Assembly (NCBI RefSeq): GCF_038396635.1
Contig: NZ_CP121687.1
Location: 1,054,001 to 1,118,000, forward strand
Length of the DNA stretch: 64,000 bases
Reading direction: 5' to 3'
From: Defluviitalea saccharophila
Lineage (GTDB): Bacteria; Bacillota; Clostridia; Lachnospirales; Defluviitaleaceae
Shown here: positions 1 through 64,000 of the stretch, piece after piece
Layout of the letters: the number at the start of each line of letters is the position of its first letter
Numbering within the stretch: the stretch's first letter is position 1
Program-made: the position numbers and the translations under genes
Notes under the pieces: model-generated
Databases searched by the model: none
Seen by the model: only the letters and a program-made list of their open reading frames with translations
Told to the model about the DNA's origin: nothing

Positions 1-705
1 ATTCATTTCTTTCCTGTCTACAATACCTAAGAACTTTACATTTGGGGGAGGATTGTTGACAAGCTCACTTAATGTTTTGTAACCGTCGGTGATTCGCCCA
101 AAAGAAAAGCCTCCCGCCCATATAAACTGGATCTGCGGCAGCTGCCGTGCAATGTCAACAAAATCTTTTACTCCTTTTCTAGTTTGAATCTGCCCAACGC
201 CTAAAACCACGAAATCATTTTCCTTTAAATTTTTCTTTCTTCGAATTTTATTTCTTTCTTCTTTGTCATATGCAAAAAAGTCTTTATCGGAGACAAAGTT
301 AGGAATATAAATGATCTTATCTTTGATGATTCCATATTCCTGTAATTTATCTATAAAATATGGATTGACCGTCACTAAAAAGTCCATCTTATTGTAAAAA
401 TCGATTAAATATTTATAAAAAACTTTCCTGCAAATCCAAGGAAGCTGCAAGCTATTTTCAATGGTTTCAGGTAAAAAATGTACGTATCCAACAGTTATTC
501 CCCTTTTTCTTGCCAGAGGAATTGTTAAATAATATTTTAAATCCACTGTGTGATAATGATTAATATCGCAAAAACCCATTTTATTGATATGGATGATATA
601 ATCCCTTAAACCTTCTTTTACAAGGCGAACCTGTTCTAAATATGCCGATGCTACTCCCTGTCCTTTAACTTTTTCAGCCGATGAGAGCATATTGATTGTA
701 GGCAT
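1..705 (-). CDS. GT-B glycosyltransferase, CpoA-like glycolipid synthase (3' end outside window)
   Basis: The gene starts at the ATG at 705 and runs off the left edge, leaving 235 residues. The N-terminus (MPTINMLSSAEKVKGQG, then AYLEQVRLVKEGL) and the following HYHT, VGYVHFLPET, YKYLIDFY, LVTVNPYFIDKL and QTRKGVKDFVDIAR segments match the family of streptococcal CpoA, which adds a second sugar to glucosyl-diacylglycerol in the membrane. This is a retaining GT-B (family 4) fold; the window holds the acceptor domain and the start of the nucleotide-sugar domain (WAGGFSFGRITDGY). The missing part would carry the E-x7-E motif. Sugar and acceptor specificity are inferred by family resemblance only. 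It lies downstream of metA but is separated from it by a terminator. Confidence 0.75.
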   Translation of the reverse strand, partial: MPTINMLSSAEKVKGQGVASAYLEQVRLVKEGLRDYIIHINKMGFCDINHYHTVDLKYYLTIPLARKRGITVGYVHFLPETIENSLQLPWICRKVFYKYLIDFYNKMDFLVTVNPYFIDKLQEYGIIKDKIIYIPNFVSDKDFFAYDKEERNKIRRKKNLKENDFVVLGVGQIQTRKGVKDFVDIARQLPQIQFIWAGGFSFGRITDGYKTLSELVNNPPPNVKFLGIVDRKEMN

Positions 706-775
706 TTTAGATTCACTCCCGTCAATATTTCATATCAGTCTTCATTTAATTAGTATAGACTTTATGAAAAACAAA

Positions 776-798
776 AATACCACAATAAAAGTGGTATT
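776..798 (-). terminator. Rho-independent terminator of metA
   Basis: Perfect 8-bp stem AATACCAC/GTGGTATT with a 7-nt loop, followed on the minus strand by a T-rich tail. It lies 13 bp past the metA stop codon. Confidence 0.8.
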
Positions 799-810
799 AA
801 AGGTATTTTT

Positions 811-1725
811 TTAAAGAGATTCGAGATTATAAGGGGTTTCTTGATATACATAATAATTTAACCAATTGGAAAACAATAAATTTGCATGGCCTCTCCACGA
901 AACAATCGGCTCTTTCGTCGGGTCGTCCTGCGGAAAATAGTTTTTAGGCATTTGAATATCTAAGCCTTTAGATAAATCTCTTTCATATTCTAATTTTAAG
1001 GTATTCGGATCATACTCCGAATGGCCAGTAACAAAAATCTGCTTACCGTCTTTAGATGCAACGATATAAACCCCTGCCTCGTCTGATATGGATAAAAGGT
1101 CTAATTCCTCGATCTTTTCAATATCTTCTTTTAGTACCGTCGTATGTCTTGATTGAGGAACATTGAAAACATCATCGAAGCCCTGCAGAAGCTTTACATT
1201 TTTCTTTAAGTTATAATGGGGGAAAATTCCAAACATTTTCTGAGAAAGTGGATACTTAGGCACTCCATAATGGTAATATAGGCCTGCCTGTGCGCCCCAG
1301 CAAATATGTAGTGTGGAAGTAACATGAGTCTTAGTCCACTCCATGATCTCCTTTAACTCATCCCAGTATGTCACTTCTTCAAAAGCAAGGTTTTCTATGG
1401 GGGCTCCTGTAATAATCATTCCGTCGAATTTTTTATGCCTGATTTCATCAAAGGTATTATAAAAAGTTATCAGATATTCCTCGGAAGTATTTTTAGACAT
1501 ATGGGTTTTAGGATGCAGAAGGGTAACCTCTATCTGCAAAGGAGTATTTCCCAGGACTCTTAATAACTGTGTCTCGGTTACCTGTTTTATAGGCATAAGG
1601 TTTAAAATAACAATTTTTAATTCTCTAATATCTTGATGAATCGCCCTGTTTTCATCCATAATGAATATGTTTTCATTCGTTAAAATCTGCTTAGCAGGTA
1701 GGTCATTGGGTACTTTGATAGGCAT
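811..1725 (-). CDS. metA: Homoserine O-acetyltransferase, MetA type
   Basis: A 304-residue protein of the MetA family, which activates homoserine for methionine synthesis by acylating its hydroxyl. The catalytic Cys142 ([15 protein letters not shown]) and the His235/Glu237 pair (TGHSEYDP) are all present. Residue 111 is Glu ([13 protein letters not shown]). In characterised MetA enzymes Glu here goes with acetyl-CoA and Gly with succinyl-CoA, so acetyltransferase activity is predicted despite the common annotation as succinyltransferase. The start ATG at 1725 follows an AGAGGGAAGAA stretch. The gene stands alone with its own promoter and terminator. I see no SAM riboswitch or T-box in the short leader. 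Confidence 0.95.
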
Positions 1726-1760
1726 TTCTTCCCTCTTTTCCAGTTTTTTTTGTAAAGTAT

Positions 1761-1789
1761 ATTATATATAAATACTCTGATAAATGCAA
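1761..1789 (-). promoter_or_regulatory. Predicted metA promoter
   Basis: On the minus strand a TTGCAT -35 (1784-1789) and a perfect TATAAT -10 (1761-1766) are separated by 17 bp. The -10 lies about 36 bp before the metA start codon. Confidence 0.55.
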
Positions 1790-1831
1790 CGACTTTCATT
1801 ATATACTGCAAACATTTGTATTCCTTTCATA

Positions 1832-2107
1832 TCATCCGACTTTTTTATGGCCTAAAAAGTTATGAACATAGTTTGCTCCCCGGCTGGCAATCAGTCCGCT
1901 TAAGATATAACCGGTATATGGAATAGAAAATTCCATTTCCAACAAACAAAAAAAGTCTATCTTATAACCTACTGCCAAAAAAATAGAAATGGCTACCGGG
2001 ATATATTTTTTAGTTTTGTCCCATATTCTCTTAGGTATAATATCCTTAATAATTTCCACTACGCTCTCTGTAAGAAATGAAATCATAAATAATCCAAATG
2101 GATTCAT
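1832..2107 (-). CDS. Small membrane protein of unknown function (holin-like)
   Basis: A 91-residue protein with an AAGGAG site 9 bp before its ATG. An N-terminal hydrophobic stretch (FGLFMISFLTESVVEII) is followed by a second segment (YIPVAISIFLAVGYKIDFFCLL) and a third (YTGYILSGLIASRGANYVHNFLG). The tail motif SGLIxSRGANYVH resembles small holin-like or phage-associated membrane proteins of Clostridia, but I do not recognise a named family with confidence. No phage genes surround it. It sits alone between metA and the tRNA pair. Confidence 0.6.
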   Translation of the reverse strand: MNPFGLFMISFLTESVVEIIKDIIPKRIWDKTKKYIPVAISIFLAVGYKIDFFCLLEMEFSIPYTGYILSGLIASRGANYVHNFLGHKKVG

Positions 2108-2193
2108 AGTACGAACTCCTTATATATTGACTTTATTCTATTTTATTTCTAAGACATCTAAAAAGTGCAAAAATCCGTAAAAGAAAAAATGAC

Positions 2194-2215
2194 TTAAACA
2201 CAATTGTGTTTAAGC
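2194..2215 (-). terminator. Terminator after the tRNA pair
   Basis: An 11-bp perfect palindrome (CTTAAACACAA and its complement), followed on the minus strand by TCATTTTTTCTTTT. It lies directly downstream of the tRNA-Met gene. Confidence 0.7.
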
Positions 2216-2226
2216 CACTTTTATAA

Positions 2227-2300
<74 letters not shown>

Positions 2301-2310
2301 CCATTGCCGC

Positions 2311-2381
2311 AGCGAGTGATGGGAATCGAACCCACGTGTCCAGCTTGGGAAGCTGATGTTCTGCCATTGAACTACACTCGC
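2311..2381 (-). tRNA. tRNA-Gly (TCC)
   Basis: A 71-nt cloverleaf on the minus strand with a 7-bp acceptor stem (GCGAGTG/CACTCGC), anticodon loop CTTCCCA (anticodon TCC) and T-arm GGGTTCGATTCCC. The discriminator base is U, as usual for tRNA-Gly, and CCA is not encoded. Probably co-transcribed with the downstream initiator tRNA. Confidence 0.93.
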
Positions 2382-2449
2382 AAACCCTAATTTCTTACAA
2401 AAATTATATCATATGTAATATATTATGTCAACAGTTTTTTTTAATATAC

Positions 2450-2471
2450 AAAGCCGCATTTCTGCGGCTTT
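2450..2471 (-). terminator. Possible terminator at the end of sbcC
   Basis: An 8-bp stem AAAGCCGC/GCGGCTTT overlaps the sbcC stop codon. The downstream U-tract is poor (GTATATT), so termination is uncertain. Confidence 0.4.
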
Positions 2472-5400
2472 TAGCTATATTCTATTCTTACCTTGCTTCC
2501 ATTGAGTCCTTGCCTTGCTGGCTCTACAATTAGTTTAACCGGGATTCTATTTTTTAATTCATCCACATGACTGATGATTCCAACGCAAAGCTGCTGGGAA
2601 TGTAGTTTTTCCAAAGCTGTCATAACGATATCCAATAAATCGTTATCCAATGTGCCAAAGCCTTCATCTAAGAAAAAGAACTCTAAAGGTGAACTGTTAT
2701 TGAGTTGAATTTGGGAGGAAAGCGCCAACGCTAAAGAAAGGGATGTAAGGAAGGTTTCTCCTCCTGATAAAGTACTGGGAGAACGTCTGATCCCTCCATT
2801 AAAATCATCTCTTACGATAAAGTTTCCACTTCCGTCTAACTCAATGGCATATCTTCCTCTCGTAATACCTTTAAGGGTTTTCGAAGCTTCCCTTGCAATA
2901 TATTTTAATCTACTCGATGCCACAAATTCTACAAATTTATTGCCTTGCACCAGTTTATATAAATCATCCAACATACTAAAAGTGCGTTCCAGCTTGGTCT
3001 TTTGCTGATTTAATTCTAAAACGATACTTAAGTTTTCTTTCATCATTTTTAGCTTTTCTTGCATAACGGCAAGGTATTTGGTTTTCATTTCAAGTTCTTC
3101 GGTTTTTGCCTGTTTTTTCTGCTTTAAACTTTCCCATTCTTCCAAAGATATCCGCTCATCCTTTAGTTTGGAGTGAATGCGAAGAAGATTACTCTGAACT
3201 GCCTGAACCTCTTCTTCAAATGCTTTTAGAGCATTTTCTAATGCTTCTCTCTTTTCTCCAGGCATCCAGGCTTTAATGACTTCTTCAGGGGTTAAGAAAT
3301 TATGTTCTTCGAGTAAAGAAGCTAATTTTTGACTTGTCTCATTATAAAGCTTTATAAGGTTTTGCTGGCAGGTATTTAATTTGATCTCCTCTTGTTCCAG
3401 GCTCAATTTTTCAGTTTTAGCTTTTTCAAAAGCATTTTTTAGTTTTTCTTCATTCTCCAGCAAAATTCTTATTTGATTTCTTATTTCCTCCCTATATCCG
3501 TAAGGTTCTTTATCTTCAGATAACCTGCTAATTTGTTCGCTCCATTGTTCAATCATTTTGCTCTTTTCTATTCCGCTTTGCTTGATCTTGGCATTTTCTT
3601 GTTCATACTGTCTGATGGTATTAGTAATCTGCTCTTTTTCCTGTTCTTTTAGCTTTAGCTTTTCCCGAAGGGTTTTTTCTTTATTTTCCAACTCAGCCTT
3701 TAGCTTGTCCCATTCTCTAATTTCCCTAATCTTGTCTTCTATTGTATCCAGTTCATATTTTTCTTTGGCATGATGATACTGATCAGAGATATCTTCTAAT
3801 CTTGTTTTTATCTCTATATATTGTCCCGAAATTTCTTTATGCTGAGCCTTGTCTTTTGTAAGTCCTTCATTGAGCTTAATTTCGTCTCGCTCTAAAATAT
3901 TTATTGCATCCTTAAGTTCTGCTGCATATTGTTCAGCTTTTAATAAATCTTTTTCCCAACTATCGATTTGAACTTGAAGATTTTTAAACTTTTCTTCCTC
4001 TTGAGATAATTTTATCTCTATACTGCTTAAAACTTCATTTTCAATAACTGAAATCATATTTTCTATGTCTAGTCGAAGCTGGTCTATTTCTTTATTCATT
4101 CCTGAGCATTCTAAAGATACTGCATAAAACTTGTCCTCAAGTTCTTTAAGCTGCTCAGTTAATTGCTTTTCTTGGTTCAGCATTTCATGATAGGATGCTT
4201 CATCAAATTCAAAGGCAATACGGACATGATGGGTAGAACCGCAAACGGGACAGCTTTCCCCTTCCTTAAGCTCTTGTGCCAATATGGCAGCCATATTTTG
4301 TCGTTGGAGTTTTTCTATTTCTTTCCTCTGCCATTCCAGAGTGTGTTTAATACTTTCTTTTTCCTCAGACAGCCTGTTCTTTTCTTCAGCTTTTTTCTCC
4401 ATTTGCACAAGAAGATTGTTTAAAGACTCTTCCTTAAGGCTCTTTTGCTTTATTATGTCTTGATAATGGGCGTATTGATGCTTCATCTCTTCTATGTATT
4501 TATGATGTTCAAATAACAACTCTCTATTGCCAGGACAATTTTCTCTTAAGTTTTCTAATGTTGCTTGGGCTTCTGTAAACAATACATTCTTTTCCTGTAT
4601 TTGCTTCCTGATATCTTCATAGATACTTTCTGAGTTTTCTATTTGAGATTTAATGTGCTGCAGTTTTTCTTTTAACTCTTTTTCATCCTGTACGAGTTTA
4701 TTGTATTCTTTTTCGATTTCATAGGCTCTGTGTATTTCTTCACGATAGGCAGGATCAATAAAAATCTTTTGTTTTCTTTCTTCTATTGCAGTCAGGCTTT
4801 TTTCAATTTCTAAGAGATTATTTTTAATCTCTTCTTCCTTTTTTATATTTTTATTAATTTCTTCTTTATTTTTGCTGTAAAGCAGTCTAAGATGATCTCT
4901 GTCTTTTTCAATATCCTTTTTTCGTTCCAGCATTTCTATGGCTTGATTTAGATTGGCTTCCTTCTGGACGAGAATCGGATGTTCTGCATTTTTTCTTTGA
5001 AGGGCATTAGAGTAGTCCATTTCTAGTTTGTTTAATTCTTCCGTAATGGCCTTTAATTTTTCTCGCAGCAAATCTATCCTATGCTCATTTTCAATTTTGT
5101 CTTTTTGTATTTGTTCCATTTCTCCTAACACAGGCTTTATGATTTCTGCTTTTTGCGCCTTCTGGAATGCTTCTTTTTGTTTGAGATAATCTTTTTCTTT
5201 TTCTGCAAGTTCTTTTTGTTTATTTTCATACTGTTGAAGTTCCTGCTGGAGTTCCCAAATGATTTGATATTTCTCATATTTTTTGCAGAGTGTATCCAAC
5301 TCTTTTCTTAATTTCTGTTCTTCTTCTGCAAGGATTTCATAGGTCTTTTGTTGTTCGTCGTATTGTTCCTTGGTTAAATTCTCGTATACCTTTAATTGGG

Positions 5401-6004
5401 ACTCGATATTTTCAATTTCCCTGCTTTTTTGATTCTTTGCCAGTTTAATTTTCTCTGTTAATATTTTTCCGTATTTCTCTAAACCAAAGATTCTCTCTAA
5501 CATATTTCTTCTGTCGGATCCGGTGAGTTTTAAGAATTCATTGAATTTACCCTGGGGCAATACAACGGAGCGGGTAAAATCATCTGCGTTAAGCCCCAGA
5601 ATTCTTTGAACTTCATTAGTTACATTAATAATACCTTCTTCAATAATATCTATTTTATTTTCAGACTTCTTTATGTACAATCTGGCATCTTTCGATTTTC
5701 TTATGCCATCTTCGCCTCTTTTAAAACTTCGATTAACGACATAAATCGTACCTTCTCCTCCATTGCAAATGGAAAATTCATATTCAAGGCTCAGTAAATC
5801 TGCCTCGGAATTTACAAATTCTTTTGTGTTCCTTGGAATTTCTCCGTATAATGCCAGGGTAATGGCATCTAATATCGTAGATTTTCCGCTGCCGGTAGGT
5901 CCGAAGATTCCAAATAAACCTCTTTCTGTTAGTTTATTAAAATCAATGGTTTGTTCTTCTATAAAGCTATTTAGTCCTTTAATCTTAAGCTTCCTCGGAC
6001 GCAT
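2471..6004 (-). CDS. sbcC: SbcC/Rad50-type nuclease ATPase subunit
   Basis: The 1177-residue SMC-like ATPase partner of SbcD; the complex opens DNA hairpins and processes blocked double-strand ends. The N-terminal Walker A is GPTGSGKST at residues 35-43. Two long coiled-coil arms flank a zinc hook, CPVCG, near residue 585. The C-terminus has the ABC signature TLSGGE and Walker B FFFLDEGFGTLD. Length and order fit full-length SbcC. The start codon lies inside the end of sbcD (20-bp overlap), which indicates translational coupling. The middle third is rich in Glu, Lys and Gln, as expected for a coiled coil. Confidence 0.96.
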   Translation of the reverse strand: MRPRKLKIKGLNSFIEEQTIDFNKLTERGLFGIFGPTGSGKSTILDAITLALYGEIPRNTKEFVNSEADLLSLEYEFSICNGGEGTIYVVNRSFKRGEDGIRKSKDARLYIKKSENKIDIIEEGIINVTNEVQRILGLNADDFTRSVVLPQGKFNEFLKLTGSDRRNMLERIFGLEKYGKILTEKIKLAKNQKSREIENIESQLKVYENLTKEQYDEQQKTYEILAEEEQKLRKELDTLCKKYEKYQIIWELQQELQQYENKQKELAEKEKDYLKQKEAFQKAQKAEIIKPVLGEMEQIQKDKIENEHRIDLLREKLKAITEELNKLEMDYSNALQRKNAEHPILVQKEANLNQAIEMLERKKDIEKDRDHLRLLYSKNKEEINKNIKKEEEIKNNLLEIEKSLTAIEERKQKIFIDPAYREEIHRAYEIEKEYNKLVQDEKELKEKLQHIKSQIENSESIYEDIRKQIQEKNVLFTEAQATLENLRENCPGNRELLFEHHKYIEEMKHQYAHYQDIIKQKSLKEESLNNLLVQMEKKAEEKNRLSEEKESIKHTLEWQRKEIEKLQRQNMAAILAQELKEGESCPVCGSTHHVRIAFEFDEASYHEMLNQEKQLTEQLKELEDKFYAVSLECSGMNKEIDQLRLDIENMISVIENEVLSSIEIKLSQEEEKFKNLQVQIDSWEKDLLKAEQYAAELKDAINILERDEIKLNEGLTKDKAQHKEISGQYIEIKTRLEDISDQYHHAKEKYELDTIEDKIREIREWDKLKAELENKEKTLREKLKLKEQEKEQITNTIRQYEQENAKIKQSGIEKSKMIEQWSEQISRLSEDKEPYGYREEIRNQIRILLENEEKLKNAFEKAKTEKLSLEQEEIKLNTCQQNLIKLYNETSQKLASLLEEHNFLTPEEVIKAWMPGEKREALENALKAFEEEVQAVQSNLLRIHSKLKDERISLEEWESLKQKKQAKTEELEMKTKYLAVMQEKLKMMKENLSIVLELNQQKTKLERTFSMLDDLYKLVQGNKFVEFVASSRLKYIAREASKTLKGITRGRYAIELDGSGNFIVRDDFNGGIRRSPSTLSGGETFLTSLSLALALSSQIQLNNSSPLEFFFLDEGFGTLDNDLLDIVMTALEKLHSQQLCVGIISHVDELKNRIPVKLIVEPARQGLNGSKVRIEYS

Positions 6005-7211
6005 CTTTATCCTCCTCTCCCATCATTACAGAAAGAAAGAGTTCCATCATTTCCTCGGTAGGTTCTACCTGCCTCTGATGAACATAAAATTCTTTAAATA
6101 ATGTACCGATGCTTTTTTCTTTAATATTTTCGATCTCCTCTTCTTCCTTTTCCTGATTTCTAAAAACCGGAAGAATTTCAACGATATCCTGTTTTAAGCG
6201 TCTTAATTCTTTAATTTCAGATTGAAGCAAAACTCTGTCCGTCTTGATTTCTAAATAAACCCATAAATTTCTTTCACTGTTTTCTCTGCATTTTTCCATA
6301 GCTTCCTCAAGGCTTTCACATTTCCACACTTCGATGGGTTTATAATTTTTAAGGTACACCTCTTCTATTTTTGCTTCTTTACCGGCACAAACATCTACAA
6401 TATAGAGACATTTAGAATAGGATACTTCACTCTTGCTGTATTGGATGGGAGAGCCGGAATAATAGGCTGCTACCTCGGTACCTTTTACCCTCTGAGGTCG
6501 GTGTAGGTGCCCCAGGGCAACATATTGGGCATTTTTAGGCAGCACACAGGGTTCTACTGCCAGACTGCCCCCTAACTGAATGGGTCTTTCTGAATCGGTC
6601 TCTTCTCCTCCCATCATAAATAAATGGGCTACGGCAATATTAATGGTATCTTGTCTATACTTTGATGAAAGACTCTCGAATAATTTTCCGATTCGTTGGG
6701 AATAACTTCTCTGCATCTCCTCTTCGTCCATATTAATACTGATGATCTCATTTAATCTCTTTTCACTGGGATAAGGGATCGTGATGGCAACTACTTTTTC
6801 TTCATTAATTTCTATCTCTATATATCCTTCCCCGGCATCAATAATGCGATAGTGAGGATAGTCCCCCACCTGCGCAATGCTTTTAGGCGTTCCAAGAAGA
6901 ATAATCCCCTGCTCATAGGCAAGAGGACTGGGTGCTGAAAGCCGTTCCGGACTGTCATGATTTCCGGCAATGATCAGCACAGGCCTTTTTCCACCGTTTG
7001 AAATCCTCTGTATGGCAGAATAAAATAACTTCTCTGCTTTTGCAGGAGGGTTCCCTGTATCGTATACATCTCCCGAAATAATGACCATATCAATATTTTT
7101 GTCATCTATAATTTCAATCAACTCTTCAATAAATTCTGCCTGTTCATCTAATCGGCTATATCCTTCCAGATTTTTACCCAGATGCCAATCCGACGTATGT
7201 AAAATTCTCAT
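5985..7211 (-). CDS. sbcD: SbcD/Mre11-type nuclease subunit
   Basis: A 408-residue metallophosphoesterase, the nuclease half of SbcCD. The phosphoesterase motifs are in order: LHTSDWHLGK at the N-terminus, GDVYDTGNP, GNHDSPERL and ALGHLHRPQ, which supply the Mn-binding Asp, His and Asn residues. The C-terminal part is the capping region. sbcC follows with a 20-bp overlap, so the two are one operon. The start has a GGAGGT site 6 nt upstream of the ATG. Confidence 0.96.
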   Translation of the reverse strand: MRILHTSDWHLGKNLEGYSRLDEQAEFIEELIEIIDDKNIDMVIISGDVYDTGNPPAKAEKLFYSAIQRISNGGKRPVLIIAGNHDSPERLSAPSPLAYEQGIILLGTPKSIAQVGDYPHYRIIDAGEGYIEIEINEEKVVAITIPYPSEKRLNEIISINMDEEEMQRSYSQRIGKLFESLSSKYRQDTINIAVAHLFMMGGEETDSERPIQLGGSLAVEPCVLPKNAQYVALGHLHRPQRVKGTEVAAYYSGSPIQYSKSEVSYSKCLYIVDVCAGKEAKIEEVYLKNYKPIEVWKCESLEEAMEKCRENSERNLWVYLEIKTDRVLLQSEIKELRRLKQDIVEILPVFRNQEKEEEEIENIKEKSIGTLFKEFYVHQRQVEPTEEMMELFLSVMMGEEDKDASEEA

Positions 7212-7291
7212 TTTAGTACCTCCAAATATTTCTTAGGTATAGCAAAAGTATATCACATTTTGTTTAAAAATTATATTTCTATACTGTATAG

Positions 7292-8022
7292 TTATTTAAT
7301 ATCTTCCACCAACTGCCTTAATACTTCTCCGATACTTTCATGTATAACATAATCTGCCTGGTGATCGTAAGGTGTAGAAGATTTATTGATCAGTATCAAG
7401 TGTTTGCCATTATAATAGTTTATAAGGCCTGCTGCAGGATATACCACCAGGAAGTACCCCCTACGATTAAAACATCGGCATTGGAAATATAGTGAATAGA
7501 TTTTTGGAGTGTCAGTGTATCCAAAGGTTCTTCATATAAAACTACATCAGGTTTAATGATGCCTCCGCATTCTGTGCAATAAGGAATGATTTCCTCACAA
7601 TTTATGACATCTTCTAAAGAATAAGCTGTATTGCACTTCATGCAGTGATTTCTGTGAACGGAGCCATGAAGTTCCAAAACGTTTTTACTGCCTCCCAATT
7701 GATGCAATCCATCAATGTTTTGTGTAATAACAGCCTTTAACTTTCCCGCTTCTTCCAGCTTTGTCAGAGCCAAATGGGCATTATTGGGTTTGGCATCTTT
7801 ATAAATCATTTTGCTCTTATAAAAGGAATAAAACAAATCCGGATGCTGCATAAAAAAAGAATGGCTTAAAATAACTTCCGGAGGATAGATCTCTTTGTTG
7901 TTGTACAATCCTTCTGCACTTCTAAAATCAGGAATATTGCTTTCTGTAGATACCCCTGCCCCACCTAAAAAGACGATATTATTACTTTCATGAATGATTG
8001 ATTTTAATTCGTTAATCATCAA
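7292..8022 (-). pseudogene. cobB: Sir2-family NAD-dependent deacylase (CobB-like) with a frameshift
   Basis: The reading frame starting at 8022 encodes a sirtuin: GGAGVSTESNIPDFRS, the catalytic TQNIDGLHQ...ELHGS His, and two zinc Cys pairs (CMKC, CTEC). It goes out of frame after IVGGTS and stops at 7420 (200 residues). The next frame, from 7450 to 7292, continues with LVVYPAAGLINYYNGKHLILIN and 52 residues in all, exactly the conserved sirtuin C-terminus. One base is missing between 7450 and 7451. The restored protein would have 243 residues, the normal length. The cause could be a real recent mutation or a sequencing error; the rest is intact, so decay would be very young. Confidence 0.8.
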
Positions 8023-8138
8023 AATCTCATCCCCTTTATTGTAATAATTTTACTATACTCCTTTTTGACCCTTCTTACAATAATCGTCTATACGAATATA
8101 CTTCAACCTTGTTATTGCTAGAATAATAAAGCACACAA

Positions 8139-8165
8139 AAAGGCGAGACATTCAGTCTCGCCTTT
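8139..8165 (-). terminator. Terminator downstream of the 104-residue gene
   Basis: An 11-bp perfect stem (AAAGGCGAGAC/GTCTCGCCTTT) with a 5-nt loop, followed on the minus strand by TTTTTGTGTG. It includes the last bases of the gene. Confidence 0.85.
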
Positions 8166-8478
8166 ATCTTATTGATAAATAAGTTGATAATATTTCTTTC
8201 ATCTTTTGTGGTCGTTCATTGGTCTCAATCATAATACTGTTTCCTACAGTATTCATTTGGAAATTATTAAAGCCATACTCTTTTAGAAGATCATTTATAT
8301 CTTCAGGTTTTTCTGCCTGAGTTAAGAGCACTTTATCGCCAACTTTATCATTATTTACAAATACTTCGTAAACATCGCTGGACATTTTCACATCATTAAT
8401 AACAGAATTCGATAAAGGTACTCCAATGAAGCCATTAAAGCTTTCACTTACTGGAAATGCAGGATATATACGTTCCAT
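8164..8478 (-). CDS. Conserved hypothetical protein, 104 residues
   Basis: I do not recognise this family. The ATG at 8478 is chosen because AAAGGAGGAG ends 4 bp upstream of it; a longer reading from a TTG at 8502 would bury that site. The product (MERIYPAFPVSESFNGFIGVPL...) is soluble, acidic and has no cysteine or membrane segment. It shows mixed alpha/beta character with a KPEDINDLLKEYGF segment. It forms a single-gene unit between the Sir2 gene and transketolase, with a strong terminator. Confidence 0.7.
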   Translation of the reverse strand: MERIYPAFPVSESFNGFIGVPLSNSVINDVKMSSDVYEVFVNNDKVGDKVLLTQAEKPEDINDLLKEYGFNNFQMNTVGNSIMIETNERPQKMKEILSTYLSIR

Positions 8479-8580
8479 ATTTACTCCTCCTTTGCAATTC
8501 AAAGCTAGTCACATGGAAGCATATATATAGTATGCGCACATTCATAAAAATCATCCACAGAGTACCTGATTTTGTTATAA

Positions 8581-10569
8581 TTATTTCACAAGTTTTTTAA
8601 CTTTTTCAACAACATTGTCAACAGTAAATCCGAATTCTTTGAATAATATCTCTGCAGGACCGGAAGCACCAAATCTGTCTATGGTTAAAACATCTCCGTC
8701 TAATCCAATATATTTATGCCAGCCGTAAGATGAACCAGCTTCTACAACCAGTCTTGCCCTTACCCCATTTGGAAGTACGGACTCTTTGTATTCTAGGGAT
8801 TGCTCTTCAAAAATATCGGTAGATGGCATACTTACAACTCTAACATCAATGCCTTCTTCTTTTAATACCTTCCTTGCCTCATAGGCTAATTCCACTTCAG
8901 AACCGGTAGCGATTAAAATTGCATCCGGTGTTTCCTTATCGGAATCCACTAAGATATATCCTCCCTTTAAAGCTTCTTTGCCTGTTTCTTTATAGAGGGG
9001 AAGATTTTGTCTTGTCAATACGAGGGCGGTTGGACTATTTTTTCTGGTAAGCGCCGCATACCAGGCAGCTGCGGTTTCTTTTGCATCAGCCGGGCGGATA
9101 ACGGTAAAATTCGGAATACTTCTTAATGCGGCTAAATGTTCAATTGGTTCATGGGTTGGTCCGTCTTCTCCTACTCCTATACTGTCGTGAGTAAGAACAT
9201 AAATTACAGGAATACCCATTAATGCAGAAAGTCTCATGCTATGTTTCATATAGTCACTGAAAACAAAGAAGGTAGATACATAAGGAATAACGCCTCCATG
9301 AAGCATCATACCATTAGCAATTGCTGCCATAGCATGTTCTCTTACGCCGAAATGCATATTGGCTCCGGCATAATTTTCTGCACTAAAATCTCCTTTACCG
9401 TTCATAATCGTTTTGGTAGAAGGTGCAAGGTCTGCAGAACCTCCAATTAAATTAGGAATCACTTTCGCCAAACGATTTAACACTTCTCCGGAAGAAGCTC
9501 TTGTTGCAGTTGGTTTATCACTAAAACTCCAAAATTCTTCTGAATCCAAATAATCTATAGGAAGCTCTTTATTGTTCCAGCTTTCCCATTCTTTCGCCAG
9601 CTCAGGATATGCTTTTTTGTACTCTTCGTAAAGGGCATTCCATTCTTCCTCATAAGCCTGTCCTTTTTTCATGACTTCATCCATATGAGCTCTTACTTCC
9701 TCTGGTACAAAGAAAGGTTCAGTACCTGGCCAGTTTAAGTTTTCTTTAGTCGCTTTAATGTTTTCTTCTCCTAAAGGTTCTCCATGGGCTGAGGATTTTC
9801 CTTGCTTTCCTGGACATCCATAACCAATCTGAGTTTTTGCTATGATAATACTTGGTTTTTGGGTTTCAGCTTTAGCTTCTTCAATCGCTTTCGCAAGATC
9901 ATCAATTTTTGTTGCATCTTCTACTTGTAATACCTGCCATCCCATGGCTTCAAAGCGTTTTGCCACATCTTCTGTAAATGCAATATCTGTATTTCCTTCA
10001 ATAGTAATATTGTTAGAATCGTACAATACAATCAGTTTTCCTAATTTTAAAGTACCTGCCAAAGAAGCTGCTTCATAACTTATGCCTTCCATTAAACAGC
10101 CGTCGCCAGTTAGTGCATAAGTATAATGGTCCACGATTTTATGTTCAGGAGTATTAAATTTTGCACCAAGATGGGCTTCTGCTATAGCAAAACCTACCCC
10201 ATTGGCAATACCTTGTCCCAAAGGTCCGGTAGTCGTTTCTATTCCTACCGTATGTCCGTATTCAGGATGCCCCGGTGTCTTACTGCCAAATTGTCTAAAG
10301 CTTTTTAAATCATCAATAGTTAATCCGTATCCAAATAAGTGAAGCAGAGTATACAATAAGGCTGAGCCATGACCTGCTGATAAAATAAATCTATCCCTAT
10401 TCACCCAATTAGGATTCTTAGGATTGTGTCTCATATGGTTCGCCCATAATTCGTATGCGATGGGAGCCGCCCCCATTGGAAGTCCAGGATGACCTGAATT
10501 TGCTTTCTGTACAGCCTCTGCTGAAAGAATTCTTATGGCATTAATAGATAATTCATCGATTGTTCTCAT
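8581..10569 (-). CDS. tkt: Transketolase
   Basis: A 662-residue thiamine-diphosphate enzyme that moves two-carbon ketol units in the non-oxidative pentose phosphate pathway. Visible signatures are [15 protein letters not shown], the TPP-binding [26 protein letters not shown], and the second-domain [17 protein letters not shown]. The length is standard for the full-size enzyme. The ATG at 10569 is used because GAGGGAGGATAAA lies just before it; the in-frame TTG five codons earlier is part of that site. Transaldolase lies 62 bp upstream on the same strand, so the two likely form a pentose phosphate unit. Confidence 0.96.
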
Positions 10570-10631
10570 TTTATCCTCCCTCAACCCAAAAATAATTTTT
10601 ATATTTTCTTATTTATTTTTATACTATAAAC

Positions 10632-11279
10632 CTATTTTTTAGGTACACCTTCCCAGTCTTTAAGGAAACGTTCAATTCCAAGATCCGTCATAGGATGTTT
10701 TGTCATTTGGACGATAACATTATAAGGAATGGTTGCAATATGAGCACCTATACGCGCTGCCTGGATAACATGGATTGGATTTCTAACACTGGCAGCAATG
10801 ACTTCTGTCTCAATATCATGGATACTAAAGATTTCTACGATCTCTTCAATCAAATTCATACCTTCGTTGCCTATATCGTCTAAACGTCCTAGGAATGGGC
10901 TTACATAGGTTGCACCGGCTCTTGCAGCAAGTAATGCCTGGGTTGCTGAAAAAATTAATGTAACATTGGTTTTGATGTTTTCTGCACTAAGGATTTTTAC
11001 TGCTTTTAATCCTTCAATGGTCATTGGAATTTTGATGACGATGTTTTTATGTATTTTAGCCAATTCTCTTGCTTCTTTTACCATACCTTCTGATTCCAAA
11101 CTAATTACTTCTGCACTAATTGGTCCGTCAACAATGGTTGTAATCTCTTTTACTACTTCAATAAAGTCTCTTCCTTCCTTTGCGATAAGAGAAGGATTGG
11201 TGGTTACTCCACTAATAACACCCATGTCATTAGCCTTTTTAATTTCTTCAACATTAGCGGTATCAATAAATATTTTCAT
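10632..11279 (-). CDS. tal: Transaldolase / fructose-6-phosphate aldolase-like (TalC type)
   Basis: A 215-residue member of the small transaldolase family. It carries the N-terminal [32 protein letters not shown], the Schiff-base lysine in IVIKIPMT, and [13 protein letters not shown]. Proteins of this size act either as transaldolase or as fructose-6-phosphate aldolase; adjacency to transketolase favours transaldolase. The ATG at 11279 is preferred over the one at 11285 because AGGAG sits 8 bp before it instead of 2. It probably begins a tal-tkt transcription unit. Confidence 0.92.
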
Positions 11280-11580
11280 CGCCATTTCTCCTTTAACTTA
11301 TATTTTTTATTTTAATTATAGTTTTGCCTTAGTAAGTATTTTTACCATTCTTACTTAAAAAATATTTTTCTTATAAAATTCGAGATTCTAAAAGTATATA
11401 TTTCGCCACCTTACTTTTTAAGTGCATTTTAAAAAGTTACATTTCTATTATATGTATTGGTACAATCAATGTCAAATAATATATTGTTTTTTAAGTTTCA
11501 TATAGTTAATTTTATTGTATGCCTTGTTTTTACCTCTCACAAGGTCAAATGACTCAATAAATTTCAAATTGCTCCTACGG

Positions 11581-11609
11581 TTGATTTGTACGTACATTTG
11601 TGATACTAT
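11581..11609 (+). promoter_or_regulatory. Possible promoter of the Ntn hydrolase gene, in a 392-bp gene-free stretch
   Basis: TTGATT (11581-11586) and TACTAT (11604-11609) are separated by 17 bp, about 70 bp before the start codon at 11678. The rest of the gap from 11286 to 11677 is AT-rich and shows no gene, repeat or recognisable RNA. Confidence 0.4.
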
Positions 11610-11677
11610 ATGTGTATACCATAATTATTAATATCCATTTTATTGGTTAACATTATATCTCATAGGGAGGTAAAAAG

Positions 11678-12763
11678 ATGAGAAAGATACTGTGGATTAT
11701 GGCGCTCGTTATTCTAGTATCTATTGGTAATCAGACTTATGCCTGCAGCGGCTACGCTGTTTATAAGGAGAATGTGTATTATGGTATGAATTGGGATTAT
11801 CCTCCCGGATATGATGCCACTTTAAGTATTGTAAACAAAGAAGATATGAGAATTTTTTTGGTATATGATAGTGACGGCAATTTTTTTACCGGTATGAACG
11901 ATCAAGGATTATTTGCCATGACCATTATGGTAACACCAGAAGAAGATTTTGGACTACTACATGAAAACTCCTATAACAATGTGGAACACATTGTTGCCAA
12001 AGACCTTTTTTTTGAATCACTTTTTAATTATTCCAATATGAATCAAGTCAACAATTACTTAAAGGATAAAAGGTTATTTTATTCCACAATAAAATTACAT
12101 AATATGCTTGCAGATACCAATGGCAATGCTCAGATTGTTGAGGTTGGCAAAGACAAAAATAGGATTACAGCCATCAAAGACAATTTTCTTCTCATCTCTA
12201 ATTTTCCCCAATATTATTTCGAAAACACTCCTTATAATCAAATTGTCGCTAATGGCTCCGACCGATATATAGCAGGGTATGACTATATACTTAAAAACAT
12301 AGAGCATTTTGATCGGAATCATGGACTAAAAATGCTTGAAGCTATGAAATGTGTAGGTCCGACTTATTACACCTTATGTTCTTTTTTATTTGAGCCAAAA
12401 GAAAACACTGTTTACATTGCACTGAACAGAGACTACGAAAGAATATGGAAAATATCCATCGCCGAAGGTACCGCAGAAACTTATAAAGGATTTGAAAGTC
12501 CGATGAAAATAAAGTTTGGTGAAAGAATAACTTTATCCCAATTAAAAAAATTAACGGATTATAATGCCTCAATTCTAAAGAAATTCGATGATCAATTTAT
12601 TATAAGACCAGATTTAAGCATGCCCAATGCGTCGGAATCTCTAAAAAAGCAAACTATACTTAAGTATTTTAAAACGATTGGCTTACTAACCGGTTTCTCT
12701 ATATTAGGCATAATCTATAACAGGAGAAAATTAAGAAGAACCAATAAGGTCAAACTGCAGTAA
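11678..12763 (+). CDS. Exported Ntn hydrolase of the choloylglycine hydrolase / C45 acyltransferase type
   Basis: A 361-residue protein with a classical signal peptide (MRKILWIMALVILVSIG) and a likely signal-peptidase site TYA|C. The Cys at residue 23 would thus become the mature N-terminal residue. Its context (CSGYAVYKENVYYGMNWDYPPG) matches the nucleophile region of linear amide C-N hydrolases, where an N-terminal Cys attacks an amide bond. Later motifs include FTGMNDQGLFAMT and a NFPQYYFENTPYNQ segment. Near the C-terminus a hydrophobic segment (IGLLTGFSILGIIYN) followed by RRKLRR would anchor the enzyme outside the cell. AGGGAGG lies before the ATG. The substrate (bile salt, N-acyl homoserine lactone, penicillin or other) cannot be told. 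Confidence 0.78.
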   Translation: MRKILWIMALVILVSIGNQTYACSGYAVYKENVYYGMNWDYPPGYDATLSIVNKEDMRIFLVYDSDGNFFTGMNDQGLFAMTIMVTPEEDFGLLHENSYNNVEHIVAKDLFFESLFNYSNMNQVNNYLKDKRLFYSTIKLHNMLADTNGNAQIVEVGKDKNRITAIKDNFLLISNFPQYYFENTPYNQIVANGSDRYIAGYDYILKNIEHFDRNHGLKMLEAMKCVGPTYYTLCSFLFEPKENTVYIALNRDYERIWKISIAEGTAETYKGFESPMKIKFGERITLSQLKKLTDYNASILKKFDDQFIIRPDLSMPNASESLKKQTILKYFKTIGLLTGFSILGIIYNRRKLRRTNKVKLQ

Positions 12764-12792
12764 CCCCTAGATCAAATTACATGGATCTTTTT

Positions 12793-12905
12793 CTCACAAG
12801 AAAGTTTGGTCCCTTGCAAGCAAGGAACTTTCTTATTTCCCAAGGAAAAGTTTCCCTTGCGAAACTCTCGCACCGAGCACGGTCGGCAAAGCCGACACAA
12901 TACAA
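12793..12905 (-). repeat. Dispersed palindromic repeat, copy A (with extra GC-rich arms)
   Basis: Contains AAGAAAGTT (12798-12806) and its complement AACTTTCTT (12826-12834) around a TTGCAAGCAAGG loop, followed to 12905 by further short inverted repeats. The core matches copy C at 53125-53191 and part of copies B and D. Like them it lies just past a minus-strand terminator hairpin, here that of the MATE gene. Confidence 0.7.
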
Positions 12906-12907
12906 TA

Positions 12908-12956
12908 AGCTCCCCTATAGTACACAATTTTTAAACTGTATACTATAAGGGGAGCT
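12908..12956 (-). terminator. Terminator hairpin downstream of the MATE gene
   Basis: Long inverted repeat AGCTCCCCTATAGTA (12908-12922) against TACTATAaGGGGAGCT (12941-12956). It lies in the convergent gap between the Ntn hydrolase and MATE genes and may serve both strands. Its U-tract is modest. Confidence 0.55.
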
Positions 12957-13014
12957 ATTATATTGCCATAGATATTAGGTTCAATCAAATGTGGAAATGT
13001 GAACAAACAGGCAC

Positions 13015-14382
13015 CTATTTTTGCAGTGCTAAAACTAAAGCATGATCTTCGTCTAATTTGCGCATATCTCTCCAAACAAAAATACCTGTAATAATAGATG
13101 AAATAAAGTCAGCGGTTGGTGCCGACAACCATACTCCTGTAAGTCCAAAAATCGGCGGTAAAATAAGGAGAAGCGGAATCAGGAGTGTTACTTGTCTTAG
13201 CAAACTTAAAAACATAGATATTTTAGCTTTGCCTATGGCTTGGAAATAGTTGGCGCTTACAATCTGAAAACCGATGATAGGCATCATAGCTAAATAAACT
13301 CGAATCCCGCTGGAGCCAATTCTAATCAGCTCTGGATCATTATTAAAAATCCTTATAATTCCTTGTGGAAATACCTGCACTGTGATAAATCCAATTAAAG
13401 AAATCATAGTAGCTGCACCCACTGCTAATTTCAGTGTATGTTTCACCCGATCATATTGTTTTGCTCCATAATTATAACCAATAATAGGCTGTGCCCCTTG
13501 ATTGATTCCAAAGATCGGCATAAAGAAAATCATAACGGCGCTGGAAATAATACTCATTGCACCAATTGCCAAATCTCCGCCATGGGCCTTTAAAGCGTTA
13601 TTGGATAAAAGCTGAACTACACTGGCAGCCAGCTGCATGGCAAAAGGCGACATACCAATAGCAAAAATACCCATGACAATTTCTTTTGAAGGCTTCATAT
13701 GTTTTCTGTGAATCTTTAAAATACTTTTCTTACTATTAAAATAAGACAATACATAAATCGTATTGGCAAGCTGCCCTATAATTGTTGCATAAGCCGCTCC
13801 TTTTACCCCCATATTAAATACAAAGATAAAAATTGGGTCCAAAATGGTATTAATGATTGCTCCAAGGAGCATCGTTAACATTGCAGCCTTTGGATTGCCC
13901 TCTGCTCTTATAATGTTATTGAGACCAAAGCCCAGAGCATTAAAAATGGCTCCATACAAAATAATAACGATATAATCTTTAGCATACCCGATCGTATCTG
14001 GACTTGCCCCAAAGATCACAAGAAGTGGGTCTATGAAAATAAGTCCTAATACAGTAATTGCTAAAGAAACAATTACAAGAAGGGTAAAAGCATTCCCTAA
14101 AATATGTTCTGCCTCATCTTGTCGCTTTTCGCCCAGTCGAATTGAAATTAAAGCAGTACTTCCAATTCCTATAAGCATACCAAATGCCATCATAACTGTC
14201 ATGATAGGAAAAACAAGACCTATTCCCGTAATTGCCAAGGCATTTACCCCTTGCCCAATAAAAATTCTGTCTACAATGTTATACAAAGCATTCACTAACA
14301 TTCCAACAATGGCAGGAATAGAAAACTTTAAAAGCAGGGTTCCAATATGTTCACTTCTTAATTGTTCTTGTCTATCTTCCAT
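13015..14382 (-). CDS. MATE-family multidrug efflux transporter
   Basis: A 455-residue polytopic protein with about twelve membrane segments in two similar halves. It has the MATE pattern ALYNIVDRIFIGQGVNALAITGIGLVFPI and the second-half equivalent GINQGAQPIIGYNYGAK. These proteins export drugs or metabolites using a Na+ or H+ gradient. The ATG at 14382 is chosen because GGGAGGAAATACAAC precedes it; the ATG at 14403 lies upstream of that site. It overlaps the end of the marR gene by 11 bp, so the two are coupled and share the MarR-controlled promoter. This suggests induction by a toxic ligand, identity unknown. Confidence 0.93.
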   Translation of the reverse strand: MEDRQEQLRSEHIGTLLLKFSIPAIVGMLVNALYNIVDRIFIGQGVNALAITGIGLVFPIMTVMMAFGMLIGIGSTALISIRLGEKRQDEAEHILGNAFTLLVIVSLAITVLGLIFIDPLLVIFGASPDTIGYAKDYIVIILYGAIFNALGFGLNNIIRAEGNPKAAMLTMLLGAIINTILDPIFIFVFNMGVKGAAYATIIGQLANTIYVLSYFNSKKSILKIHRKHMKPSKEIVMGIFAIGMSPFAMQLAASVVQLLSNNALKAHGGDLAIGAMSIISSAVMIFFMPIFGINQGAQPIIGYNYGAKQYDRVKHTLKLAVGAATMISLIGFITVQVFPQGIIRIFNNDPELIRIGSSGIRVYLAMMPIIGFQIVSANYFQAIGKAKISMFLSLLRQVTLLIPLLLILPPIFGLTGVWLSAPTADFISSIITGIFVWRDMRKLDEDHALVLALQK

Positions 14383-14827
14383 GTTGTATTTCCTCCCTTT
14401 CATAATATCTATGAATATTTTTCGTCATTGCTTCCAGAAGCTCTTCTGCTTTCTTAGAATCTTCTATAGAAAAGTCAGATAATAAAATCTCTGTCCAGCT
14501 TCTTAATATTTTATAAATATCCTCTTCAATATTTTTTGCTTTCTGTGTTAAAAAAACAAGCTGAGCCCTATGATCTTTTGAATCGGTTCTTCTGTAGATA
14601 TATCCTTCTTCCTCAAGCCGTTTAATTGCTCTAGCAGTTGTACCTTTATCAATATCCAAAAAATCTGCCATTTCTTCCTGGCGTATTCCATCTTTGTGAT
14701 AAAGGACGTTTAGAAAGATAAACTGACCGCTTCCTATTCCGTACGGTTCCAGCTTTTTATTGATATAGCACTGTCCTTGACGATAAATAATTGAAATATA
14801 TTTGCCTATTGATTTACACTCTTCCAT
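14372..14827 (-). CDS. MarR-family transcriptional repressor
   Basis: A 151-residue winged-helix regulator. The typical core is RQEEMADFLDIDKGTTARAIKRLEEEGYIYRRTDSKDHRAQLVFLT, where DKGTTARAIKRL is the recognition helix and DSKDHRAQ the wing. Its stop overlaps the start of the MATE gene. Upstream, two copies of a near-palindrome lie across its promoter, so it very likely represses its own operon and is released by a ligand. AAAGGAG stands before the ATG and the leader is very short. Confidence 0.93.
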   Translation of the reverse strand: MEECKSIGKYISIIYRQGQCYINKKLEPYGIGSGQFIFLNVLYHKDGIRQEEMADFLDIDKGTTARAIKRLEEEGYIYRRTDSKDHRAQLVFLTQKAKNIEEDIYKILRSWTEILLSDFSIEDSKKAEELLEAMTKNIHRYYEREEIQHGR

Positions 14828-14844
14828 GACTATACTCCTTTATA

Positions 14845-14897
14845 ATAGTTGCATTGACAACTATATCACAGTAATAAATAGTTGTCAATGCAACTAT
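14845..14897 (-). promoter_or_regulatory. marR-MATE promoter with two MarR operators
   Basis: Two 20-bp elements, atagttgcattgacaactat (14845-14864) and its exact reverse complement (14878-14897), are separated by 13 bp; each is itself near-palindromic (ATAGTTG-N6-CAACTAT). On the minus strand TTGACA (14883-14888) and TATAGT (14860-14865) are 17 bp apart. The -35 lies in the upstream operator and the -10 touches the downstream one, so bound repressor would block RNA polymerase. Confidence 0.85.
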
Positions 14898-15002
14898 TTG
14901 AACAAATATTTTTCATAGATTTATTATTATTTGTTTACAATTAAATTTTTATATCATAATATTAAAGTACAAAGTTTTTATAGAATGAAAGAAGGATGTT
15001 CT

Positions 15003-15725
15003 TTGGTTATAAAAAAAAGCGACTCAAAACAATATCCAAATCGCATAATGGAAATTGACTTCTTAAGAGGCATTGCAATTATTCTGATGATGTTGTTCCA
15101 TTTTTTATATGACTTACAGGCATTTTATAATATTCCCATCCCTTCCTGGAATCATTTTTGGTATTATGAAGGTAAATTATCTGCCATTCTTTTTATGCTT
15201 TTGGCTGGGATAAGCTGTACTTTTAGTAAAAATAATTTAATCAGAGGGTTTAAGGTTTTTTTAATAGGAATGCTTTTAACCATTGGCACCTATATATTGA
15301 TGCCCGAAGAATATATACGATTTGGCATTCTTCATCTTCTCGGTCTAAGCATGATTTTATTTCATTACATAAGAGTGATCCCTCTTTTATGGACCGGTGT
15401 TTTGTCTATAATGATTATTATTTTAGGTATTATTATGGACCGCATCACTATTAACACATGGCTTTTAAGTCCTATAGGACTCATCCATGACAGTTTTAAC
15501 TCAATGGATTATTATCCTCTATTCCCCTGGTTTGGCGTCTTTTTAATTGGAACATTAATTGGGAGAACCGTCTACAAAGAGAAAAAAAGCATCTTTAATA
15601 AAACCTGTCAAGATGGACTTCTTAACTTTCTCGGCAGGCATTCTCTATTCATTTATTTGATTCATCAGCCGATCTTCTTGCTCATACTATATGTGGTTTT
15701 TCATTTCATATTAAAAATCGGTTAG
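15003..15725 (+). CDS. DUF1624 / heparan-alpha-glucosaminide N-acetyltransferase-like membrane protein
   Basis: A multi-pass membrane protein of about 240 residues. It has the family signature RIMEIDFLRGIAIILMMLFHFLYDL near the N-terminus and a terminal FLGRHSLFIYLIHQPIF, as in acyltransferases that move acetyl groups across the membrane. The acceptor is unknown. The start is uncertain: the TTG at 15003 has AAGGA 6 bp upstream, while the ATG codons at 14985 and 14931 lack a good site. It is divergent from marR and lies close to the MarR operators, which could also affect it. Confidence 0.75.
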   Translation: MVIKKSDSKQYPNRIMEIDFLRGIAIILMMLFHFLYDLQAFYNIPIPSWNHFWYYEGKLSAILFMLLAGISCTFSKNNLIRGFKVFLIGMLLTIGTYILMPEEYIRFGILHLLGLSMILFHYIRVIPLLWTGVLSIMIIILGIIMDRITINTWLLSPIGLIHDSFNSMDYYPLFPWFGVFLIGTLIGRTVYKEKKSIFNKTCQDGLLNFLGRHSLFIYLIHQPIFLLILYVVFHFILKIG

Positions 15726-15854
15726 TATCATTTGTTAAGTTTTCTTATTGAATTTACATTTTAATTTTCTTACGATATAATAGGAATATAATACTACATA
15801 CCTATTATTCTTTGATACTATATACCTATCCTGATATCTGAAAGGATTAATACT

Positions 15855-16661
15855 ATGAATAACTTTTTTGAAGGATTGGAAGCATTAGGCTTTGAAAATT
15901 TAGACAAATTGACTATATACGAAGAAAAACAGGAAACCCAGGATATCCCCGCAGTAGAAAAAAAAGAAACTACAGAAGAGGACTGCCTTTATGAAAAATC
16001 TTATACTTGTCCCGTTTGTTCTTTGAATTTTAAGGCGAAAACAGTAAAATCCGGGAAAGCCCGTCTGGTCTCTACGGATACAGATTTTAAGCCTAATTAT
16101 TCGGTCATTAACCCGATGAAGTATGATGTTATTCTATGTCCTTATTGCGGCTATGCAGCATTAACTCAATATTTTAATAGTCTCCGTGCTACTCAGATAG
16201 AATGGATTAAAAATCAGATTTCTTCTGTATTTAAGACGAAATTATATCCAAATGTATATACTATTGAAATTGCCATCGAAAGATATAAGCTGGCTTTGCT
16301 TAATGCCATTGTAAAAAAAGCAAGAATGAGTGAAAAAGCATATATATGTTTAAAAATTGCATGGCTTTATAGAGAGTTGGAAGATAAAGATAATGAACAC
16401 CGCTTTTTAGAACAAGCCCTTAAAGGCTTTCTGGAAGCTTTTGAGAAGGAACGTTTTCCCGTCTGCGGCATGAATGAGCATACATTAACATATTTAATAG
16501 GTGACCTTTACAGACGCACTGGAGATACCGATAATGCTCTAAAATGGCTTAGTGATGTGCTTCTTTCAAGAAATGTAAATGCTCGATTAAAAGATAAAGC
16601 AAGAGATGTAAAAGATGTGATTAAAGAAGATCGGCAAAAAAATCAAAATAAAGATCAATAA
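15855..16661 (+). CDS. DUF2225 family protein
   Basis: A 268-residue soluble protein with an acidic N-terminus of about 45 residues. A Cys-rich part follows: TCPVCSLNFKAKTVKSGKARL, then KPNYSVINPMKYDVILCPYCGYAA. The two CPxC pairs probably bind zinc. The C-terminal half is helical and looks like tetratricopeptide-type repeats (AWLYRELEDKDNEHRFLEQALKGF, YRRTGDTDNALKWLSDVL). The family is common in Clostridia and has no established function. Single-gene unit with a terminator. Confidence 0.85.
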   Translation: MNNFFEGLEALGFENLDKLTIYEEKQETQDIPAVEKKETTEEDCLYEKSYTCPVCSLNFKAKTVKSGKARLVSTDTDFKPNYSVINPMKYDVILCPYCGYAALTQYFNSLRATQIEWIKNQISSVFKTKLYPNVYTIEIAIERYKLALLNAIVKKARMSEKAYICLKIAWLYRELEDKDNEHRFLEQALKGFLEAFEKERFPVCGMNEHTLTYLIGDLYRRTGDTDNALKWLSDVLLSRNVNARLKDKARDVKDVIKEDRQKNQNKDQ

Positions 16662-16691
16662 AAAAGTTCCCTACATAATGTAGAGAACTTT
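16662..16691. terminator. Bidirectional terminator between the DUF2225 gene and ilvB2
   Basis: AAAAGTTCcCTAC against GTAGaGAACTTTT with a 5-nt loop. It has A-runs and T-runs on both sides and lies between two convergent genes, so it can end the ilv-leu transcript and the plus-strand transcript. Confidence 0.85.
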
Positions 16692-16715
16692 TTTATTGCA
16701 TAGGTGCAATAAAAT

Positions 16716-18389
16716 TTAGAATTCTTCCTCTGTAATAACATCCTCTATGGCTTTTCCCGGAGGTACCATGGGCAATACTTTATTATCGATATCTACGTGA
16801 CAATCAAGTAATACGGGTTTCCTTAAGCTTAAAGCTTCTTGTAAAGCACTTTCCAATTCTTCTTTAGTCGTAATTCTATAAGCTTTTGCTCCATAAGCTT
16901 CTGCTAATTTTACAAAGTCCGGTCCTCTATCCAATGTGGTTGCAGAATATCTTCCGCCGTAAAACATCGTTTGCCATTGACGAACCATACCTAATGTACC
17001 GTTATTAATGACTACAATGACTAATGGAATATTATATGCTGTAATGGTAGCCAATTCATTGCAGTTCATTCTAAAGCTTCCGTCCCCGGCAATATGAACC
17101 ACTTGTTTTTCAGGCATTCCCAGTTGGGCTCCCATCGCTGCGCCGGTACCATATCCCATTGTTCCAAGTCCTCCTGATGTAATCAGCGTACGAGGTTTTG
17201 CGAATTTATAATATTGAGCAGTCCACATTTGATGCTGCCCTACTTCTGTAGTAATGATGGCTTCTCCGTTGGTCTTTTCGTAGATTTTTTCTATTATGTA
17301 TTGAGGTCTTAAAGTATCATCCTGGGGATAAGCAACAGGATATTCCTTCATAATTTCTTCAATTTTCTTATTCCATCCATTAGGCGTTTTCTTTTCTAAT
17401 CTTTCATTCAAGATTTTTAAAACTTCTTTTACATCCCCGATGATATAATGATGGGTTTTTATATTTTTGTTGATTTCTGCCGGGTCAATATCTATATGAA
17501 TAACCTGTGCATTTGGAGCAAATCCTTCTAACTTACTTACTACCCGATCACTAAAACGAGCCCCTATGGCAATGAGCAAATCGCATTCTGTTGCTGCAAT
17601 ATTGGACGCCTTGGTTCCATGCATTCCAATCATGCCTGTATACAATTTGTGGGTTGCAGGAAATGCTCCCTGACCCATTAAACTACAGGTCACAGGTGCA
17701 CTGATCTTTTCTACGAATTGAAGCAATTCATCAGTTGCATCCCCATAAATGATGCCTCCCCCTGCATATACAAAGGGCTTTTCCGATTGATTAATGATAT
17801 TGATTGCTTCCTCAATATCTTTTTCCCTTATATATTCCGTATATACAGGAATCGATTTTGGCTCTTGATAATGATAGTCTGCTTTTGCAGCAGTTACGTC
17901 CTTTGGAATATCAATCAATACAGGCCCCGGACGCCCTTCTTTTGCAATGTAAAAGGCTCTTCTTATAATGTCCGCTAAATCCTTTACATCTTTTACAATA
18001 AAATTATGCTTAGTAATAGGCATAGTGATTCCACAAATATCAACCTCTTGGAAACTGTCTTTACCCAATAAAGAAACCGGCACATTACCTGTAATCGCCA
18101 CCATGGGAACAGAGTCCATATATGCGGTTGCGATGCCCGTTACCAGGTTTGTTGCTCCCGGACCTGATGTCGCAATGCATACGCCTACTTTGCCCGTTGC
18201 TCTGGCATATCCGTCAGCGGCATGGGCTGCTCCTTGCTCATGAGCAGTTAAAATATGTCTTATCTCATGTTGATGTTTATATAATTCATCATAGATGTTT
18301 AGAACAGAGCCTCCCGGATACCCAAAAACCGTATCCACTCCCTGCTCTTTTAAACACTCTATTAAGATTTGTGCGCCTGTAAGTTGCAT
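16716..18389 (-). CDS. ilvB: Acetolactate synthase large subunit (second copy)
   Basis: A 557-residue thiamine-diphosphate enzyme. It has the catalytic-Glu region TAHEQGAAHAADGYARATGKVGVCIATSGPGATNLVTGIATAYMDS and the TPP motif GDGSFRMNCNELATITAYNIPLVIVVINNGTLGMVRQWQ. It condenses pyruvate to acetolactate, or with 2-oxobutyrate to acetohydroxybutyrate. It is the last gene of the ilv-leu operon and has no small subunit next to it. The first gene of the operon encodes a second, diverged catalytic subunit. This copy may use the same IlvN or work alone. RBS AAGGAGGAAATGT precedes the ATG. Confidence 0.93.
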   Translation of the reverse strand: MQLTGAQILIECLKEQGVDTVFGYPGGSVLNIYDELYKHQHEIRHILTAHEQGAAHAADGYARATGKVGVCIATSGPGATNLVTGIATAYMDSVPMVAITGNVPVSLLGKDSFQEVDICGITMPITKHNFIVKDVKDLADIIRRAFYIAKEGRPGPVLIDIPKDVTAAKADYHYQEPKSIPVYTEYIREKDIEEAINIINQSEKPFVYAGGGIIYGDATDELLQFVEKISAPVTCSLMGQGAFPATHKLYTGMIGMHGTKASNIAATECDLLIAIGARFSDRVVSKLEGFAPNAQVIHIDIDPAEINKNIKTHHYIIGDVKEVLKILNERLEKKTPNGWNKKIEEIMKEYPVAYPQDDTLRPQYIIEKIYEKTNGEAIITTEVGQHQMWTAQYYKFAKPRTLITSGGLGTMGYGTGAAMGAQLGMPEKQVVHIAGDGSFRMNCNELATITAYNIPLVIVVINNGTLGMVRQWQTMFYGGRYSATTLDRGPDFVKLAEAYGAKAYRITTKEELESALQEALSLRKPVLLDCHVDIDNKVLPMVPPGKAIEDVITEEEF

Positions 18390-18415
18390 ACATTTCCTCC
18401 TTTTCTAGAACTATA

Positions 18416-18439
18416 GGGATCACCGCGGGCGGCGACCCC
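18416..18439 (-). other. GC-rich intercistronic stem-loop between ilvD and ilvB2
   Basis: On the minus strand GGGGTC-GCCGC and GCGG-TGATCCC fold around a short CC loop in the 58-bp gap. It is much richer in GC than its surroundings and has no T-run. It may shield or process the mRNA rather than terminate it. Confidence 0.5.
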
Positions 18440-18447
18440 TACTACCA

Positions 18448-20109
18448 TTAATTCTTAAATACTCCTCCCGTACTTGCAGATGAAACTAATTTTGCATATC
18501 TTGCAAGATAACCGGTTTTTATTTTTGGCTCTGGAGGTATCCAATTTTCTTTTCTTCTTTGAAGTTCTTCATCCGATACTTCTAATTCTATTCTTCCATT
18601 AATCATATCTATGGCTATGATATCTCCTTCTTCTACAAAGGCTATAGGGCCGCCTTCAGCCGCTTCTGGAGAAATATGACCGATAGATGCTCCTCTTGTG
18701 GCACCGCTGAATCTTCCGTCCGTAATAAGGGCAACATCTTTATCAAGGCCCATACCAGCCAGTGCCGAGGTAGGTGTAAGCATTTCCCTCATACCCGGGC
18801 CCCCTTTAGGACCTTCGTAACGGATTACAACGACATCTCCCTTATTGATTTTTCCGCCGAATATTGCTGCAGTAACTTCTTCTTCGGAATTAAATACCCT
18901 TGCCGGACCTTTATGCTGCAGCATTTCTTCTGCCACAGCAGAACGTTTTACAACGCATCCATCAGGAGCTAGATTACCTTTTAATACGGCAATGCCTCCT
19001 GTTGGACTATAAGGATTTTCAATCGGTCGGATAATATTGTGGTTTCTGTTCACTGCCGATGCAATATTTTCACCCACAGTTTTTCCTGTTACTGTTGGCA
19101 GAGATAAATCTAATAAATCTTTTTTAGACAATTCCTTCATTACTGCCTGAACACCGCCTGCTTCATACAGATCTACAATAAAATTCGGACCTGCAGGAGC
19201 TAATTTACAAAGGTTCGGTGTTTTTGCACTGATTTCATTGGCAATTTCTAAATTAAGTTCAACTCCGGCTTCATAAGCAATGGCAGGAAGATGAAGCATA
19301 CTATTGGTACTGCAGCCCAGGGCCATATCCACTGTCAGAGCATTGTAAAATGCTTCTTTGGTCATAATATCCCGTGGTTTTATATCATCTTCTAATAGTT
19401 TCATAACGGTCATTCCGGCTTTTTTAGCCAAACGAACTCGCTCACCATATACTGCTGGAATTGTTCCGTTTCCTGGCAATCCCATACCTAGAACTTCCGT
19501 TAAGCAGTTCATACTATTGGCAGTAAACATACCGGAACATGAACCGCAGCTTTGGCAAGCAGAGTCTTCACACTTACTAAGTTCTTCTTCCGTCATTGTT
19601 CCTGCTTTAACCGCTCCTACTGCCTCAAATACGTCCGTTAAGCTTAATCTCTTTCCTTCCATGTTTCCAGGAAGCATTGGGCCTCCACTGACTACAATGG
19701 CAGGAATATTGATTCTGGCAGCTGCCATCAGCATTGCCGGAACAATCTTATCGCAGTTGGGTATAAGGACTAAAGCGTCAAAGCCGTGAGCCATTGCCAT
19801 GGTTTCAATAGAATCAGCAATCAATTCTCTTGATGCAAGAGAGTAGTGCATTCCGATATGCCCCATAGCAATACCATCACATACTCCAATTGCCGGAAAT
19901 TCTATAGGGGTTCCTCCCCCCATTCGAACCCCTGCTTTTACAGCTTCTGTAATGGTATCGAGATGTATATGTCCCGGAATAATTTCATTTTTTGCATTCA
20001 CTATTCCTACTAAAGGTTGTTTAATTTCTTCATCCGTATAACCCATCGCTTTAAACAAAGAACGATGAGGTGCTCTTTCCAATCCCTTCTTGGCACGATC
20101 ACTTCTCAT
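18448..20109 (-). CDS. ilvD: Dihydroxy-acid dehydratase
   Basis: A 553-residue iron-sulfur enzyme that dehydrates 2,3-dihydroxy-isovalerate and its isoleucine counterpart to the 2-keto acids. Cluster cysteines lie in [36 protein letters not shown] and [17 protein letters not shown]. The C-terminal [23 protein letters not shown] signature is present. Length is normal. It sits between ilvE and ilvB2 in the operon, starting 11 bp after the ilvE stop. Confidence 0.97.
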
Positions 20110-20120
20110 ATGTCCACCCC

Positions 20121-21005
20121 TTAGTTATAAATTGGTTCTCCGTTACTGTTCGCATAGGCTTGGAATGCTTCAAGCAGTTTCTTTGTAATTGGTCCTGCTA
20201 CCCCATCACCAATCACTCTTCCATCCACTTGAGTTACAGCAATCGCTTCTGCAGCTGTTCCTGTTAAGAAACATTCATCCGCATTGTATACATTAAATAA
20301 TGTAAATTCTTTTTCATAGACTTCGATACCCATTTCTTTTGCCAGGTCTATGATCGTTCTTCTGGTAATGCCATCTAATATTCCTATATGGATAGGAGGT
20401 GTATAAATTACTCCATCCTTGACAATGAAAATATTGTCTCCCGTACATTCTGCTACGATACCATCATGGTTGAGCATGATTGCTTCAGGTACTCCTGCAC
20501 GGTTAGCTTCTATTTTTGCCAAGATATTATTTAAATAATTTAAAGATTTAATTTGAGGGTCAACGATGGTTGCCTTATTTCTGCGTTGAGCAGCAGTAAT
20601 CACGGGCATTCCCTTTTCGTACATTTCCGGTGGATACAATTCAATCGTAGCAGCAATGCAAAATACCGTAGGTCTTGGACATTTTGTAGGACTAAGACCT
20701 AAATCTCCAGCACCTCTGGTTACAACCAATCGTATATATGCATCTCTTAAATTGTTTCTTCTGCAGGTTTCAAGCAAAACTTCTTTCATCTCATCTTTGG
20801 TCATAGGGATATCTAACATAATAGCTTTTGCAGCTGCGTAAATTCTATCGATATGCTCTTTGCATTTAAAAATTCGTCCGTTGTAGGCACGAATACCTTC
20901 AAATACGCCGTCTCCGTATAATACACCATGGTCAAATACGGATATTTTGGCTTCTGATTTTTTTACATACTCTCCGTCTAAATAGATGATTAATTCATCG
21001 GACAT
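20121..21005 (-). CDS. ilvE: Branched-chain amino acid aminotransferase (class IV)
   Basis: A 294-residue PLP enzyme of fold type IV that makes valine, leucine and isoleucine from their keto acids with glutamate. Visible parts are [23 protein letters not shown], the PLP lysine region [31 protein letters not shown], and [26 protein letters not shown] precedes the ATG. It lies in the operon between leuB and ilvD. Confidence 0.95.
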
Positions 21006-21059
21006 TTTAATTCCTCCCTGTTTTTCCGTCGCCTATAAAGGTGGGAATTGATAATATTT

Positions 21060-22130
21060 TTATAATGCATCAATGATTAGTTTACCCATTTCTCTGGTTC
21101 CTACCAATTTCATTCCGTCACTCATGATATCCCCTGTACGGTAGTTTTGTTCCAGCACTTTTGTTACTGCTTCTTCAATGCAATCTGCTTCTTTCTCTAA
21201 ATTAAAGGAGTAGCGAAGCATCATAGCCGCTGAGAGAATGGTTGCGATTGGATTCGCTTTATCCTGCCCTGCAATATCTGGTGCTGAACCGTGAATCGGT
21301 TCATACATTCCAAGAGTACCTTCTCCTAAGCTGGCAGAAGGCAGCATTCCGATAGAACCTGTAATCATGCTGGCTTCATCGGATAAAATGTCTCCGAACA
21401 TATTGCTTGTTATAATCACATCAAATTGCTTTGGATTTCTTACAAGCTGCATTGCAGCATTATCTACATACATATGGTTAAGTTCAACTTCTGGATAATC
21501 TTTTGCAACTTTTTCCACTACAGATCTCCAGAGTCTCGAAGATTCTAAAATATTGGCTTTATCCACACTGGTTACTTTTTTATTTCTTTTCATAGCAGAT
21601 TCAAAGCCTACTCTAGCGATACGTTCTACTTCGTGAACAGAATACGTCTCCGTATCATAAGCTTCTTCTCCAAATTTACCGTTTCTTCTTCCTCTTTCAC
21701 CAAAATAAATACCGCCTGTTAATTCACGAACTACTAAAATATCCAGTCCGTCGCCAATAATTTCAGGCTTTAGAGGACAAGCATCCTTTAAGGCTCTGTG
21801 AAGTAAAGCTGGTCTTAAGTTAGCAAAAAGGCCTAATTCTCCTCTAAGTCCTAAAAGCGCTTTTTCTGGTCTTCTGTCTCCGGGAAGATTATCCCATTTA
21901 GGTCCTCCTACGGCACCCAATAATACGGAATCACTTTTTTTACAAATGTCTATGGTTTCTTGTGGAAGGGGTTCTCCGGTTGCATCAATTGCAGCGCCCC
22001 CTGCTAATACTTCTGTAAAATTAAATGTGTGACCGAATTTTTCTCCTATTTTATTTAATACCAATACGGTTTGTTCTATGATATCTGGACCTATTCCGTC
22101 TCCTGGAATGGTTGCTATGTTAAAATTCAT
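21060..22130 (-). CDS. leuB: 3-isopropylmalate dehydrogenase
   Basis: A 356-residue NAD-dependent dehydrogenase that oxidises and decarboxylates 3-isopropylmalate. Because it sits with cimA, it probably also acts on 3-methylmalate for isoleucine. Family motifs are [43 protein letters not shown], the [13 protein letters not shown] loop and [25 protein letters not shown], with metal and substrate residues in place. The ATG is preceded by CGGAGGCGAAATC. Confidence 0.97.
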
Positions 22131-22161
22131 TGATTTCGCCTCCGTTTCTAATTTATAAATT

Positions 22162-22184
22162 CGAGCCGCTTTATAAGCGACTCG
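22162..22184 (-). other. Intercistronic stem-loop between leuD and leuB
   Basis: CGAGcCGCTTa and its complement around a short loop in the 59-bp gap. There is no T-run, so it is more likely an mRNA-stability or processing element than a terminator. Confidence 0.4.
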
Positions 22185-22189
22185 ATGGA

Positions 22190-22681
22190 TTATGCCAAGT
22201 CTTTTTGGATGTATTTGATAAGCCCGTCTGCGGCAATGATTTTTTGCATGAATTCAGGGAATGCCTGAGCCTGATAGGTCTCATTTTTGGTTAGGTTTGT
22301 GATGGTTCCTGTTCCGAAGTCGATTTCTACTTCATCACCAGCTTCTATTCCTTTAACAGCTGCTTCACATTCCAAAATTGGAAGACCTATATTAATTGCG
22401 TTACGATAGAATATTCTCGCAAAGGTACTTGCAATAACGCAAGATACTCCTGAAGCTTTAATCGCAATAGGTGCATGTTCCCTTGAAGAGCCACAGCCAA
22501 AGTTTTTATCGGCAACAATGATATCTCCTTCTTGTACTTTTTGGGCAAAGGTACTATCTATATCTTCCATACAGTGTTTCGCCAGCTCTTGTGGATCAGA
22601 TGTGTTTAAGTAGCGAGCAGGGATGATTACATCTGTATCTACGTTGTCTCCGTATTTAAATACTCTTCCTCGTGCTTTCAT
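22190..22681 (-). CDS. leuD: 3-isopropylmalate dehydratase small subunit
   Basis: A 163-residue swivel-domain subunit of isopropylmalate isomerase, compact as in archaeal and clostridial types. Motifs are [18 protein letters not shown] and [42 protein letters not shown]. It pairs with LeuC, encoded 16 bp upstream. The compact type often also handles citraconate/methylmalate, in line with the neighbouring cimA (inference). RBS AAGGAGGACATATTA. Confidence 0.96.
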
Positions 22682-22697
22682 TAATATGTCCTCCTTA

Positions 22698-23960
22698 TTA
22701 CGCTATTTCTTCCGGATTGGTGATTTTGCCTGTCAGCGCAGATGCAGCTGCTACAGCAGGACTTGCCAGGTATACTTCAGATTCCGGATGACCCATACGA
22801 CCTACAAAGTTTCTGTTGGTTGTAGCAATCGCTCTTTCACCTTTAGCAAGTATTCCCATATGTCCTCCAAGACAAGGTCCGCAGGTAGGTGTACTGAATA
22901 CTGCTCCAGCTTCAACGATATCTTTAACCAAGCCTTCTTCTAAAGCTTGAAGATAAATTTTTTGTGTTCCAGGGAATACAATTACACGAACCCCTTTTGC
23001 CACTTTCTTTCCTCTTAAAATGCTTGCAGCCATTCTTAAGTCTTCCATACGTCCATTGGTGCAAGATCCGATAACTACCTGATCTACTTGTATATCTCCT
23101 ACTTCATCAATGGTACGGGTATTCTCTGGAAGATGTGGAAATGCTACAGTTGGACGAATGGTACTAAGATCAATTTCGTAAACTGCATCATATTCTGCAT
23201 CTTCATCTGCTTCATAGATGGTGTATTCTTTAGTAGAATGGGCTTTAACATATTCTAATGTTTTTTCGTCTACAGGGAAAATACCATTTTTTGCTCCGGC
23301 TTCAATAGCCATATTCGCCATAGTAAAACGGTCATCCATGGAAAGATTTTTAATACCATCTCCAACAAACTCCATAGATTTGTATAATGCACCATCTACG
23401 CCAATCATACCGATAATGTGTAAAATAACATCTTTACCGCTTACCCATTTTTGCATTTTTCCTGTTAAAACGAATTTAAGAGCTGATGGTACTTTGAACC
23501 ATGCTTTGCCTGTCGCCATTCCGGCTGCCATATCGGTACTTCCGATACCTGTTGAAAAAGCTCCAAGAGCACCATAAGTACAGGTATGGGAGTCCGCTCC
23601 GATTACTACATCTCCTGGTACAACCAGACCTTTTTCTGGGATAAGGGCATGCTCTATTCCCATTTCTCCTACTTCAAAATAGTTTTCTATTTCTTTATCA
23701 CGGGCAAATTCACGGATAAATTTACATTGTTCTGCTGCTTTGATATCTTTATTGGGTGTAAAGTGGTCCGGTACAATTGCCACTTTTGTTTTATCGAACA
23801 CTTTATCTATTCCAACCTTTGAAAATTCCTTTACTGCCACCGGTGTGGTTACGTCATTTCCAAGTACCAGGTCTAAGCGAGCTTCTATCAATTGACCAGC
23901 TACTACGCTTTCAAGCCCTGCATGAGCTGCCAATATTTTTTGTGTCATTGTCATTCCCAT
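22698..23960 (-). CDS. leuC: 3-isopropylmalate dehydratase large subunit
   Basis: A 420-residue aconitase-family subunit. The [4Fe-4S] ligands are in [17 protein letters not shown] and [41 protein letters not shown] forms part of the active site. It isomerises 2- to 3-isopropylmalate with LeuD and, together with CimA upstream, probably citramalate to 3-methylmalate. The first ATG at 23960 has AGGAG 8 bp upstream. Confidence 0.96.
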
Positions 23961-23976
23961 TGTATCATCTCCTCTG

Positions 23977-25578
23977 TCACAAATATGGTTTAAACTTCTT
24001 CTCTATGTCTTTGATTAATTTATACTCAATAGAATCTACTAGTGCGATCCAGCTGGCTTCAATAATGTCAGTAGATACGCCTACTGTCGTCCAAATGTCT
24101 TCACCGTCAGTGGATTCAATTAATACTCTAACCTTTGCGGCTGTAGCTTCTTTGGTATCTAAAACCCTTACTTTATAGTCTGTAAGATGAACTTCTTTAA
24201 GCGCAGGGTAGAATACCTCTAATGCTTTTCTTAAAGCTTTATCTAAAGCATTAACAGGACCGTCGCCCTCTGCCGCAGTAATTTCAACTTGACCATCAAC
24301 GTTTACTTTAATCATAGCTGAAGAACTAAAATCTTCATTTCCTGCAGGATGTTCCCCAATAATTTTAAAATGATCCAATTCAAAGAATGGTCTATATTTT
24401 CCTAATTGCTTGCGAATAATCAGTTCAAAAGTACTTTCTGCCCCTTCAAATTGATAGCCTAAATGCTCTAATTCTTTTAATCGATCAATAATTTCTTTGG
24501 TCTCAGGGGAATCCTTCGTAACATTAGGATTAACCTTTTGTATTTTGGATAAAATAGTGCTTCTGCCAGCAACTTCTGACATAAGAAATCTTCTTTCATT
24601 TCCCACCAGTTCAGGATTGATATGTTCAAAGGAATGGCTGGCTTTTGAAACGCCGTCAATGTGCATGCCGCCCTTATGAGCAAAAGCACTTTTGCCTACA
24701 TAAGGCATTCTGTCACTTAAACTTACATTTGCAATTTCTGCTATTCTTCTGGCAGTTTGCGTAAGGGTGCACATCTGTTCCTTAGGTATGCAATCAAAAT
24801 TTTTCTTAAGTTGGAGATTTCCTATAACAGTGGATAGATTGACATTACCACATCGTTCTCCAAAACCTATAAAGGTTCCTTGAACCTGGATAGCCCCGGC
24901 TTCTACTGCCATAATTGCATTGGCAACTGCCATTCCCCCGTCATTATGAGGATGAATTCCAACGGGTACTTCAAAAGCTTCCACAACTTTTTTAGTAATT
25001 TCATAGACTTCATTTGGAAAGGCTCCCCCATTGGTTTCACAAAGAACGATACAATCAGCACCGCCTTCAACTGCCGCAGATAAAGCTGCCATGGCATATT
25101 CAGGATTCGCTTTATATCCATCAAAGAAATGCTCTGCGTCAAAAATCACTTCTTTGCCTTTTTCTTTGAAAAATCTTAAGGTGTCTTTGATCATCTCAAG
25201 ATTTTCCTCTAAAGAGGTTTTAATAATATCCGTCACATGAAAATCCCAGCTCTTCCCGAAGATTACGACAACCGGTGTATCTGCACTAAGCAATGACTTG
25301 ACATTGCTGTCTTCTTCAACGGATATACCTCTTCTTCTTGTGCTTCCAAAGGCTGCTATTTTGGCGTTACTAAGGTTAAGTTTTTTAACTCTCTCGAAAA
25401 ACTCTAAATCCTTAGGATTTGAGCCTGGGTTGCCGGCTTCAATATAGGCAACCCCAAACTCATCTAATGTCTTTACAATTTTTAATTTATCTTCTACAGA
25501 AAAGGAAATTCCTTCTGCTTGTGCACCATCTCTTAAGGTAGAATCAAAAATTGCTATTTTATTCGCCATGCTCTTCAT
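23977..25578 (-). CDS. cimA: (R)-citramalate synthase
   Basis: A 533-residue member of the LeuA/CimA family. It opens with [25 protein letters not shown] and has the metal His pair in [23 protein letters not shown]. The C-terminal regulatory domain contains DHFKIIG and [18 protein letters not shown]. The sequence after DGAQ and the position between ilvC and leuC point to citramalate synthase, which condenses pyruvate and acetyl-CoA. With LeuCD and LeuB it yields 2-oxobutyrate without threonine deaminase; no ilvA is in the window. The ATG at 25569 is an alternative start. Leucine synthase LeuA is encoded separately at 49-51 kb. Confidence 0.92.
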
Positions 25579-25655
25579 TCTCCCCCCTCTGTAAACTTCA
25601 TTCTATAAAAATACTGATATAAACTTTTATACTAACTTAACTACTGGATTGCTAC

Positions 25656-26654
<999 letters not shown>

Positions 26655-27170
26655 TTATTCCTCCTCATATTTTTTGTGTTGTTTGATTTCTTTATTTCCT
26701 CGCTCCAAAGCAGTAAGGCCGGTGCGGATCATTTCTTTAATTCCATAAGGTTCCATCATGCTGATTAATGCTGATAGTTTCCCTTCATCACCAGTTACTT
26801 CAATCATTAAAGATTCACTGGCAACATCTACTATTCTTCCTCTAAAAATATTTACAATTTCAATAATTTCTGCTCTTTTATCGGTATCAGCACCTACTTT
26901 TAAAAGCATTAATTCTCTGTATACAGATTGTTCAGCTTTTAATTCTATAACTTTAATAACATCGATAAGCTTATTTAATTGCTTTTTAATTTGTTCCAGG
27001 ATATATTCGTCTCCTCGAACAACAATAGTCATACGGGATACATTGGGATCTTCAGTTTCTCCCACGGAAAGACTGTCGATATTATAGCCCCGTCGACTAA
27101 AAAGTCCTGAAACCCGACTCAGTACCCCTGAGTGGTTTTCTACCAAAATGGATAATACATGTCTCTTCAT
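26655..27170 (-). CDS. ilvN: Acetolactate synthase small (regulatory) subunit
   Basis: A 171-residue ACT-domain protein (MKRHVLSILVENHSGVLSRVSGLFSRRGYNIDSLSVGETEDPNVSRMTI) with the longer C-terminal domain of IlvH/IlvN (ELMLLKV...GRIVDVASESLMIEVTGDEGKL). It activates the catalytic subunit and carries valine feedback inhibition. The ATG at 27170 is taken because AAAGGAGGATTTCT precedes it; the frame also opens six codons earlier. It follows ilvB1 and precedes ilvC. Confidence 0.95.
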   Translation of the reverse strand: MKRHVLSILVENHSGVLSRVSGLFSRRGYNIDSLSVGETEDPNVSRMTIVVRGDEYILEQIKKQLNKLIDVIKVIELKAEQSVYRELMLLKVGADTDKRAEIIEIVNIFRGRIVDVASESLMIEVTGDEGKLSALISMMEPYGIKEMIRTGLTALERGNKEIKQHKKYEEE

Positions 27171-27201
27171 AGAAATCCTCCTTTCCACAGTAAAAAATTT
27201 G

Positions 27202-28812
27202 TCAAAGTGTGCTTTCTTTTGGATCGACGATACATTCTATTAAAAATGTCTCATCGGAATGAATAGCTTCATCAAATACTTCTTTAAGTTCATCATCCTG
27301 AAAAACTCTTCTACCTTTAATGCCATAGGCATCTGCCAGTTTAATAAAATCAGGATTGCCGCTTAAATCTACGCCATACTCTGCTTTATAATTTTTATAC
27401 TGCATTTCTCTAACCATGCCCAATCCTGTATTATTAAACAACAGTATAATTAATTTCACTTTGTTTTGTTTTAAAGTGGCTAATTCAAATAAACTCATTT
27501 GAAATCCGCCGTCTCCCATGGTTGCGACAACCTGCCTTTCAGGCGCCGCTATGGCTGCCCCAATGGCAGCAGGCAAACTATATCCCATGGTGCCTAAACC
27601 GCCTGATGTAAAAAACTTTCTGTCATCGAATATATTAAAGTTGAGTGCTGACCACATTTGGTTCTGACCTACATCCCCAACTAAAATAGCGTTTTTATCT
27701 AAAAACTCAGAAAGAAGCTTTATCGCATATTTGGGATTGACATTCTTGGTGGGCTTCCTGTCTTTTTTATCGTTTGCTTTCAAATCTCTGAGGTATTGTA
27801 CCCATTCGTCCGTATGTAAAGGTTCCGCCATCTCCAGGAATTGTTCCAGGATATTTCTCACATCCCCTACAACTGGTATGGAGGTTCCTAAATTTTTCCC
27901 AATTTCTGCAGGGTCTACATCTATATGAATAATATCTGCATTCTTGGCAAATAGCTTACTTCCGCCAGTTGCTCGATCTGCAATTCGGGCGCCCATAAAG
28001 ACTGCTACATCTGCTTCAGAAACCGCCTTGTTGGCAACTTTATGTCCATGTGAACCTACCATTCCAATATAGTATGGGGAATTATGGTTCATTCCTCCAA
28101 GACCCATTAAAGTACATACTACCGGAATCTTTGCTTTTTCTGCAAAAGCAAGAAGTTCCTTTTCTGCCTTTGCACTGACAATTCCCCCACCAATGCATAT
28201 AATTGGTTTTTTACTGTCTCTAAGTCTTCTTAATGCTCTTTTGATCTGTCCGATATGACCTGTATATGTAGGCTTATAACCTCTGATGTTAATTTCTTTA
28301 TCATAATAAAACTCAATGGTTTCATTTAGTATGTCTACCGGAATATCAATAAGGACTGGTCCCGGTCTTCCAGTTTTTGCGATATGAAAGGCTTCTTTGA
28401 TGATTCGTGGAAGATCTTTTGCATCTTTTACAAGATAACTATGTTTAATAAAAGGTTCTGTGGCTCCTGTAATGTCAACCTCTTGAAACACATCTCTTCC
28501 TATTAATGTTGATTTTACCTGTCCTGTAAATGCAACAAGAGGAATGGAGTCCATATAAGCAGTTGCAATTCCTGTGATTAAATTCGTAGCCCCCGGCCCT
28601 GAAGTAGCAATACATACACCTACTTTACCTGAGGTACGGGCATATCCACTGGCACTATGAGCAGCTGCCTGTTCTTGTCGAACTAAAATATGACGAATAG
28701 CTGACTTTCTTAAAGCTTCATACAAGGGCATTATAGCCGCCCCCGGATATCCAAAGACTGTAGTAACCTCTTCTCTCTTTAAACATTCTACAATCGCTTC
28801 TGCAGCCTTCAT
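27202..28812 (-). CDS. ilvB: Acetolactate synthase large subunit (first copy)
   Basis: A 536-residue catalytic subunit and first gene of the T-box-controlled operon, followed by ilvN. Motifs are TVFGYPGAAIMPLYEAL, RQEQAAAHSASGYARTSGKVGVCIATSGPGATNLITGIATAYMDS and the TPP motif MGDGGFQMSLFELATLKQNKVKLIILLFNNTGLGMVREMQ. It is clearly diverged from the second copy at the operon's end. This one probably forms the IlvBN holoenzyme with the adjacent regulatory subunit. Confidence 0.95.
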   Translation of the reverse strand: MKAAEAIVECLKREEVTTVFGYPGAAIMPLYEALRKSAIRHILVRQEQAAAHSASGYARTSGKVGVCIATSGPGATNLITGIATAYMDSIPLVAFTGQVKSTLIGRDVFQEVDITGATEPFIKHSYLVKDAKDLPRIIKEAFHIAKTGRPGPVLIDIPVDILNETIEFYYDKEINIRGYKPTYTGHIGQIKRALRRLRDSKKPIICIGGGIVSAKAEKELLAFAEKAKIPVVCTLMGLGGMNHNSPYYIGMVGSHGHKVANKAVSEADVAVFMGARIADRATGGSKLFAKNADIIHIDVDPAEIGKNLGTSIPVVGDVRNILEQFLEMAEPLHTDEWVQYLRDLKANDKKDRKPTKNVNPKYAIKLLSEFLDKNAILVGDVGQNQMWSALNFNIFDDRKFFTSGGLGTMGYSLPAAIGAAIAAPERQVVATMGDGGFQMSLFELATLKQNKVKLIILLFNNTGLGMVREMQYKNYKAEYGVDLSGNPDFIKLADAYGIKGRRVFQDDELKEVFDEAIHSDETFLIECIVDPKESTL

Positions 28813-28842
28813 CTACTCCCCTCCTTTTGAAATAAAAAAGTA

Positions 28843-29115
28843 TAAAAAAACCTCATCCCTGACTTGCAGGGACGAGGATACACTCCGCGCGTTACCACCC
28901 TTATTAACTTTATTTTGCAATAAAGTTCGCTCACTAGGTTCTATCAAACCTTCGCCTGTAACGGGGCTTACCGTTTATCTCTTACTTGTGTAAAGAATCC
29001 TCTACACTTCAGAGAAACTGCTCTGGAGAGATTCATATTCTGCTATAGGATCGGTTCACACCAGCCACCGACTCTCTGCACCTATATTGTGCAAAATACC
29101 AGGCTCCTTCATTGC
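28843..29115 (-). promoter_or_regulatory. T-box leader of the ilv-leu operon
   Basis: The minus strand carries a T-box riboswitch. The antiterminator sequence AGGGTGGTAACGCG is at 28888-28901, Stem I contains the AGAGAG bulge and GGTGTGAACCG distal loop, and a terminator with a 10-bp stem and T7 ends the leader (28844-28877). It senses uncharged tRNA and permits read-through. The specifier region reads GAATCTCTCC; ATC (Ile) or CTC (Leu) are the sensible choices and I cannot decide between them. Confidence 0.93.
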
Positions 29116-29149
29116 ATTTATCTGAAAATTAAATTTAAATTTGATATGT

Positions 29150-29178
29150 ATTTTATCAGCATTTAAAAATAAAGTCAA
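29150..29178 (-). promoter_or_regulatory. Promoter of the ilv-leu T-box transcript
   Basis: Minus-strand TTGACT (29173-29178) and TAAAAT (29150-29155) are exactly 17 bp apart, about 35 bp before the T-box Stem I. Confidence 0.75.
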
Positions 29179-29209
29179 TAACTTTTTTAAGAAATTCGTA
29201 ATCTTATTT

Positions 29210-30796
29210 TTATGCAATAAACCCTTTATCCTGCTCTAGTATATTTTCAATTTCTTCTAAGGAAAGAGGTCTGCTAAACAGATAGCCTTGGACCTTGTCG
29301 CATTTTTGAAATTTCAAAAAAGAAAACTGATCCCATGTCTCTACGCCCTCAGCAATCACCTGAAGTGCCATATTATGAGACAAATCAATCACTGCTTTTG
29401 CAATGGTCTGCTGACTTGCATCCACTGTGATATTATCTACGAAAGTTTTATCAATTTTAACCGTATTGATGGGCAATTGCTTCAAATAATTTAAAGAGGA
29501 ATACCCTGTTCCAAAGTCATCCAAAGAAATATTAATATTCATATTTCTTAACTTCAGGAGAATTTTTTTAGTAAGTTCAATATCCAGCATTGCCAAGCTC
29601 TCCGTAATCTCTAAGTCCAAAAGCTCTGGCTTCATACCGGTTTCTTTAATAATCTTCATAATCATTTCAACGAAGTCTGGCTGCTGGAACTGCTTTGCAG
29701 ATAAATTCACTGAAACGCGGACATCACTGAAACCTTTTTTTCTCCATGCAGTGCTTTGTTTGCATGCTGTACGAATTACCCATTCCCCTATAGGAACAAT
29801 TAAACCTGTTTCTTCTGCCAGAGGAATAAACTTTGCAGGGGAAATACATCCTTTATTAGGATGAAACCAGCGTATTAACGCTTCTACCCCCACCATTTTA
29901 CCTGTCATAATATCAATTTGCGGCTGATAATATAAGATGAATTCATTTCTATCCAGCGCATGCCTTAAATCCTCTTCCAATTGATATTTTTCCAATAGTT
30001 TCGTGCTCATATAGGATTCAAAAAGACAATATTGATTTTTACCCTGTTCTTTTGCGTGATTCATGGCCATATCCGCATATTGAACAATGGTTTTCATATC
30101 CTCTGCATCATCAGGATACATAGCAACCCCCATACTGGCAGTCACATAAAACTTTTTCTCATTCAACAAAAATGGGGTCTGAAGAACATTAATGACTCTC
30201 TTAACTATGTTAATGACGTCATTCTTTTCAATAACCCCAGGAAGCAAGACAACAAACTCGTCTCCTTCAAATCGTGAAACAATATCGCTTTGTCGCAAAC
30301 AGCTTTTAATCAATTCTCCAACCTGTTTAAGTATGGCATCTCCCTGAGCATGCCCTACGGTATCATTTACGACTTTAAAATTATCTAAATCAATATAGAT
30401 CAGCGCAACTTTTTGCTTGAATTTCTTAGAGTCCTCGATAAATCCCAATAATTTATCTTCAAAAAATCTTCGGTTGGGTATTTTAGTTAAATCATCGTAA
30501 TAAGCCAACTGAAAAATTTTTTGTTGAGCTTCTTCGTATTTTTTGAGTAATACAAAGATAATGCCTGCTAAAATTACTCCAGTGATTATGAGTAATATGG
30601 ATGCCTTTTGTGCAAATTGGATGGTTAGTTGGAAATTTGCAAGTTTATAACCAATAAAAATTAATAATAATAAAATTGCGAAAGAACCTATCCCCACTAG
30701 TCGTAAAGGGACATTATGACATCCCAATACATCCTTTTCATGAAAAACTGGCTGTCTTCTTCTTTTGCATTTTTTATTAGAATTAATAATATTCAC
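29210..30796 (-). CDS. Membrane-bound GGDEF-EAL protein (c-di-GMP turnover)
   Basis: 528 residues. Two membrane segments (about 33-51 and 65-84) are followed directly by a GGDEF domain and an EAL domain. The GGDEF signature reads SRFEGDEFVVLLP, with Glu in place of the first Gly, and the product-binding I-site RQSD stands five residues before it. The EAL domain has EALIRW, DDFGTGYSSL and AEGVETW, so phosphodiesterase activity is likely; cyclase activity is doubtful. There is no sensory domain beyond the membrane hairpin. It is transcribed alone downstream of the CRP-type regulator. Confidence 0.9.
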   Translation of the reverse strand: MNIINSNKKCKRRRQPVFHEKDVLGCHNVPLRLVGIGSFAILLLLIFIGYKLANFQLTIQFAQKASILLIITGVILAGIIFVLLKKYEEAQQKIFQLAYYDDLTKIPNRRFFEDKLLGFIEDSKKFKQKVALIYIDLDNFKVVNDTVGHAQGDAILKQVGELIKSCLRQSDIVSRFEGDEFVVLLPGVIEKNDVINIVKRVINVLQTPFLLNEKKFYVTASMGVAMYPDDAEDMKTIVQYADMAMNHAKEQGKNQYCLFESYMSTKLLEKYQLEEDLRHALDRNEFILYYQPQIDIMTGKMVGVEALIRWFHPNKGCISPAKFIPLAEETGLIVPIGEWVIRTACKQSTAWRKKGFSDVRVSVNLSAKQFQQPDFVEMIMKIIKETGMKPELLDLEITESLAMLDIELTKKILLKLRNMNINISLDDFGTGYSSLNYLKQLPINTVKIDKTFVDNITVDASQQTIAKAVIDLSHNMALQVIAEGVETWDQFSFLKFQKCDKVQGYLFSRPLSLEEIENILEQDKGFIA

Positions 30797-30896
30797 TTTA
30801 TCAGCTCCGTCCCTATAATTAGAACCCTCTGCCTTTCATACTATAATTATAATTTACCTTAAAATTAAAGTAAATCATATTATTTAAGTTTTTTGT

Positions 30897-31595
30897 TTAT
30901 TCTTCAATTTCTTCCTTCAATCTCCTGATGTCTTTTATAATAATGTTTTTACCATCCATGTCGATCAACTTTTTCTTTTTTAACTGACTCATCGCCCGGC
31001 TTGCCGTTTCCCTTGTCGTTCCGACAATATTGGCTATATCCTGCCTTGTCATTCCCAGATTAATTTCGATACCTTTAGGTGTGTCTTTTCCATACTCTTT
31101 TGCAAGATTGATCAATACTTTTGCAGTTCTTATATAGGTGTCATTTAAAGCGATTTCTTTTACGTTCATTTGAGAATAATAAAGTCGTTTGCTCAATACT
31201 TTTATAATCTGTAATGCCAGTTCTCTGTTTTCTAATACCATCTTTTCTATGTCTCGATTATAAATCATTCCAACTTCAGCATCTTCAATCACTTCTGCCG
31301 TAGCAGGATATTCTATGTCATTAAACATGGTGACTTCAGCTAAAATTGCTCCTTCTCCAAAAATATTCAGGATGATTTCTCTTCCATCAAAAGATGTTTT
31401 ATACACTTTTATCTTGCCCGATTGAATATAGAAAAAGGACTCTCCTTTATCCCCCTCATTAAAGATAATTGAGCCTTTTGGATATTCTTTTTTTATTTCT
31501 AATTGGCTGATTTTTTTTAGCTGCTCCTCCGACATGCCGGAGAAAACAGGAATTCTTTTTAAGGCAGCAATGTGCTTCTCCACTATATCCCTCAT
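30897..31595 (-). CDS. CRP/FNR-family transcriptional regulator (HcpR-like candidate)
   Basis: 232 residues: a cyclic-nucleotide-type beta-barrel (residues about 15-125), dimer helix and a winged helix-turn-helix (about 183-207, TRQDIANIVGTTRETASRAMSQL). The recognition helix carries Arg195-Glu196...Arg200, the same RE---R pattern with which E. coli CRP reads TGTGA. There is no cysteine, so no FNR-type iron-sulfur cluster, and the Arg-Ser of the cAMP pocket is replaced by Pro-Ala, so cAMP is unlikely. It is divergent from the hybrid-cluster-associated operon, and matching TGTGA sites precede several stress genes nearby. I infer an HcpR-like nitrosative/redox sensor; the ligand is unknown. Confidence 0.88.
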   Translation of the reverse strand: MRDIVEKHIAALKRIPVFSGMSEEQLKKISQLEIKKEYPKGSIIFNEGDKGESFFYIQSGKIKVYKTSFDGREIILNIFGEGAILAEVTMFNDIEYPATAEVIEDAEVGMIYNRDIEKMVLENRELALQIIKVLSKRLYYSQMNVKEIALNDTYIRTAKVLINLAKEYGKDTPKGIEINLGMTRQDIANIVGTTRETASRAMSQLKKKKLIDMDGKNIIIKDIRRLKEEIEE

Positions 31596-31616
31596 TTCAT
31601 TTATATTAATCTAAAA

Positions 31617-31659
31617 TGTGATTAATGTCATATTCAAGTATTCCTATATATTTTATAAT
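31617..31659 (+). promoter_or_regulatory. CRP-type operator and promoter of the 31692 operon
   Basis: TGTGATTAATGTCATA (31617-31632), then 21 bp, then a perfect TATAAT (31654-31659). The operator centre falls near -41.5, a class II activator position. The same site lies just upstream of the divergent regulator gene and could mediate autorepression. Confidence 0.75.
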
Positions 31660-31691
31660 AAATCTATCAATGGTGACAAGGAGGATTTATT

Positions 31692-32351
31692 ATGAGTGCA
31701 TTTTTAGGGCCTATACATTATTGGCTATACAATAAAATTACTTTATTTGAAGAATTAGAAAGAGCTTTAGTAGAAAGTTATACGAATCAATATGGCGAAT
31801 CAATTACTGATATTTTTCAAAAATACTGCGATCAATATGGTGATCCGATTCCGGCCAATGAACCTTTAGAAAATATTATTGATCAGAGCAATATTCATGG
31901 CTGGCTTCAATACAAAATCAGTATTGCAGAAACACGTCAAGCGGCTTTTCTAAATGAAATATTAAATACCTATGGAGATGAGGCTTTACAATTGGCTTTA
32001 AATACATATTACAATCAAGGAGAATCGACAGGCAGGAAAAGTCAATCTACGGAGGCACCTTCTTCTGCTCCTGAACTATTTAAAGCTTTGAATAACTATA
32101 TTTTAGATGGGATGCCCTGTGATCGTGTCAATGAAATCATCGTGTCTGAAGAAGATCGTTTTGAATGGAATACGGTGTCCTGCCTTCATATAGGATACTG
32201 GAATGCCGCAGGGGCGAACCCCGATACATTCTATACTCTAAGAAAACAATGGATCTCTGCATTTATAGAAAATGCAAATTCTGACTATAAATATGAATTT
32301 GAGAAAACCTCACATTCATTATCTCATAAAATATTAAAAGGAGGAAGATAA
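31692..32351 (+). CDS. Hypothetical protein co-transcribed with a hybrid-cluster-associated CxxC protein
   Basis: I do not recognise this 219-residue protein. It starts [23 protein letters not shown] and is predicted soluble and mostly helical. A Ser/Thr/Gly-rich linker at about 112-127 separates two halves. The second half has a distinctive [32 protein letters not shown], with one Cys in each of two short motifs and a conserved-looking His. AAGGAGG precedes the ATG. The next gene begins one base after its stop, so they form an operon driven by the CRP-type promoter. Context suggests a role with the hybrid cluster protein or nitrosative stress; function is unknown. Confidence 0.75.
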
Positions 32352-32352
32352 T

Positions 32353-32538
32353 ATGACAATTACAAAGGATATGCTAATTTCAGAAATTTTAAGAATTAAC
32401 CCCAATGCGGCCAGAATTTTAATGGGCAGCGGAATGGGATGCCTCGGATGTCCTTCATCTCAAGCTGAATCCTTAGAACAGGCAGCTGCCGTTCATGGCA
32501 TTAATGTGGATGAACTGCTAGAAAAATTAAATCAATAA
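32353..32538 (+). CDS. Hybrid-cluster-protein-associated redox disulfide protein (DUF1858)
   Basis: A 61-residue protein ([50 protein letters not shown]...) of the DUF1858 type. CLGC forms a probable redox disulfide at the start of a helix. The family is regularly found fused to or beside the hybrid cluster protein (prismane), which is encoded 4.5 kb away and shares the operator. It starts one base after the preceding stop, with GGAGGAAG just before the ATG. Confidence 0.92.
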
Positions 32539-32545
32539 AACAAGT

Positions 32546-32582
32546 AAGGATTATAGACTTACCCCCTAAGTCTATAATCCTT
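32546..32582. terminator. Bidirectional terminator between the DUF1858 gene and the symporter gene
   Basis: A 16-bp stem AAGGATTATAGACTTA / TAAGTCTATAATCCTT with a 5-C loop and T6. It serves convergent transcripts. Confidence 0.93.
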
Positions 32583-32592
32583 TTTTCAATTA

Positions 32593-34077
32593 TTATTCCA
32601 TTGTTGCTTCCCCAAAAGCTTCTTGAATCAGAGATGTATTCATTTCTTTACCTAAAAGACTCGCTAAGGGTACGGTAACACTGGATACGATCATAGCAAG
32701 ACAAGAAACAATCGGCATATCAATTAAAAGTATACCTAGTCTCTCTAAGATCAAATACCCTCCTATCACAATGCCTCCGCCTAAAAATCCTGCCCAAGCC
32801 CCAAGTTTTGTAGTTTTTTTCCACCATATTCCCCAGATATAAGGACCAAGGAACATTCCGGATACAATACCCCAGGATAAAGACATAAGATAAACAATCG
32901 TATTGGATTGGAATACAGCCATGACATAGGATAAAGCAACAAATAATGCACAAAAGACTTTCATTATACCCATAGTCTTTTGATCGGATAAATCCGGTCT
33001 TACATACCCCTTTATAAAATCTATAGTAATTGTTGAACTGGAAACAAGTACTAAGGCTGCAAGGGTTGACATGGAGGCTGAGAGAATCAATACGATAATG
33101 ATGCCTAATAAAGCATCCGGCAGTGCTTTTTCTAACATAAGGGGAATAATCATATCGGCATTGCCCTGGGGCATCACTGCAACTCCGTCTTCGATAAAAA
33201 ACAGTCTTCCCAGGGAACCTGTAAAATAAGCACTAACCCCTATGACAAATGCAAAAAGAGTAGAAATAATGGTTCCTTTTTTAATCGCATCTTCATCTTT
33301 AACCGCATAAAATTTGTGAATCATTTGAGGTAAACCCCATACACCGAAACTGGTCATAAAAATTAAACTCATGAGTGATAGTCTTCTGCCCGAATCACTA
33401 AAAGTCATACCAAGTCCCGGATCAAGAGCAGATAATTTGGTAAGTGCCTGGCTAAAACCGCCCACTACATCATTATTAACTACAAAAATGACCATTAGTA
33501 TACTGCCTATTAACATAATAATTCCTTGAATAAAGTCATTGATTGCTGTTGCTACATAGCCCCCTAAGAGAAGGTAAAAGGCTGTAAGTATAGCCATACC
33601 TAAAATAACGGTATTAAAACTTATACCAAAGGAACTCTCAAAAATATATCCTAAGCCTTTATATACTGAAGCTGTATAAGGTACTAAAAATACAAACATT
33701 ATAAGTGCTGCAATAAACTTCATATTCTTGCTTTGGTATCTTTTTTCAAAAAACTCCGGCATCGTACGAACGTCCAAATTATGGGTCATATCCCGAGTTT
33801 TCTTAGCCAGCAGCTTCCATGCAAGCCAACAGCCAAATACTGCATTGCCGATACCAATCCAAGATGCTGATACTCCAAATTTCCAACCTAATCCTCCAGC
33901 ATAGCCAATAAAAATTACTGCTGAAAAATATGAAGTTCCATAGGCAAAGGCACTCATCCATGCCCCCATGTTTCTTCCCCCAAGGAAAAAATCATTGGTA
34001 TCTTTGACCTTCTTATTGCTGTAAAGGCCTACTCCAATCATCACGCCAATAAACACCAATAAAAACAATACTTTCAT
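32593..34077 (-). CDS. Sodium:solute symporter (SSS family), possibly for tyrosine
   Basis: A 494-residue protein with about thirteen membrane segments. It carries the SSS opening DTNDFFLGGRNMGAWMSAFAYGTSYFSAVIFIGYAGG, GGYVATAINDFIQGIIM and VLILSASMSTLAALVLVSSSTITID. Proteins of this family bring amino acids, sugars or vitamins in with Na+. Its T-box leader means the substrate is most likely the amino acid that charges the sensed tRNA; the specifier appears to be TAC (Tyr). Closest named relatives would be the proline or pantothenate symporters, but those names should not be transferred. The gene stands alone. Confidence 0.88.
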   Translation of the reverse strand: MKVLFLLVFIGVMIGVGLYSNKKVKDTNDFFLGGRNMGAWMSAFAYGTSYFSAVIFIGYAGGLGWKFGVSASWIGIGNAVFGCWLAWKLLAKKTRDMTHNLDVRTMPEFFEKRYQSKNMKFIAALIMFVFLVPYTASVYKGLGYIFESSFGISFNTVILGMAILTAFYLLLGGYVATAINDFIQGIIMLIGSILMVIFVVNNDVVGGFSQALTKLSALDPGLGMTFSDSGRRLSLMSLIFMTSFGVWGLPQMIHKFYAVKDEDAIKKGTIISTLFAFVIGVSAYFTGSLGRLFFIEDGVAVMPQGNADMIIPLMLEKALPDALLGIIIVLILSASMSTLAALVLVSSSTITIDFIKGYVRPDLSDQKTMGIMKVFCALFVALSYVMAVFQSNTIVYLMSLSWGIVSGMFLGPYIWGIWWKKTTKLGAWAGFLGGGIVIGGYLILERLGILLIDMPIVSCLAMIVSSVTVPLASLLGKEMNTSLIQEAFGEATME

Positions 34078-34126
34078 TGACTCACATCCCCCTTTAAAAA
34101 TTTAATTGATTATTTTTTTGCAAATA

Positions 34127-34415
34127 AAAAACTCCCGTCCTTATCATAAGGACGAGAGATATTTCCCGCGGTACCACCTTAATTTATTATTGCTTCACAG
34201 CAATAACCTCTTCAAGTACGCCAAAACAATCCTTTTGGGATACTCTATCACTATAACGGGTGAGCCCGGCTTCCTCTACTGGCATATCTTAATATGCGTT
34301 CAAGCAAACACTCTGAGATGTATTCAAATTAATCCGCTTTGCCCCTTTCACCAACCGGGTGCTCTCTGTAAAAGCTTACTTAATTTTACTTCTTCTCATC
34401 AACGCTTTACTACTT
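34127..34415 (-). promoter_or_regulatory. T-box leader of the sodium symporter gene, specifier probably TAC (Tyr)
   Basis: Antiterminator AAGGTGGTACCGCGGG (34165-34180) and terminator stem CTCTCGTCCTTA/TAAGGACGGGAG with T6 (34126-34158). In Stem I, AAATTAA pairs with TTAATTT; the loop below has AGTA on the 5' side and GAA-TAC-A on the 3' side. By the same geometry as in the leuA leader, where GAA-CTC gives Leu, the specifier is TAC at 34320-34322. Confidence 0.92.
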
Positions 34416-34429
34416 TATTCCTTTATTGT

Positions 34430-34458
34430 ATTTTATGATTTATTTTAAATATTGTCAA
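34430..34458 (-). promoter_or_regulatory. Promoter of the symporter T-box transcript
   Basis: Minus-strand perfect TTGACA (34453-34458), 17 bp, TAAAAT (34430-34435), just upstream of Stem I. Confidence 0.8.
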
Positions 34459-34490
34459 TAGTATAATATATATTATATATTAGAAAATTA

Positions 34491-35957
34491 TTATTGAAAA
34501 TCTTTATCTAAGTTAATAACGATTGCCTTCGACCTTGTCATGGCTTCGATACTGTATCGGATTCCCTGAGTGCCTAATCCAGATGCTTTTACACCAAGGA
34601 ATGGGAAGTGGTCAGGACCTCTCTCTGTTTTATTATTAATTTGGACGGTTCCAACTTCTAATTTCTGTGCAATCGCAAAGGCCTTATCAATATTTTTAGT
34701 AAATACACAGCCTTGAAGTCCGTATTCTGATCTGTTCGATATATCAATGGCTTCTTCAATAGTTTTTACTCTGATAATTGGCAGCACAGGGCCAAAAGGT
34801 TCTTCCCATGCAATTCTCATATCTTCAGTAACATGATCAAACACGGTAGGCCAGATGTATCTTTTTTCTCGCTTATTTCCTATAAGGAGTTTAGCACCTT
34901 TTTGGATGGCATCGTCAATTAATTCCTGTACAAAATCTGCTGCTTTATCATTAATTAAAGGGGTAATTTGCGCATCGTCTTCAGGTCTGCCCACTGTAAG
35001 CTTTGCTACCTCGGCAACGATTTTAGAAGCCAGTTCATCAGCGATACTATCCATTAACAATACTCTTTTAACAGCAGTACATCTTTGACCGGAATAATTG
35101 AAGGCTCCTTTAACGATATTTTGAGCGGTTTCATCCAGGTCACAATCTTCCAGTACAATGGCAGCGTCCTTGCCTCCAAGTTCCAATAACAAAGGAATCA
35201 TTCCCGCTTCTTTTGCAATGTGATGACCAATCTCCGTACTGCCTGTAAAATTAATCATATCAATACCGGGGTGCGTAATTAAATAATCTCCGATCTCTGA
35301 GCCTTTTCCTGTTACAATATTTAATACCCCTGGTGGAAGTCCGGCTTCACAAAAGATTTGTCCCAGATACATTGCACTGATAGAACCCTGGGTCGGCGGT
35401 TTAAATACAACGCTGTTTCCTCCTACCAAAGCCGGCGCAATCTTGGATATGGATAAGTTAACAGGATAATTAAAAGGAGCAATGCATAATATTACCCCTA
35501 AAGGTACTCTTTCTACAAGAGATATTTTGGTTTTATCAAACCCCGGGAAAGCATCTCCGTAAATCGTTTCACCGGTCATTCTTTTAGCGGTTTCTGCCGT
35601 AAAATGCATAAAATCAACGGTTCGCTTTACTTCAGATATGGCTGAACTTTTGGCTTTAGCGATTTCTTTAACTAAAACATCCGCAATTTCTTCTTCGTAT
35701 TTTTCCATAATTCTTGCTGCTTTGTGAATGATATTTGCTCTTTCACTAATCGGTATCTTTGCCCATTCCTTCTGTGCATCTTTGGCATTTTGTACAGCAA
35801 AATCGACATCCTCTTTAGTTTGTGCTTGTATTTCCCCAATTAAAGAGTCATCTACCGGAGAGTAAATTTGAATTCTTTCTCCTGCCGATGATTCTGTCCA
35901 CTGTCCACCACATAAATTTTTATATATATTTCCTTCTCTGAAAATGCATGAAAACAT
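34491..35957 (-). CDS. gapN: NADP-dependent non-phosphorylating glyceraldehyde-3-phosphate dehydrogenase
   Basis: A 488-residue aldehyde dehydrogenase. Catalytic residues are Cys293 (YSGQRCTAVKRVL), Glu259 (LLLELGGKDAAIV) and Asn163 (APFNYPVNLS). The terminal RGPDHFPFLGVKASGLGTQGI and YSIEAMTRSKAIV are typical of GapN rather than general aldehyde dehydrogenases. GapN oxidises glyceraldehyde-3-phosphate straight to 3-phosphoglycerate, yielding NADPH but no ATP. GAGGTGATTTT precedes the ATG. The gene is divergent from zupT; a CRP-type site lies in the shared gap, 20 bp from a TATAAT directed at gapN. Confidence 0.92.
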   Translation of the reverse strand: MFSCIFREGNIYKNLCGGQWTESSAGERIQIYSPVDDSLIGEIQAQTKEDVDFAVQNAKDAQKEWAKIPISERANIIHKAARIMEKYEEEIADVLVKEIAKAKSSAISEVKRTVDFMHFTAETAKRMTGETIYGDAFPGFDKTKISLVERVPLGVILCIAPFNYPVNLSISKIAPALVGGNSVVFKPPTQGSISAMYLGQIFCEAGLPPGVLNIVTGKGSEIGDYLITHPGIDMINFTGSTEIGHHIAKEAGMIPLLLELGGKDAAIVLEDCDLDETAQNIVKGAFNYSGQRCTAVKRVLLMDSIADELASKIVAEVAKLTVGRPEDDAQITPLINDKAADFVQELIDDAIQKGAKLLIGNKREKRYIWPTVFDHVTEDMRIAWEEPFGPVLPIIRVKTIEEAIDISNRSEYGLQGCVFTKNIDKAFAIAQKLEVGTVQINNKTERGPDHFPFLGVKASGLGTQGIRYSIEAMTRSKAIVINLDKDFQ

Positions 35958-36082
35958 AAAATCACCTCTTTGGCATTATACTTTAATTTAAATACAAATA
36001 TATCATATTATGTATTAACTACTATATGATAATTATTATTGATTTTTTACTTTTTTTATTTTAATATACAATTGTATCCCTA

Positions 36083-36124
36083 ATTATATTAACTTTTTTT
36101 AAAAATACTATGATTAGAATCACA
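36083..36124 (-). promoter_or_regulatory. CRP-type site with -10 box facing gapN (weaker case)
   Basis: On the minus strand TGTGATTCTAATCATA (36109-36124) is followed after 20 bp by TATAAT (36083-36088). This is one base shorter than the 21 bp at the better sites. The palindrome also lies 28 bp before the zupT start, so it could affect that gene instead. Confidence 0.45.
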
Positions 36125-36151
36125 ATTTTTAATTTGAAAGAGGGTAATTGA

Positions 36152-36961
36152 ATGAATCTAAATAATATACTGATTGCTTTCGGACTCACTTTATTCGCTG
36201 GTCTTTCTACAGGAATCGGAAGTCTACTGGCATTTTTCACAAAGAAAACCAATACAAAATTCCTTTCTGTCAGTTTAGGGTTCTCTGCTGGAGTGATGAT
36301 TTATGTATCCATGATAGAAATCTTTGTGAAAGCAAAGGACTCTTTAGTTGCCGCTTTAGGAAATGCAAAGGGTTCATGGGTTACCGTAATCGGATTTTTT
36401 GGTGGCATGTTTCTTATTGCACTAATAGATACCTTTATTCCTTCATCTGAAAATCCCCATGAGATGTACAAAGTAGAAGATATAAATGAGAGTAATCCTC
36501 CTAACCAGAAAAGCCTGCTTCGTACCGGTATTTTTACCGCCCTGGTAATTGCAATACACAATTTCCCCGAAGGTCTTGCAACTTTTACGGCTGCCTTAAA
36601 AGATCCTTCCCTTGGAATTCCTATAGCAGTAGCGATTGCTATTCACAATATTCCTGAAGGTATTGCGGTATCCGTACCGATTTTCTATGCCACAGGGGAC
36701 AGAAAGAAAGCATTCAGGTATTCCTTTTTATCAGGTCTTTCAGAACCCTTGGGAGCCTTGGTAGGCTATATGCTTTTATCTTCGCTATTTAATGATATTA
36801 CCTTTGGAATATTGTTCGCAGCTGTGGCAGGGATTATGGTGTATATATCCTTAGACGAACTTCTTCCTGCTGCTGAAGAATACGGAGAACATCATCTGTC
36901 CATATACGGTGTTGTGGCAGGAATGATCGTAATGGCTATTAGTTTACTATTATTTGTATAA
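36152..36961 (+). CDS. zupT: ZIP-family metal transporter (ZupT-like)
   Basis: A 269-residue protein with eight membrane segments. Helices IV and V carry the metal-binding [10 protein letters not shown] and [12 protein letters not shown] motifs of the ZupT/GufA branch. A hydrophilic cytoplasmic loop lies near residues 97-125. It imports divalent cations such as zinc, iron or manganese; the sequence does not settle which. AAAGAGGG stands before the ATG. It is divergent from gapN and is followed by a bidirectional terminator. Confidence 0.93.
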
Positions 36962-37017
36962 TCAAAAGTATTTTTTCACCAGTGCCTCAAAAATATTCTA
37001 TAAAGTATGTAATAAAA

Positions 37018-37060
37018 AACCCCTTCGCTCCAATCCAATGGAGATCAAACGAAGGGGTTT
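37018..37060. terminator. Bidirectional terminator between zupT and hcp
   Basis: Outer stem AACCCCTTCG/CGAAGGGGTT with an inner CTCC/GGAG stem. A- and T-runs on both sides lie between convergent genes. Confidence 0.88.
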
Positions 37061-37094
37061 ATACTTGTTAGTCTAAATTATGCTGTTTTAAATC

Positions 37095-38735
37095 TTATCC
37101 TAAAAACATTTTTAAATCGTCTTCTACGTTTGTGATACCGCCGATTCCGAAGTTTTCTACTAATACCTTTGCAACATTTGGAGAAAGGAATGCTGGAAGG
37201 GTTGGTCCTAAGTGGATATTTTTCACTCCAAGGTATAATAATGCAAGAAGTACAATAACCGCTTTTTGTTCATACCATGCGATATTATAGGAAATTGGAA
37301 GCTCATTGATATCGTTTAATTCAAATACTTCTTTTAATTTAAGCGCAATTACCGCAAGGGAATAAGAGTCATTACATTGTCCGGCATCAAGAACTCTTGG
37401 AATGCCACCTATATCTCCTAATTCCAGTTTGTTGTATTTATATTTTGCACATCCTGCTGTTAAAATCACTGTATCTTTTGGAAGTGCTTTTGCAAAATCT
37501 GTATAGTAATCTCTGCTCTTCATTCTTCCGTCACAGCCAGCCATAACGAAGAAACGTTTAATAGCTCCTGACTTAACTGCTTCTACTACTTTATCTGCAA
37601 GAGAAAGCACTGTGTTATGAGCAAATCCTCCAACAATTTCTCCTCTTTCAATTTCTGTAGGTGGTGCACATTTCTTTGCGTGTTCAATGATCTCAGAGAA
37701 ATCTTTTCCGTCTTTTCCATCAGGAATATGTTTTAAGCCTTCAAAGCCTACGGAACCTGTTGTATATACTCTGTCTTTATAGGAATCTTTTGGTGGAACA
37801 AGACAGTTGGTTGTCATTAAAATAGGTCCATTGAATTTTTCAAATTCTTCATTTTGTTTCCACCATGCATTACCGTAGTTACCTACAAAATGATCATATT
37901 TTTTGAATGCCGGATAGTAGTTTGCAGGAAGCATTTCACTATGAGTATATACATCTACTCCAGTACCTTCTGTTTGCTTAAGCAATTCTTCCATATCTTT
38001 TAAATCATGACCACTTATTAAGATACCTGGATTATTTCTTACTCCGATATTAACTTTTGTAATTTCAGGATGTCCATAGGTGGAAGTATTCGCTTTGTCT
38101 AAAAGTGCCATTACATCTACCCCATGTTTTCCTGTTTCCATGGTTAATGCAATTAAATCTTGGGCAGACAAGCTGTCATCTAAGGTTGCAGCTAATGCTT
38201 TTTGAAGGAAAGCATGAATATTATTGTCTTCATAGCCTAAATTTAATGCGTGTTTTCCATACGCAGCCATTCCTTTTAACCCGTATGTAATGAGTTCTCT
38301 TAAGGAACGAACATCTTCATTTTCTGTAGCTAAGATACCTACAGTTTCTGCCTTCTTGTCAAACTCTGCTTCATCCAATGTAAAGAGAGCTGCATCATGG
38401 GTGATCTGTTCAACATTTCCTCCTGCATTAAGCACTTCTTGCTTTAATGCTTCACGAACTTCTAATGCTTTATTAATACGTTTAATAAAATCTGCTCTGT
38501 CGAAGTTTGCATTTGTAATTGTAGCAAATAAATTCTCCATAATGAATTTATTCACTGCTTGGTTTTCTACTCCTACTTTTCTTCCTTCAGTAGCATACAT
38601 AGAAATTCCTTTAAGTGTATAAATTAATAAGTCTTGAAGATTAGACACATCTGCAGTCTTTCCACATACCCCTCTTAAAGTACATCCGCTTCCTTTTGCT
38701 GTTTCTTGACATTGATAACAAAACATATTTGACAT
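37095..38735 (-). CDS. hcp: Hybrid cluster protein (hydroxylamine reductase), class I
   Basis: 546 residues. The N-terminal cysteines C6-x2-C9-x8-C18-x5-C24 ([19 protein letters not shown]) bind the [4Fe-4S] cluster and mark class I, the form of strict anaerobes. Hybrid-cluster ligands lie in the C-terminal half ([38 protein letters not shown]). The enzyme reduces nitric oxide or hydroxylamine and protects against nitrosative stress in the cytoplasm. Its promoter has a CRP-type site at -41.5, shared in sequence and geometry with the nearby CxxC operon and the flavodiiron gene. Monocistronic; RBS GAGGGAGGACAAA. Confidence 0.97.
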
Positions 38736-38803
38736 ATTTTGTCCTCCCTCGTAAATTTATTTTATATTATTCATACATGTTTAGTATGTTTTTTCTTAAG
38801 TAT

Positions 38804-38846
38804 ATAATAGAGGATTTTGGGTGTTAAATCAGTGATTTATATCACA
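38804..38846 (-). promoter_or_regulatory. CRP-type operator and promoter of hcp
   Basis: Minus strand: TGTGATATAAATCACT (38831-38846), 21 bp, TATTAT (38804-38809). The operator is a near-perfect palindrome and its spacing to the -10 equals that at 31617-31659 to the base. The -35 is poor, as expected for an activated promoter. Confidence 0.8.
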
Positions 38847-38881
38847 AGTTAAAAAAAGATAAAAGAATTTAAAAAAACAAA

Positions 38882-38909
38882 AAGTGATGCACCTAGAGGT
38901 ACATCACTT
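38882..38909 (-). terminator. Terminator of the phosphofructokinase gene
   Basis: AAGTGATGtACCT against AGGTgCATCACTT with a tiny loop, followed on the minus strand by TTTTGTTTTTTT. Confidence 0.88.
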
Positions 38910-38920
38910 AGTAAAATACC

Positions 38921-40159
38921 CTACTCGCAGGCTCTTTCTCTTAAATTGTGTAAAATCTTTGGCGCCTTCGGTGCTCTAATTCTATGAGCTGCCGGGAACC
39001 CTGAGCCAACCAAAGGGCGGGCATAGAATTTAAAGGCATCCGTTACATTGTTTCCTGCCGCGTTGATAAATTCATCAGGCATAACCTTTGTTTTTCCTGC
39101 AATCTCTTCTAATTTTCTTAGTTCATAGTTAACCGAATAAAAGCCTGTTCTTTGAATGGTGATTGAACCATCTACATTATACCAGATGGCATATTGAGCA
39201 GCTTTTTCTCCTACTTCTCTTGCTTCATATTGGTCAATATCAGAAACACAACCCATAAATGAACGCTGCAAATATCCTAATGTATCTGAGCGAACCCTGC
39301 TTATATTTAACTTTGTTTTAACCTGATCAGCAAGCAAGTCTCCTAACGCCCCTGTTCCGGAAAGCTGAACATTTCCGTGGGCATCTTTTTCAATATTTTC
39401 TTTTAATTTAGTAATAATAGGCGTACCATTTTCATCTTGTATACCTTCAGATACAGCAACTACACATCTTCCGTATTTATTATATACTTCTTTTACATCC
39501 ATTAAAAATCTATCAAGATCAAATGCTCTTTCAGGAAGATAAATGAGATGAGGACCGTCATCTGGATACTTTTGTGCCAAGGCTGCGGCAGCCGTTAAGA
39601 ATCCTGCATGTCTTCCCATAACAACGCCGATATAAATCCCTGGAAGAGCCCTATTATCTAAATTAGCTCCCATAAATGCCTGCGCAACAAATCTGGCAGC
39701 AGAACCATAGCCTGGAGTATGGTCATTAAGTACTAAGTCATTATCAATTGTCTTGGGAATATGTATTGCCCTGAATTCATAGTCTGATTTTTTCGCATTT
39801 TCATTTACTATACGAACTGTGTCGGCAGAATCATTTCCGCCAATATAGAAAAAATATCTTACATCATGGGCCTTCAAAACATTAAATATTTCTTTGCAGT
39901 ATTTTTCATCCGGTTTGTCTCTTGTAGAAAGCAATGCAGAAGAAGGTGTTCTTGCTACTTGTTCTAAATTATTTGTTGTTTCCTGTGTCAAATCTACAAA
40001 GTCTTCATTAATAATTCCCGCTACGCCGTTTACTGCTCCATATACTTTTGTAATCTGTTGAAACTTTCGAGATTCCAGTACAACACCTACAAGAGACTGA
40101 TTAATAACAGCGGTGGGACCTCCACCTTGTGCAACCACTACTTTTCCTTCCAGTTTCAT
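38921..40159 (-). CDS. pfp: Pyrophosphate-type 6-phosphofructokinase
   Basis: A 412-residue phosphofructokinase. It has the N-terminal AQGGGPTAVINQSL, then IGGNDSADT at 106-114, IPKTIDNDL and VMGRHAGFLTAA. Asp110 in GGND replaces the Gly of the ATP enzyme's GGDGS motif, the residue change that marks PPi as phosphoryl donor; the length also fits the long PPi type. The reaction is reversible, serving glycolysis and gluconeogenesis. The ATG at 40159 is chosen because AAGGGTGATTGAT precedes it; the frame stays open 25 codons further upstream. Confidence 0.9.
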   Translation of the reverse strand: MKLEGKVVVAQGGGPTAVINQSLVGVVLESRKFQQITKVYGAVNGVAGIINEDFVDLTQETTNNLEQVARTPSSALLSTRDKPDEKYCKEIFNVLKAHDVRYFFYIGGNDSADTVRIVNENAKKSDYEFRAIHIPKTIDNDLVLNDHTPGYGSAARFVAQAFMGANLDNRALPGIYIGVVMGRHAGFLTAAAALAQKYPDDGPHLIYLPERAFDLDRFLMDVKEVYNKYGRCVVAVSEGIQDENGTPIITKLKENIEKDAHGNVQLSGTGALGDLLADQVKTKLNISRVRSDTLGYLQRSFMGCVSDIDQYEAREVGEKAAQYAIWYNVDGSITIQRTGFYSVNYELRKLEEIAGKTKVMPDEFINAAGNNVTDAFKFYARPLVGSGFPAAHRIRAPKAPKILHNLRERACE

Positions 40160-40317
40160 ATCAATCACCCTTCTCATCATCATATTGAAGATATACTGTA
40201 TTGTTATTATAACAAATACATAGAAAATTTGCATTTACTTTTTAGAAATTTATGATTATTATATATTATTAACAAAATATAAAATAAATAATCAGTTTTA
40301 ATGATTAATAAAAATTA

Positions 40318-40336
40318 ACTCTTCAAATTGAAGAGT
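40318..40336 (-). terminator. Terminator of the C39-like gene
   Basis: ACTCTTC/GAAGAGT stem with a 5-nt loop overlapping the stop codon, followed on the minus strand by TAATTTTTATT. Confidence 0.6.
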
Positions 40337-41229
40337 CATTTTTTAATATAAGTAATCGCCTGCCTGCCCATCTGCACCCAAGCCTTACTAAAATCTTTTA
40401 TTGGTACTTTTTGATTTGCTTTAGTTTTTAAGGGATTATTGATATAAACATAGTCTTTATCATATCCAGTTAAGAGAACAGAATGCTCTTTCATCGTAAT
40501 ACGAATTGGACCGTATCGGGTATACCATACCTGAAAGTAATTATCACCTAATTCTTTAAAACTGCCATTGGTGATCACCCATACAGGGGTCCCGGCATTA
40601 ATAAAATATAATACATCGTTCCACTGGCATCCTGTCAAATCGATCACTCTTCCAGGCAAATATTTTTCCGCTAATGCCTTAATCGGTTTATGGTATACGC
40701 CATAGCCTTTGTTTTTAAAACTATAAATATCTCCTACAAAGCCTACATTAGGATGCCCATAATATATCTTTCCATTCTCTTCTCTATAGGGCGTTGTATC
40801 TTTTTTTATTTCTTTTGCAAGAGTCATTTTATTGACTTTTGCCCCTGCGTGTCTAAGCATCATCGCAAGACTGGTCACTTCACAACCTCTCGCTAATTCC
40901 GGCATTTGAGAAATCATAGGTACTTTTAAAATCACACGGGGTCTAAGTTTAGCGGAATTCGTCCAAACAAGTGTTTTGTTATTATAATAATATATAGAAA
41001 TATTTTTATATTTCCTGGCAAAACTAACAGCTTCGGTGAAAGTCGTAAAAGAATCTAAATACTTTTTTTGCTGACATACGGCAAAAGGTCTTTCCTTACT
41101 CCAAAGCTGCTGTGTGTTATTGACCGGAACTTTATTATCCTCTTCTTTAATATTGTATAATGTAAAAACAAATAAAAAAATCACAAGAAATGCCAGGCCT
41201 ATTTTAATGCTCCTCTTCATTTCTTTCAT
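40336..41229 (-). CDS. Membrane-anchored C39-like (YvpB-type) peptidase
   Basis: 297 residues. A single N-terminal membrane segment (IGLAFLVIFLFVFTLYNI) leaves the rest outside. The catalytic domain begins at about 103 with VPMISQMPELARGCEVTSLAMMLRHAG, which holds the Gln and nucleophile Cys of the papain-like C39_2 family. The His lies in KEHSVLLTGYDKDYVYINNP, with Asn as third residue. The segment before it (ERPFAVCQQKKYLDSFTTFTEAVSFARKY) is typical of YvpB relatives. Substrate unknown; likely cell-wall or surface processing. The ATG at 41220 is another possible start. Confidence 0.83.
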   Translation of the reverse strand: MKEMKRSIKIGLAFLVIFLFVFTLYNIKEEDNKVPVNNTQQLWSKERPFAVCQQKKYLDSFTTFTEAVSFARKYKNISIYYYNNKTLVWTNSAKLRPRVILKVPMISQMPELARGCEVTSLAMMLRHAGAKVNKMTLAKEIKKDTTPYREENGKIYYGHPNVGFVGDIYSFKNKGYGVYHKPIKALAEKYLPGRVIDLTGCQWNDVLYFINAGTPVWVITNGSFKELGDNYFQVWYTRYGPIRITMKEHSVLLTGYDKDYVYINNPLKTKANQKVPIKDFSKAWVQMGRQAITYIKK

Positions 41230-41273
41230 CCCTATTTTATTCGTTGATACATTATACTTTTTAAGTTCCGATT

Positions 41274-41915
41274 TTATTCTTCGGAACCTGTTTCTTCTAA
41301 AGATGACCCTTCTTTTTCAGGCATATATTTAACTAAAATCTTTTCAATAAAATAAGCAGCTGAAATTGCATAAAGACTTACCGCTACAAATATAAAAATA
41401 GATGCTACCCAGGTTATAAAAAGGGTTGCCACGAATAGCAATATGCATATGATGGTTGTGAGCAAATGTCTATTGGCTACAAAAAAAGCCATTTTTATTG
41501 CCCCAGCAATGGTCAGATAAAATCTGGACAAAAGAGGGAATATATAAATACTTATAAAAATCATCTGCAGCAAAATAGCATACTGAAACACCACCAGTGC
41601 TTTACCCATGCTTCCGAATAAATGAGAGCTGTTTAAATTAAACCGAGCGATGGAAAAAACAATAAGCATAAGGAGCCAAATAATTGTAGATTGCCTGAAA
41701 TTCAATTTAAAGCTTTTCCAAAAATCTCTCCATATATACCCGTCTTCATTTCTTATTTTTTTCCCAAGAACATAAAAAAGTGCTGTCGTAGATGCACCTA
41801 CTGTAAAAATAGGAATACTAAAAATAAACCATAAAAGATTTAAAGCGATCATATCAAAAGCAAAGGTTCCAAAACGATTAAAAGGTCCGTCTAAATCAAA
41901 AAATCCTTTAAACAT
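41274..41915 (-). CDS. DUF624 / YesL-like membrane protein
   Basis: 213 residues with about five or six membrane segments. The start MFKGFFDLDGPFNRFGTFAFDMIALNLLWFIFSIPIFTVGASTTALFYV is the hallmark of the YesL family. The function is not established; many relatives lie beside carbohydrate uptake genes, but none is adjacent here. The ATG at 41915 has GGAGGAAACTACT before it; the longer reading from 41957 is less likely. The C-terminal tail is acidic and cytoplasmic. Confidence 0.87.
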   Translation of the reverse strand: MFKGFFDLDGPFNRFGTFAFDMIALNLLWFIFSIPIFTVGASTTALFYVLGKKIRNEDGYIWRDFWKSFKLNFRQSTIIWLLMLIVFSIARFNLNSSHLFGSMGKALVVFQYAILLQMIFISIYIFPLLSRFYLTIAGAIKMAFFVANRHLLTTIICILLFVATLFITWVASIFIFVAVSLYAISAAYFIEKILVKYMPEKEGSSLEETGSEE

Positions 41916-41997
41916 AGTAGTTTCCTCCATAAAATCAACATTATGTCTTATCATCATATTAAAATATTAGATTGATTTGCAAACCGTTTTCTGCAAG

Positions 41998-44121
41998 CTA
42001 TAATCTGTTTACATTAATCAATTCTACTGCTCCGTTGCCATCGGGTTTAAACTGTACATCCGCCGTAGCTTTTTCATGGGTTTGAGGAAGAATAATGTTA
42101 ATCCCTTTTATTTTCTTATTCTTTAGCAGTTCCTTAACCATCTTTGAGGTAATGGCTTGTCCATATTGTTCCAGACTATTCTTCCAAAGGGTAAATTTAC
42201 ACCCTGCATTCCATTCGCTGCAATAGAATGCCCTTGTATTTTCTTTGATATCCCCTTTATTACATAAAGGGCATTTCCCCAGTACTCCTGATTTTTTAGT
42301 CGTTTTCTTTTTGGCTTCCGCAGGAAAAGCAATGGGATGGTCTAATTTTGAGGACTCCTCAACAATGAAATAAACATATCTGATGATGCTTTGCATAAAT
42401 TTTTTAGGATCCATCTTGCTTTTTACGATGGATGAAAGCCCCTTTTCCCATTTGCCTGTGGTTTCTGGAGACTTTAGTTCCTGTGGGACAATCTCAATTA
42501 ATTTCATTCCCTTTTCTGTAGGGTAAAGTGCCTTTCCTTTTCTAATCACATACCCGACTTGAATAAGCCTCTCTATAATAGAAGCTCTTGTTGCAGGAGT
42601 TCCAAGTCCGCTGTCCTTGAGTTGCTCTTTTAACTCCTCATCTTCTACCAGTCGTCCGGCATTCTCCATGGCAGATAATAAAGTGGCCTCCGTATAAGGT
42701 TTTGGGGGAGAGGTCTTTTTCTTTTCGGTTTTTACATCCATAACTGTGACCGGATCTTCCTTTTTTAAAACAGGCAGTTCCTGCTCTTCTTCGTTCTTTT
42801 TGGCATCATTTTTATAAAACAGCATCCATCCTAATTGGGAAACCATTTTACCCTTGGTAATAAAATGTTCATTTTCTATTTCCGTAATGACTTTTGTGAT
42901 GGTATATTCATAATCGGGATAAAACACAGCAAAAAATCGTTTGACAATTAAACCATAAATTTTCTTTTCATCCTCTGTCAGCCTTTCCAGCTTGGGAAGC
43001 GAATCCGTTGGAATAATGGCATAATGGTCCGTTACCTTACTGTCGTCAACAATTCTTTTGGATATAGGAAGGTCTCCCCTATCTAAAATCGGTTGAACGA
43101 ATCTGCTGTATACAGGAATATTTAATTTATGAAGCGTACTCTTTAAAACAGGTATCATATCCGTACTGACATAACGGCTGTCGGTTCTTGGGTAGGTGAT
43201 CATCTTTCGCTTTTCATATAAATCTTGGGCAATGGATAAGGTCTTGCTGGCAGAAAATCCAAACATTTTGTTTCCGTCTCTTTGAAGCTCCGTTAAATCA
43301 TATAAAAGAGGCGGAGCCTGTTTTTTCTTTTCTTGGGATAGATCCTTAATGATCCCACTCTTACCCTTTACTTTATCTGCGATTTTTAAAGCTTTTTCTT
43401 CTTCAAAAATTTTCGTTTCATTGTTCTTTAAATCAATCCAGGTCCCCTTAAATCCATTAAAATCTGCTTTTACTTCCCAGTAGTCCTTTGGAACAAATTC
43501 ATCAATTTCCTTTTGCCTTTGCACCAAAATGCTTAAGGTTGGAGTCTGCACCCTGCCGATAGATAAAAGGACATTGTACCTGATACTAAAGGCACGGCTT
43601 GCATTCATACCCACCAGCCAATCTGCCTCCGAACGGCATTTTGCAGAATGATAAAGGGCATCATATTCTTCGCCTGGCTTTAAGGTTTCAAAACCTTTCT
43701 TTATTGCAGAATCGGTCATACTGGAAATCCAAAGCCTTTTAAAAGGCTTTTTGCATTTAACCGCTTCATAAATATATCTAAAAATCAGTTCCCCTTCTCT
43801 TCCGCTGTCCGTCGCACAGATAAGATAATCTATTTCTTTAGAATTCATAAGTTTTTTTAAAATATCAAACTGCTTTTTGGTTTTCCTCTCCGGCTTGGTT
43901 TTCATTTGTTCCGGAATAATCGGAAGGGTTTCATAGGACCATCGTTTATATTTCACATCATATTCTTCCGGTGTTAAAAGTCTAACCAGATGGCCTATCG
44001 CCCAGGTTACTATATACTTTTCTCCTATAAGGCAGCCCTCACCTTTTTCTTTGCATTCTAAAACCTTGGCAATGTCTTTGCCTACAGAGGGCTTTTCCGC
44101 AATAACTAAAATCTTTCCCAT
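41998..44121 (-). CDS. topB: DNA topoisomerase III (type IA)
   Basis: About 707 residues. The Toprim domain is at the N-terminus (ILVIAEKPSVGKDIAKVL, then ICATDSGREGELIFRYIY). The nucleophilic tyrosine lies in MITYPRTDSRYVSTDM, and LSIGRVQTPTLSILV and TLLSAMENAGRL follow the TopB pattern. At the end is one zinc-finger-like CPLCNKG...FYCSEWNAGC repeat. The enzyme relaxes and decatenates DNA. The ATG at 44121 is preferred because AAAGGATGAATTCA gives better spacing than the ATG three codons earlier. Confidence 0.94.
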   Translation of the reverse strand: MGKILVIAEKPSVGKDIAKVLECKEKGEGCLIGEKYIVTWAIGHLVRLLTPEEYDVKYKRWSYETLPIIPEQMKTKPERKTKKQFDILKKLMNSKEIDYLICATDSGREGELIFRYIYEAVKCKKPFKRLWISSMTDSAIKKGFETLKPGEEYDALYHSAKCRSEADWLVGMNASRAFSIRYNVLLSIGRVQTPTLSILVQRQKEIDEFVPKDYWEVKADFNGFKGTWIDLKNNETKIFEEEKALKIADKVKGKSGIIKDLSQEKKKQAPPLLYDLTELQRDGNKMFGFSASKTLSIAQDLYEKRKMITYPRTDSRYVSTDMIPVLKSTLHKLNIPVYSRFVQPILDRGDLPISKRIVDDSKVTDHYAIIPTDSLPKLERLTEDEKKIYGLIVKRFFAVFYPDYEYTITKVITEIENEHFITKGKMVSQLGWMLFYKNDAKKNEEEQELPVLKKEDPVTVMDVKTEKKKTSPPKPYTEATLLSAMENAGRLVEDEELKEQLKDSGLGTPATRASIIERLIQVGYVIRKGKALYPTEKGMKLIEIVPQELKSPETTGKWEKGLSSIVKSKMDPKKFMQSIIRYVYFIVEESSKLDHPIAFPAEAKKKTTKKSGVLGKCPLCNKGDIKENTRAFYCSEWNAGCKFTLWKNSLEQYGQAITSKMVKELLKNKKIKGINIILPQTHEKATADVQFKPDGNGAVELINVNRL

Positions 44122-44180
44122 TGAATTCATCCTTTAAAGATTACTTTTATCTTATTTTATCATAAGAATGACAAGAATGC

Positions 44181-44219
44181 GACTACGTCGCACTTTTGAA
44201 CTTAGAAAGTTTGGTCTCC
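44181..44219 (-). repeat. Dispersed repeat, copy B (partial)
   Basis: GACTACGTCGCACTTTTGAA followed by a TAGAAAGTTTGGTCTCC stretch. It shares the GACT..G.CGCACT..TGAA block with copies C and D, and the AGAAAGTTTGGTC half-palindrome with copy A. It lies directly downstream of a minus-strand terminator, like the other copies. Confidence 0.65.
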
Positions 44220-44232
44220 ATAAAAAGATAAA

Positions 44233-44263
44233 GTCCTCTTGCCGTTATCTTCGGCAAGAGGAC
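44233..44263 (-). terminator. Terminator of the flavodiiron gene
   Basis: A 12-bp perfect stem GTCCTCTTGCCG/CGGCAAGAGGAC followed on the minus strand by TTTATCTTTTT. Confidence 0.88.
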
Positions 44264-44279
44264 TGATCATATAGTCTTA

Positions 44280-45506
44280 TTAGTGGGTTAATACTTGTTC
44301 TCCAAAAATCTTTCCAGCTTCTTGAGCAATGTTTAAACCTGCTTCATTGGAGAATTTTATTCTAAGAGGAAAGGCTGGGCTATCTATTCCTCTATTGAGG
44401 ATGAGATATTTTTGGGTAACTACAGTGAATCCGGAATCATTTAGATAATTTTCAATATGGGTAATGCCTTCTCCGCTCCAGCCAAAAGAACCGAAGGCGG
44501 CTGCGAATTTTCCGCTTGCATCCACATCTTTTAGAGCTTGAAGCAATTCTTCAACATTGCCTACCATATCTCCATATTTTGTTGAACTTCCAATTAAAAC
44601 ACCATCGGAGATTTTAATTCTATCTAAAACTTCATCTAAGTTTGAATTCTTTAAGTTAAATACATAGGGCTCAATACCAACTTCCTTAAGGCCTTCCGCT
44701 AATTTACCTGCAATTTTGCTCGTATTGCCTGTCATTGTTGAGAAGACAATCGTTACCTTCTTTGAACTTGCAGAATCTCCTAAGCTGCTCATTTCATCGT
44801 ACATTCTGATAAAATCATTTACATTTTCTCTTAATATATAGCCATGGGATGGAGCAATGATCTCAATCTCCAAGTTACTGATTTTCTTTAGCATATCACG
44901 GACATATGGTCTGTGGGGTGCCATAATGAGTTGATAATAAACTTTGAAATCTTCAATATACTCCCCTTGAGCCAAGTCATTAAAGAGTTCCGTATTTGCT
45001 ATATGGGTACTGAAGATATCGCAGGGGAATAAAGCTTTGTCTTCAATGCTGTAAGTAACCATTGTTTCTTCCGTATGAAGATAAGGGGTTTCAAAAAATT
45101 GAAGGGTTTTTCCGCCTATGTCTAATTTGTCTCCGTCATGAACAATAACAAATTCACGATTATGAAGCTTAAACATATCTTTTAAAAGTTCGCTGCCTAT
45201 TTGTGTTGCAACAATTTTTGCATTCTTTGCTCTGGCTGCCAACGCTGGAAGTGCTCCTGCATGATCCGGCTCAACATGGTTAATAACGATATATTCAATG
45301 GTATTCAAGTCAATATGTTCACTTAGGCGATCCACATATTCTTTTGCAAAAGCAATGTCTACCGTATCGATTACCGTTGGCTTTTCAGTTGTTAAAAGAT
45401 AGCTGTTGTAGGTTGTCCCTCTCTCAAGAATCAGTCTATGAAACGGTACTTTTCTATCGTCATTTTTACCTACCCAAAATACATTATCAGTTATTTTATT
45501 CATCAT
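44280..45506 (-). CDS. fprA: Flavodiiron protein (FprA-type NO/O2 reductase)
   Basis: 408 residues. The N-terminal metallo-beta-lactamase-like domain holds the diiron ligands His77, Glu79, Asp81, His82 (NHVEPDHAG), His144, Asp163 (FPCDIFS) and His221 (PSHGYI). The C-terminal flavodoxin domain starts near 250, with FMN loop STMTGNT (256-262). Such proteins reduce oxygen to water or nitric oxide to nitrous oxide in anaerobes, taking electrons from rubredoxin, which is not encoded nearby. The promoter carries the same operator and spacing as hcp, which favours a role in NO or oxygen defence. Confidence 0.95.
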   Translation of the reverse strand: MMNKITDNVFWVGKNDDRKVPFHRLILERGTTYNSYLLTTEKPTVIDTVDIAFAKEYVDRLSEHIDLNTIEYIVINHVEPDHAGALPALAARAKNAKIVATQIGSELLKDMFKLHNREFVIVHDGDKLDIGGKTLQFFETPYLHTEETMVTYSIEDKALFPCDIFSTHIANTELFNDLAQGEYIEDFKVYYQLIMAPHRPYVRDMLKKISNLEIEIIAPSHGYILRENVNDFIRMYDEMSSLGDSASSKKVTIVFSTMTGNTSKIAGKLAEGLKEVGIEPYVFNLKNSNLDEVLDRIKISDGVLIGSSTKYGDMVGNVEELLQALKDVDASGKFAAAFGSFGWSGEGITHIENYLNDSGFTVVTQKYLILNRGIDSPAFPLRIKFSNEAGLNIAQEAGKIFGEQVLTH

Positions 45507-45585
45507 ATATATCCCTCCATAAATTTTTTACTTATTTTAAATGAGATGAACTTCTGAAGTTTGTGCGTTCCTCTCTGATGGTTCA

Positions 45586-45628
45586 ATGATACTATATTTA
45601 TGGAGAGAAAACTGTGACTCGACTCATG
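45586..45628 (-). promoter_or_regulatory. CRP-type operator and promoter of the flavodiiron gene
   Basis: Minus strand: CATGAGTCGAGTCACA (45613-45628), 21 bp, TATCAT (45586-45591). One half-site (TGTGA) is perfect and the other (TCATG) is weaker. The spacing to the -10 is identical to that at hcp. Confidence 0.65.
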
Positions 45629-45666
45629 ATTTTACAAAAAAATAAGAGTATTTTTAAAAAAACAAA

Positions 45667-45686
45667 AACTGGTTTATAAACCAGTT
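45667..45686 (-). terminator. Terminator of the chemoreceptor gene
   Basis: A 20-bp palindrome aactggtttataaaccagtt, followed on the minus strand by TTTGTTTTTTT. It includes the stop codon. Confidence 0.85.
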
Positions 45687-46624
45687 CCCACAATCTCTTT
45701 CATCTCTTTTAATTGATTTTGCAAGTGTTCATCTACTATGCTCGCTCTTTCAACGTGATTGATTAATTGATCATGCATATCCATCAATAAGTCTCCAGAG
45801 ATTTTTGTTTGGCGCAATATATCATTGGAGTATTTTCTTTGGGTTTGAATACTTTTATCAACATCATAGACTTTTAACTGCATTTGTTGAAAACCATTCT
45901 CCATGTCGGTTACTTTTTCATTGACCACTTGGCTCATTTGAATGCCTTTTCCAATAGTTTCTTCATTCTTTTTATTTTTTTCTAAAGTTGCCATGATATC
46001 ATACTGTATATTTTTAATAAGGGCCTCTATATTTTTTGCACTATTGGAAGTCTCTTCTGATAGTTTTTTTACTTCATTGGCTACGACAGCAAACCCTCTT
46101 CCGGATTCCCCGGCCCGAGCTGCTTCTATGGCTGCATTGAGTGCCAATAAATTGGTTTGGCTCGCAATATTTCTTATGGCTTTGTTAATCATATTGATTT
46201 CATTTGACCTTTTTTCTAATTCCATCATTTTCATTGAAAGTTCTTGTGAACCTTTTTCAAGGTATGTAATGATTTTATACAGTTTATCAGCAGCTAATTT
46301 TCCTTCTTTTGCTTTGTCAACGGATTCCCTTGATATGCTCGATAACATCTCGCTCACTTCAGATAATTCTATTATATTTTGATCGGACTGTTCAATAACC
46401 AAATTGACTTCATTGACAGACTTATTGATCTCCTCAGCCAAATTGGCTAATTCCCCATGCTGAACATTAACATTTTCTTGTTTTTCTATTGCATGAACTA
46501 TTTGATTGTATAATTTATTTACTACACTTTTTATGTCAACATCATTGGATGGCTGCTCATCGTTTGCTTTAACTTCCTTAACTTCCTGCATTACTATATC
46601 TTTTTTTCTTCTAAAAAACATCAC
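45674..46624 (-). CDS. Soluble methyl-accepting chemotaxis protein
   Basis: A 316-residue protein without membrane segments. Almost all of it is coiled coil. The conserved signalling tip reads [54 protein letters not shown] (near 165-218), which binds CheA and CheW. The N-terminal 45 residues are charged and show no ligand domain, so what it senses is unclear; it may act with a partner. A possible CRP-type site with the 21-bp spacing lies upstream, which would connect it to the redox regulon. No other chemotaxis gene is in the window. Confidence 0.9.
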
Positions 46625-46686
46625 ACTCTCTCCTTATCTATATTTTATCTATAGGAATATTTTTAAGTATCAAGAAAGCAATTTAA

Positions 46687-46713
46687 AAAGGATGCTTATT
46701 ATTAGCATCCTTT
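46687..46713 (-). terminator. Terminator of the FMN-binding protein gene
   Basis: A 10-bp perfect stem AAAGGATGCT/AGCATCCTTT followed on the minus strand by TTTTTAAATTG. Confidence 0.85.
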
Positions 46714-46756
46714 ATACTACTAAAAAGAAATTTTTAAAACTATGATTCGAATCACA
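46714..46756 (-). promoter_or_regulatory. CRP-type site with a weak -10 facing the chemoreceptor gene
   Basis: TGTGATTCGAATCATA (46741-46756), part of an 18-bp near-perfect palindrome, is followed after 21 bp by TAGTAT (46714-46719). It lies between the stop of the upstream gene and that gene's terminator hairpin, so the start site would overlap the hairpin. The case is weaker than for hcp. Confidence 0.45.
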
Positions 46757-46758
46757 GT

Positions 46759-47259
46759 TTATCGTTTTGCCAATTCAAATATGTCTTCGTTTATTTGTAC
46801 TTGGTTCTCCTGAAGATCTAAGATCTGTTTTGTTCTGTCTCCATCTTCTAAGGAATCAAGATATACGATTTTTTGAGGAATAATTTTTATTACCTTTAAA
46901 CTCTTTCCTTCATGCTCCATCAAGAATGGTTCCGGACAGTATGCCTTGGCTTCTTCAAAAATTTCCGGCACTTCCATATTGGTCGTTGCTTTGCCAAAGA
47001 CCTGTACTCCTTTTATTTTTCTGTAGTTGATATACTCGGTGTTAACCAGCAGACAAACATTGGGATTGGTTGTAATCGCATCAAATTTTTCTCCCCCTGC
47101 AGAAAGTATAAATACACTAAGATCTTTTCCCATGAAATACTGTACCGGACTGCTTCTTGGAACATTGTCTTTACAGGTTGCAAGGGATGCAGACCTATGT
47201 TCCAGCATAAAATCTTCAATACATTCTCTAAGTTCTTCCGAAGACATAGTTTTATTCAA
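46759..47259 (-). CDS. Pyridoxamine 5'-phosphate oxidase-like FMN-binding protein
   Basis: 166 residues with the split-barrel pattern of this superfamily: ASLATCKDNVPRSSPVQYFMGKDLSVFILSAGGEKFDAITTNPNVCLLVNTEYINYRKIKGVQVFGKATT. The Pro-Ser-Pro and Lys-Phe positions usually contact FMN or F420. The C-terminal LKVIKIIPQKIVYLDS strand is typical. Substrate is unknown; members reduce small electrophiles or bind flavin and heme. It is monocistronic, downstream of the ABC-F gene. Confidence 0.85.
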   Translation of the reverse strand: MNKTMSSEELRECIEDFMLEHRSASLATCKDNVPRSSPVQYFMGKDLSVFILSAGGEKFDAITTNPNVCLLVNTEYINYRKIKGVQVFGKATTNMEVPEIFEEAKAYCPEPFLMEHEGKSLKVIKIIPQKIVYLDSLEDGDRTKQILDLQENQVQINEDIFELAKR

Positions 47260-47344
47260 CTTATGGTCCTCCTTTATTCATGTTATTTCTTCATTAGTAT
47301 GCTGCATAGCCATAGATCTCATTCCTTTATTACAAGTAGAAGCT

Positions 47345-48994
47345 TTAAAGAAGTTTTTTAAGCTCTTTTAACCTGCTAAGTATTTCATAGTATTCTTTGT
47401 CTAATGCTTCTACATTATCTTTTTTAGAAGGCATGGACAATCTTCCAATGATTTCTGTAAGACGATTCTGAAGGATAAGAATTTGTTTTTGGGCTACTTC
47501 TTTCTCATTATTTTCACGTTTTAATTTCTTACGGGATAAATACTCTTTATAGGTTCCCTTAAACATATTGATTTTATGATCTTCTATCGTCATAATGCAA
47601 TTCGCAACAGAACCAACAAACCTTCTGTCATGGGAAACAAACAATATAGTTCTGTCATACTCTTTTAATGCATTTTCCACAACTTCAAGTGAATGGATAT
47701 CCATATAGTTCGTAGGTTCATCCAATATAAGAAGATTGATGTCCATTAATATTATTTTCGCAAAGGAAACTTTCACCCTTTCGCCTCCGCTTAGGACATT
47801 CACTTTTTTATAAACATCATCTCTTTTAAACAGCAGTCTTGCAAGAAGTGTCCTTGCAAAGTTCTCAGGATAAATGCTGCTTTCCATTACATTTTCTATA
47901 ATGCTTGAATGCTCATTTAAGATACTCATATCCTGGCTGAAATATCCTATTTTTGCTCCCTGAGCAATTTTAATAGGGTCTTCCCTGTCCATAATCATCT
48001 TAATTAAGGTAGTTTTGCCGCAGCCATTAGAACCTATTAAAGCTACTTTTTCATTATTATAAATACTAAACTCTGCATTCTGAAATATTATTTTATCTCC
48101 AAATGCCTTATGGATATTTTTTCCATTAATTATAATTTTATTGTGCAGTTTATTGTTATCCGATAAATCCAATTTGATGCTTTCTTGTTCTTTAGGCTTT
48201 TCCTTAACTTCTAAATGCTCTATTCTTTTTTCAACATTTTTGATTGCTCTTTCTAAGTTGGCTTTTGCTTTTTGGTTTCCCATCTTATGAAGTCTCGCCT
48301 CAGAATTACCCATTCTTTTCGGAGTTTTCCTGATACTTCTAACCTTTTGCTTGGTTTCAATGATTACTTCCTGAAGTCTCTTTTTTTCTTTAACATACTC
48401 CTCATATTCAAATTGAGCTCTTTCCACTTCCTGCTTCTTTTGAGCAACATAATCGCTAAAGTTTCCATTATACATTTTAATCTTACCGTGTTCTATCTCC
48501 AGGATTTTATTGCAGAGTTTGTCTAAAAAGTCTCTGTCATGGGAAATAAGAAGAAGAGCACCTTTATATTCTTCAAATCTTTTTTCCATCAGCTCAATGC
48601 CTTCCATATCCACATTGCTGGTAGGCTCGTCTGCGAATACTAAAACACTTTGAGTTTCCAAAGCCAAAGCAAGTTTAAACCTTGTTTTTTCCCCTCCGCT
48701 CATATAAGCATTCCATGAAGTTGGCACACCAAATTTTGAAGCCATCTCATCACTTATATGTTTGTAATCAGGATCATCCAGCTGCGAAATATAGGAGTAA
48801 TTTCCGTATAATTTAACCCAGCCTTCATCCGGCTCCAATTTTTTGCACAATATATTGATCAATGTCGTTTTCCCTGCTCCATTGACTCCTACAATACCAA
48901 TTCTATCTTCAGAATAAATATTTAATCCTTCAACATCCAGGATCAATCGATCACCAAAATACTTTTTTATATTTTTTGCTTCCAATAATAGCAT
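47345..48994 (-). CDS. ABC-F ATPase, antibiotic-resistance (ribosome protection) type
   Basis: 549 residues with two ABC domains and no membrane segment. The first has GVNGAGKTT (about 34-42), MSGGEKT and VFADEPTSNVD; the second has GSNGCGKTT, LSGGERVK and LILDEPTNYMD. The inter-domain linker contains RSIRKTPKRMGNSEARLHKMGNQKAKANLERAIKNVEKRIEHLE, the pattern of clostridial and VmlR/CplR-like factors that expel drugs from the peptidyl-transferase centre. The C-terminal helix (LDKEYYEILSRLKELKKLL) resembles that of VmlR. A long leader with a terminator that captures the ribosome binding site supports drug-induced attenuation. Likely drugs are lincosamides, pleuromutilins or streptogramin A (inference). 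Confidence 0.88.
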   Translation of the reverse strand: MLLLEAKNIKKYFGDRLILDVEGLNIYSEDRIGIVGVNGAGKTTLINILCKKLEPDEGWVKLYGNYSYISQLDDPDYKHISDEMASKFGVPTSWNAYMSGGEKTRFKLALALETQSVLVFADEPTSNVDMEGIELMEKRFEEYKGALLLISHDRDFLDKLCNKILEIEHGKIKMYNGNFSDYVAQKKQEVERAQFEYEEYVKEKKRLQEVIIETKQKVRSIRKTPKRMGNSEARLHKMGNQKAKANLERAIKNVEKRIEHLEVKEKPKEQESIKLDLSDNNKLHNKIIINGKNIHKAFGDKIIFQNAEFSIYNNEKVALIGSNGCGKTTLIKMIMDREDPIKIAQGAKIGYFSQDMSILNEHSSIIENVMESSIYPENFARTLLARLLFKRDDVYKKVNVLSGGERVKVSFAKIILMDINLLILDEPTNYMDIHSLEVVENALKEYDRTILFVSHDRRFVGSVANCIMTIEDHKINMFKGTYKEYLSRKKLKRENNEKEVAQKQILILQNRLTEIIGRLSMPSKKDNVEALDKEYYEILSRLKELKKLL

Positions 48995-49172
48995 AAAAAA
49001 ACCTCTCCTTTATGATTTGGAGAGGATAGTATTATAACTATTTAAACAAAATGACCCAATAAAATTCAAAAGTATAAAGGCATAGCATAACCATACCAAT
49101 AGATACGTCAGATCATAAGAATAAAATCCGTTTTATATTTAAAGGGTATCAACAGTTATAAAAATACTATCC
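48995..49172 (-). promoter_or_regulatory. Attenuator leader of the ABC-F gene
   Basis: On the minus strand CCTCTCC and GGAGAGG (49019-49025 and 49002-49008) form a hairpin followed by T7 and immediately by the ATG. The AGGAG ribosome binding site lies inside the hairpin. Upstream, GGATAGTATTTTTATAAC (49155-49172) can pair with GTTATAATACTATCC, which shares its last CC with the hairpin's 5' arm. This gives mutually exclusive structures. The rest of the 343-bp gap, up to 49337, has only tiny frames such as ATG-AGA-ATG-TAA. Confidence 0.75.
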
Positions 49173-49337
49173 ACTTCCAAATTTAATAAAATGCATGCAA
49201 ACAAAGCCTTTCATCAGACTTTATTCAGTTCGTCATTTTAAATAAATTAAAGCGGATTACATTCTCATTTCTGTTAATACCTTACCCTTTCATATAAAAT
49301 ATTTTTTGTTTAAAACCAATATCATTATATAAATATA

Positions 49338-51005
49338 TTATTGCTTTGTCAACGTCTTTACCATTTTATTAAATGCATTAATAAGCGCTTTAATGGATGC
49401 CGTGCTGATATTGCTGTGGATTCCTGCTCCAAAATAAGCATTGCCATTCTCGTCTTGTAATTTTATATAAGCTACTGCTCTTGAATTAGAGCCCTGTTCT
49501 AAGGAATGTTCCTCATAATCCACTACTCTAAAGTTAACTGGAGCATATTGTCTTAAGGAATTACACAAAGCATCAATAGGTCCGTTGCCTTCACCGCTTA
49601 TTCTAGTTTCGACGCCATCGATATTGGCAAGAGCCGAAATGGTTATCAAATCATCCACCGTTGTGATATTAAATGTTTTTAACGAAACAGGTGAATTGTT
49701 ATTAATATATTCTTTTATGAAAGTATCGTAAATCATTTGTGGGGACAGTTCTTCCTGCTTACTGTCAGATTCATTGGTAATGATGACGCTGAACTCCTGC
49801 TGCATGGATCTAGGCAAGCGGAAGCCAAATTCATTTTCCAGAATATAACTTACTCCACCCTTACCGGACTGACTATTGATACGAATAATCGGATCATAAC
49901 TTCTTCCAATATCCATCGGATCGATTGGAAGATAAGGTACTTCCCAATACTGTGGTTTTTCTTTTCTATATCTGTCCATGCCTTTTTTAATAGCATCTTG
50001 ATGGGACCCGGAAAATGCCGTATATACCAAGTCTCCAACATAAGGATGTCTTGGAGATACATCCATCCTTGCAGTTTCTTTGAAGATGTTTACAATCGCA
50101 TTGGCATCGCTAAAATCAAGTTCTGGATCAATGCCTTGAGAAAATAAATTCATTCCAATAGTAATAATATCTGCATTTCCTGTTCTTTCTCCATTACCAA
50201 ATAAAGTTCCTTCTACCCTGTCAGCTCCGGCAAGCATTGCCAATTCAGTAGCAGCCACAGCAGTTCCTCTGTCATTATGAGCGTGGATGCTTATAAGAAT
50301 AGAATCTCTGCCCTTAATATGATCTCCAAAATATTCGATTTGGTCTGCATAGATATTCGGAGTAGACATTTCTACCGTAGCAGGCAAATTAATAATGGCT
50401 TTATGCTCAGGAGTGGGCTGCCAAACATCCAGAACTGCTTCACAAACTTCTATCGCATAATCTAATTCTGTTCCAGTAAAGCTTTCCGGTGAATACTCTA
50501 AAATAATACTTCCTTTTTCTCTTTCATCAGCCAATGCTTTTACGATTTTTGTCCCTTCAACGGCTAATGCCTTGATTTCTTCTTTATTCTTTTTAAATAC
50601 AACTTCCCTTTGAAGAACAGAGGTAGAATTATACAAATGCACGATCGCTCTCTTTGCTCCCTCTAAGGCTTCAAAAGTTCTTCTTATAATATGTTCTCTC
50701 GCCTGAGTTAATACCTGAATTGTTACATCCTCAGGAATTAAATTGTCTTCAATGAGTTTTCTTACAAATTTAAATTCTGTCTCTGAAGCCGCAGGAAATC
50801 CTACTTCAATTTCTTTAAAACCCATTTTTACTAAGAAGTGAAATAATTTTAATTTTTGCTCCAGATTCATAGGAATTTCTAATGCCTGATTTCCGTCTCT
50901 AAGATCAACACTGCACCAAATGGGCGCTTTAGTGATGGTGTTATCAGGCCATCTTCTGTTTTTCAAATTGACTGGTGGATAAGGTTTATACTTTTGATAA
51001 TTCAT
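49338..51005 (-). CDS. leuA: 2-isopropylmalate synthase (LeuA type 2)
   Basis: A 555-residue enzyme of the LeuA2 branch shared with actinobacteria and some Clostridia, opening MNYQKYKPYPPVNLKNRRWPDNTITKAPIWCSVDLRDGNQAL. It condenses acetyl-CoA with 2-ketoisovalerate, the first committed step of leucine synthesis. Catalytic motifs are DLRDGNQ, the metal His pair in SIHAHNDRGTAVAATEL, and GTLFGNGERTGNADIIT. The C-terminal leucine-feedback domain ends with DYEEHSLEQGSNSRAVAYIKL and GIHSNISTASIKALINAFNK. It supplies the step missing from the ilv-leu operon and is controlled by its own double T-box. Confidence 0.95.
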   Translation of the reverse strand: MNYQKYKPYPPVNLKNRRWPDNTITKAPIWCSVDLRDGNQALEIPMNLEQKLKLFHFLVKMGFKEIEVGFPAASETEFKFVRKLIEDNLIPEDVTIQVLTQAREHIIRRTFEALEGAKRAIVHLYNSTSVLQREVVFKKNKEEIKALAVEGTKIVKALADEREKGSIILEYSPESFTGTELDYAIEVCEAVLDVWQPTPEHKAIINLPATVEMSTPNIYADQIEYFGDHIKGRDSILISIHAHNDRGTAVAATELAMLAGADRVEGTLFGNGERTGNADIITIGMNLFSQGIDPELDFSDANAIVNIFKETARMDVSPRHPYVGDLVYTAFSGSHQDAIKKGMDRYRKEKPQYWEVPYLPIDPMDIGRSYDPIIRINSQSGKGGVSYILENEFGFRLPRSMQQEFSVIITNESDSKQEELSPQMIYDTFIKEYINNNSPVSLKTFNITTVDDLITISALANIDGVETRISGEGNGPIDALCNSLRQYAPVNFRVVDYEEHSLEQGSNSRAVAYIKLQDENGNAYFGAGIHSNISTASIKALINAFNKMVKTLTKQ

Positions 51006-51044
51006 ATTTTCTCCTCCTTATATTGAATAAAACTATTAATAAAA

Positions 51045-51430
51045 ATCTAAAAAAATAAAAGGTCAATCATCTCAAAACAGAGACGAAAGACCTTCTTCCG
51101 CGGTACCACTCTTTTTCACTCCATAAAAATGGAATGCACCTTAAAAGATACAAGCAGCTGCAAACCGATATATTTTCATAAATAAAAAATCTTTCATCTC
51201 AAAAGAGACGAAAGAATTCGCTACCACTCTTTATTACAAACACATATCAACGGATACGAGCTATGAAAATATACGCTTACTGCCGATATCCTGTCATAAT
51301 AACGGTTGACAGCCGTCTCATCCTACTTTCATTTCAGTGAGAAACTCCGAGGCGAGTTCGGTTTTCTTCTGATGCTGTTTCACACCATCCAACAGCTCTC
51401 TGAAATCATCTAAAAACTTACTACTCCTCT
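51045..51430 (-). promoter_or_regulatory. T-box leader of leuA with two terminator/antiterminator modules
   Basis: One Stem I (specifier CTC, Leu, at 51354-51356 in GAA-CTC-G; distal loop GGATGGTGTGAAACAGC) is followed by two modules. Module 1: T-box AAAGAGTGGTAGCGAATTC (51214-51232) and terminator at 51185-51214. Module 2: T-box AAAGAGTGGTACCGCGG (near 51097-51113) and terminator at 51045-51093. Both terminators share GTCTC...GAGATGA stems, as expected after a duplication. Confidence 0.9.
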
Positions 51431-51461
51431 TCATAGTCTTTAAACGTTTAAGTTGTAAAAT

Positions 51462-51490
51462 AATATATCATGGATGTTTTATAAAGTCAA
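51462..51490 (-). promoter_or_regulatory. Promoter of the leuA T-box transcript
   Basis: Minus-strand TTGACT (51485-51490), 17 bp, TATATT (51462-51467), about 35 bp upstream of Stem I. Between this and the next gene at 51687 the DNA is AT-rich with no other feature. Confidence 0.75.
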
Positions 51491-51686
51491 TCATTATTTT
51501 TACTTTTTTGAAAAGTTGTATTATTACTTTTAAAAATTGAAGATTCTTAAAACAATTTTTTATTATTCTTTTGTATGATTCTAAAATTAATGGAGACACT
51601 ACACTATATAATTAAATCTTATGTAATTAGAATCAAGATATTCACGATTCAAAGCAAAAATTTTTTGAAATATTGGAGGGAAAAAA

Positions 51687-52064
51687 ATGGCTGATGAAAC
51701 CACACGTAACAGAACCAATAATGAGAGTAATTTTAGTATTGGACATGTATTAATGCGATTAGTAGGAACAGCAATCGTTTTAGCAATCACCGCATTTTTT
51801 ACACCAGGTTTTAGAATCACTAATTTATGGTCACTCATTGTTGCTTCTATTGTTATTACAGCGATAGACTATTTGATTGAAAGATTTACTGGAATTGATG
51901 CTTCTCCATTTGGAAGAGGTGTTGTCGGATTTATTGTATCCGTAGCTATCATCTTCTTCACGAGATATATCGTATCCGGTTTTGATGTAACCCTTTGGGG
52001 TGCGATCATCGGTTCTGTGGTAATTGGAATCATTAATGCGCTTACTCCTGGAAGAGCATTATAA
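51687..52064 (+). CDS. Phage holin-4 superfamily / YvlD-like membrane protein
   Basis: 125 residues with four membrane segments in an internal duplication: ITAFFTPGFRITNLWSLIVASIVITAIDYLIE and FFTRYIVSGFDVTLWGAIIGSVVIGIINAL. This PGF-x-(L)W-x2-I-x-A-S pattern marks the YvlD/PF04020 group, which is called holin-like but is chromosomal and of unknown function. A hydrophilic N-terminus of about 20 residues precedes it. GGAGGG lies before the ATG. No phage genes are near. Confidence 0.82.
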   Translation: MADETTRNRTNNESNFSIGHVLMRLVGTAIVLAITAFFTPGFRITNLWSLIVASIVITAIDYLIERFTGIDASPFGRGVVGFIVSVAIIFFTRYIVSGFDVTLWGAIIGSVVIGIINALTPGRAL

Positions 52065-52106
52065 TCTTAAAAACCTGCTCAATAGAAACAGGCTTAGATA
52101 AATGAC

Positions 52107-52135
52107 AAACCTCCAAGTTTCCAACCTGGAGGTTT
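52107..52135. terminator. Bidirectional terminator between the YvlD-like gene and a kdgK gene
   Basis: AAACCTCCA/TGGAGGTTT stem with T-runs on both strands, between convergent genes. Confidence 0.85.
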
Positions 52136-52143
52136 TTACTCTG

Positions 52144-53091
52144 TTATCTGTCAATATGCTCTGTTTTACCAATGAATTCTAAAAGTTGAGGATAAGTTGG
52201 AAGCCCTTCCATATCCCCACTCACCAAAGTAGCCATAGCGCCTACTCCATTGGCATACTGTGCAGCTTCTGTTATGGATAAATCTCTTAAGATGCCTGAT
52301 AAAAATCCTGCTGCATAGCCATCTCCTGCTCCTACAGTATCCTCTACTTCTTCTACAGGATATCCAGCAACATATTCACCTTTATCTTTATGGGCTACAT
52401 AGCATCCCTTTTTACCCAGTTTAATGGCTGCTATTTTGCATCCCATACCTAAAAATGCTTTTGCAATTTCTTCCGGATTTTCCATTCCTAATAAAATTTT
52501 TCCTTCATCAATTCCCGGGAAAATAATATCAGTAGATTCTGCAATTTTTAATAATACCGGCTTTGCTTCCTGGACACTCCAAAGTTTTAATCTTATATTA
52601 GGGTCAAAAGATACCAGGACATCATTATCCTTAGCAACTTGAATGGCTTTAAATACAGTTTCTCTTGCAGATTGAGAAAGCGCTGGTGTAATTCCTGTTA
52701 AGTGTAGAATTTTTGCGTTCTTTATATATTCCTCATCCAAATCCTCTGGAGTTATATTAGCGGCAGCAGAATTTTTACGATAGTAATATACATTAGGATT
52801 AACATGGGCAAATCGTTCTTTAAAGATTAATCCCGTATTATTTTGAGAATCAATTCTTACTCTGGATACATCCACTCCTTCACCCCGAATTGTTGCTTTG
52901 ATATACCTTCCGAATTCATCGTCTCCTAATTTTGAAAACCATCCTACTGAATGACCAAGCCTTGCAAGGCCTATGGCAACATTGGATTCTGCCCCCGCTA
53001 TAGTTTTTTTAAAATCATTCACATAGCGAAGGGGTCCTTTTGATCCCGGATTAAAGAGTACCATTGATTCTCCAAAAGTAATTAACTCCAT
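52144..53091 (-). CDS. kdgK: PfkB-family sugar kinase, probable 2-keto-3-deoxygluconate kinase
   Basis: A 315-residue ribokinase-fold kinase. The N-terminal MELITFGESMVLFNPGSKGPLRYVNDFKKTIAGAESNVAIGLARLG, VSFDPNIRLKLW and the catalytic VEDTVGAGDGYAAGFLSGIL fit KDG kinase. It phosphorylates 2-keto-3-deoxygluconate at O6. The ATG at 53091 has AAGGAGCTGAAGAAC upstream. It is the last gene of a small cluster with a second kinase and an aldolase, but a terminator and a dispersed repeat lie between the two kinase genes, so its expression may be reduced or separate. Confidence 0.85.
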   Translation of the reverse strand: MELITFGESMVLFNPGSKGPLRYVNDFKKTIAGAESNVAIGLARLGHSVGWFSKLGDDEFGRYIKATIRGEGVDVSRVRIDSQNNTGLIFKERFAHVNPNVYYYRKNSAAANITPEDLDEEYIKNAKILHLTGITPALSQSARETVFKAIQVAKDNDVLVSFDPNIRLKLWSVQEAKPVLLKIAESTDIIFPGIDEGKILLGMENPEEIAKAFLGMGCKIAAIKLGKKGCYVAHKDKGEYVAGYPVEEVEDTVGAGDGYAAGFLSGILRDLSITEAAQYANGVGAMATLVSGDMEGLPTYPQLLEFIGKTEHIDR

Positions 53092-53124
53092 GTTCTTCAG
53101 CTCCTTATCATTCATACAAAATAT

Positions 53125-53191
53125 CGACTGCGCCGCACTGGTGAAATAAGAAAGTTAGCTCCTTTGCAAGCAAGACGAACTTTCTTATTTC
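53125..53191 (-). repeat. Dispersed palindromic repeat, copy C (best preserved)
   Basis: Block GACTGCGCCGCACT (53126-53139), then a 14-bp perfect inverted repeat GAAATAAGAAAGTT (53143-53156) / AACTTTCTTATTTC (53178-53191) around a CTTTGCAAGCAAG-type loop. It lies next to the terminator of the upstream kinase gene. Confidence 0.8.
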
Positions 53192-53199
53192 AAAAAAAG

Positions 53200-53224
53200 A
53201 GAGTATGCATTATAGACATACTCT
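53200..53224 (-). terminator. Terminator of the upstream kdgK gene
   Basis: An 8-bp stem AGAGTATG/CATACTCT followed on the minus strand by CTTTTTTTG. Confidence 0.82.
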
Positions 53225-53264
53225 TTTATAGGATTGGTAATTATACCATGAGTAACTTAACTAA

Positions 53265-54290
53265 TTATCGTTGAACTCTACCAGAAGCATCACCTTTAAC
53301 AAGGGTCATGACTTCATCTAAAGAAGCATGATTAAAATCTCCTGGGATTGTATGTTTAAGTGCAGATGCTGCAACTGCAAATTCTAATGCATCTTTGAAG
53401 TTTTGACCAGTAACTAAACCGTAAATCAATCCTCCTGCAAAAGAATCGCCGCCACCTACACGGTCAACAATACGAATATCATACTTTCTGGAACGATAAA
53501 ATTCGTTTCCATCATATATCAAAGCACTCCATCCATTATCAGATGCTGAATAACTTTCTCTTAAAGTTGTTGCCACATATTTAAAACCGAATTTTTCTTT
53601 CATTGCCTTAAATATATTTTTATATCCTTCTAATTCTAATTCACCTTTAGTTACATCAGTTTCTCCTGGTTTGAATCCCAATACTTTTTCTGCATCTTCT
53701 TCATTTCCAATACATACATCAACATATTGCATTAAATTCGTCATTACTTTTTGTGCTTTTTCTGGAGTCCATAATTTTTTTCTGTAGTTTAAGTCTACAC
53801 TTACAGTTACTCCATGTTTTTTAGCTGCCTTTAATGCTGCTTCTGTAAGTTCTGCTGCTTTATCGCTAATGGCAGGAGTAATTCCACTAAAATGGAACCA
53901 ATCTGCTCCTTCAAAAATTTTATCAAAATCAAAGTCAGAAATATCTGCTTCTGCGATAGCGGAATGCGCTCTATCATAAACAACTTTAGAAGGTCGCATG
54001 GATGCGCCTGTTTCTAAATAATAGATACCAATTCTATCTCCACCGCGAGCGATATACTCTGTATTCACTCCAAATTGTCTTAAGCTGTTTACTGCTGACT
54101 GTCCAATTGGATTTTTAGGAAGCTTAGTTACAAAATAAGCATCAAGCCCATAATTAGCTGCTGATACCGCAACATTAGCTTCTCCTCCGCCATATACAAC
54201 ATCAAAAGAATTCGCTTGTTCAAATTTTAAATAACCAGGGGTTGAAAGACGAAGCATGATTTCTCCCATAGTAACTATTTTCTTACTCAT
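53265..54290 (-). CDS. kdgK: 2-keto-3-deoxygluconate kinase (PfkB family)
   Basis: 341 residues with MSKKIVTMGEIMLRLSTPGYLKFEQANSFDVVYGGGEANVAVSAANYGL, GIYYLETGASMRPSKVVYDRAHSAIAEAD, VDLNYRKKLWTPEKAQ and the catalytic DRVGGGDSFAGGLIYGL. The GASMRPSKVVYDR segment is strongly KDG-kinase-like. It supplies KDPG for the aldolase encoded 14 bp upstream, so these two form the Entner-Doudoroff-type end of uronate or gluconate breakdown. It is only distantly similar to the second kinase gene downstream. Confidence 0.92.
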   Translation of the reverse strand: MSKKIVTMGEIMLRLSTPGYLKFEQANSFDVVYGGGEANVAVSAANYGLDAYFVTKLPKNPIGQSAVNSLRQFGVNTEYIARGGDRIGIYYLETGASMRPSKVVYDRAHSAIAEADISDFDFDKIFEGADWFHFSGITPAISDKAAELTEAALKAAKKHGVTVSVDLNYRKKLWTPEKAQKVMTNLMQYVDVCIGNEEDAEKVLGFKPGETDVTKGELELEGYKNIFKAMKEKFGFKYVATTLRESYSASDNGWSALIYDGNEFYRSRKYDIRIVDRVGGGDSFAGGLIYGLVTGQNFKDALEFAVAASALKHTIPGDFNHASLDEVMTLVKGDASGRVQR

Positions 54291-54304
54291 CTTAAATTCA
54301 CTCC

Positions 54305-54949
54305 TTAGTTTCTGGCTTGTTTTATTTTTTCTATAAATTGCTTTGCTGTTTCTGTAATAAGTTTATAATTTCCACTTTTTGCACCAGAAGTTAATTCTCC
54401 TCCAACTCCTACTGCAACGCATCCATTTTTAATCCATTGATCTACATTATCTAAACTTACGCCACCAGTAGGCATCAATACCGCTTGTGGAAGAGGTCCT
54501 TTTATAGCTTTAATAAAGTCTGGTCCAAATGCATTCCCTGGGAATACTTTAATAACGTCTGCCCCAGCTTCCATTGCACGAACCATTTCAGTAATAGTCA
54601 TACATCCAGGCATATAAGGGATTTGATATCTGTTGCATAATTTTGCTGTTTCCAAGTCAAATCCTGGACTAACTATGTATTCTGCTCCAGCAAGAATAGC
54701 TACTCTTGCAGTTTCACTGTCCAGTACTGTACCTGCACCAACAATTAATTCATCCTTCGTAAATTTAGACTTTAAGGATTCTATAACTCTATCTGCTCTA
54801 GGAACGGTAAAAGTAACTTCGATCGCCGGAATTCCGCCTTCAATGCAAGCTTGAGCAATTTTTTCAGCTTTTTCTTCATTTTCAGCTCTAACGACTGCTA
54901 CAATACCAACATCCATAATCTTTTTTAAAGTTTCAATTTTAGAGATCAT
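54305..54949 (-). CDS. eda: 2-keto-3-deoxy-6-phosphogluconate aldolase
   Basis: A 214-residue class I aldolase that splits KDPG to pyruvate and glyceraldehyde-3-phosphate. GIVAVVRAENEEKAEKIAQACIEGGIPAIEVTF, VGAGTVLDSETARVAILAGAEYIVSPGFD (Glu/Arg region), and ADVIKVFPGNAFGPDFIKAIKGPLPQAVLMPTGGVSLDN, which holds the Schiff-base lysine, are all present. The ATG at 54949 is preferred over the TTG at 54961, whose spacing to AAAGGA is too short. It is the first gene after the IclR-type operators. Confidence 0.94.
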   Translation of the reverse strand: MISKIETLKKIMDVGIVAVVRAENEEKAEKIAQACIEGGIPAIEVTFTVPRADRVIESLKSKFTKDELIVGAGTVLDSETARVAILAGAEYIVSPGFDLETAKLCNRYQIPYMPGCMTITEMVRAMEAGADVIKVFPGNAFGPDFIKAIKGPLPQAVLMPTGGVSLDNVDQWIKNGCVAVGVGGELTSGAKSGNYKLITETAKQFIEKIKQARN

Positions 54950-54971
54950 GCTTATCTTCAATCCTTTCTTG

Positions 54972-55024
54972 TTTCACAATACGAACCATAGTTTCATTAT
55001 ACGAAATTTCTTTTTATTATGCAA
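54972..55024 (-). promoter_or_regulatory. eda-kdgK promoter with paired IclR/KdgR-type operators
   Basis: Two copies of TTTC-N7-GAA: TTTCACAATACGAAC (54972-54986) and TTTCATTATACGAAA (54992-55006), exactly 20 bp apart. The second overlaps a perfect minus-strand TATAAT (54996-55001), with TTGCAT (55019-55024) 17 bp upstream. Binding would block transcription. Confidence 0.7.
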
Positions 55025-55138
55025 AGTATCAAATAAGGTCTTATATCTCAATTATCTTTGATTTAATTAAAATTCTTCCCACTTTCTCAACCATACTTAT
55101 TATCTCGTATTTTTAAATCAATATACTGGCAAGAAAGG

Positions 55139-55172
55139 GACTATGGCGCACTTATGAAATAAAAAAACTAGG
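55139..55172 (-). repeat. Dispersed repeat, copy D (partial)
   Basis: GACTATGGCGCACT followed by TATGAAATAA, sharing the first block and the GAAATAA start of the palindrome with copy C. Its right end merges into the T-tract of the iclR terminator. Confidence 0.65.
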
Positions 55173-55196
55173 CTACTATATTTTGTAGCCTAGTTT
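55165..55196 (-). terminator. Terminator of the IclR-family gene
   Basis: A 12-bp perfect stem AAACTAGGCTAC/GTAGCCTAGTTT followed on the minus strand by TTTTATTTC. It overlaps the end of the gene. Confidence 0.88.
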
Positions 55197-55937
55197 CTTA
55201 GAGATTTCCGCTGCATAGTGTATTAACCATTTTGAAAACCTTTCAATTTTCCCGTCAGTCATTCTTGTTATAGGACCCGATATGCTAATAGCTGCACAGG
55301 GTTTACCCGTATAATCAAAAATTGGAGCACCTATACACCTAACCTCCAATTCATTTTCCTGTTCATCCATGGCAAATCCTTTTTGTTTAATAAGATTCAA
55401 CTCAGTTTTCATGTCCTCTAAATTCGTAATAGTAAAAGCCGTATATTGCTGTATATCGCTTTTGTTCCAAATATCTTCTACTTCTTTTTCATGAAGCCAT
55501 GCCATCATAGCTTTTCCTACAGCAGTACAATACATGGGACTTCTTCTTCCAATCCTTGAGTGCATTCTAATTGTTGTTTCGGATTCAACTTTGTCTATGT
55601 AGATAATGTCAGTATTTTCCCTTATAACTAAGTGGACAACTTCATTAGTCTTTTCCATTAACTCTTTTAAATATGGCTTAGCAATTTCTAAAATATCCAT
55701 ATTAGCAATTCGTTTACTGCCTAGCTCAAATAATTTTAATGTAATTTTATATTTATTGGTTATAGCGTCTTGTTCCACATATCCCTTTATAATCAATGTA
55801 GATAACAATCTGTGTACTGTGCTCTTATGGAGATCTAATTTCATGCTTAACTCTGCTAATCCTAACCCATCTTCATAATCTGATAATACTTCTAAGATTG
55901 ATAATGTCCTATCTACAGACTGAACTACATCTTGCAT
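55176..55937 (-). CDS. IclR-family transcriptional regulator (KdgR-like)
   Basis: 253 residues. The N-terminal winged helix (SVDRTLSILEVLSDYEDGLGLAELSMKLDLHKSTVHRLLSTLIIKGYVEQ) is followed by the IclR effector domain (VVHLVIRENTDIIYIDKVES, RIGRRSPMYCTAVGKAMMAWL, GFAMDEQENELEVRCIGAPIFDYTGKPCAAISISGP). It stands upstream of the KDG genes and paired operators, so it probably represses them until KDG or a related keto acid is present. RBS AAGGAAGATAAAA. Confidence 0.92.
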   Translation of the reverse strand: MQDVVQSVDRTLSILEVLSDYEDGLGLAELSMKLDLHKSTVHRLLSTLIIKGYVEQDAITNKYKITLKLFELGSKRIANMDILEIAKPYLKELMEKTNEVVHLVIRENTDIIYIDKVESETTIRMHSRIGRRSPMYCTAVGKAMMAWLHEKEVEDIWNKSDIQQYTAFTITNLEDMKTELNLIKQKGFAMDEQENELEVRCIGAPIFDYTGKPCAAISISGPITRMTDGKIERFSKWLIHYAAEISKKLGYKI

Positions 55938-56185
55938 TTTTATCTTCCTTTCTTAAATGCGTTCGCTTATGTTCATTTATTAAACCCTATATAAGTTGGA
56001 AAACACCCTTGATCACTCGAAAATCTGTATTACAAATTGTACTCTTTAAATTCAATTTACCAGCATAGTTTAACATACTTTTTAAATTTAGAAAATATAA
56101 CAGTTTTTTATCTTCATAAAATCAACATATTTATTTTATATACTTTATAGAGAAATTGAATTATAGATTTTTAGGGAGGAAATTT

Positions 56186-57979
56186 ATGAGTATCCGAAAA
56201 GAGAAAATAAGGGTTTACGATATGACATGTGCATCCTGTGAACATACAGTCGAAAGAAGTGTTAGAAAGTTAGATGGAATACTGAACATAAAAGCCCATT
56301 ACAGTGAACAATTTGCTGAAGTAGAATATGATGATGCATTATGTGATTTATCCCAAATAAAAGTTGCCATAAAAGCCGCAGGATACAGTACCGAAGATTC
56401 CAGCCCTTTTAAATTTATAGGCATTTTAATCATCGCAGCCGCTGTCATTCTCCTTGGATTGAATACTGCTGGATTTGATATGGAAACTAAACTAGCCAAT
56501 GCTTCATATGCTGTTCTTTTCATGGTTGGGATACTACCCTCCATTCATTGTGTCGGCATGTGTGGCGGAATCTTGCTTTCACAAAGTTTATCTCCATCTG
56601 GCGGTAATCAATTTGAGGCAATTAAACCAGCACTCATATACAATTTAGGAAGAGTGATTTCTTATACGATATTAGGTGGAGTCATCGGTGCACTCGGTTC
56701 GGTCCTATCCTTATCCATTATGGCAAAGGCGGCATTACAAATCTTTGCCGGACTATTCATGATTATAATGGGTCTTAATATGTTAGGTTTTACGGCATTC
56801 AGGAAGTTTCATATTCGATTGCCCCATTCCGTATGTAAGATTAAAAATAAGTCCACTTCTCCCTTGTTAGTAGGACTGTTAAACGGTTTTATGCCCTGCG
56901 GTCCTCTTCAAACAATGCAGCTTTATGCCCTTGGGACTGGCAGCGCCATAAATGGTGCCATCTCAATGTTTATTTTTTCTATAGGAACCGTTCCTCTTAT
57001 GCTGATTTTTGGAGCATTGTCCGGTTTACTCAGCAAAAATTATACAAAGCAACTCCTTAAATTCAGCGGGGTCCTTATAATTGTCCTTGGCTTAATTATG
57101 GGCAACAGGGGTTTTGCCCTTGCAGGAATCAATATCAATCCTATGGCCGTATTGGCTAACAATAACAATGTATCCAATCCAAATGTTGAAAAAGCTATAT
57201 TAAAAGACGGTATTCAAGTGATCAGGATGACTGCCGATAACAGAGGATATACGCCCAATGTATTTTATGTTCAAAAAGGAATCCCAGTTAAGTGGATTAT
57301 TGATGGACAGCAGCTCAATTCCTGCAACAATGCAATTGTTGCAAGGGCATTGAATCTCCAAGCAAAAATCCAGAAGGGTGAAAATATCATAGAATTTACT
57401 CCCGGAAATGAAGACATTAATTTTAGCTGTTGGATGGGTATGATTAGAGGGGTAATAAAAGTTGTAGATAATCTGGATTCCGTAGACACTTCAAAGCCTG
57501 ATCCTTCTCTGCCTCCAGCAAGTACGGGTCCCAGCTGCTGTGCTGTTCCCCTGGATGAAGACTCCGCCGCTTATAATAAACCCAGTATTTACGGAAACGA
57601 TTTAACGAAAGTTCCTACAGATATCTTACTCAATAAGGCTGAAAGCTCAGAAGAATATCTAACTGCTAAATTTACCGGTATCGGCTATGAATTACAACCT
57701 TTAATTCTCGTTACAGGAAATGATCTAACAACCAAAATAACCTTTGACTTAAGTGCTTTTGATAATGCAGAAGAGGAATTCTTTATTATAGATGGAACTA
57801 CTGGAGACATCATCACTTCATTCACTGGTATAAAGGGGCTCAAGGAAGTAGAATTTCCTGCTAATCAATCCGGTACTTACGGCATCATTAAAGGCTCTCA
57901 AATTTTAGGGCTCATCGATGTTGTTGACGATCTGGAGGCTACGAATTTAGAAGACATTCGAGAAAAATATTTTCAATAG
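56186..57979 (+). CDS. HMA domain - cytochrome-biogenesis-like membrane domain - cupredoxin fusion, probable copper handling
   Basis: 597 residues. Parts in order: a heavy-metal-associated domain (MTCASCEHTVERSVRKL, residues about 10-70), a six-helix membrane domain of the TauE/SafE-UreH-DsbD type (SIHCVGMCGGILLSQS, NGFMPCGPLQTMQLYALGTGS), a cupredoxin-like domain (about 340-430, NRGYTPNVFYVQKGIPVKWIIDGQQLNSCNNAIV, FSCWMGMIRG) with Cys and Met for copper, a Pro/Ser linker with PSCCAVP, and a C-terminal beta-rich domain of unknown type. The CxxC, CxxxC, PCGP and CWM motifs suggest copper relay or export across the membrane. The ATG at 56186 follows AGGGAGGAAATTT. Monocistronic with a strong terminator. 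Confidence 0.85.
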   Translation: MSIRKEKIRVYDMTCASCEHTVERSVRKLDGILNIKAHYSEQFAEVEYDDALCDLSQIKVAIKAAGYSTEDSSPFKFIGILIIAAAVILLGLNTAGFDMETKLANASYAVLFMVGILPSIHCVGMCGGILLSQSLSPSGGNQFEAIKPALIYNLGRVISYTILGGVIGALGSVLSLSIMAKAALQIFAGLFMIIMGLNMLGFTAFRKFHIRLPHSVCKIKNKSTSPLLVGLLNGFMPCGPLQTMQLYALGTGSAINGAISMFIFSIGTVPLMLIFGALSGLLSKNYTKQLLKFSGVLIIVLGLIMGNRGFALAGININPMAVLANNNNVSNPNVEKAILKDGIQVIRMTADNRGYTPNVFYVQKGIPVKWIIDGQQLNSCNNAIVARALNLQAKIQKGENIIEFTPGNEDINFSCWMGMIRGVIKVVDNLDSVDTSKPDPSLPPASTGPSCCAVPLDEDSAAYNKPSIYGNDLTKVPTDILLNKAESSEEYLTAKFTGIGYELQPLILVTGNDLTTKITFDLSAFDNAEEEFFIIDGTTGDIITSFTGIKGLKEVEFPANQSGTYGIIKGSQILGLIDVVDDLEATNLEDIREKYFQ

Positions 57980-57980
57980 C

Positions 57981-58020
57981 AAAAAAGAACTTTGATGTCA
58001 GCGCATCAAAGTTCTTTTTT
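57981..58020 (+). terminator. Terminator of the copper-type fusion gene
   Basis: A 17-bp perfect stem AAAAAAGAACTTTGATG/CATCAAAGTTCTTTTTT with a 6-nt loop. It may work in both directions. Confidence 0.92.
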
Positions 58021-58061
58021 ATTGTTACATAGGAAATTCCTCTGAAGTTCCTTCGGATTTT

Positions 58062-58199
58062 TTATTTATTTTTTTCACTCTTTTTGTTGTTACTATTGTT
58101 GGATTTGTTTAAGTCACAGCAGTCTAATCTATTATTGCCAAAGGTTTTACTATTTTCCTCAGCTAAATTCTTTATAAATTTCTTTAATAATTTTATCAT
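58062..58199 (-). CDS. Small LDCC-motif putative metal-binding protein
   Basis: A 45-residue protein not long enough for usual gene calls. It has a basic N-terminus MIKLLKKFIKNLAEENSKTF, the motif GNNRLDCCDLNK at residues 21-32, and an Asn/Lys/Ser-rich tail. LDCC small proteins are a recognised clostridial group with a suspected metal-binding role but unknown function. Its ATG lies inside the end of the histidine kinase gene in another frame (41-bp overlap), with AGGAG 9 bp upstream, so it is the last gene of the two-component operon. The matching motif and ribosome binding site make chance unlikely. Confidence 0.8.
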   Translation of the reverse strand: MIKLLKKFIKNLAEENSKTFGNNRLDCCDLNKSNNSNNKKSEKNK

Positions 58200-59571
58200 T
58201 ATTTTTCGCTCCTATAAATTTAAGTTGAAACTTCGTTCCTAATCCTTCTTGACTTTCTACATCAATACTTGCAGAATGAAACTCTAAAATATTTTTTACA
58301 ATGGTTAATCCAATACCGCTGCCCAGTGTCTGATGCCTGCTCTTGTCTCCTCTATAAAATCTTTCGAATACAAAAGGTAAATCTTCTTTCTTGATTCCAA
58401 TTCCGGTATCTTCAATTTCCAGGATGATATAGTGATGCTCTCTATGCAAATCAATTACGACGTTTCCATCAGGACCTGTAAATTTCAAAGCATTGGCAAT
58501 TAGATTTATGAAGACTTGTTTTAATTGATCTCTGTCTCCTGCTACTTTATAATCTTGATTGGGTTGTATGACACACTCAAATGTAATATTCTTATTCTCC
58601 GCTTCCATACGAAAATCATTGTATATAGACATTATAAGTTCATCCAAAGATAGAATTTCAAAGTTAAATTGGATACTCTCCGATTCAAATTGCTTTAAAA
58701 GCTCTAAATTATTTAATAATTTACCGAATCTCACGACTTCCTCATTTAAATGATTCAATCTTTCTTTAGAAATAGGAAGGATGCCGTCAATCATTGCCTC
58801 TAAATTATTCTGCAATACATTTAAAGGGGTTCTTATTTCATGGGAAATGTCTGAAACCAGTCGCTTTCTGAGCATATCTTGATACTTAAGCTTTTCAGCC
58901 AATATATTGGTGCTGCGTCTTAAATCTTCCAGTTCTTTAATATCGCTTTTGACATTAGACTTTATATTAAAATTGCCATTTGAGAGATTTACCGACATAC
59001 TGGATACTTCTCTGATGGGGGCGGAAAATTGACCTGAAAAATAAAAACTGATACTAATAATGATGATTAAAGTCACAATTCCGCTAATAATAATACTTTT
59101 GTTGATAGAAAGCTTAAAATTCATATCTTCTTCAGACAATAGTATAGGACTGTATTGACCGATATCTACATATCCCACTATATTTCCATCAACTGCGATT
59201 TCAAAGGTTTTAGAGCGATATACCCCTCCTTCTGTCTCCAGCATATTATTAAGATGGGTTTTGTATCTGATATCCCCTGGATTCATTCCCCATACAAATT
59301 CTTTATGGGCATCCAGAAGGGTTAAACAATAATTCCCCATATAGGCTTCATGAATTAATTCTACACCGGAATCTTTGTTCCATTTCCCTTCCCGTTTGTA
59401 GATCTCCTGAAAATAGGTTACAATCCTTTCTTCCCGCTTATTCTGAATATTTAGCATATACTCGTTAAATTTATTATTGATCGTTATATTGACAAACAGC
59501 ATGGTAAGGAGTACAGCTGTAATGGAACATAAAGCAAATAAAATGTTTAATCGTCTTCTTATGGTATGCAA
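58159..59571 (-). CDS. Two-component sensor histidine kinase
   Basis: 470 residues. Two membrane segments (about 10-28 and 155-175) enclose an extracellular sensor of some 120 residues with no recognised ligand motif. Then come HAMP, the phospho-acceptor SDISHEIRTPLNVLQNN, and the ATPase motifs NLIANALKFTGPDGNV, DTGIGIKKEDLPFVFERFYRGD and GSGIGLTIVKNIL. It starts with TTG at 59571 immediately after the stop of the response regulator gene, implying translational coupling. The signal is unknown. Confidence 0.93.
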   Translation of the reverse strand: MHTIRRRLNILFALCSITAVLLTMLFVNITINNKFNEYMLNIQNKREERIVTYFQEIYKREGKWNKDSGVELIHEAYMGNYCLTLLDAHKEFVWGMNPGDIRYKTHLNNMLETEGGVYRSKTFEIAVDGNIVGYVDIGQYSPILLSEEDMNFKLSINKSIIISGIVTLIIIISISFYFSGQFSAPIREVSSMSVNLSNGNFNIKSNVKSDIKELEDLRRSTNILAEKLKYQDMLRKRLVSDISHEIRTPLNVLQNNLEAMIDGILPISKERLNHLNEEVVRFGKLLNNLELLKQFESESIQFNFEILSLDELIMSIYNDFRMEAENKNITFECVIQPNQDYKVAGDRDQLKQVFINLIANALKFTGPDGNVVIDLHREHHYIILEIEDTGIGIKKEDLPFVFERFYRGDKSRHQTLGSGIGLTIVKNILEFHSASIDVESQEGLGTKFQLKFIGAKNNDKIIKEIYKEFS

Positions 59572-60258
59572 TTAATTTTCACCACCAAATTTATATCCTG
59601 CCTTGGTCACAGTGATAATATATTTAGGATTTTTAGTGTCTTTTTCAATCTTTTTCCGTATGTTTTTAATGTGTACGTCAATAGTCCTGTCATATCCGTC
59701 AAAATCCATACCGAACACTTTGTCAATCAGCCACTCCCTTGATAATACCTTCCCTTTATTGATCGCAAGTTCATACAAAATATTAAATTCGTTAGGTGTA
59801 AAGGGAACCTCTTGTCCATTTACTTTGACAATTCTCTGTTCATGACTAATGACTAAATTGCCTTGATCAAAAGATAAATCTGAACTTGTATTATTTGCCG
59901 ATATTCTCCTAAATAAAGCATTTACCCTTGCCGTTAATTCTCTGGGACTGAAAGGTTTTACAAGATATTCATCCGCCCCTATCTGGAATCCCTCTATCCT
60001 GTCCTCCAAAGTCCCCTTGGCAGTAAGCATAAATATATGAACATCGGAAATTTCTCTTATTCTTTTGCAGACTTCCTCGCCGCTTATATCCGGAAGCATT
60101 AAATCAAGAATGACCAATTGAAAATTTGAGCTTTTAAACAATTCGATTCCTGATAATCCCTGATCGACACAGTACACTTTATATCCCTCTTTTTCCAGAT
60201 AGAGCTTTAATACCTCTGACACTCTTTCGTCATCTTCAATGATTAAAATATTGTTCAT
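59572..60258 (-). CDS. OmpR-family response regulator
   Basis: 228 residues. The receiver domain has the acidic pair in ILIIEDDERV, the phospho-acceptor Asp in LVILDLMLPDISG, and the conserved Thr/Lys in MLTAKG and YLVKPFSPREL. The C-terminal winged helix ends VLSREWLIDKVFGMDFDGYDRTIDVHIKNIRKKIEKDTKNPKYIITVTKAGYKFGG. The ATG at 60258 has GAGGCGATACATT upstream; an in-frame start five codons earlier is less likely. Operon with the kinase and the LDCC gene. Confidence 0.94.
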   Translation of the reverse strand: MNNILIIEDDERVSEVLKLYLEKEGYKVYCVDQGLSGIELFKSSNFQLVILDLMLPDISGEEVCKRIREISDVHIFMLTAKGTLEDRIEGFQIGADEYLVKPFSPRELTARVNALFRRISANNTSSDLSFDQGNLVISHEQRIVKVNGQEVPFTPNEFNILYELAINKGKVLSREWLIDKVFGMDFDGYDRTIDVHIKNIRKKIEKDTKNPKYIITVTKAGYKFGGEN

Positions 60259-60457
60259 AATGTATCGCCTCAAATAGATAGATTCTTACAACTTACCTGG
60301 TCTGTATACTATTATACTGATTATACCAAGTTTTTTTAAAGATAATATGAAGATTTGTCTAACTTTAAATATAATACTGTCATTTTCTATCTTTACTGCA
60401 TATATTGAAATACATAGGACAGCTTTTTATTGGAGCGCCCATTATGGAGGTGGCAAA

Positions 60458-62299
60458 GTGAGTAGGCACCATAAAACAAAAAACGAGTTAATTCAAGAAC
60501 TTGAAAAAATGCAGATAGAAATTCAGGGATTAAAAAAAGCTTACGAGAATCTGCAAACATTAGCTAACGTAGCGCCTATTGGTCTTTGCGTTGTAGACGA
60601 AGAGGGGCTATATGAATATGTCAATGAATTTTACTGTAAATTATATGGATATGAACCTGAAGAATTACTAGGAAAACATTTTTCTATGATCATTCCTCCT
60701 GAAAATAAACCTATGTTAATTGAACAGCATAAAGAATTCATGAAGAACCGTGTCAATACAACAAAAGAATTTAAAGTCGTCAATAAAAAGCAAGAACAGT
60801 TTACAGTGCTCGTTACCTCCGTTTATTTTGCAGACTCCAATTCCCAGCCTAAAAAGGCATCGTATGTAATCGATATTACCGAGCAAAAAAAGATAGAGGA
60901 TATTTTTCGATATCAAGCCTATCATGACGCCCTAACCGGGCTGCCTAACAGAAAATTTTTTATGGAAAATCTAAATGCCGCTCTTGAAAAATGCTCTGAA
61001 AACAATCATATGCTTGCCATTATGTTTCTGGATTTAGATAGATTTAAAAATATAAATGATGTATTAGGTCATTCAGCCGGAGATTTACTGCTTCAGTCCG
61101 TTGCAGAACGGTTAAGAAAATCCCTGGAGGAATCTTATATAATATCTCGTTTCGGCGGTGATGAATTCGTTATCTTGCTTCCTGAGGTATATTACATCGA
61201 CAGTATTACAAAAACTGCTGAAAAAATTATTAAACTTTTTGATATCCCATTCTTTATTCACGGAAAAGAATTATTTATCTCTGCCAGCATGGGCATAGGT
61301 ATTTTCCCTTGTGACGGCAGGGATCCGGAAACCCTGATTAAGAATGCGGATACAGCTATGTACAGGGCTAAGGCAGGTACTCGCGGTAATTATCAGCTAT
61401 ACTCCTCTTCAATAGATTTGTCTGCTTTTTCCAGTCTTACATTAGAAAATGATTTGTATCACGCCTTAGAGGAAAACCAGTTGGTATTATACTATCAGCC
61501 CCAAGTTAATATCTGTACAGGTGAAATCGTTGGTGCTGAAGCTTTAATACGCTGGCAGCATCCTGAACTGGGACTTCTATCCCCTGATAAATTTATTCCT
61601 CTGGCAGAAAGTAATGGATTAATCATTCCCATTGGAAAATGGGTTCTGGAAACTGCATGTATGCAAAATAAAAAATGGCAGGATTTAGGCTACCCTTCAA
61701 TCCAAATTGCTGTGAATTTATCCGTACTCCAAATTCAGCAAAATGATTTTATAGATACCGTCACCAATATCCTAAGAACAAGTAAATTAAATCCAAGTGA
61801 CTTAGAACTGGAAATTACAGAAAGCATTATTATGAGAAGCAACATTGAAGATTTGATGAAGCTTAATAAATTAAAGCAGCTGGGGATAAAAATTTCTATG
61901 GACGATTTCGGAGTGGGCTATTCTTCTCTAAGTAATCTTAAAAATTTGGATTTGCATCATCTAAAAATCGACCGTTCCTTTTTATACGATATCGATCTGA
62001 ATTCTAATAACTGTGCCATATTTACGGCCATTCTGCTTCTTGCAAATAGCCTTAATTTAAATATTATTCCCGAAGGAATAGAAACGCAAAACCAATTTAA
62101 GTTTTTGAAACAAATTTTAAGCTTTGCCAGCAGCACCCTACAGCTTAAAGTAAATGCCGAAAATTTGCAATCTCAAAGTAATACTCAAATAATTACTGAA
62201 AACCTATGTGCCAAAGTACAAGGCTATTTATTTAGTCCTCCGGTTCCTGCAGACCAATTTGAAGAACTGCTTAAAAAAGGTAAGTTTGAAATCAATTAA
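60458..62299 (+). CDS. PAS-GGDEF-EAL protein (c-di-GMP turnover)
   Basis: 613 residues, cytoplasmic. A short coiled coil (ELIQELEKMQIEIQGLKKAYENLQ) leads into a PAS domain (VAPIGLCVVDEEGLYEYVNEFYCKLYGYEPEELLGKHF), then GGDEF with the intact SRFGGDEFVILLPE but no RxxD I-site, and EAL (VGAEALIRW, MDDFGVGYSSL, PEGIETQNQ). Between PEGIETQNQFKFL and CAKVQGYLFSPP there is an insertion of about 35 residues that usual EAL domains lack. The GTG at 60458 is chosen because GGAGGTGGCAAA precedes it; upstream in-frame ATGs lack such a site. Both activities are possible. Confidence 0.9.
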   Translation: MSRHHKTKNELIQELEKMQIEIQGLKKAYENLQTLANVAPIGLCVVDEEGLYEYVNEFYCKLYGYEPEELLGKHFSMIIPPENKPMLIEQHKEFMKNRVNTTKEFKVVNKKQEQFTVLVTSVYFADSNSQPKKASYVIDITEQKKIEDIFRYQAYHDALTGLPNRKFFMENLNAALEKCSENNHMLAIMFLDLDRFKNINDVLGHSAGDLLLQSVAERLRKSLEESYIISRFGGDEFVILLPEVYYIDSITKTAEKIIKLFDIPFFIHGKELFISASMGIGIFPCDGRDPETLIKNADTAMYRAKAGTRGNYQLYSSSIDLSAFSSLTLENDLYHALEENQLVLYYQPQVNICTGEIVGAEALIRWQHPELGLLSPDKFIPLAESNGLIIPIGKWVLETACMQNKKWQDLGYPSIQIAVNLSVLQIQQNDFIDTVTNILRTSKLNPSDLELEITESIIMRSNIEDLMKLNKLKQLGIKISMDDFGVGYSSLSNLKNLDLHHLKIDRSFLYDIDLNSNNCAIFTAILLLANSLNLNIIPEGIETQNQFKFLKQILSFASSTLQLKVNAENLQSQSNTQIITENLCAKVQGYLFSPPVPADQFEELLKKGKFEIN

Positions 62300-62314
62300 A
62301 TAAATTAATGATTG

Positions 62315-62348
62315 AAATAAGAAACTTGACATGACAAGTTTCTTATTT
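62315..62348 (+). terminator. Terminator of the PAS-GGDEF-EAL gene
   Basis: A 14-bp perfect stem AAATAAGAAACTTG/CAAGTTTCTTATTT with a 6-nt loop and a following T-run. Confidence 0.9.
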
Positions 62349-62425
62349 TTTGCATTAAGAATACTATGTTATTGAATTCAATGAAATACTTTGCCATGTC
62401 TAACATTGTAAAGGAGAGAATGAGT

Positions 62426-62668
62426 ATGAAAGCCATATACATACCTTTAAATAAAGTTAAAACAGGTCAAACCTGCATCGTTCAAGATCTAAAAGCAACA
62501 GGAACTCAAAGAAGAAGAATGCTGGATTTAGGCTTTATCAAAGATACTGAAGTAAAAGTAATGCGCCGCAGCCCTTTGGGAGATCCTACGGCTTATTTGA
62601 TTCGAGACACCATCATTGCTTTACGAAAAGAAGAAGCCTCAAAAATCCTTGTAAAAGTCAATAGTTGA
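62426..62668 (+). CDS. feoA: Ferrous iron transport protein A
   Basis: An 80-residue SH3-like protein (MKAIYIPLNKVKTGQTCIVQDLKATGTQRRRMLDLGFIKDTEVKVMRRSPLGDPTAYLIRDTIIALRKEEASKILV). FeoA assists FeoB in Fe(II) uptake. The ATG at 62426 is used, with AAAGGAG 9 bp before it; the frame is open for 20 more codons upstream without a site. The GTPase gene follows 14 bp after the stop. Confidence 0.95.
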   Translation: MKAIYIPLNKVKTGQTCIVQDLKATGTQRRRMLDLGFIKDTEVKVMRRSPLGDPTAYLIRDTIIALRKEEASKILVKVNS

Positions 62669-62682
62669 CAGGAGGTGTCCTT

Positions 62683-63450
62683 ATGGGATTAACTTGCAGT
62701 TCCTGCAAAAAAAAATCCATTGTAGATTTATATCATGTTGAAAAAACATCCAGCAATCAAGTGATTGTTGCCCTGGCAGGAAATCCTAATACCGGTAAGA
62801 GCACCATATTTAACGAACTGACCGGGTTAAAGCAGCATACGGGAAATTGGCCCGGCAAAACCGTAACAAATGCAAAAGGATTCTACGCAAGAAAAGACAA
62901 AGAATTTATTTTGGTCGATCTCCCGGGAACCTATTCTCTCTTTGCCAATTCTGTTGAGGAAGAAGTTGCAAGGGATTTTATATGCTTTGCAAAACCCGAT
63001 GCCACTATTGTCGTTGTAGATGCTACCTGTCTGGAAAGAAACTTAAATCTGGCTCTTCAAGTCATGGAAATCACCGATAATGTTATTCTTTGCGTGAATC
63101 TTTTAGATGAAGCAGAGAAAAAACACATTCAAATAGATTTAAAAAAACTTTCAAACGAACTGGGCATCCCCGTAGTAGGAACGGTTGCAAGAAACCGAAA
63201 GGGCTTAGAAGTCCTGATGGATACTGTTTATAACGTATGCACCAAAAAAATTATTCCCAAACCAAAACCTATGATCTACCCTGAAGCTATTGAAACGGAA
63301 CTCCAAAAAATTCTTTCAATGATTGAACCCTTAGTGCCAAGTGGCTTTAATCCCAGATGGATTGCCCTGAGATTGCTTGACGGGGATACGGATATTTTAG
63401 ATAAAATTACACATTATGCTGATTGTAAAGGAGCGTGTTATCATGCATAA
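62683..63450 (+). CDS. feoB: FeoB small GTPase domain protein (separate N-terminal half of FeoB)
   Basis: 255 residues corresponding to only the G domain and helical domain of FeoB. After a Cys pair (CSSCKKKS) come G1 GNPNTGKST, the Thr of switch I in WPGKTVTN, G3 DLPGTYSL, G4 NLLDE, and the helical GDI-like region up to LLDGDTDILDKITHYADCKGACYHA, then a stop. A full FeoB is about 600-700 residues. The permease follows as a separate gene that overlaps by 8 bp and has its own AAGGAG, so the split looks natural. G4 reads NLLDE rather than the usual NMxDE. RBS AGGAGGTGTCCTT. Confidence 0.92.
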   Translation: MGLTCSSCKKKSIVDLYHVEKTSSNQVIVALAGNPNTGKSTIFNELTGLKQHTGNWPGKTVTNAKGFYARKDKEFILVDLPGTYSLFANSVEEEVARDFICFAKPDATIVVVDATCLERNLNLALQVMEITDNVILCVNLLDEAEKKHIQIDLKKLSNELGIPVVGTVARNRKGLEVLMDTVYNVCTKKIIPKPKPMIYPEAIETELQKILSMIEPLVPSGFNPRWIALRLLDGDTDILDKITHYADCKGACYHA

Positions 63451-64000
63451 CGAAAACAAAATAAGCTCCTCCGATATATTTAGGGATGATATCGTAACAT
63501 CAATCTATAACCGGGCAAAGGAAATCTCAGAAGCTGTAGTCAACACCCCCAAACACAAAACCTTCGATTGGGATAATAAATTGGATGATATTTTAACCTC
63601 AAAATGGACCGGGTTCCCCATTATGCTTTTGATCCTTTGTTTTGTTTTTTGGTTGACTATCGTAGGTGCTAATATTCCATCTGCCATGCTTTCCAGGATT
63701 TTATTTTGGATTGAAGACAAATTAACCGAAATCTTTATATTTTTTGATGCCCCTTCCTGGCTCCACGGTATTTTAGTTCTTGGTATGTACCGTACTGGCG
63801 CATGGGTAGTATCGGTTATGCTACCCCCTATGGCTATTTTCTTCCCCTGTTTTACCCTTTTAGAAGACTTTGGCTATTTGCCAAGAGTTGCTTTTAACTT
63901 GGATCGATTGTTTAAAAAAGCCGGAACCCATGGAAAACAGGCTCTTACCATGGCGATGGGGTTTGGCTGTAATGCAGCAGGGGTCGTTGCCTGTCGTATT
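63443..64000 (+). CDS. feoB: FeoB membrane permease half (3' end outside window)
   Basis: The ATG at 63443 lies within the end of the GTPase gene, with AAAGGAG about 10 bp upstream. The 186 residues visible (MHNENKISSSDIFRDDIVTSIYNRAKEI...) begin with a soluble linker. The FeoB membrane core follows: LTSKWTGFPIMLLILCFVFWLTIVGAN, the Gate-type PPMAIFFPCFTLLEDFGYLPRVAFNLDRLF and GTHGKQALTMAMGFGCNAAGVVACRI, whose Cys is conserved in the iron path. The frame runs off the right edge. Confidence 0.92.
   Translation, partial: MHNENKISSSDIFRDDIVTSIYNRAKEISEAVVNTPKHKTFDWDNKLDDILTSKWTGFPIMLLILCFVFWLTIVGANIPSAMLSRILFWIEDKLTEIFIFFDAPSWLHGILVLGMYRTGAWVVSVMLPPMAIFFPCFTLLEDFGYLPRVAFNLDRLFKKAGTHGKQALTMAMGFGCNAAGVVACRI

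Follow-up and report, generated by a model that had tools for sequence, protein, structure and literature searches.

Several redox-stress units of Defluviitalea saccharophila lie close together behind CRP-like dyads, and the locus raises the question of whether these dyads are the operators of a single regulon, how far it extends and which protein reads them. The window is a stretch of 64,000 nucleotides (contig NZ_CP121687.1, positions 1,054,001 to 1,118,000 of the forward strand); other genomes are given by G and L numbers, and the window genome is G000. A preliminary description had placed a dyad, a 21-bp gap and a -10 box before the 31692/DUF1858 operon, hcp and a flavodiiron gene. All of these elements are present, and two further promoters of the window, those of an aldehyde dehydrogenase gene and an MCP gene, were omitted from that list. 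The features are as follows.

30897-31595, minus strand: CRP/FNR-family regulator 1, 232 aa, Cys-free, RE---R recognition helix (Pfam and residue comparison)
31617-31632, plus strand: operator TGTGATTAATGTCATA of the 31692 operon, predicted centre -41.5
31654-31659, plus strand: -10 box TATAAT of the 31692 operon, 21 bp past the operator
31692-32351, plus strand: 219-aa protein, first gene of the operon, predicted helical
32353-32538, plus strand: DUF1858 / TIGR03980 hybrid-cluster-protein-associated redox disulfide protein, 61 aa (Pfam/NCBIfam)
34491-35957, minus strand: aldehyde dehydrogenase, 488 aa (Pfam Aldedh)
36083-36088, minus strand: -10 box TATAAT of the aldehyde dehydrogenase gene, 20 bp past the operator
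36109-36124, minus strand: operator TGTGATTCTAATCATA of the aldehyde dehydrogenase gene
37095-38735, minus strand: hcp, hybrid cluster protein, 546 aa (NF003658 / TIGR01703 above cut-off)
38804-38809, minus strand: -10 box TATTAT of hcp, 21 bp past the operator
38831-38846, minus strand: operator TGTGATATAAATCACT of hcp, 21 bp before TATTAT
44280-45506, minus strand: flavodiiron protein, 408 aa (ODP beta-lactamase and flavodoxin domains)
45586-45591, minus strand: -10 box TATCAT of the flavodiiron gene, 21 bp past the operator
45613-45628, minus strand: operator CATGAGTCGAGTCACA of the flavodiiron gene, 21 bp before TATCAT
45674-46624, minus strand: MCP signalling-domain protein, 316 aa (Pfam MCPsignal only)
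46714-46719, minus strand: weak -10 box TAGTAT of the MCP gene, 21 bp past the operator
46741-46756, minus strand: operator TGTGATTCGAATCATA of the MCP gene

When the -10 hexamer is placed at -12 to -7, a 16-bp site 21 bp upstream occupies -49 to -34, which puts its centre at -41.5, as had been proposed. Measured from the predicted -10 boxes, this position and the poor -35 regions (none scoring above 3/6 in the ten promoters checked) would fit class II activation. The flavodiiron promoter has the expected site, gap and -10 box but not the expected orientation: its TGTGA half is on the opposite strand, and the site reads CATGA-N6-TCACA towards the gene. The operator at 31617-31632 is also 21 bp from the start codon of the regulator 1 gene on the opposite strand, where it would let regulator 1 limit its own synthesis. 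The sixth perfect 15-mer of the window (59063) is coding.

The boxes recur in related genomes to different extents. A matching box precedes the 31692 orthologue in G057, G001, G002, G003, and G005; the operon is missing from G006 at the corresponding locus, and in G004 the contig ends there. The aldehyde dehydrogenase box is present in G057, G002, and G005, and none was seen in G001, G003, and G006. The flavodiiron box stands at 21 bp in G057, G002, and G005, and also in G001 with a changed left half (TATGC); the flavodiiron paralogues (37%) of G003, G004, and G006 are without the box. Relatives of the MCP box are followed by N21-TATGAT in G001, where an extra gene is inserted before the MCP gene, and by N21-TATTAT in G002.

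The regulon had been called local, but at least four more boxed promoters lie elsewhere in the genome, before ric-DUF1858-DUF438, a hemerythrin, DUF2249, and pflBA; in D. phaphyphila, a formate/nitrite transporter is among the targets. The class II geometry of CRP/FNR type suggested earlier is supported, and so is the nitric oxide or redox theme, to which the additional ric, DUF438, DUF2249, and hemerythrin targets lend weight; the target families suggest stress by nitric oxide or nitrite. In G027 and G040, flavodiiron, HHE, DUF1858, 31692 homologue and hemerythrin genes form a single cluster behind a single TGTGA box; the window genome has flavodiiron, 31692/DUF1858, and hemerythrin genes spread over three loci with one box each. 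About ten scattered transcription units, several with known NO-defence genes, seem to be switched on via one docking site at a fixed promoter distance. The sites are probably class II operators of a genome-wide nitrosative-stress regulon of Defluviitaleaceae that is served by two paralogues and in which regulator 1 has taken over hcp. A CRP/FNR-family dimer with an RE---R helix would bind TGTGATtnnaATCAyA and aid RNA polymerase where a promoter has a -10 box without a usable -35. Two other boxes, at 96777 and before DUF454 (1343518), fit the nitrosative theme poorly.

Regulator 1 belongs to the CRP/FNR superfamily, with PF00027 (cNMP_binding) and PF13545 (HTH_Crp_2) above the gathering scores. 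Comparison with E. coli CRP and FNR confirms the RE---R helix reported before, RETASR in regulator 1 (R180, E181, and R185 of CRP). E. coli CRP, which shares this helix, and E. coli FNR, whose cysteine cluster resembles that of a second regulator described below, have the fold of regulator 1 and are both known for class II placement. In contrast to them, regulator 1 has neither cysteine nor the cAMP-pocket Arg-Ser, both as claimed; Tyr-Pro occupies the Arg82-Ser83 position in all 13 regulator-1-type rows aligned, unlike in a cAMP-dependent CRP. Cysteines for an FNR-type [4Fe-4S] cluster were looked for in regulator 1 of G000, G001, G003, L135, and L136, and no Cys was found; the single Cys of the G004 row is upstream of the probable start. 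The single His of regulator 1 (residue 8) is Arg in G004, so a heme ligand cannot be proposed. P. gingivalis HcpR, which has the hcp role in common, is described as a heme-based NO sensor with Met68 as the likely ligand (PMC12750200).

Orthologues of regulator 1 (68-100%) exist in all seven other Defluviitaleaceae genomes searched, the G005 copy with a frame break; the G005 and G006 rows were left out of alignment A2 and the derived profile because their stretches contain stops. The gene is 5.5 kb from hcp in the window genome, and in the Clostridium MAG L135 its relative (57%) adjoins hcp, whose promoter reads TGTGATGCATATCACA, 21 bp, TAAAAT; the neighbourhood and the box would suit an HcpR by role. 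A relative is found near DUF1858 in G450, behind TGTGATATTTATCATT, 21 bp, TATACT. In G348, TGTGATATTCATCACT precedes DUF1858, and the scan found no -10 at 20-22 bp from it. In family f45, relatives (~50%) stand beside genes without a nitrosative theme and without such a box; in family f65, pflBA is near a relative in two of three genomes, and no good box was found. Judging by its targets alone, NO would be the signal of regulator 1. Given these neighbours and a CO dehydrogenase beside the relative in G450, the ancestral protein may have had a signal other than NO.

The second CRP/FNR protein, regulator 2 (G000:C1:1134081-1134794), is encoded directly upstream of the boxed ric operon. It has FNR-like cysteines, and regulator-2-type proteins contain three or four N-terminal cysteines and a central one in all five examined; its helix, RETVSR, carries the recognition residues of regulator 1. 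Because the three specificity residues are common to both proteins, sequence alone cannot assign the boxes. Regulator 2 might therefore read every box as a sensor of anaerobiosis or NO, with regulator 1 incidental, an explanation that also suits the membership of pflBA, a fitting target of an anaerobic activator. We consider it unlikely, since the distribution of the two proteins across genomes argues otherwise. G004 and G006 keep regulator 1 and CGTGA-N6-TCACG before hcp but lack any ric match and any regulator 2 above 39%, although gene absence there is uncertain because these genomes are 91% and 85% complete. Conversely, G098 and G138 have regulator 2 (68%), no regulator 1, and a TGA-N6-TCAC box before ric, but their hcp box is HcpR2-like. 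In seven genomes altogether (G098, G138, G009, G122, G106, G040, and G114), ric carries a TGA-N6-TCAC box at 21 bp; each encodes regulator 2 or a related protein (37-68%) and nothing that matches regulator 1 more closely. A regulator-2-type protein (35%) is also present in G072 and G130, yet ric has no good box there, and the ric promoter of G041 is incomplete at a contig end. This comparison favours regulator 1 for hcp and the 31692/DUF1858 operon, and regulator 2 for ric. The earlier proposal that regulator 1 reads all three sites is thus likely for hcp and 31692/DUF1858, which genome comparison ties to it, but less certain for the flavodiiron site, given a paralogue with matching recognition residues. 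In the two-paralogue regulon, both proteins would be able to read the box; regulator 1 would activate hcp and the 31692/DUF1858 operon, and probably the majority of the other members, and regulator 2 would act on its neighbour, the ric-DUF1858-DUF438 operon, and might also activate the flavodiiron gene.

A TGTGA-type box precedes hcp in all eight family genomes. The seven relatives of the window genome have T/CGTGA-N6-TCAC with 21 bp between it and a -10-like hexamer (which in G004 matches at only 4/6), and no GTAAC-type box above 7/10 was found there at hcp. In contrast, among 13 genomes outside the family, a non-random sample selected for CRP/FNR matches, 12 have an HcpR2-like box (GTAAC-N4-GTTAC or near) exactly 21 bp before the hcp -10, the same distance as in the window. 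These boxes score 10/10 in four genomes, 9/10 in three, 8/10 in four, and 7/10 in one, and their scores are matched by at most 2/200 shuffles in any genome. Since both types stand at 21 bp, the regulator seems to have been swapped at hcp while the operator position stayed; regulator 1 would have displaced an HcpR2-type regulator.

Published systems bear on this swap. HcpR2 regulons of Clostridia, Thermotogales, and Bacteroides are described with Pro181 (or Ser, Gln) and the box GTAAC-N4-GTTAC (PMC1274295). As proposed here for regulator 1, HcpR2 is a CRP/FNR-family hcp activator of strict anaerobes under nitrosative stress (PMC1274295; C. difficile hcpR, PMC12915319); however, regulator 1 has Glu181 and the box TGTGA-N6-TCAYA, and the regulon here is wider, including ric, flavodiiron, hemerythrin, DUF2249, pflBA, and MCP genes. 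By its description, Desulfovibrio HcpR (HcpR1) resembles regulator 1 in Arg180/Glu181 and a CRP-like hcp box, wTGTGAnnnnnnTCACAw; frdX and sulfate-reduction genes are among its partners (PMC1274295). Crp2 of Thermoanaerobacter tengcongensis is termed a B. subtilis fnr orthologue in the same source, which describes a CRP-like site ahead of hcp, likewise in a Firmicute (PMC1274295). A Desulfamplus relative (35%) has Pro180.

Regulator 1 could itself be an HcpR2 protein with an altered half-site preference, which would account for hcp as a shared target, the adjacency in L135 and the -41.5 placement. Such a descent is quite improbable: in a tree of 25 rows with long branches, regulator 1 stands apart from a branch (support 95/90) that unites the third CRP/FNR protein of G000 with the HcpR2-type proteins of G009 and G027. 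Residue 181 is Pro in the two HcpR2-type proteins, Thr in the third protein and Glu in regulator 1. We rejected HcpR2 membership on Glu181, the TGTGA-type hcp box and the separate branch; the likeness to HcpR suggested earlier thus applies to the role but not to a place in the HcpR2 branch of this small tree.

Rex is an NADH-sensing repressor with the dyad TTGTGAAnnnnTTCACAA. Its half-site and spacing equal those of the TGTGA-N6-TCACA core, and pflBA and aldehyde dehydrogenase are plausible Rex targets. Nevertheless, it is very improbable that the boxes belong to Rex, which was rejected on inner bases and geometry: in the ten promoters, A never follows the left TGA (T, C or G stands there), T never precedes the right TCA (A or G does), and a repressor would need neither a fixed 21-bp gap nor a missing -35 box.

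In the eight Defluviitaleaceae genomes, with gaps of 8-38 allowed, 27 of 69 box/-10 pairs are at 21 bp, six at 20 and one at 22, whereas the 30 gap lengths apart from 21 average 1.4 pairs each; leaving out the genome of the same species gives 22 of 58 pairs at 21. The pattern TGTGA-N6-TCA-N2-N(20-22)-TATNAT, outside which the oppositely oriented flavodiiron site falls, has three matches in the window (31692 operon, hcp, and aldehyde dehydrogenase), and among 300 dinucleotide shuffles of the window, 295 had none and five had one. A looser pattern (TGTGA or TCACA half, exactly 21, TA...T) has four, which by position are the 31692 operon, hcp, flavodiiron, and MCP sites, compared with none in 278 shuffles, one in 21 and two in one. 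The whole-genome scan suggested in the preliminary description, run with N(20-22)-TATNAT, gave six matches versus none in reversed controls; the flavodiiron orientation alone was not significant (two genome matches, one coding, versus two controls). Across the order, a hand tally gave 34 matches versus six controls in the eight family genomes, and 80 versus 46 in 138 others. Thirty of the 34 were examined as loci: 27 are intergenic, 23 of them with a regulon-gene orthologue directly downstream. The remaining three (two in G005, one in G002) are coding and were treated as noise. A chance origin of three chosen dyads, CRP-like dyads being common in A+T-rich DNA, would suit the bare 15-mer (39 genome rows, 27 inside coding ORFs) and its one-mismatch count (36 in the window versus a shuffle mean of 25, with 36 reached by 3/100 shuffles), but we rejected it as having next to no likelihood in view of the genome controls, window shuffles, phasing and family conservation.

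CRP/FNR control of hcp and TGTGA boxes before hcp are already known. To this we add a proposed regulon of about ten promoters in Defluviitaleaceae, literature on Defluviitalea and nitric oxide containing no regulatory study among the matches listed; a cysteine-bearing paralogue that should read the box of regulator 1; and an apparent natural case of regulator swap at hcp, HcpR2-like in related genomes and TGTGA-type in the family at equal -10 distance. Our literature searches found no paper joining DUF1858 with hybrid cluster protein, nothing on Rex with hcp or on flavodiiron with CRP/FNR, and nothing relevant for class II. A bolder form of the two-paralogue regulon, which we offer tentatively and hold to be doubtful, is that regulator 1 is an NO/nitrite-responsive CRP-family activator whose operator is also read by an Fe-S paralogue and which replaced HcpR2 at hcp through a half-site change from GTAAC to GTGAT, with -41.5 kept. 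Having no cysteine and no conserved histidine, it would then differ in sensing chemistry from HcpR, DNR, CooA, and FNR, and could sense NO neither by Fe-S on its own cysteines nor by heme bound to histidine.

The 31692 protein matched no family of Pfam or NCBIfam at E 0.001. Its structure model, built from three sequences, has a mean pLDDT of 72.5 and gave no Foldseek match at E 0.001; VIA-align found helical-bundle matches up to Z 6.8, chiefly over residues 1-100. An H-NOX domain (Z 4.6; another at Foldseek E 1.4) and a hemoglobin from a clam (Foldseek E 1.3) are among the matches but are not conspicuous there, and we draw no conclusion on the fold. Homologues of the protein (37-39%) occur in the clusters of G027 and G040, and this conserved orphan is now placed among nitrosative-stress genes.

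Six perfect TGTGA-N6-TCAY words occur in the window, which is part of the single-contig genome of Defluviitalea saccharophila (G000; 3,014,560 bases); five are intergenic and the sixth (59063) lies within a gene. The preliminary description named three units, the 31692 operon (the gene at 31692-32351 and a DUF1858 gene), hcp, and the flavodiiron gene, each with a CRP/FNR dyad, a 21-bp gap between the 16-bp site and the -10 box, and a -10 box. All of these are present, with the TGTGA half of the flavodiiron site lying on the far side of the site. Boxes of this type were also found at the following places, the first two unlisted in that description (G000 coordinates where no window is named):

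Window, aldehyde dehydrogenase gene: gap 20 bp, -10 box TATAAT
Window 45674-46624 (minus strand), MCP gene: gap 21 bp, -10 box TAGTAT
96777: doubtful member
1038535, hemerythrin gene: gap 21 bp
1134060, ric-DUF1858-DUF438: gap 21 bp, -10 box TATTCT
1343518, DUF454 gene: doubtful member
1744197, pflBA: gap 21 bp
2272502, DUF2249 gene: gap 21 bp

The regulon had been called local, and five of the ten promoters (counting the doubtful DUF454 promoter) do fall in 15.1 kb (approximately 1e-5 under a uniform model); with boxes outside the window, the regulon itself is genome-wide. A 16-bp site ending 21 bp ahead of the predicted -10 box places the operator center at -41.5, as proposed. The best -35 matches at 16-18 bp spacing reach 1-3 of six positions in the ten promoters, which have the look of activator-dependent class II promoters relative to their predicted -10 boxes.

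The strict pattern TGTGA-N6-TCA-N2-N(20-22)-TATNAT matches the window at three promoters, those of the 31692 operon, the aldehyde dehydrogenase gene, and hcp, and 300 shuffled windows contained none (295) or one (5); a looser pattern admitting the flavodiiron and MCP sites occurs four times, with a maximum of two in any shuffle. Scanning G000 with the motif and its spacing to the -10 box gave six matches versus 0 reversed controls. The opposite, flavodiiron-type orientation gave two matches versus two controls, leaving conservation as the support for the flavodiiron site. Without the gap constraint, the bare 15-mer is not specific; its 39 rows in G000 comprise 27 coding, 10 intergenic, and 2 that sit at ORF starts. 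The intergenic rows represent nine sites, one of them counted on each strand. Across eight Defluviitaleaceae genomes and gaps of 8-38, the 69 matches include 27 with a gap of exactly 21 and 6 with a gap of 20, the mean for gaps other than 21 being 1.4. We examined 30 of the 34 family geometry matches as loci: 3 are coding and 27 intergenic, 23 of the latter directly ahead of a regulon gene. The remaining four precede a formate/nitrite transporter gene in G003 (D. phaphyphila) and an MCP unit in G001 with an inserted gene in between, run to a contig edge in G002, or are unexplained (G004). Order-wide totals, tallied by hand, are 34 matches versus 6 controls in the eight family genomes and 80 versus 46 in the other 138; within the order, only Defluviitaleaceae show the excess. 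The original observation stands and is extended.

The aldehyde dehydrogenase operator (window 36109-36152 region) also lies 28 bp ahead of the opposite-strand zupT start, a position that does not allow activation of zupT from -41.5. A PNPOx-type protein gene (window 46759-47259) ends just ahead of the MCP operator, and its orthologue likewise adjoins the box in G001 and G002. The gene separating the boxed promoter from the MCP gene in G001 (L062:6623-7078) is transposase-like, IS200 type by eye. In a same-species assembly, the flavodiiron box stands at two contig ends (G057:C90:3378 and G057:C238:24), probably an assembly overlap.

DUF438, DUF2249, and DUF1858 are associated with nitrosative-stress regulons. 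The hcp, ric, and NO-reducing flavodiiron genes are likewise members of such regulons, according to passages in PMC1274295 and PMC9268430. G027 and G040 carry flavodiiron, HHE protein, DUF1858, 31692 homologue, and hemerythrin genes in one cluster with a single TGTGA box ahead, an independent indication of their association. In G003 (L263:1131-1898), the box at 21 bp precedes the formate/nitrite transporter gene and then a 4Fe-4S dicluster protein gene, possibly a nitrite-linked unit. The 31692 protein matched no Pfam or NCBIfam family at E 0.001, with weak matches only at E up to 10. Its model is helical, the fold comparison gave no convincing match, and across seven aligned sequences positions of His, Trp, and two Cys are conserved. 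The box precedes its orthologue in six family genomes (G000 among them), and homologues sit in the NO-type clusters of G027 and G040; this gene company suggests a role in nitrosative stress.

Searching G000 with regulator 1 (window 30897-31595, minus strand) gave four CRP/FNR proteins. Regulator 1 has a 76% match in G003, its other matches being in MAGs labelled Candidatus Epulonipiscium. Regulator 2, encoded just upstream of ric, matches it at 33%, has cysteines at 6, 8, 11, 16, 114, and 140, and shares R180, E181, and R185 (CRP numbering). The third protein (L070:1030-1716 = G000:C1:2222829-2223515) has Thr181 and groups with HcpR2-type proteins; its gene is divergent from cupin-like and membrane protein genes (by eye). 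The fourth is without the R180/E181/R185 pattern.

In G004 and G006, which contain regulator 1, neither ric nor a regulator 2 above 39% was found; both keep CGTGA-N6-TCACG ahead of hcp (in G004 the -10 box is only 4/6 at 21 bp). Seven genomes (G098, G138, G009, G122, G106, G040, and G114) encode regulator 2 or a relative, without a closer regulator 1 match; their ric promoters carry a TGA-N6-TCAC box at 21 bp, and their hcp promoters have no box of that type. Outside the family, a regulator 1 relative adjoins an hcp gene with a TGTGA box in L135, a Clostridium MAG, and in G348 and G450 relatives lie near DUF1858 genes that have the box. This comparison places hcp and DUF1858 with regulator 1 and ric with regulator 2, so that the paralogues appear to be separated in part. 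With its weak left half and TCACA right half, the flavodiiron box is similar to that of ric and may be a target of either regulator. The proposed NO/redox regulon of regulator 1 is partly supported: the genome comparison ties hcp and DUF1858, but not the flavodiiron gene, to it. In G072 and G130, with a regulator-2-type protein at 35%, ric has no good box. A frame change close to an A-run breaks the regulator 1 gene of G005 (L067:10371-11059) in two; the remainder is well conserved, and the break may be a sequencing error or recent loss. Of 230 ric residues, the G003 match (L224) covers just 3-147, in an open frame of 153, and the gene may be truncated or frame-broken.

Regulator 1 has neither cysteine nor the cAMP-pocket Arg-Ser, as first described, which argues against its binding an Fe-S cluster through cysteines of its own or responding to cAMP as CRP does. 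Its sole histidine (residue 8) is Arg in G004, leaving no conserved histidine on offer for heme. NO or nitrite as the signal is inferred from the targets alone. Relatives at ~50% in another family (f45) have neighbors without a nitrosative theme (by eye phosphate-transport type and trmB-like), with no such box at these genes; in a further family (f65), pflBA lies near a relative in two of three genomes, with no good box found, and in G450 a relative neighbors a CO dehydrogenase gene. These contexts count against the regulator assignment above, and the ancestral signal may have been something other than NO. Near the relatives in G450 (L301) and G348 (L300), the CO dehydrogenase gene, its identity tested in G450 and assigned by eye in G348, is followed by DUF1858 behind a TGTGA box.

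We scanned 320 bp ahead of hcp in seven family relatives and in 13 genomes outside the family (not a random sample; 200 shuffles each over 250 bp). The HcpR2 consensus is given as GTAAC-N4-GTTAC in a passage of PMC1274295. A box like it lies exactly 21 bp from a -10 box (at least 5/6) in 12 of the 13, scoring 10/10 in G020, G009, G027, and G040, 9/10 in G041, G106, and G122, 8/10 in G098, G138, G072, and G130, and 7/10 in G114. These scores were matched by 0-2 of 200 shuffles; G072 and G130 also reach 8 at gaps other than 21. No GTAAC-type box was found at either of two hcp copies in G013 or at the second, distant copies of G020 and G040. In G009, a Pro181 HcpR2-type protein is encoded directly upstream of hcp. 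All eight family genomes, G000 included, have a TGTGA or CGTGA type at hcp instead of the GTAAC type. Read most simply, these promoters suggest a displacement of HcpR2 by regulator 1 in Defluviitaleaceae, in which the hcp box would have changed in place; the HcpR2-branch protein (Thr181) persists in G000. Altered HcpR2-like half-sites (GTATC, GTAGC) occur at the hcp promoters of G098 (L204), G138 (L203), G072 (L207), G130 (L205), and G114 (L202), with the 21 bp kept: here the half-site drifts by lineage at a fixed position.
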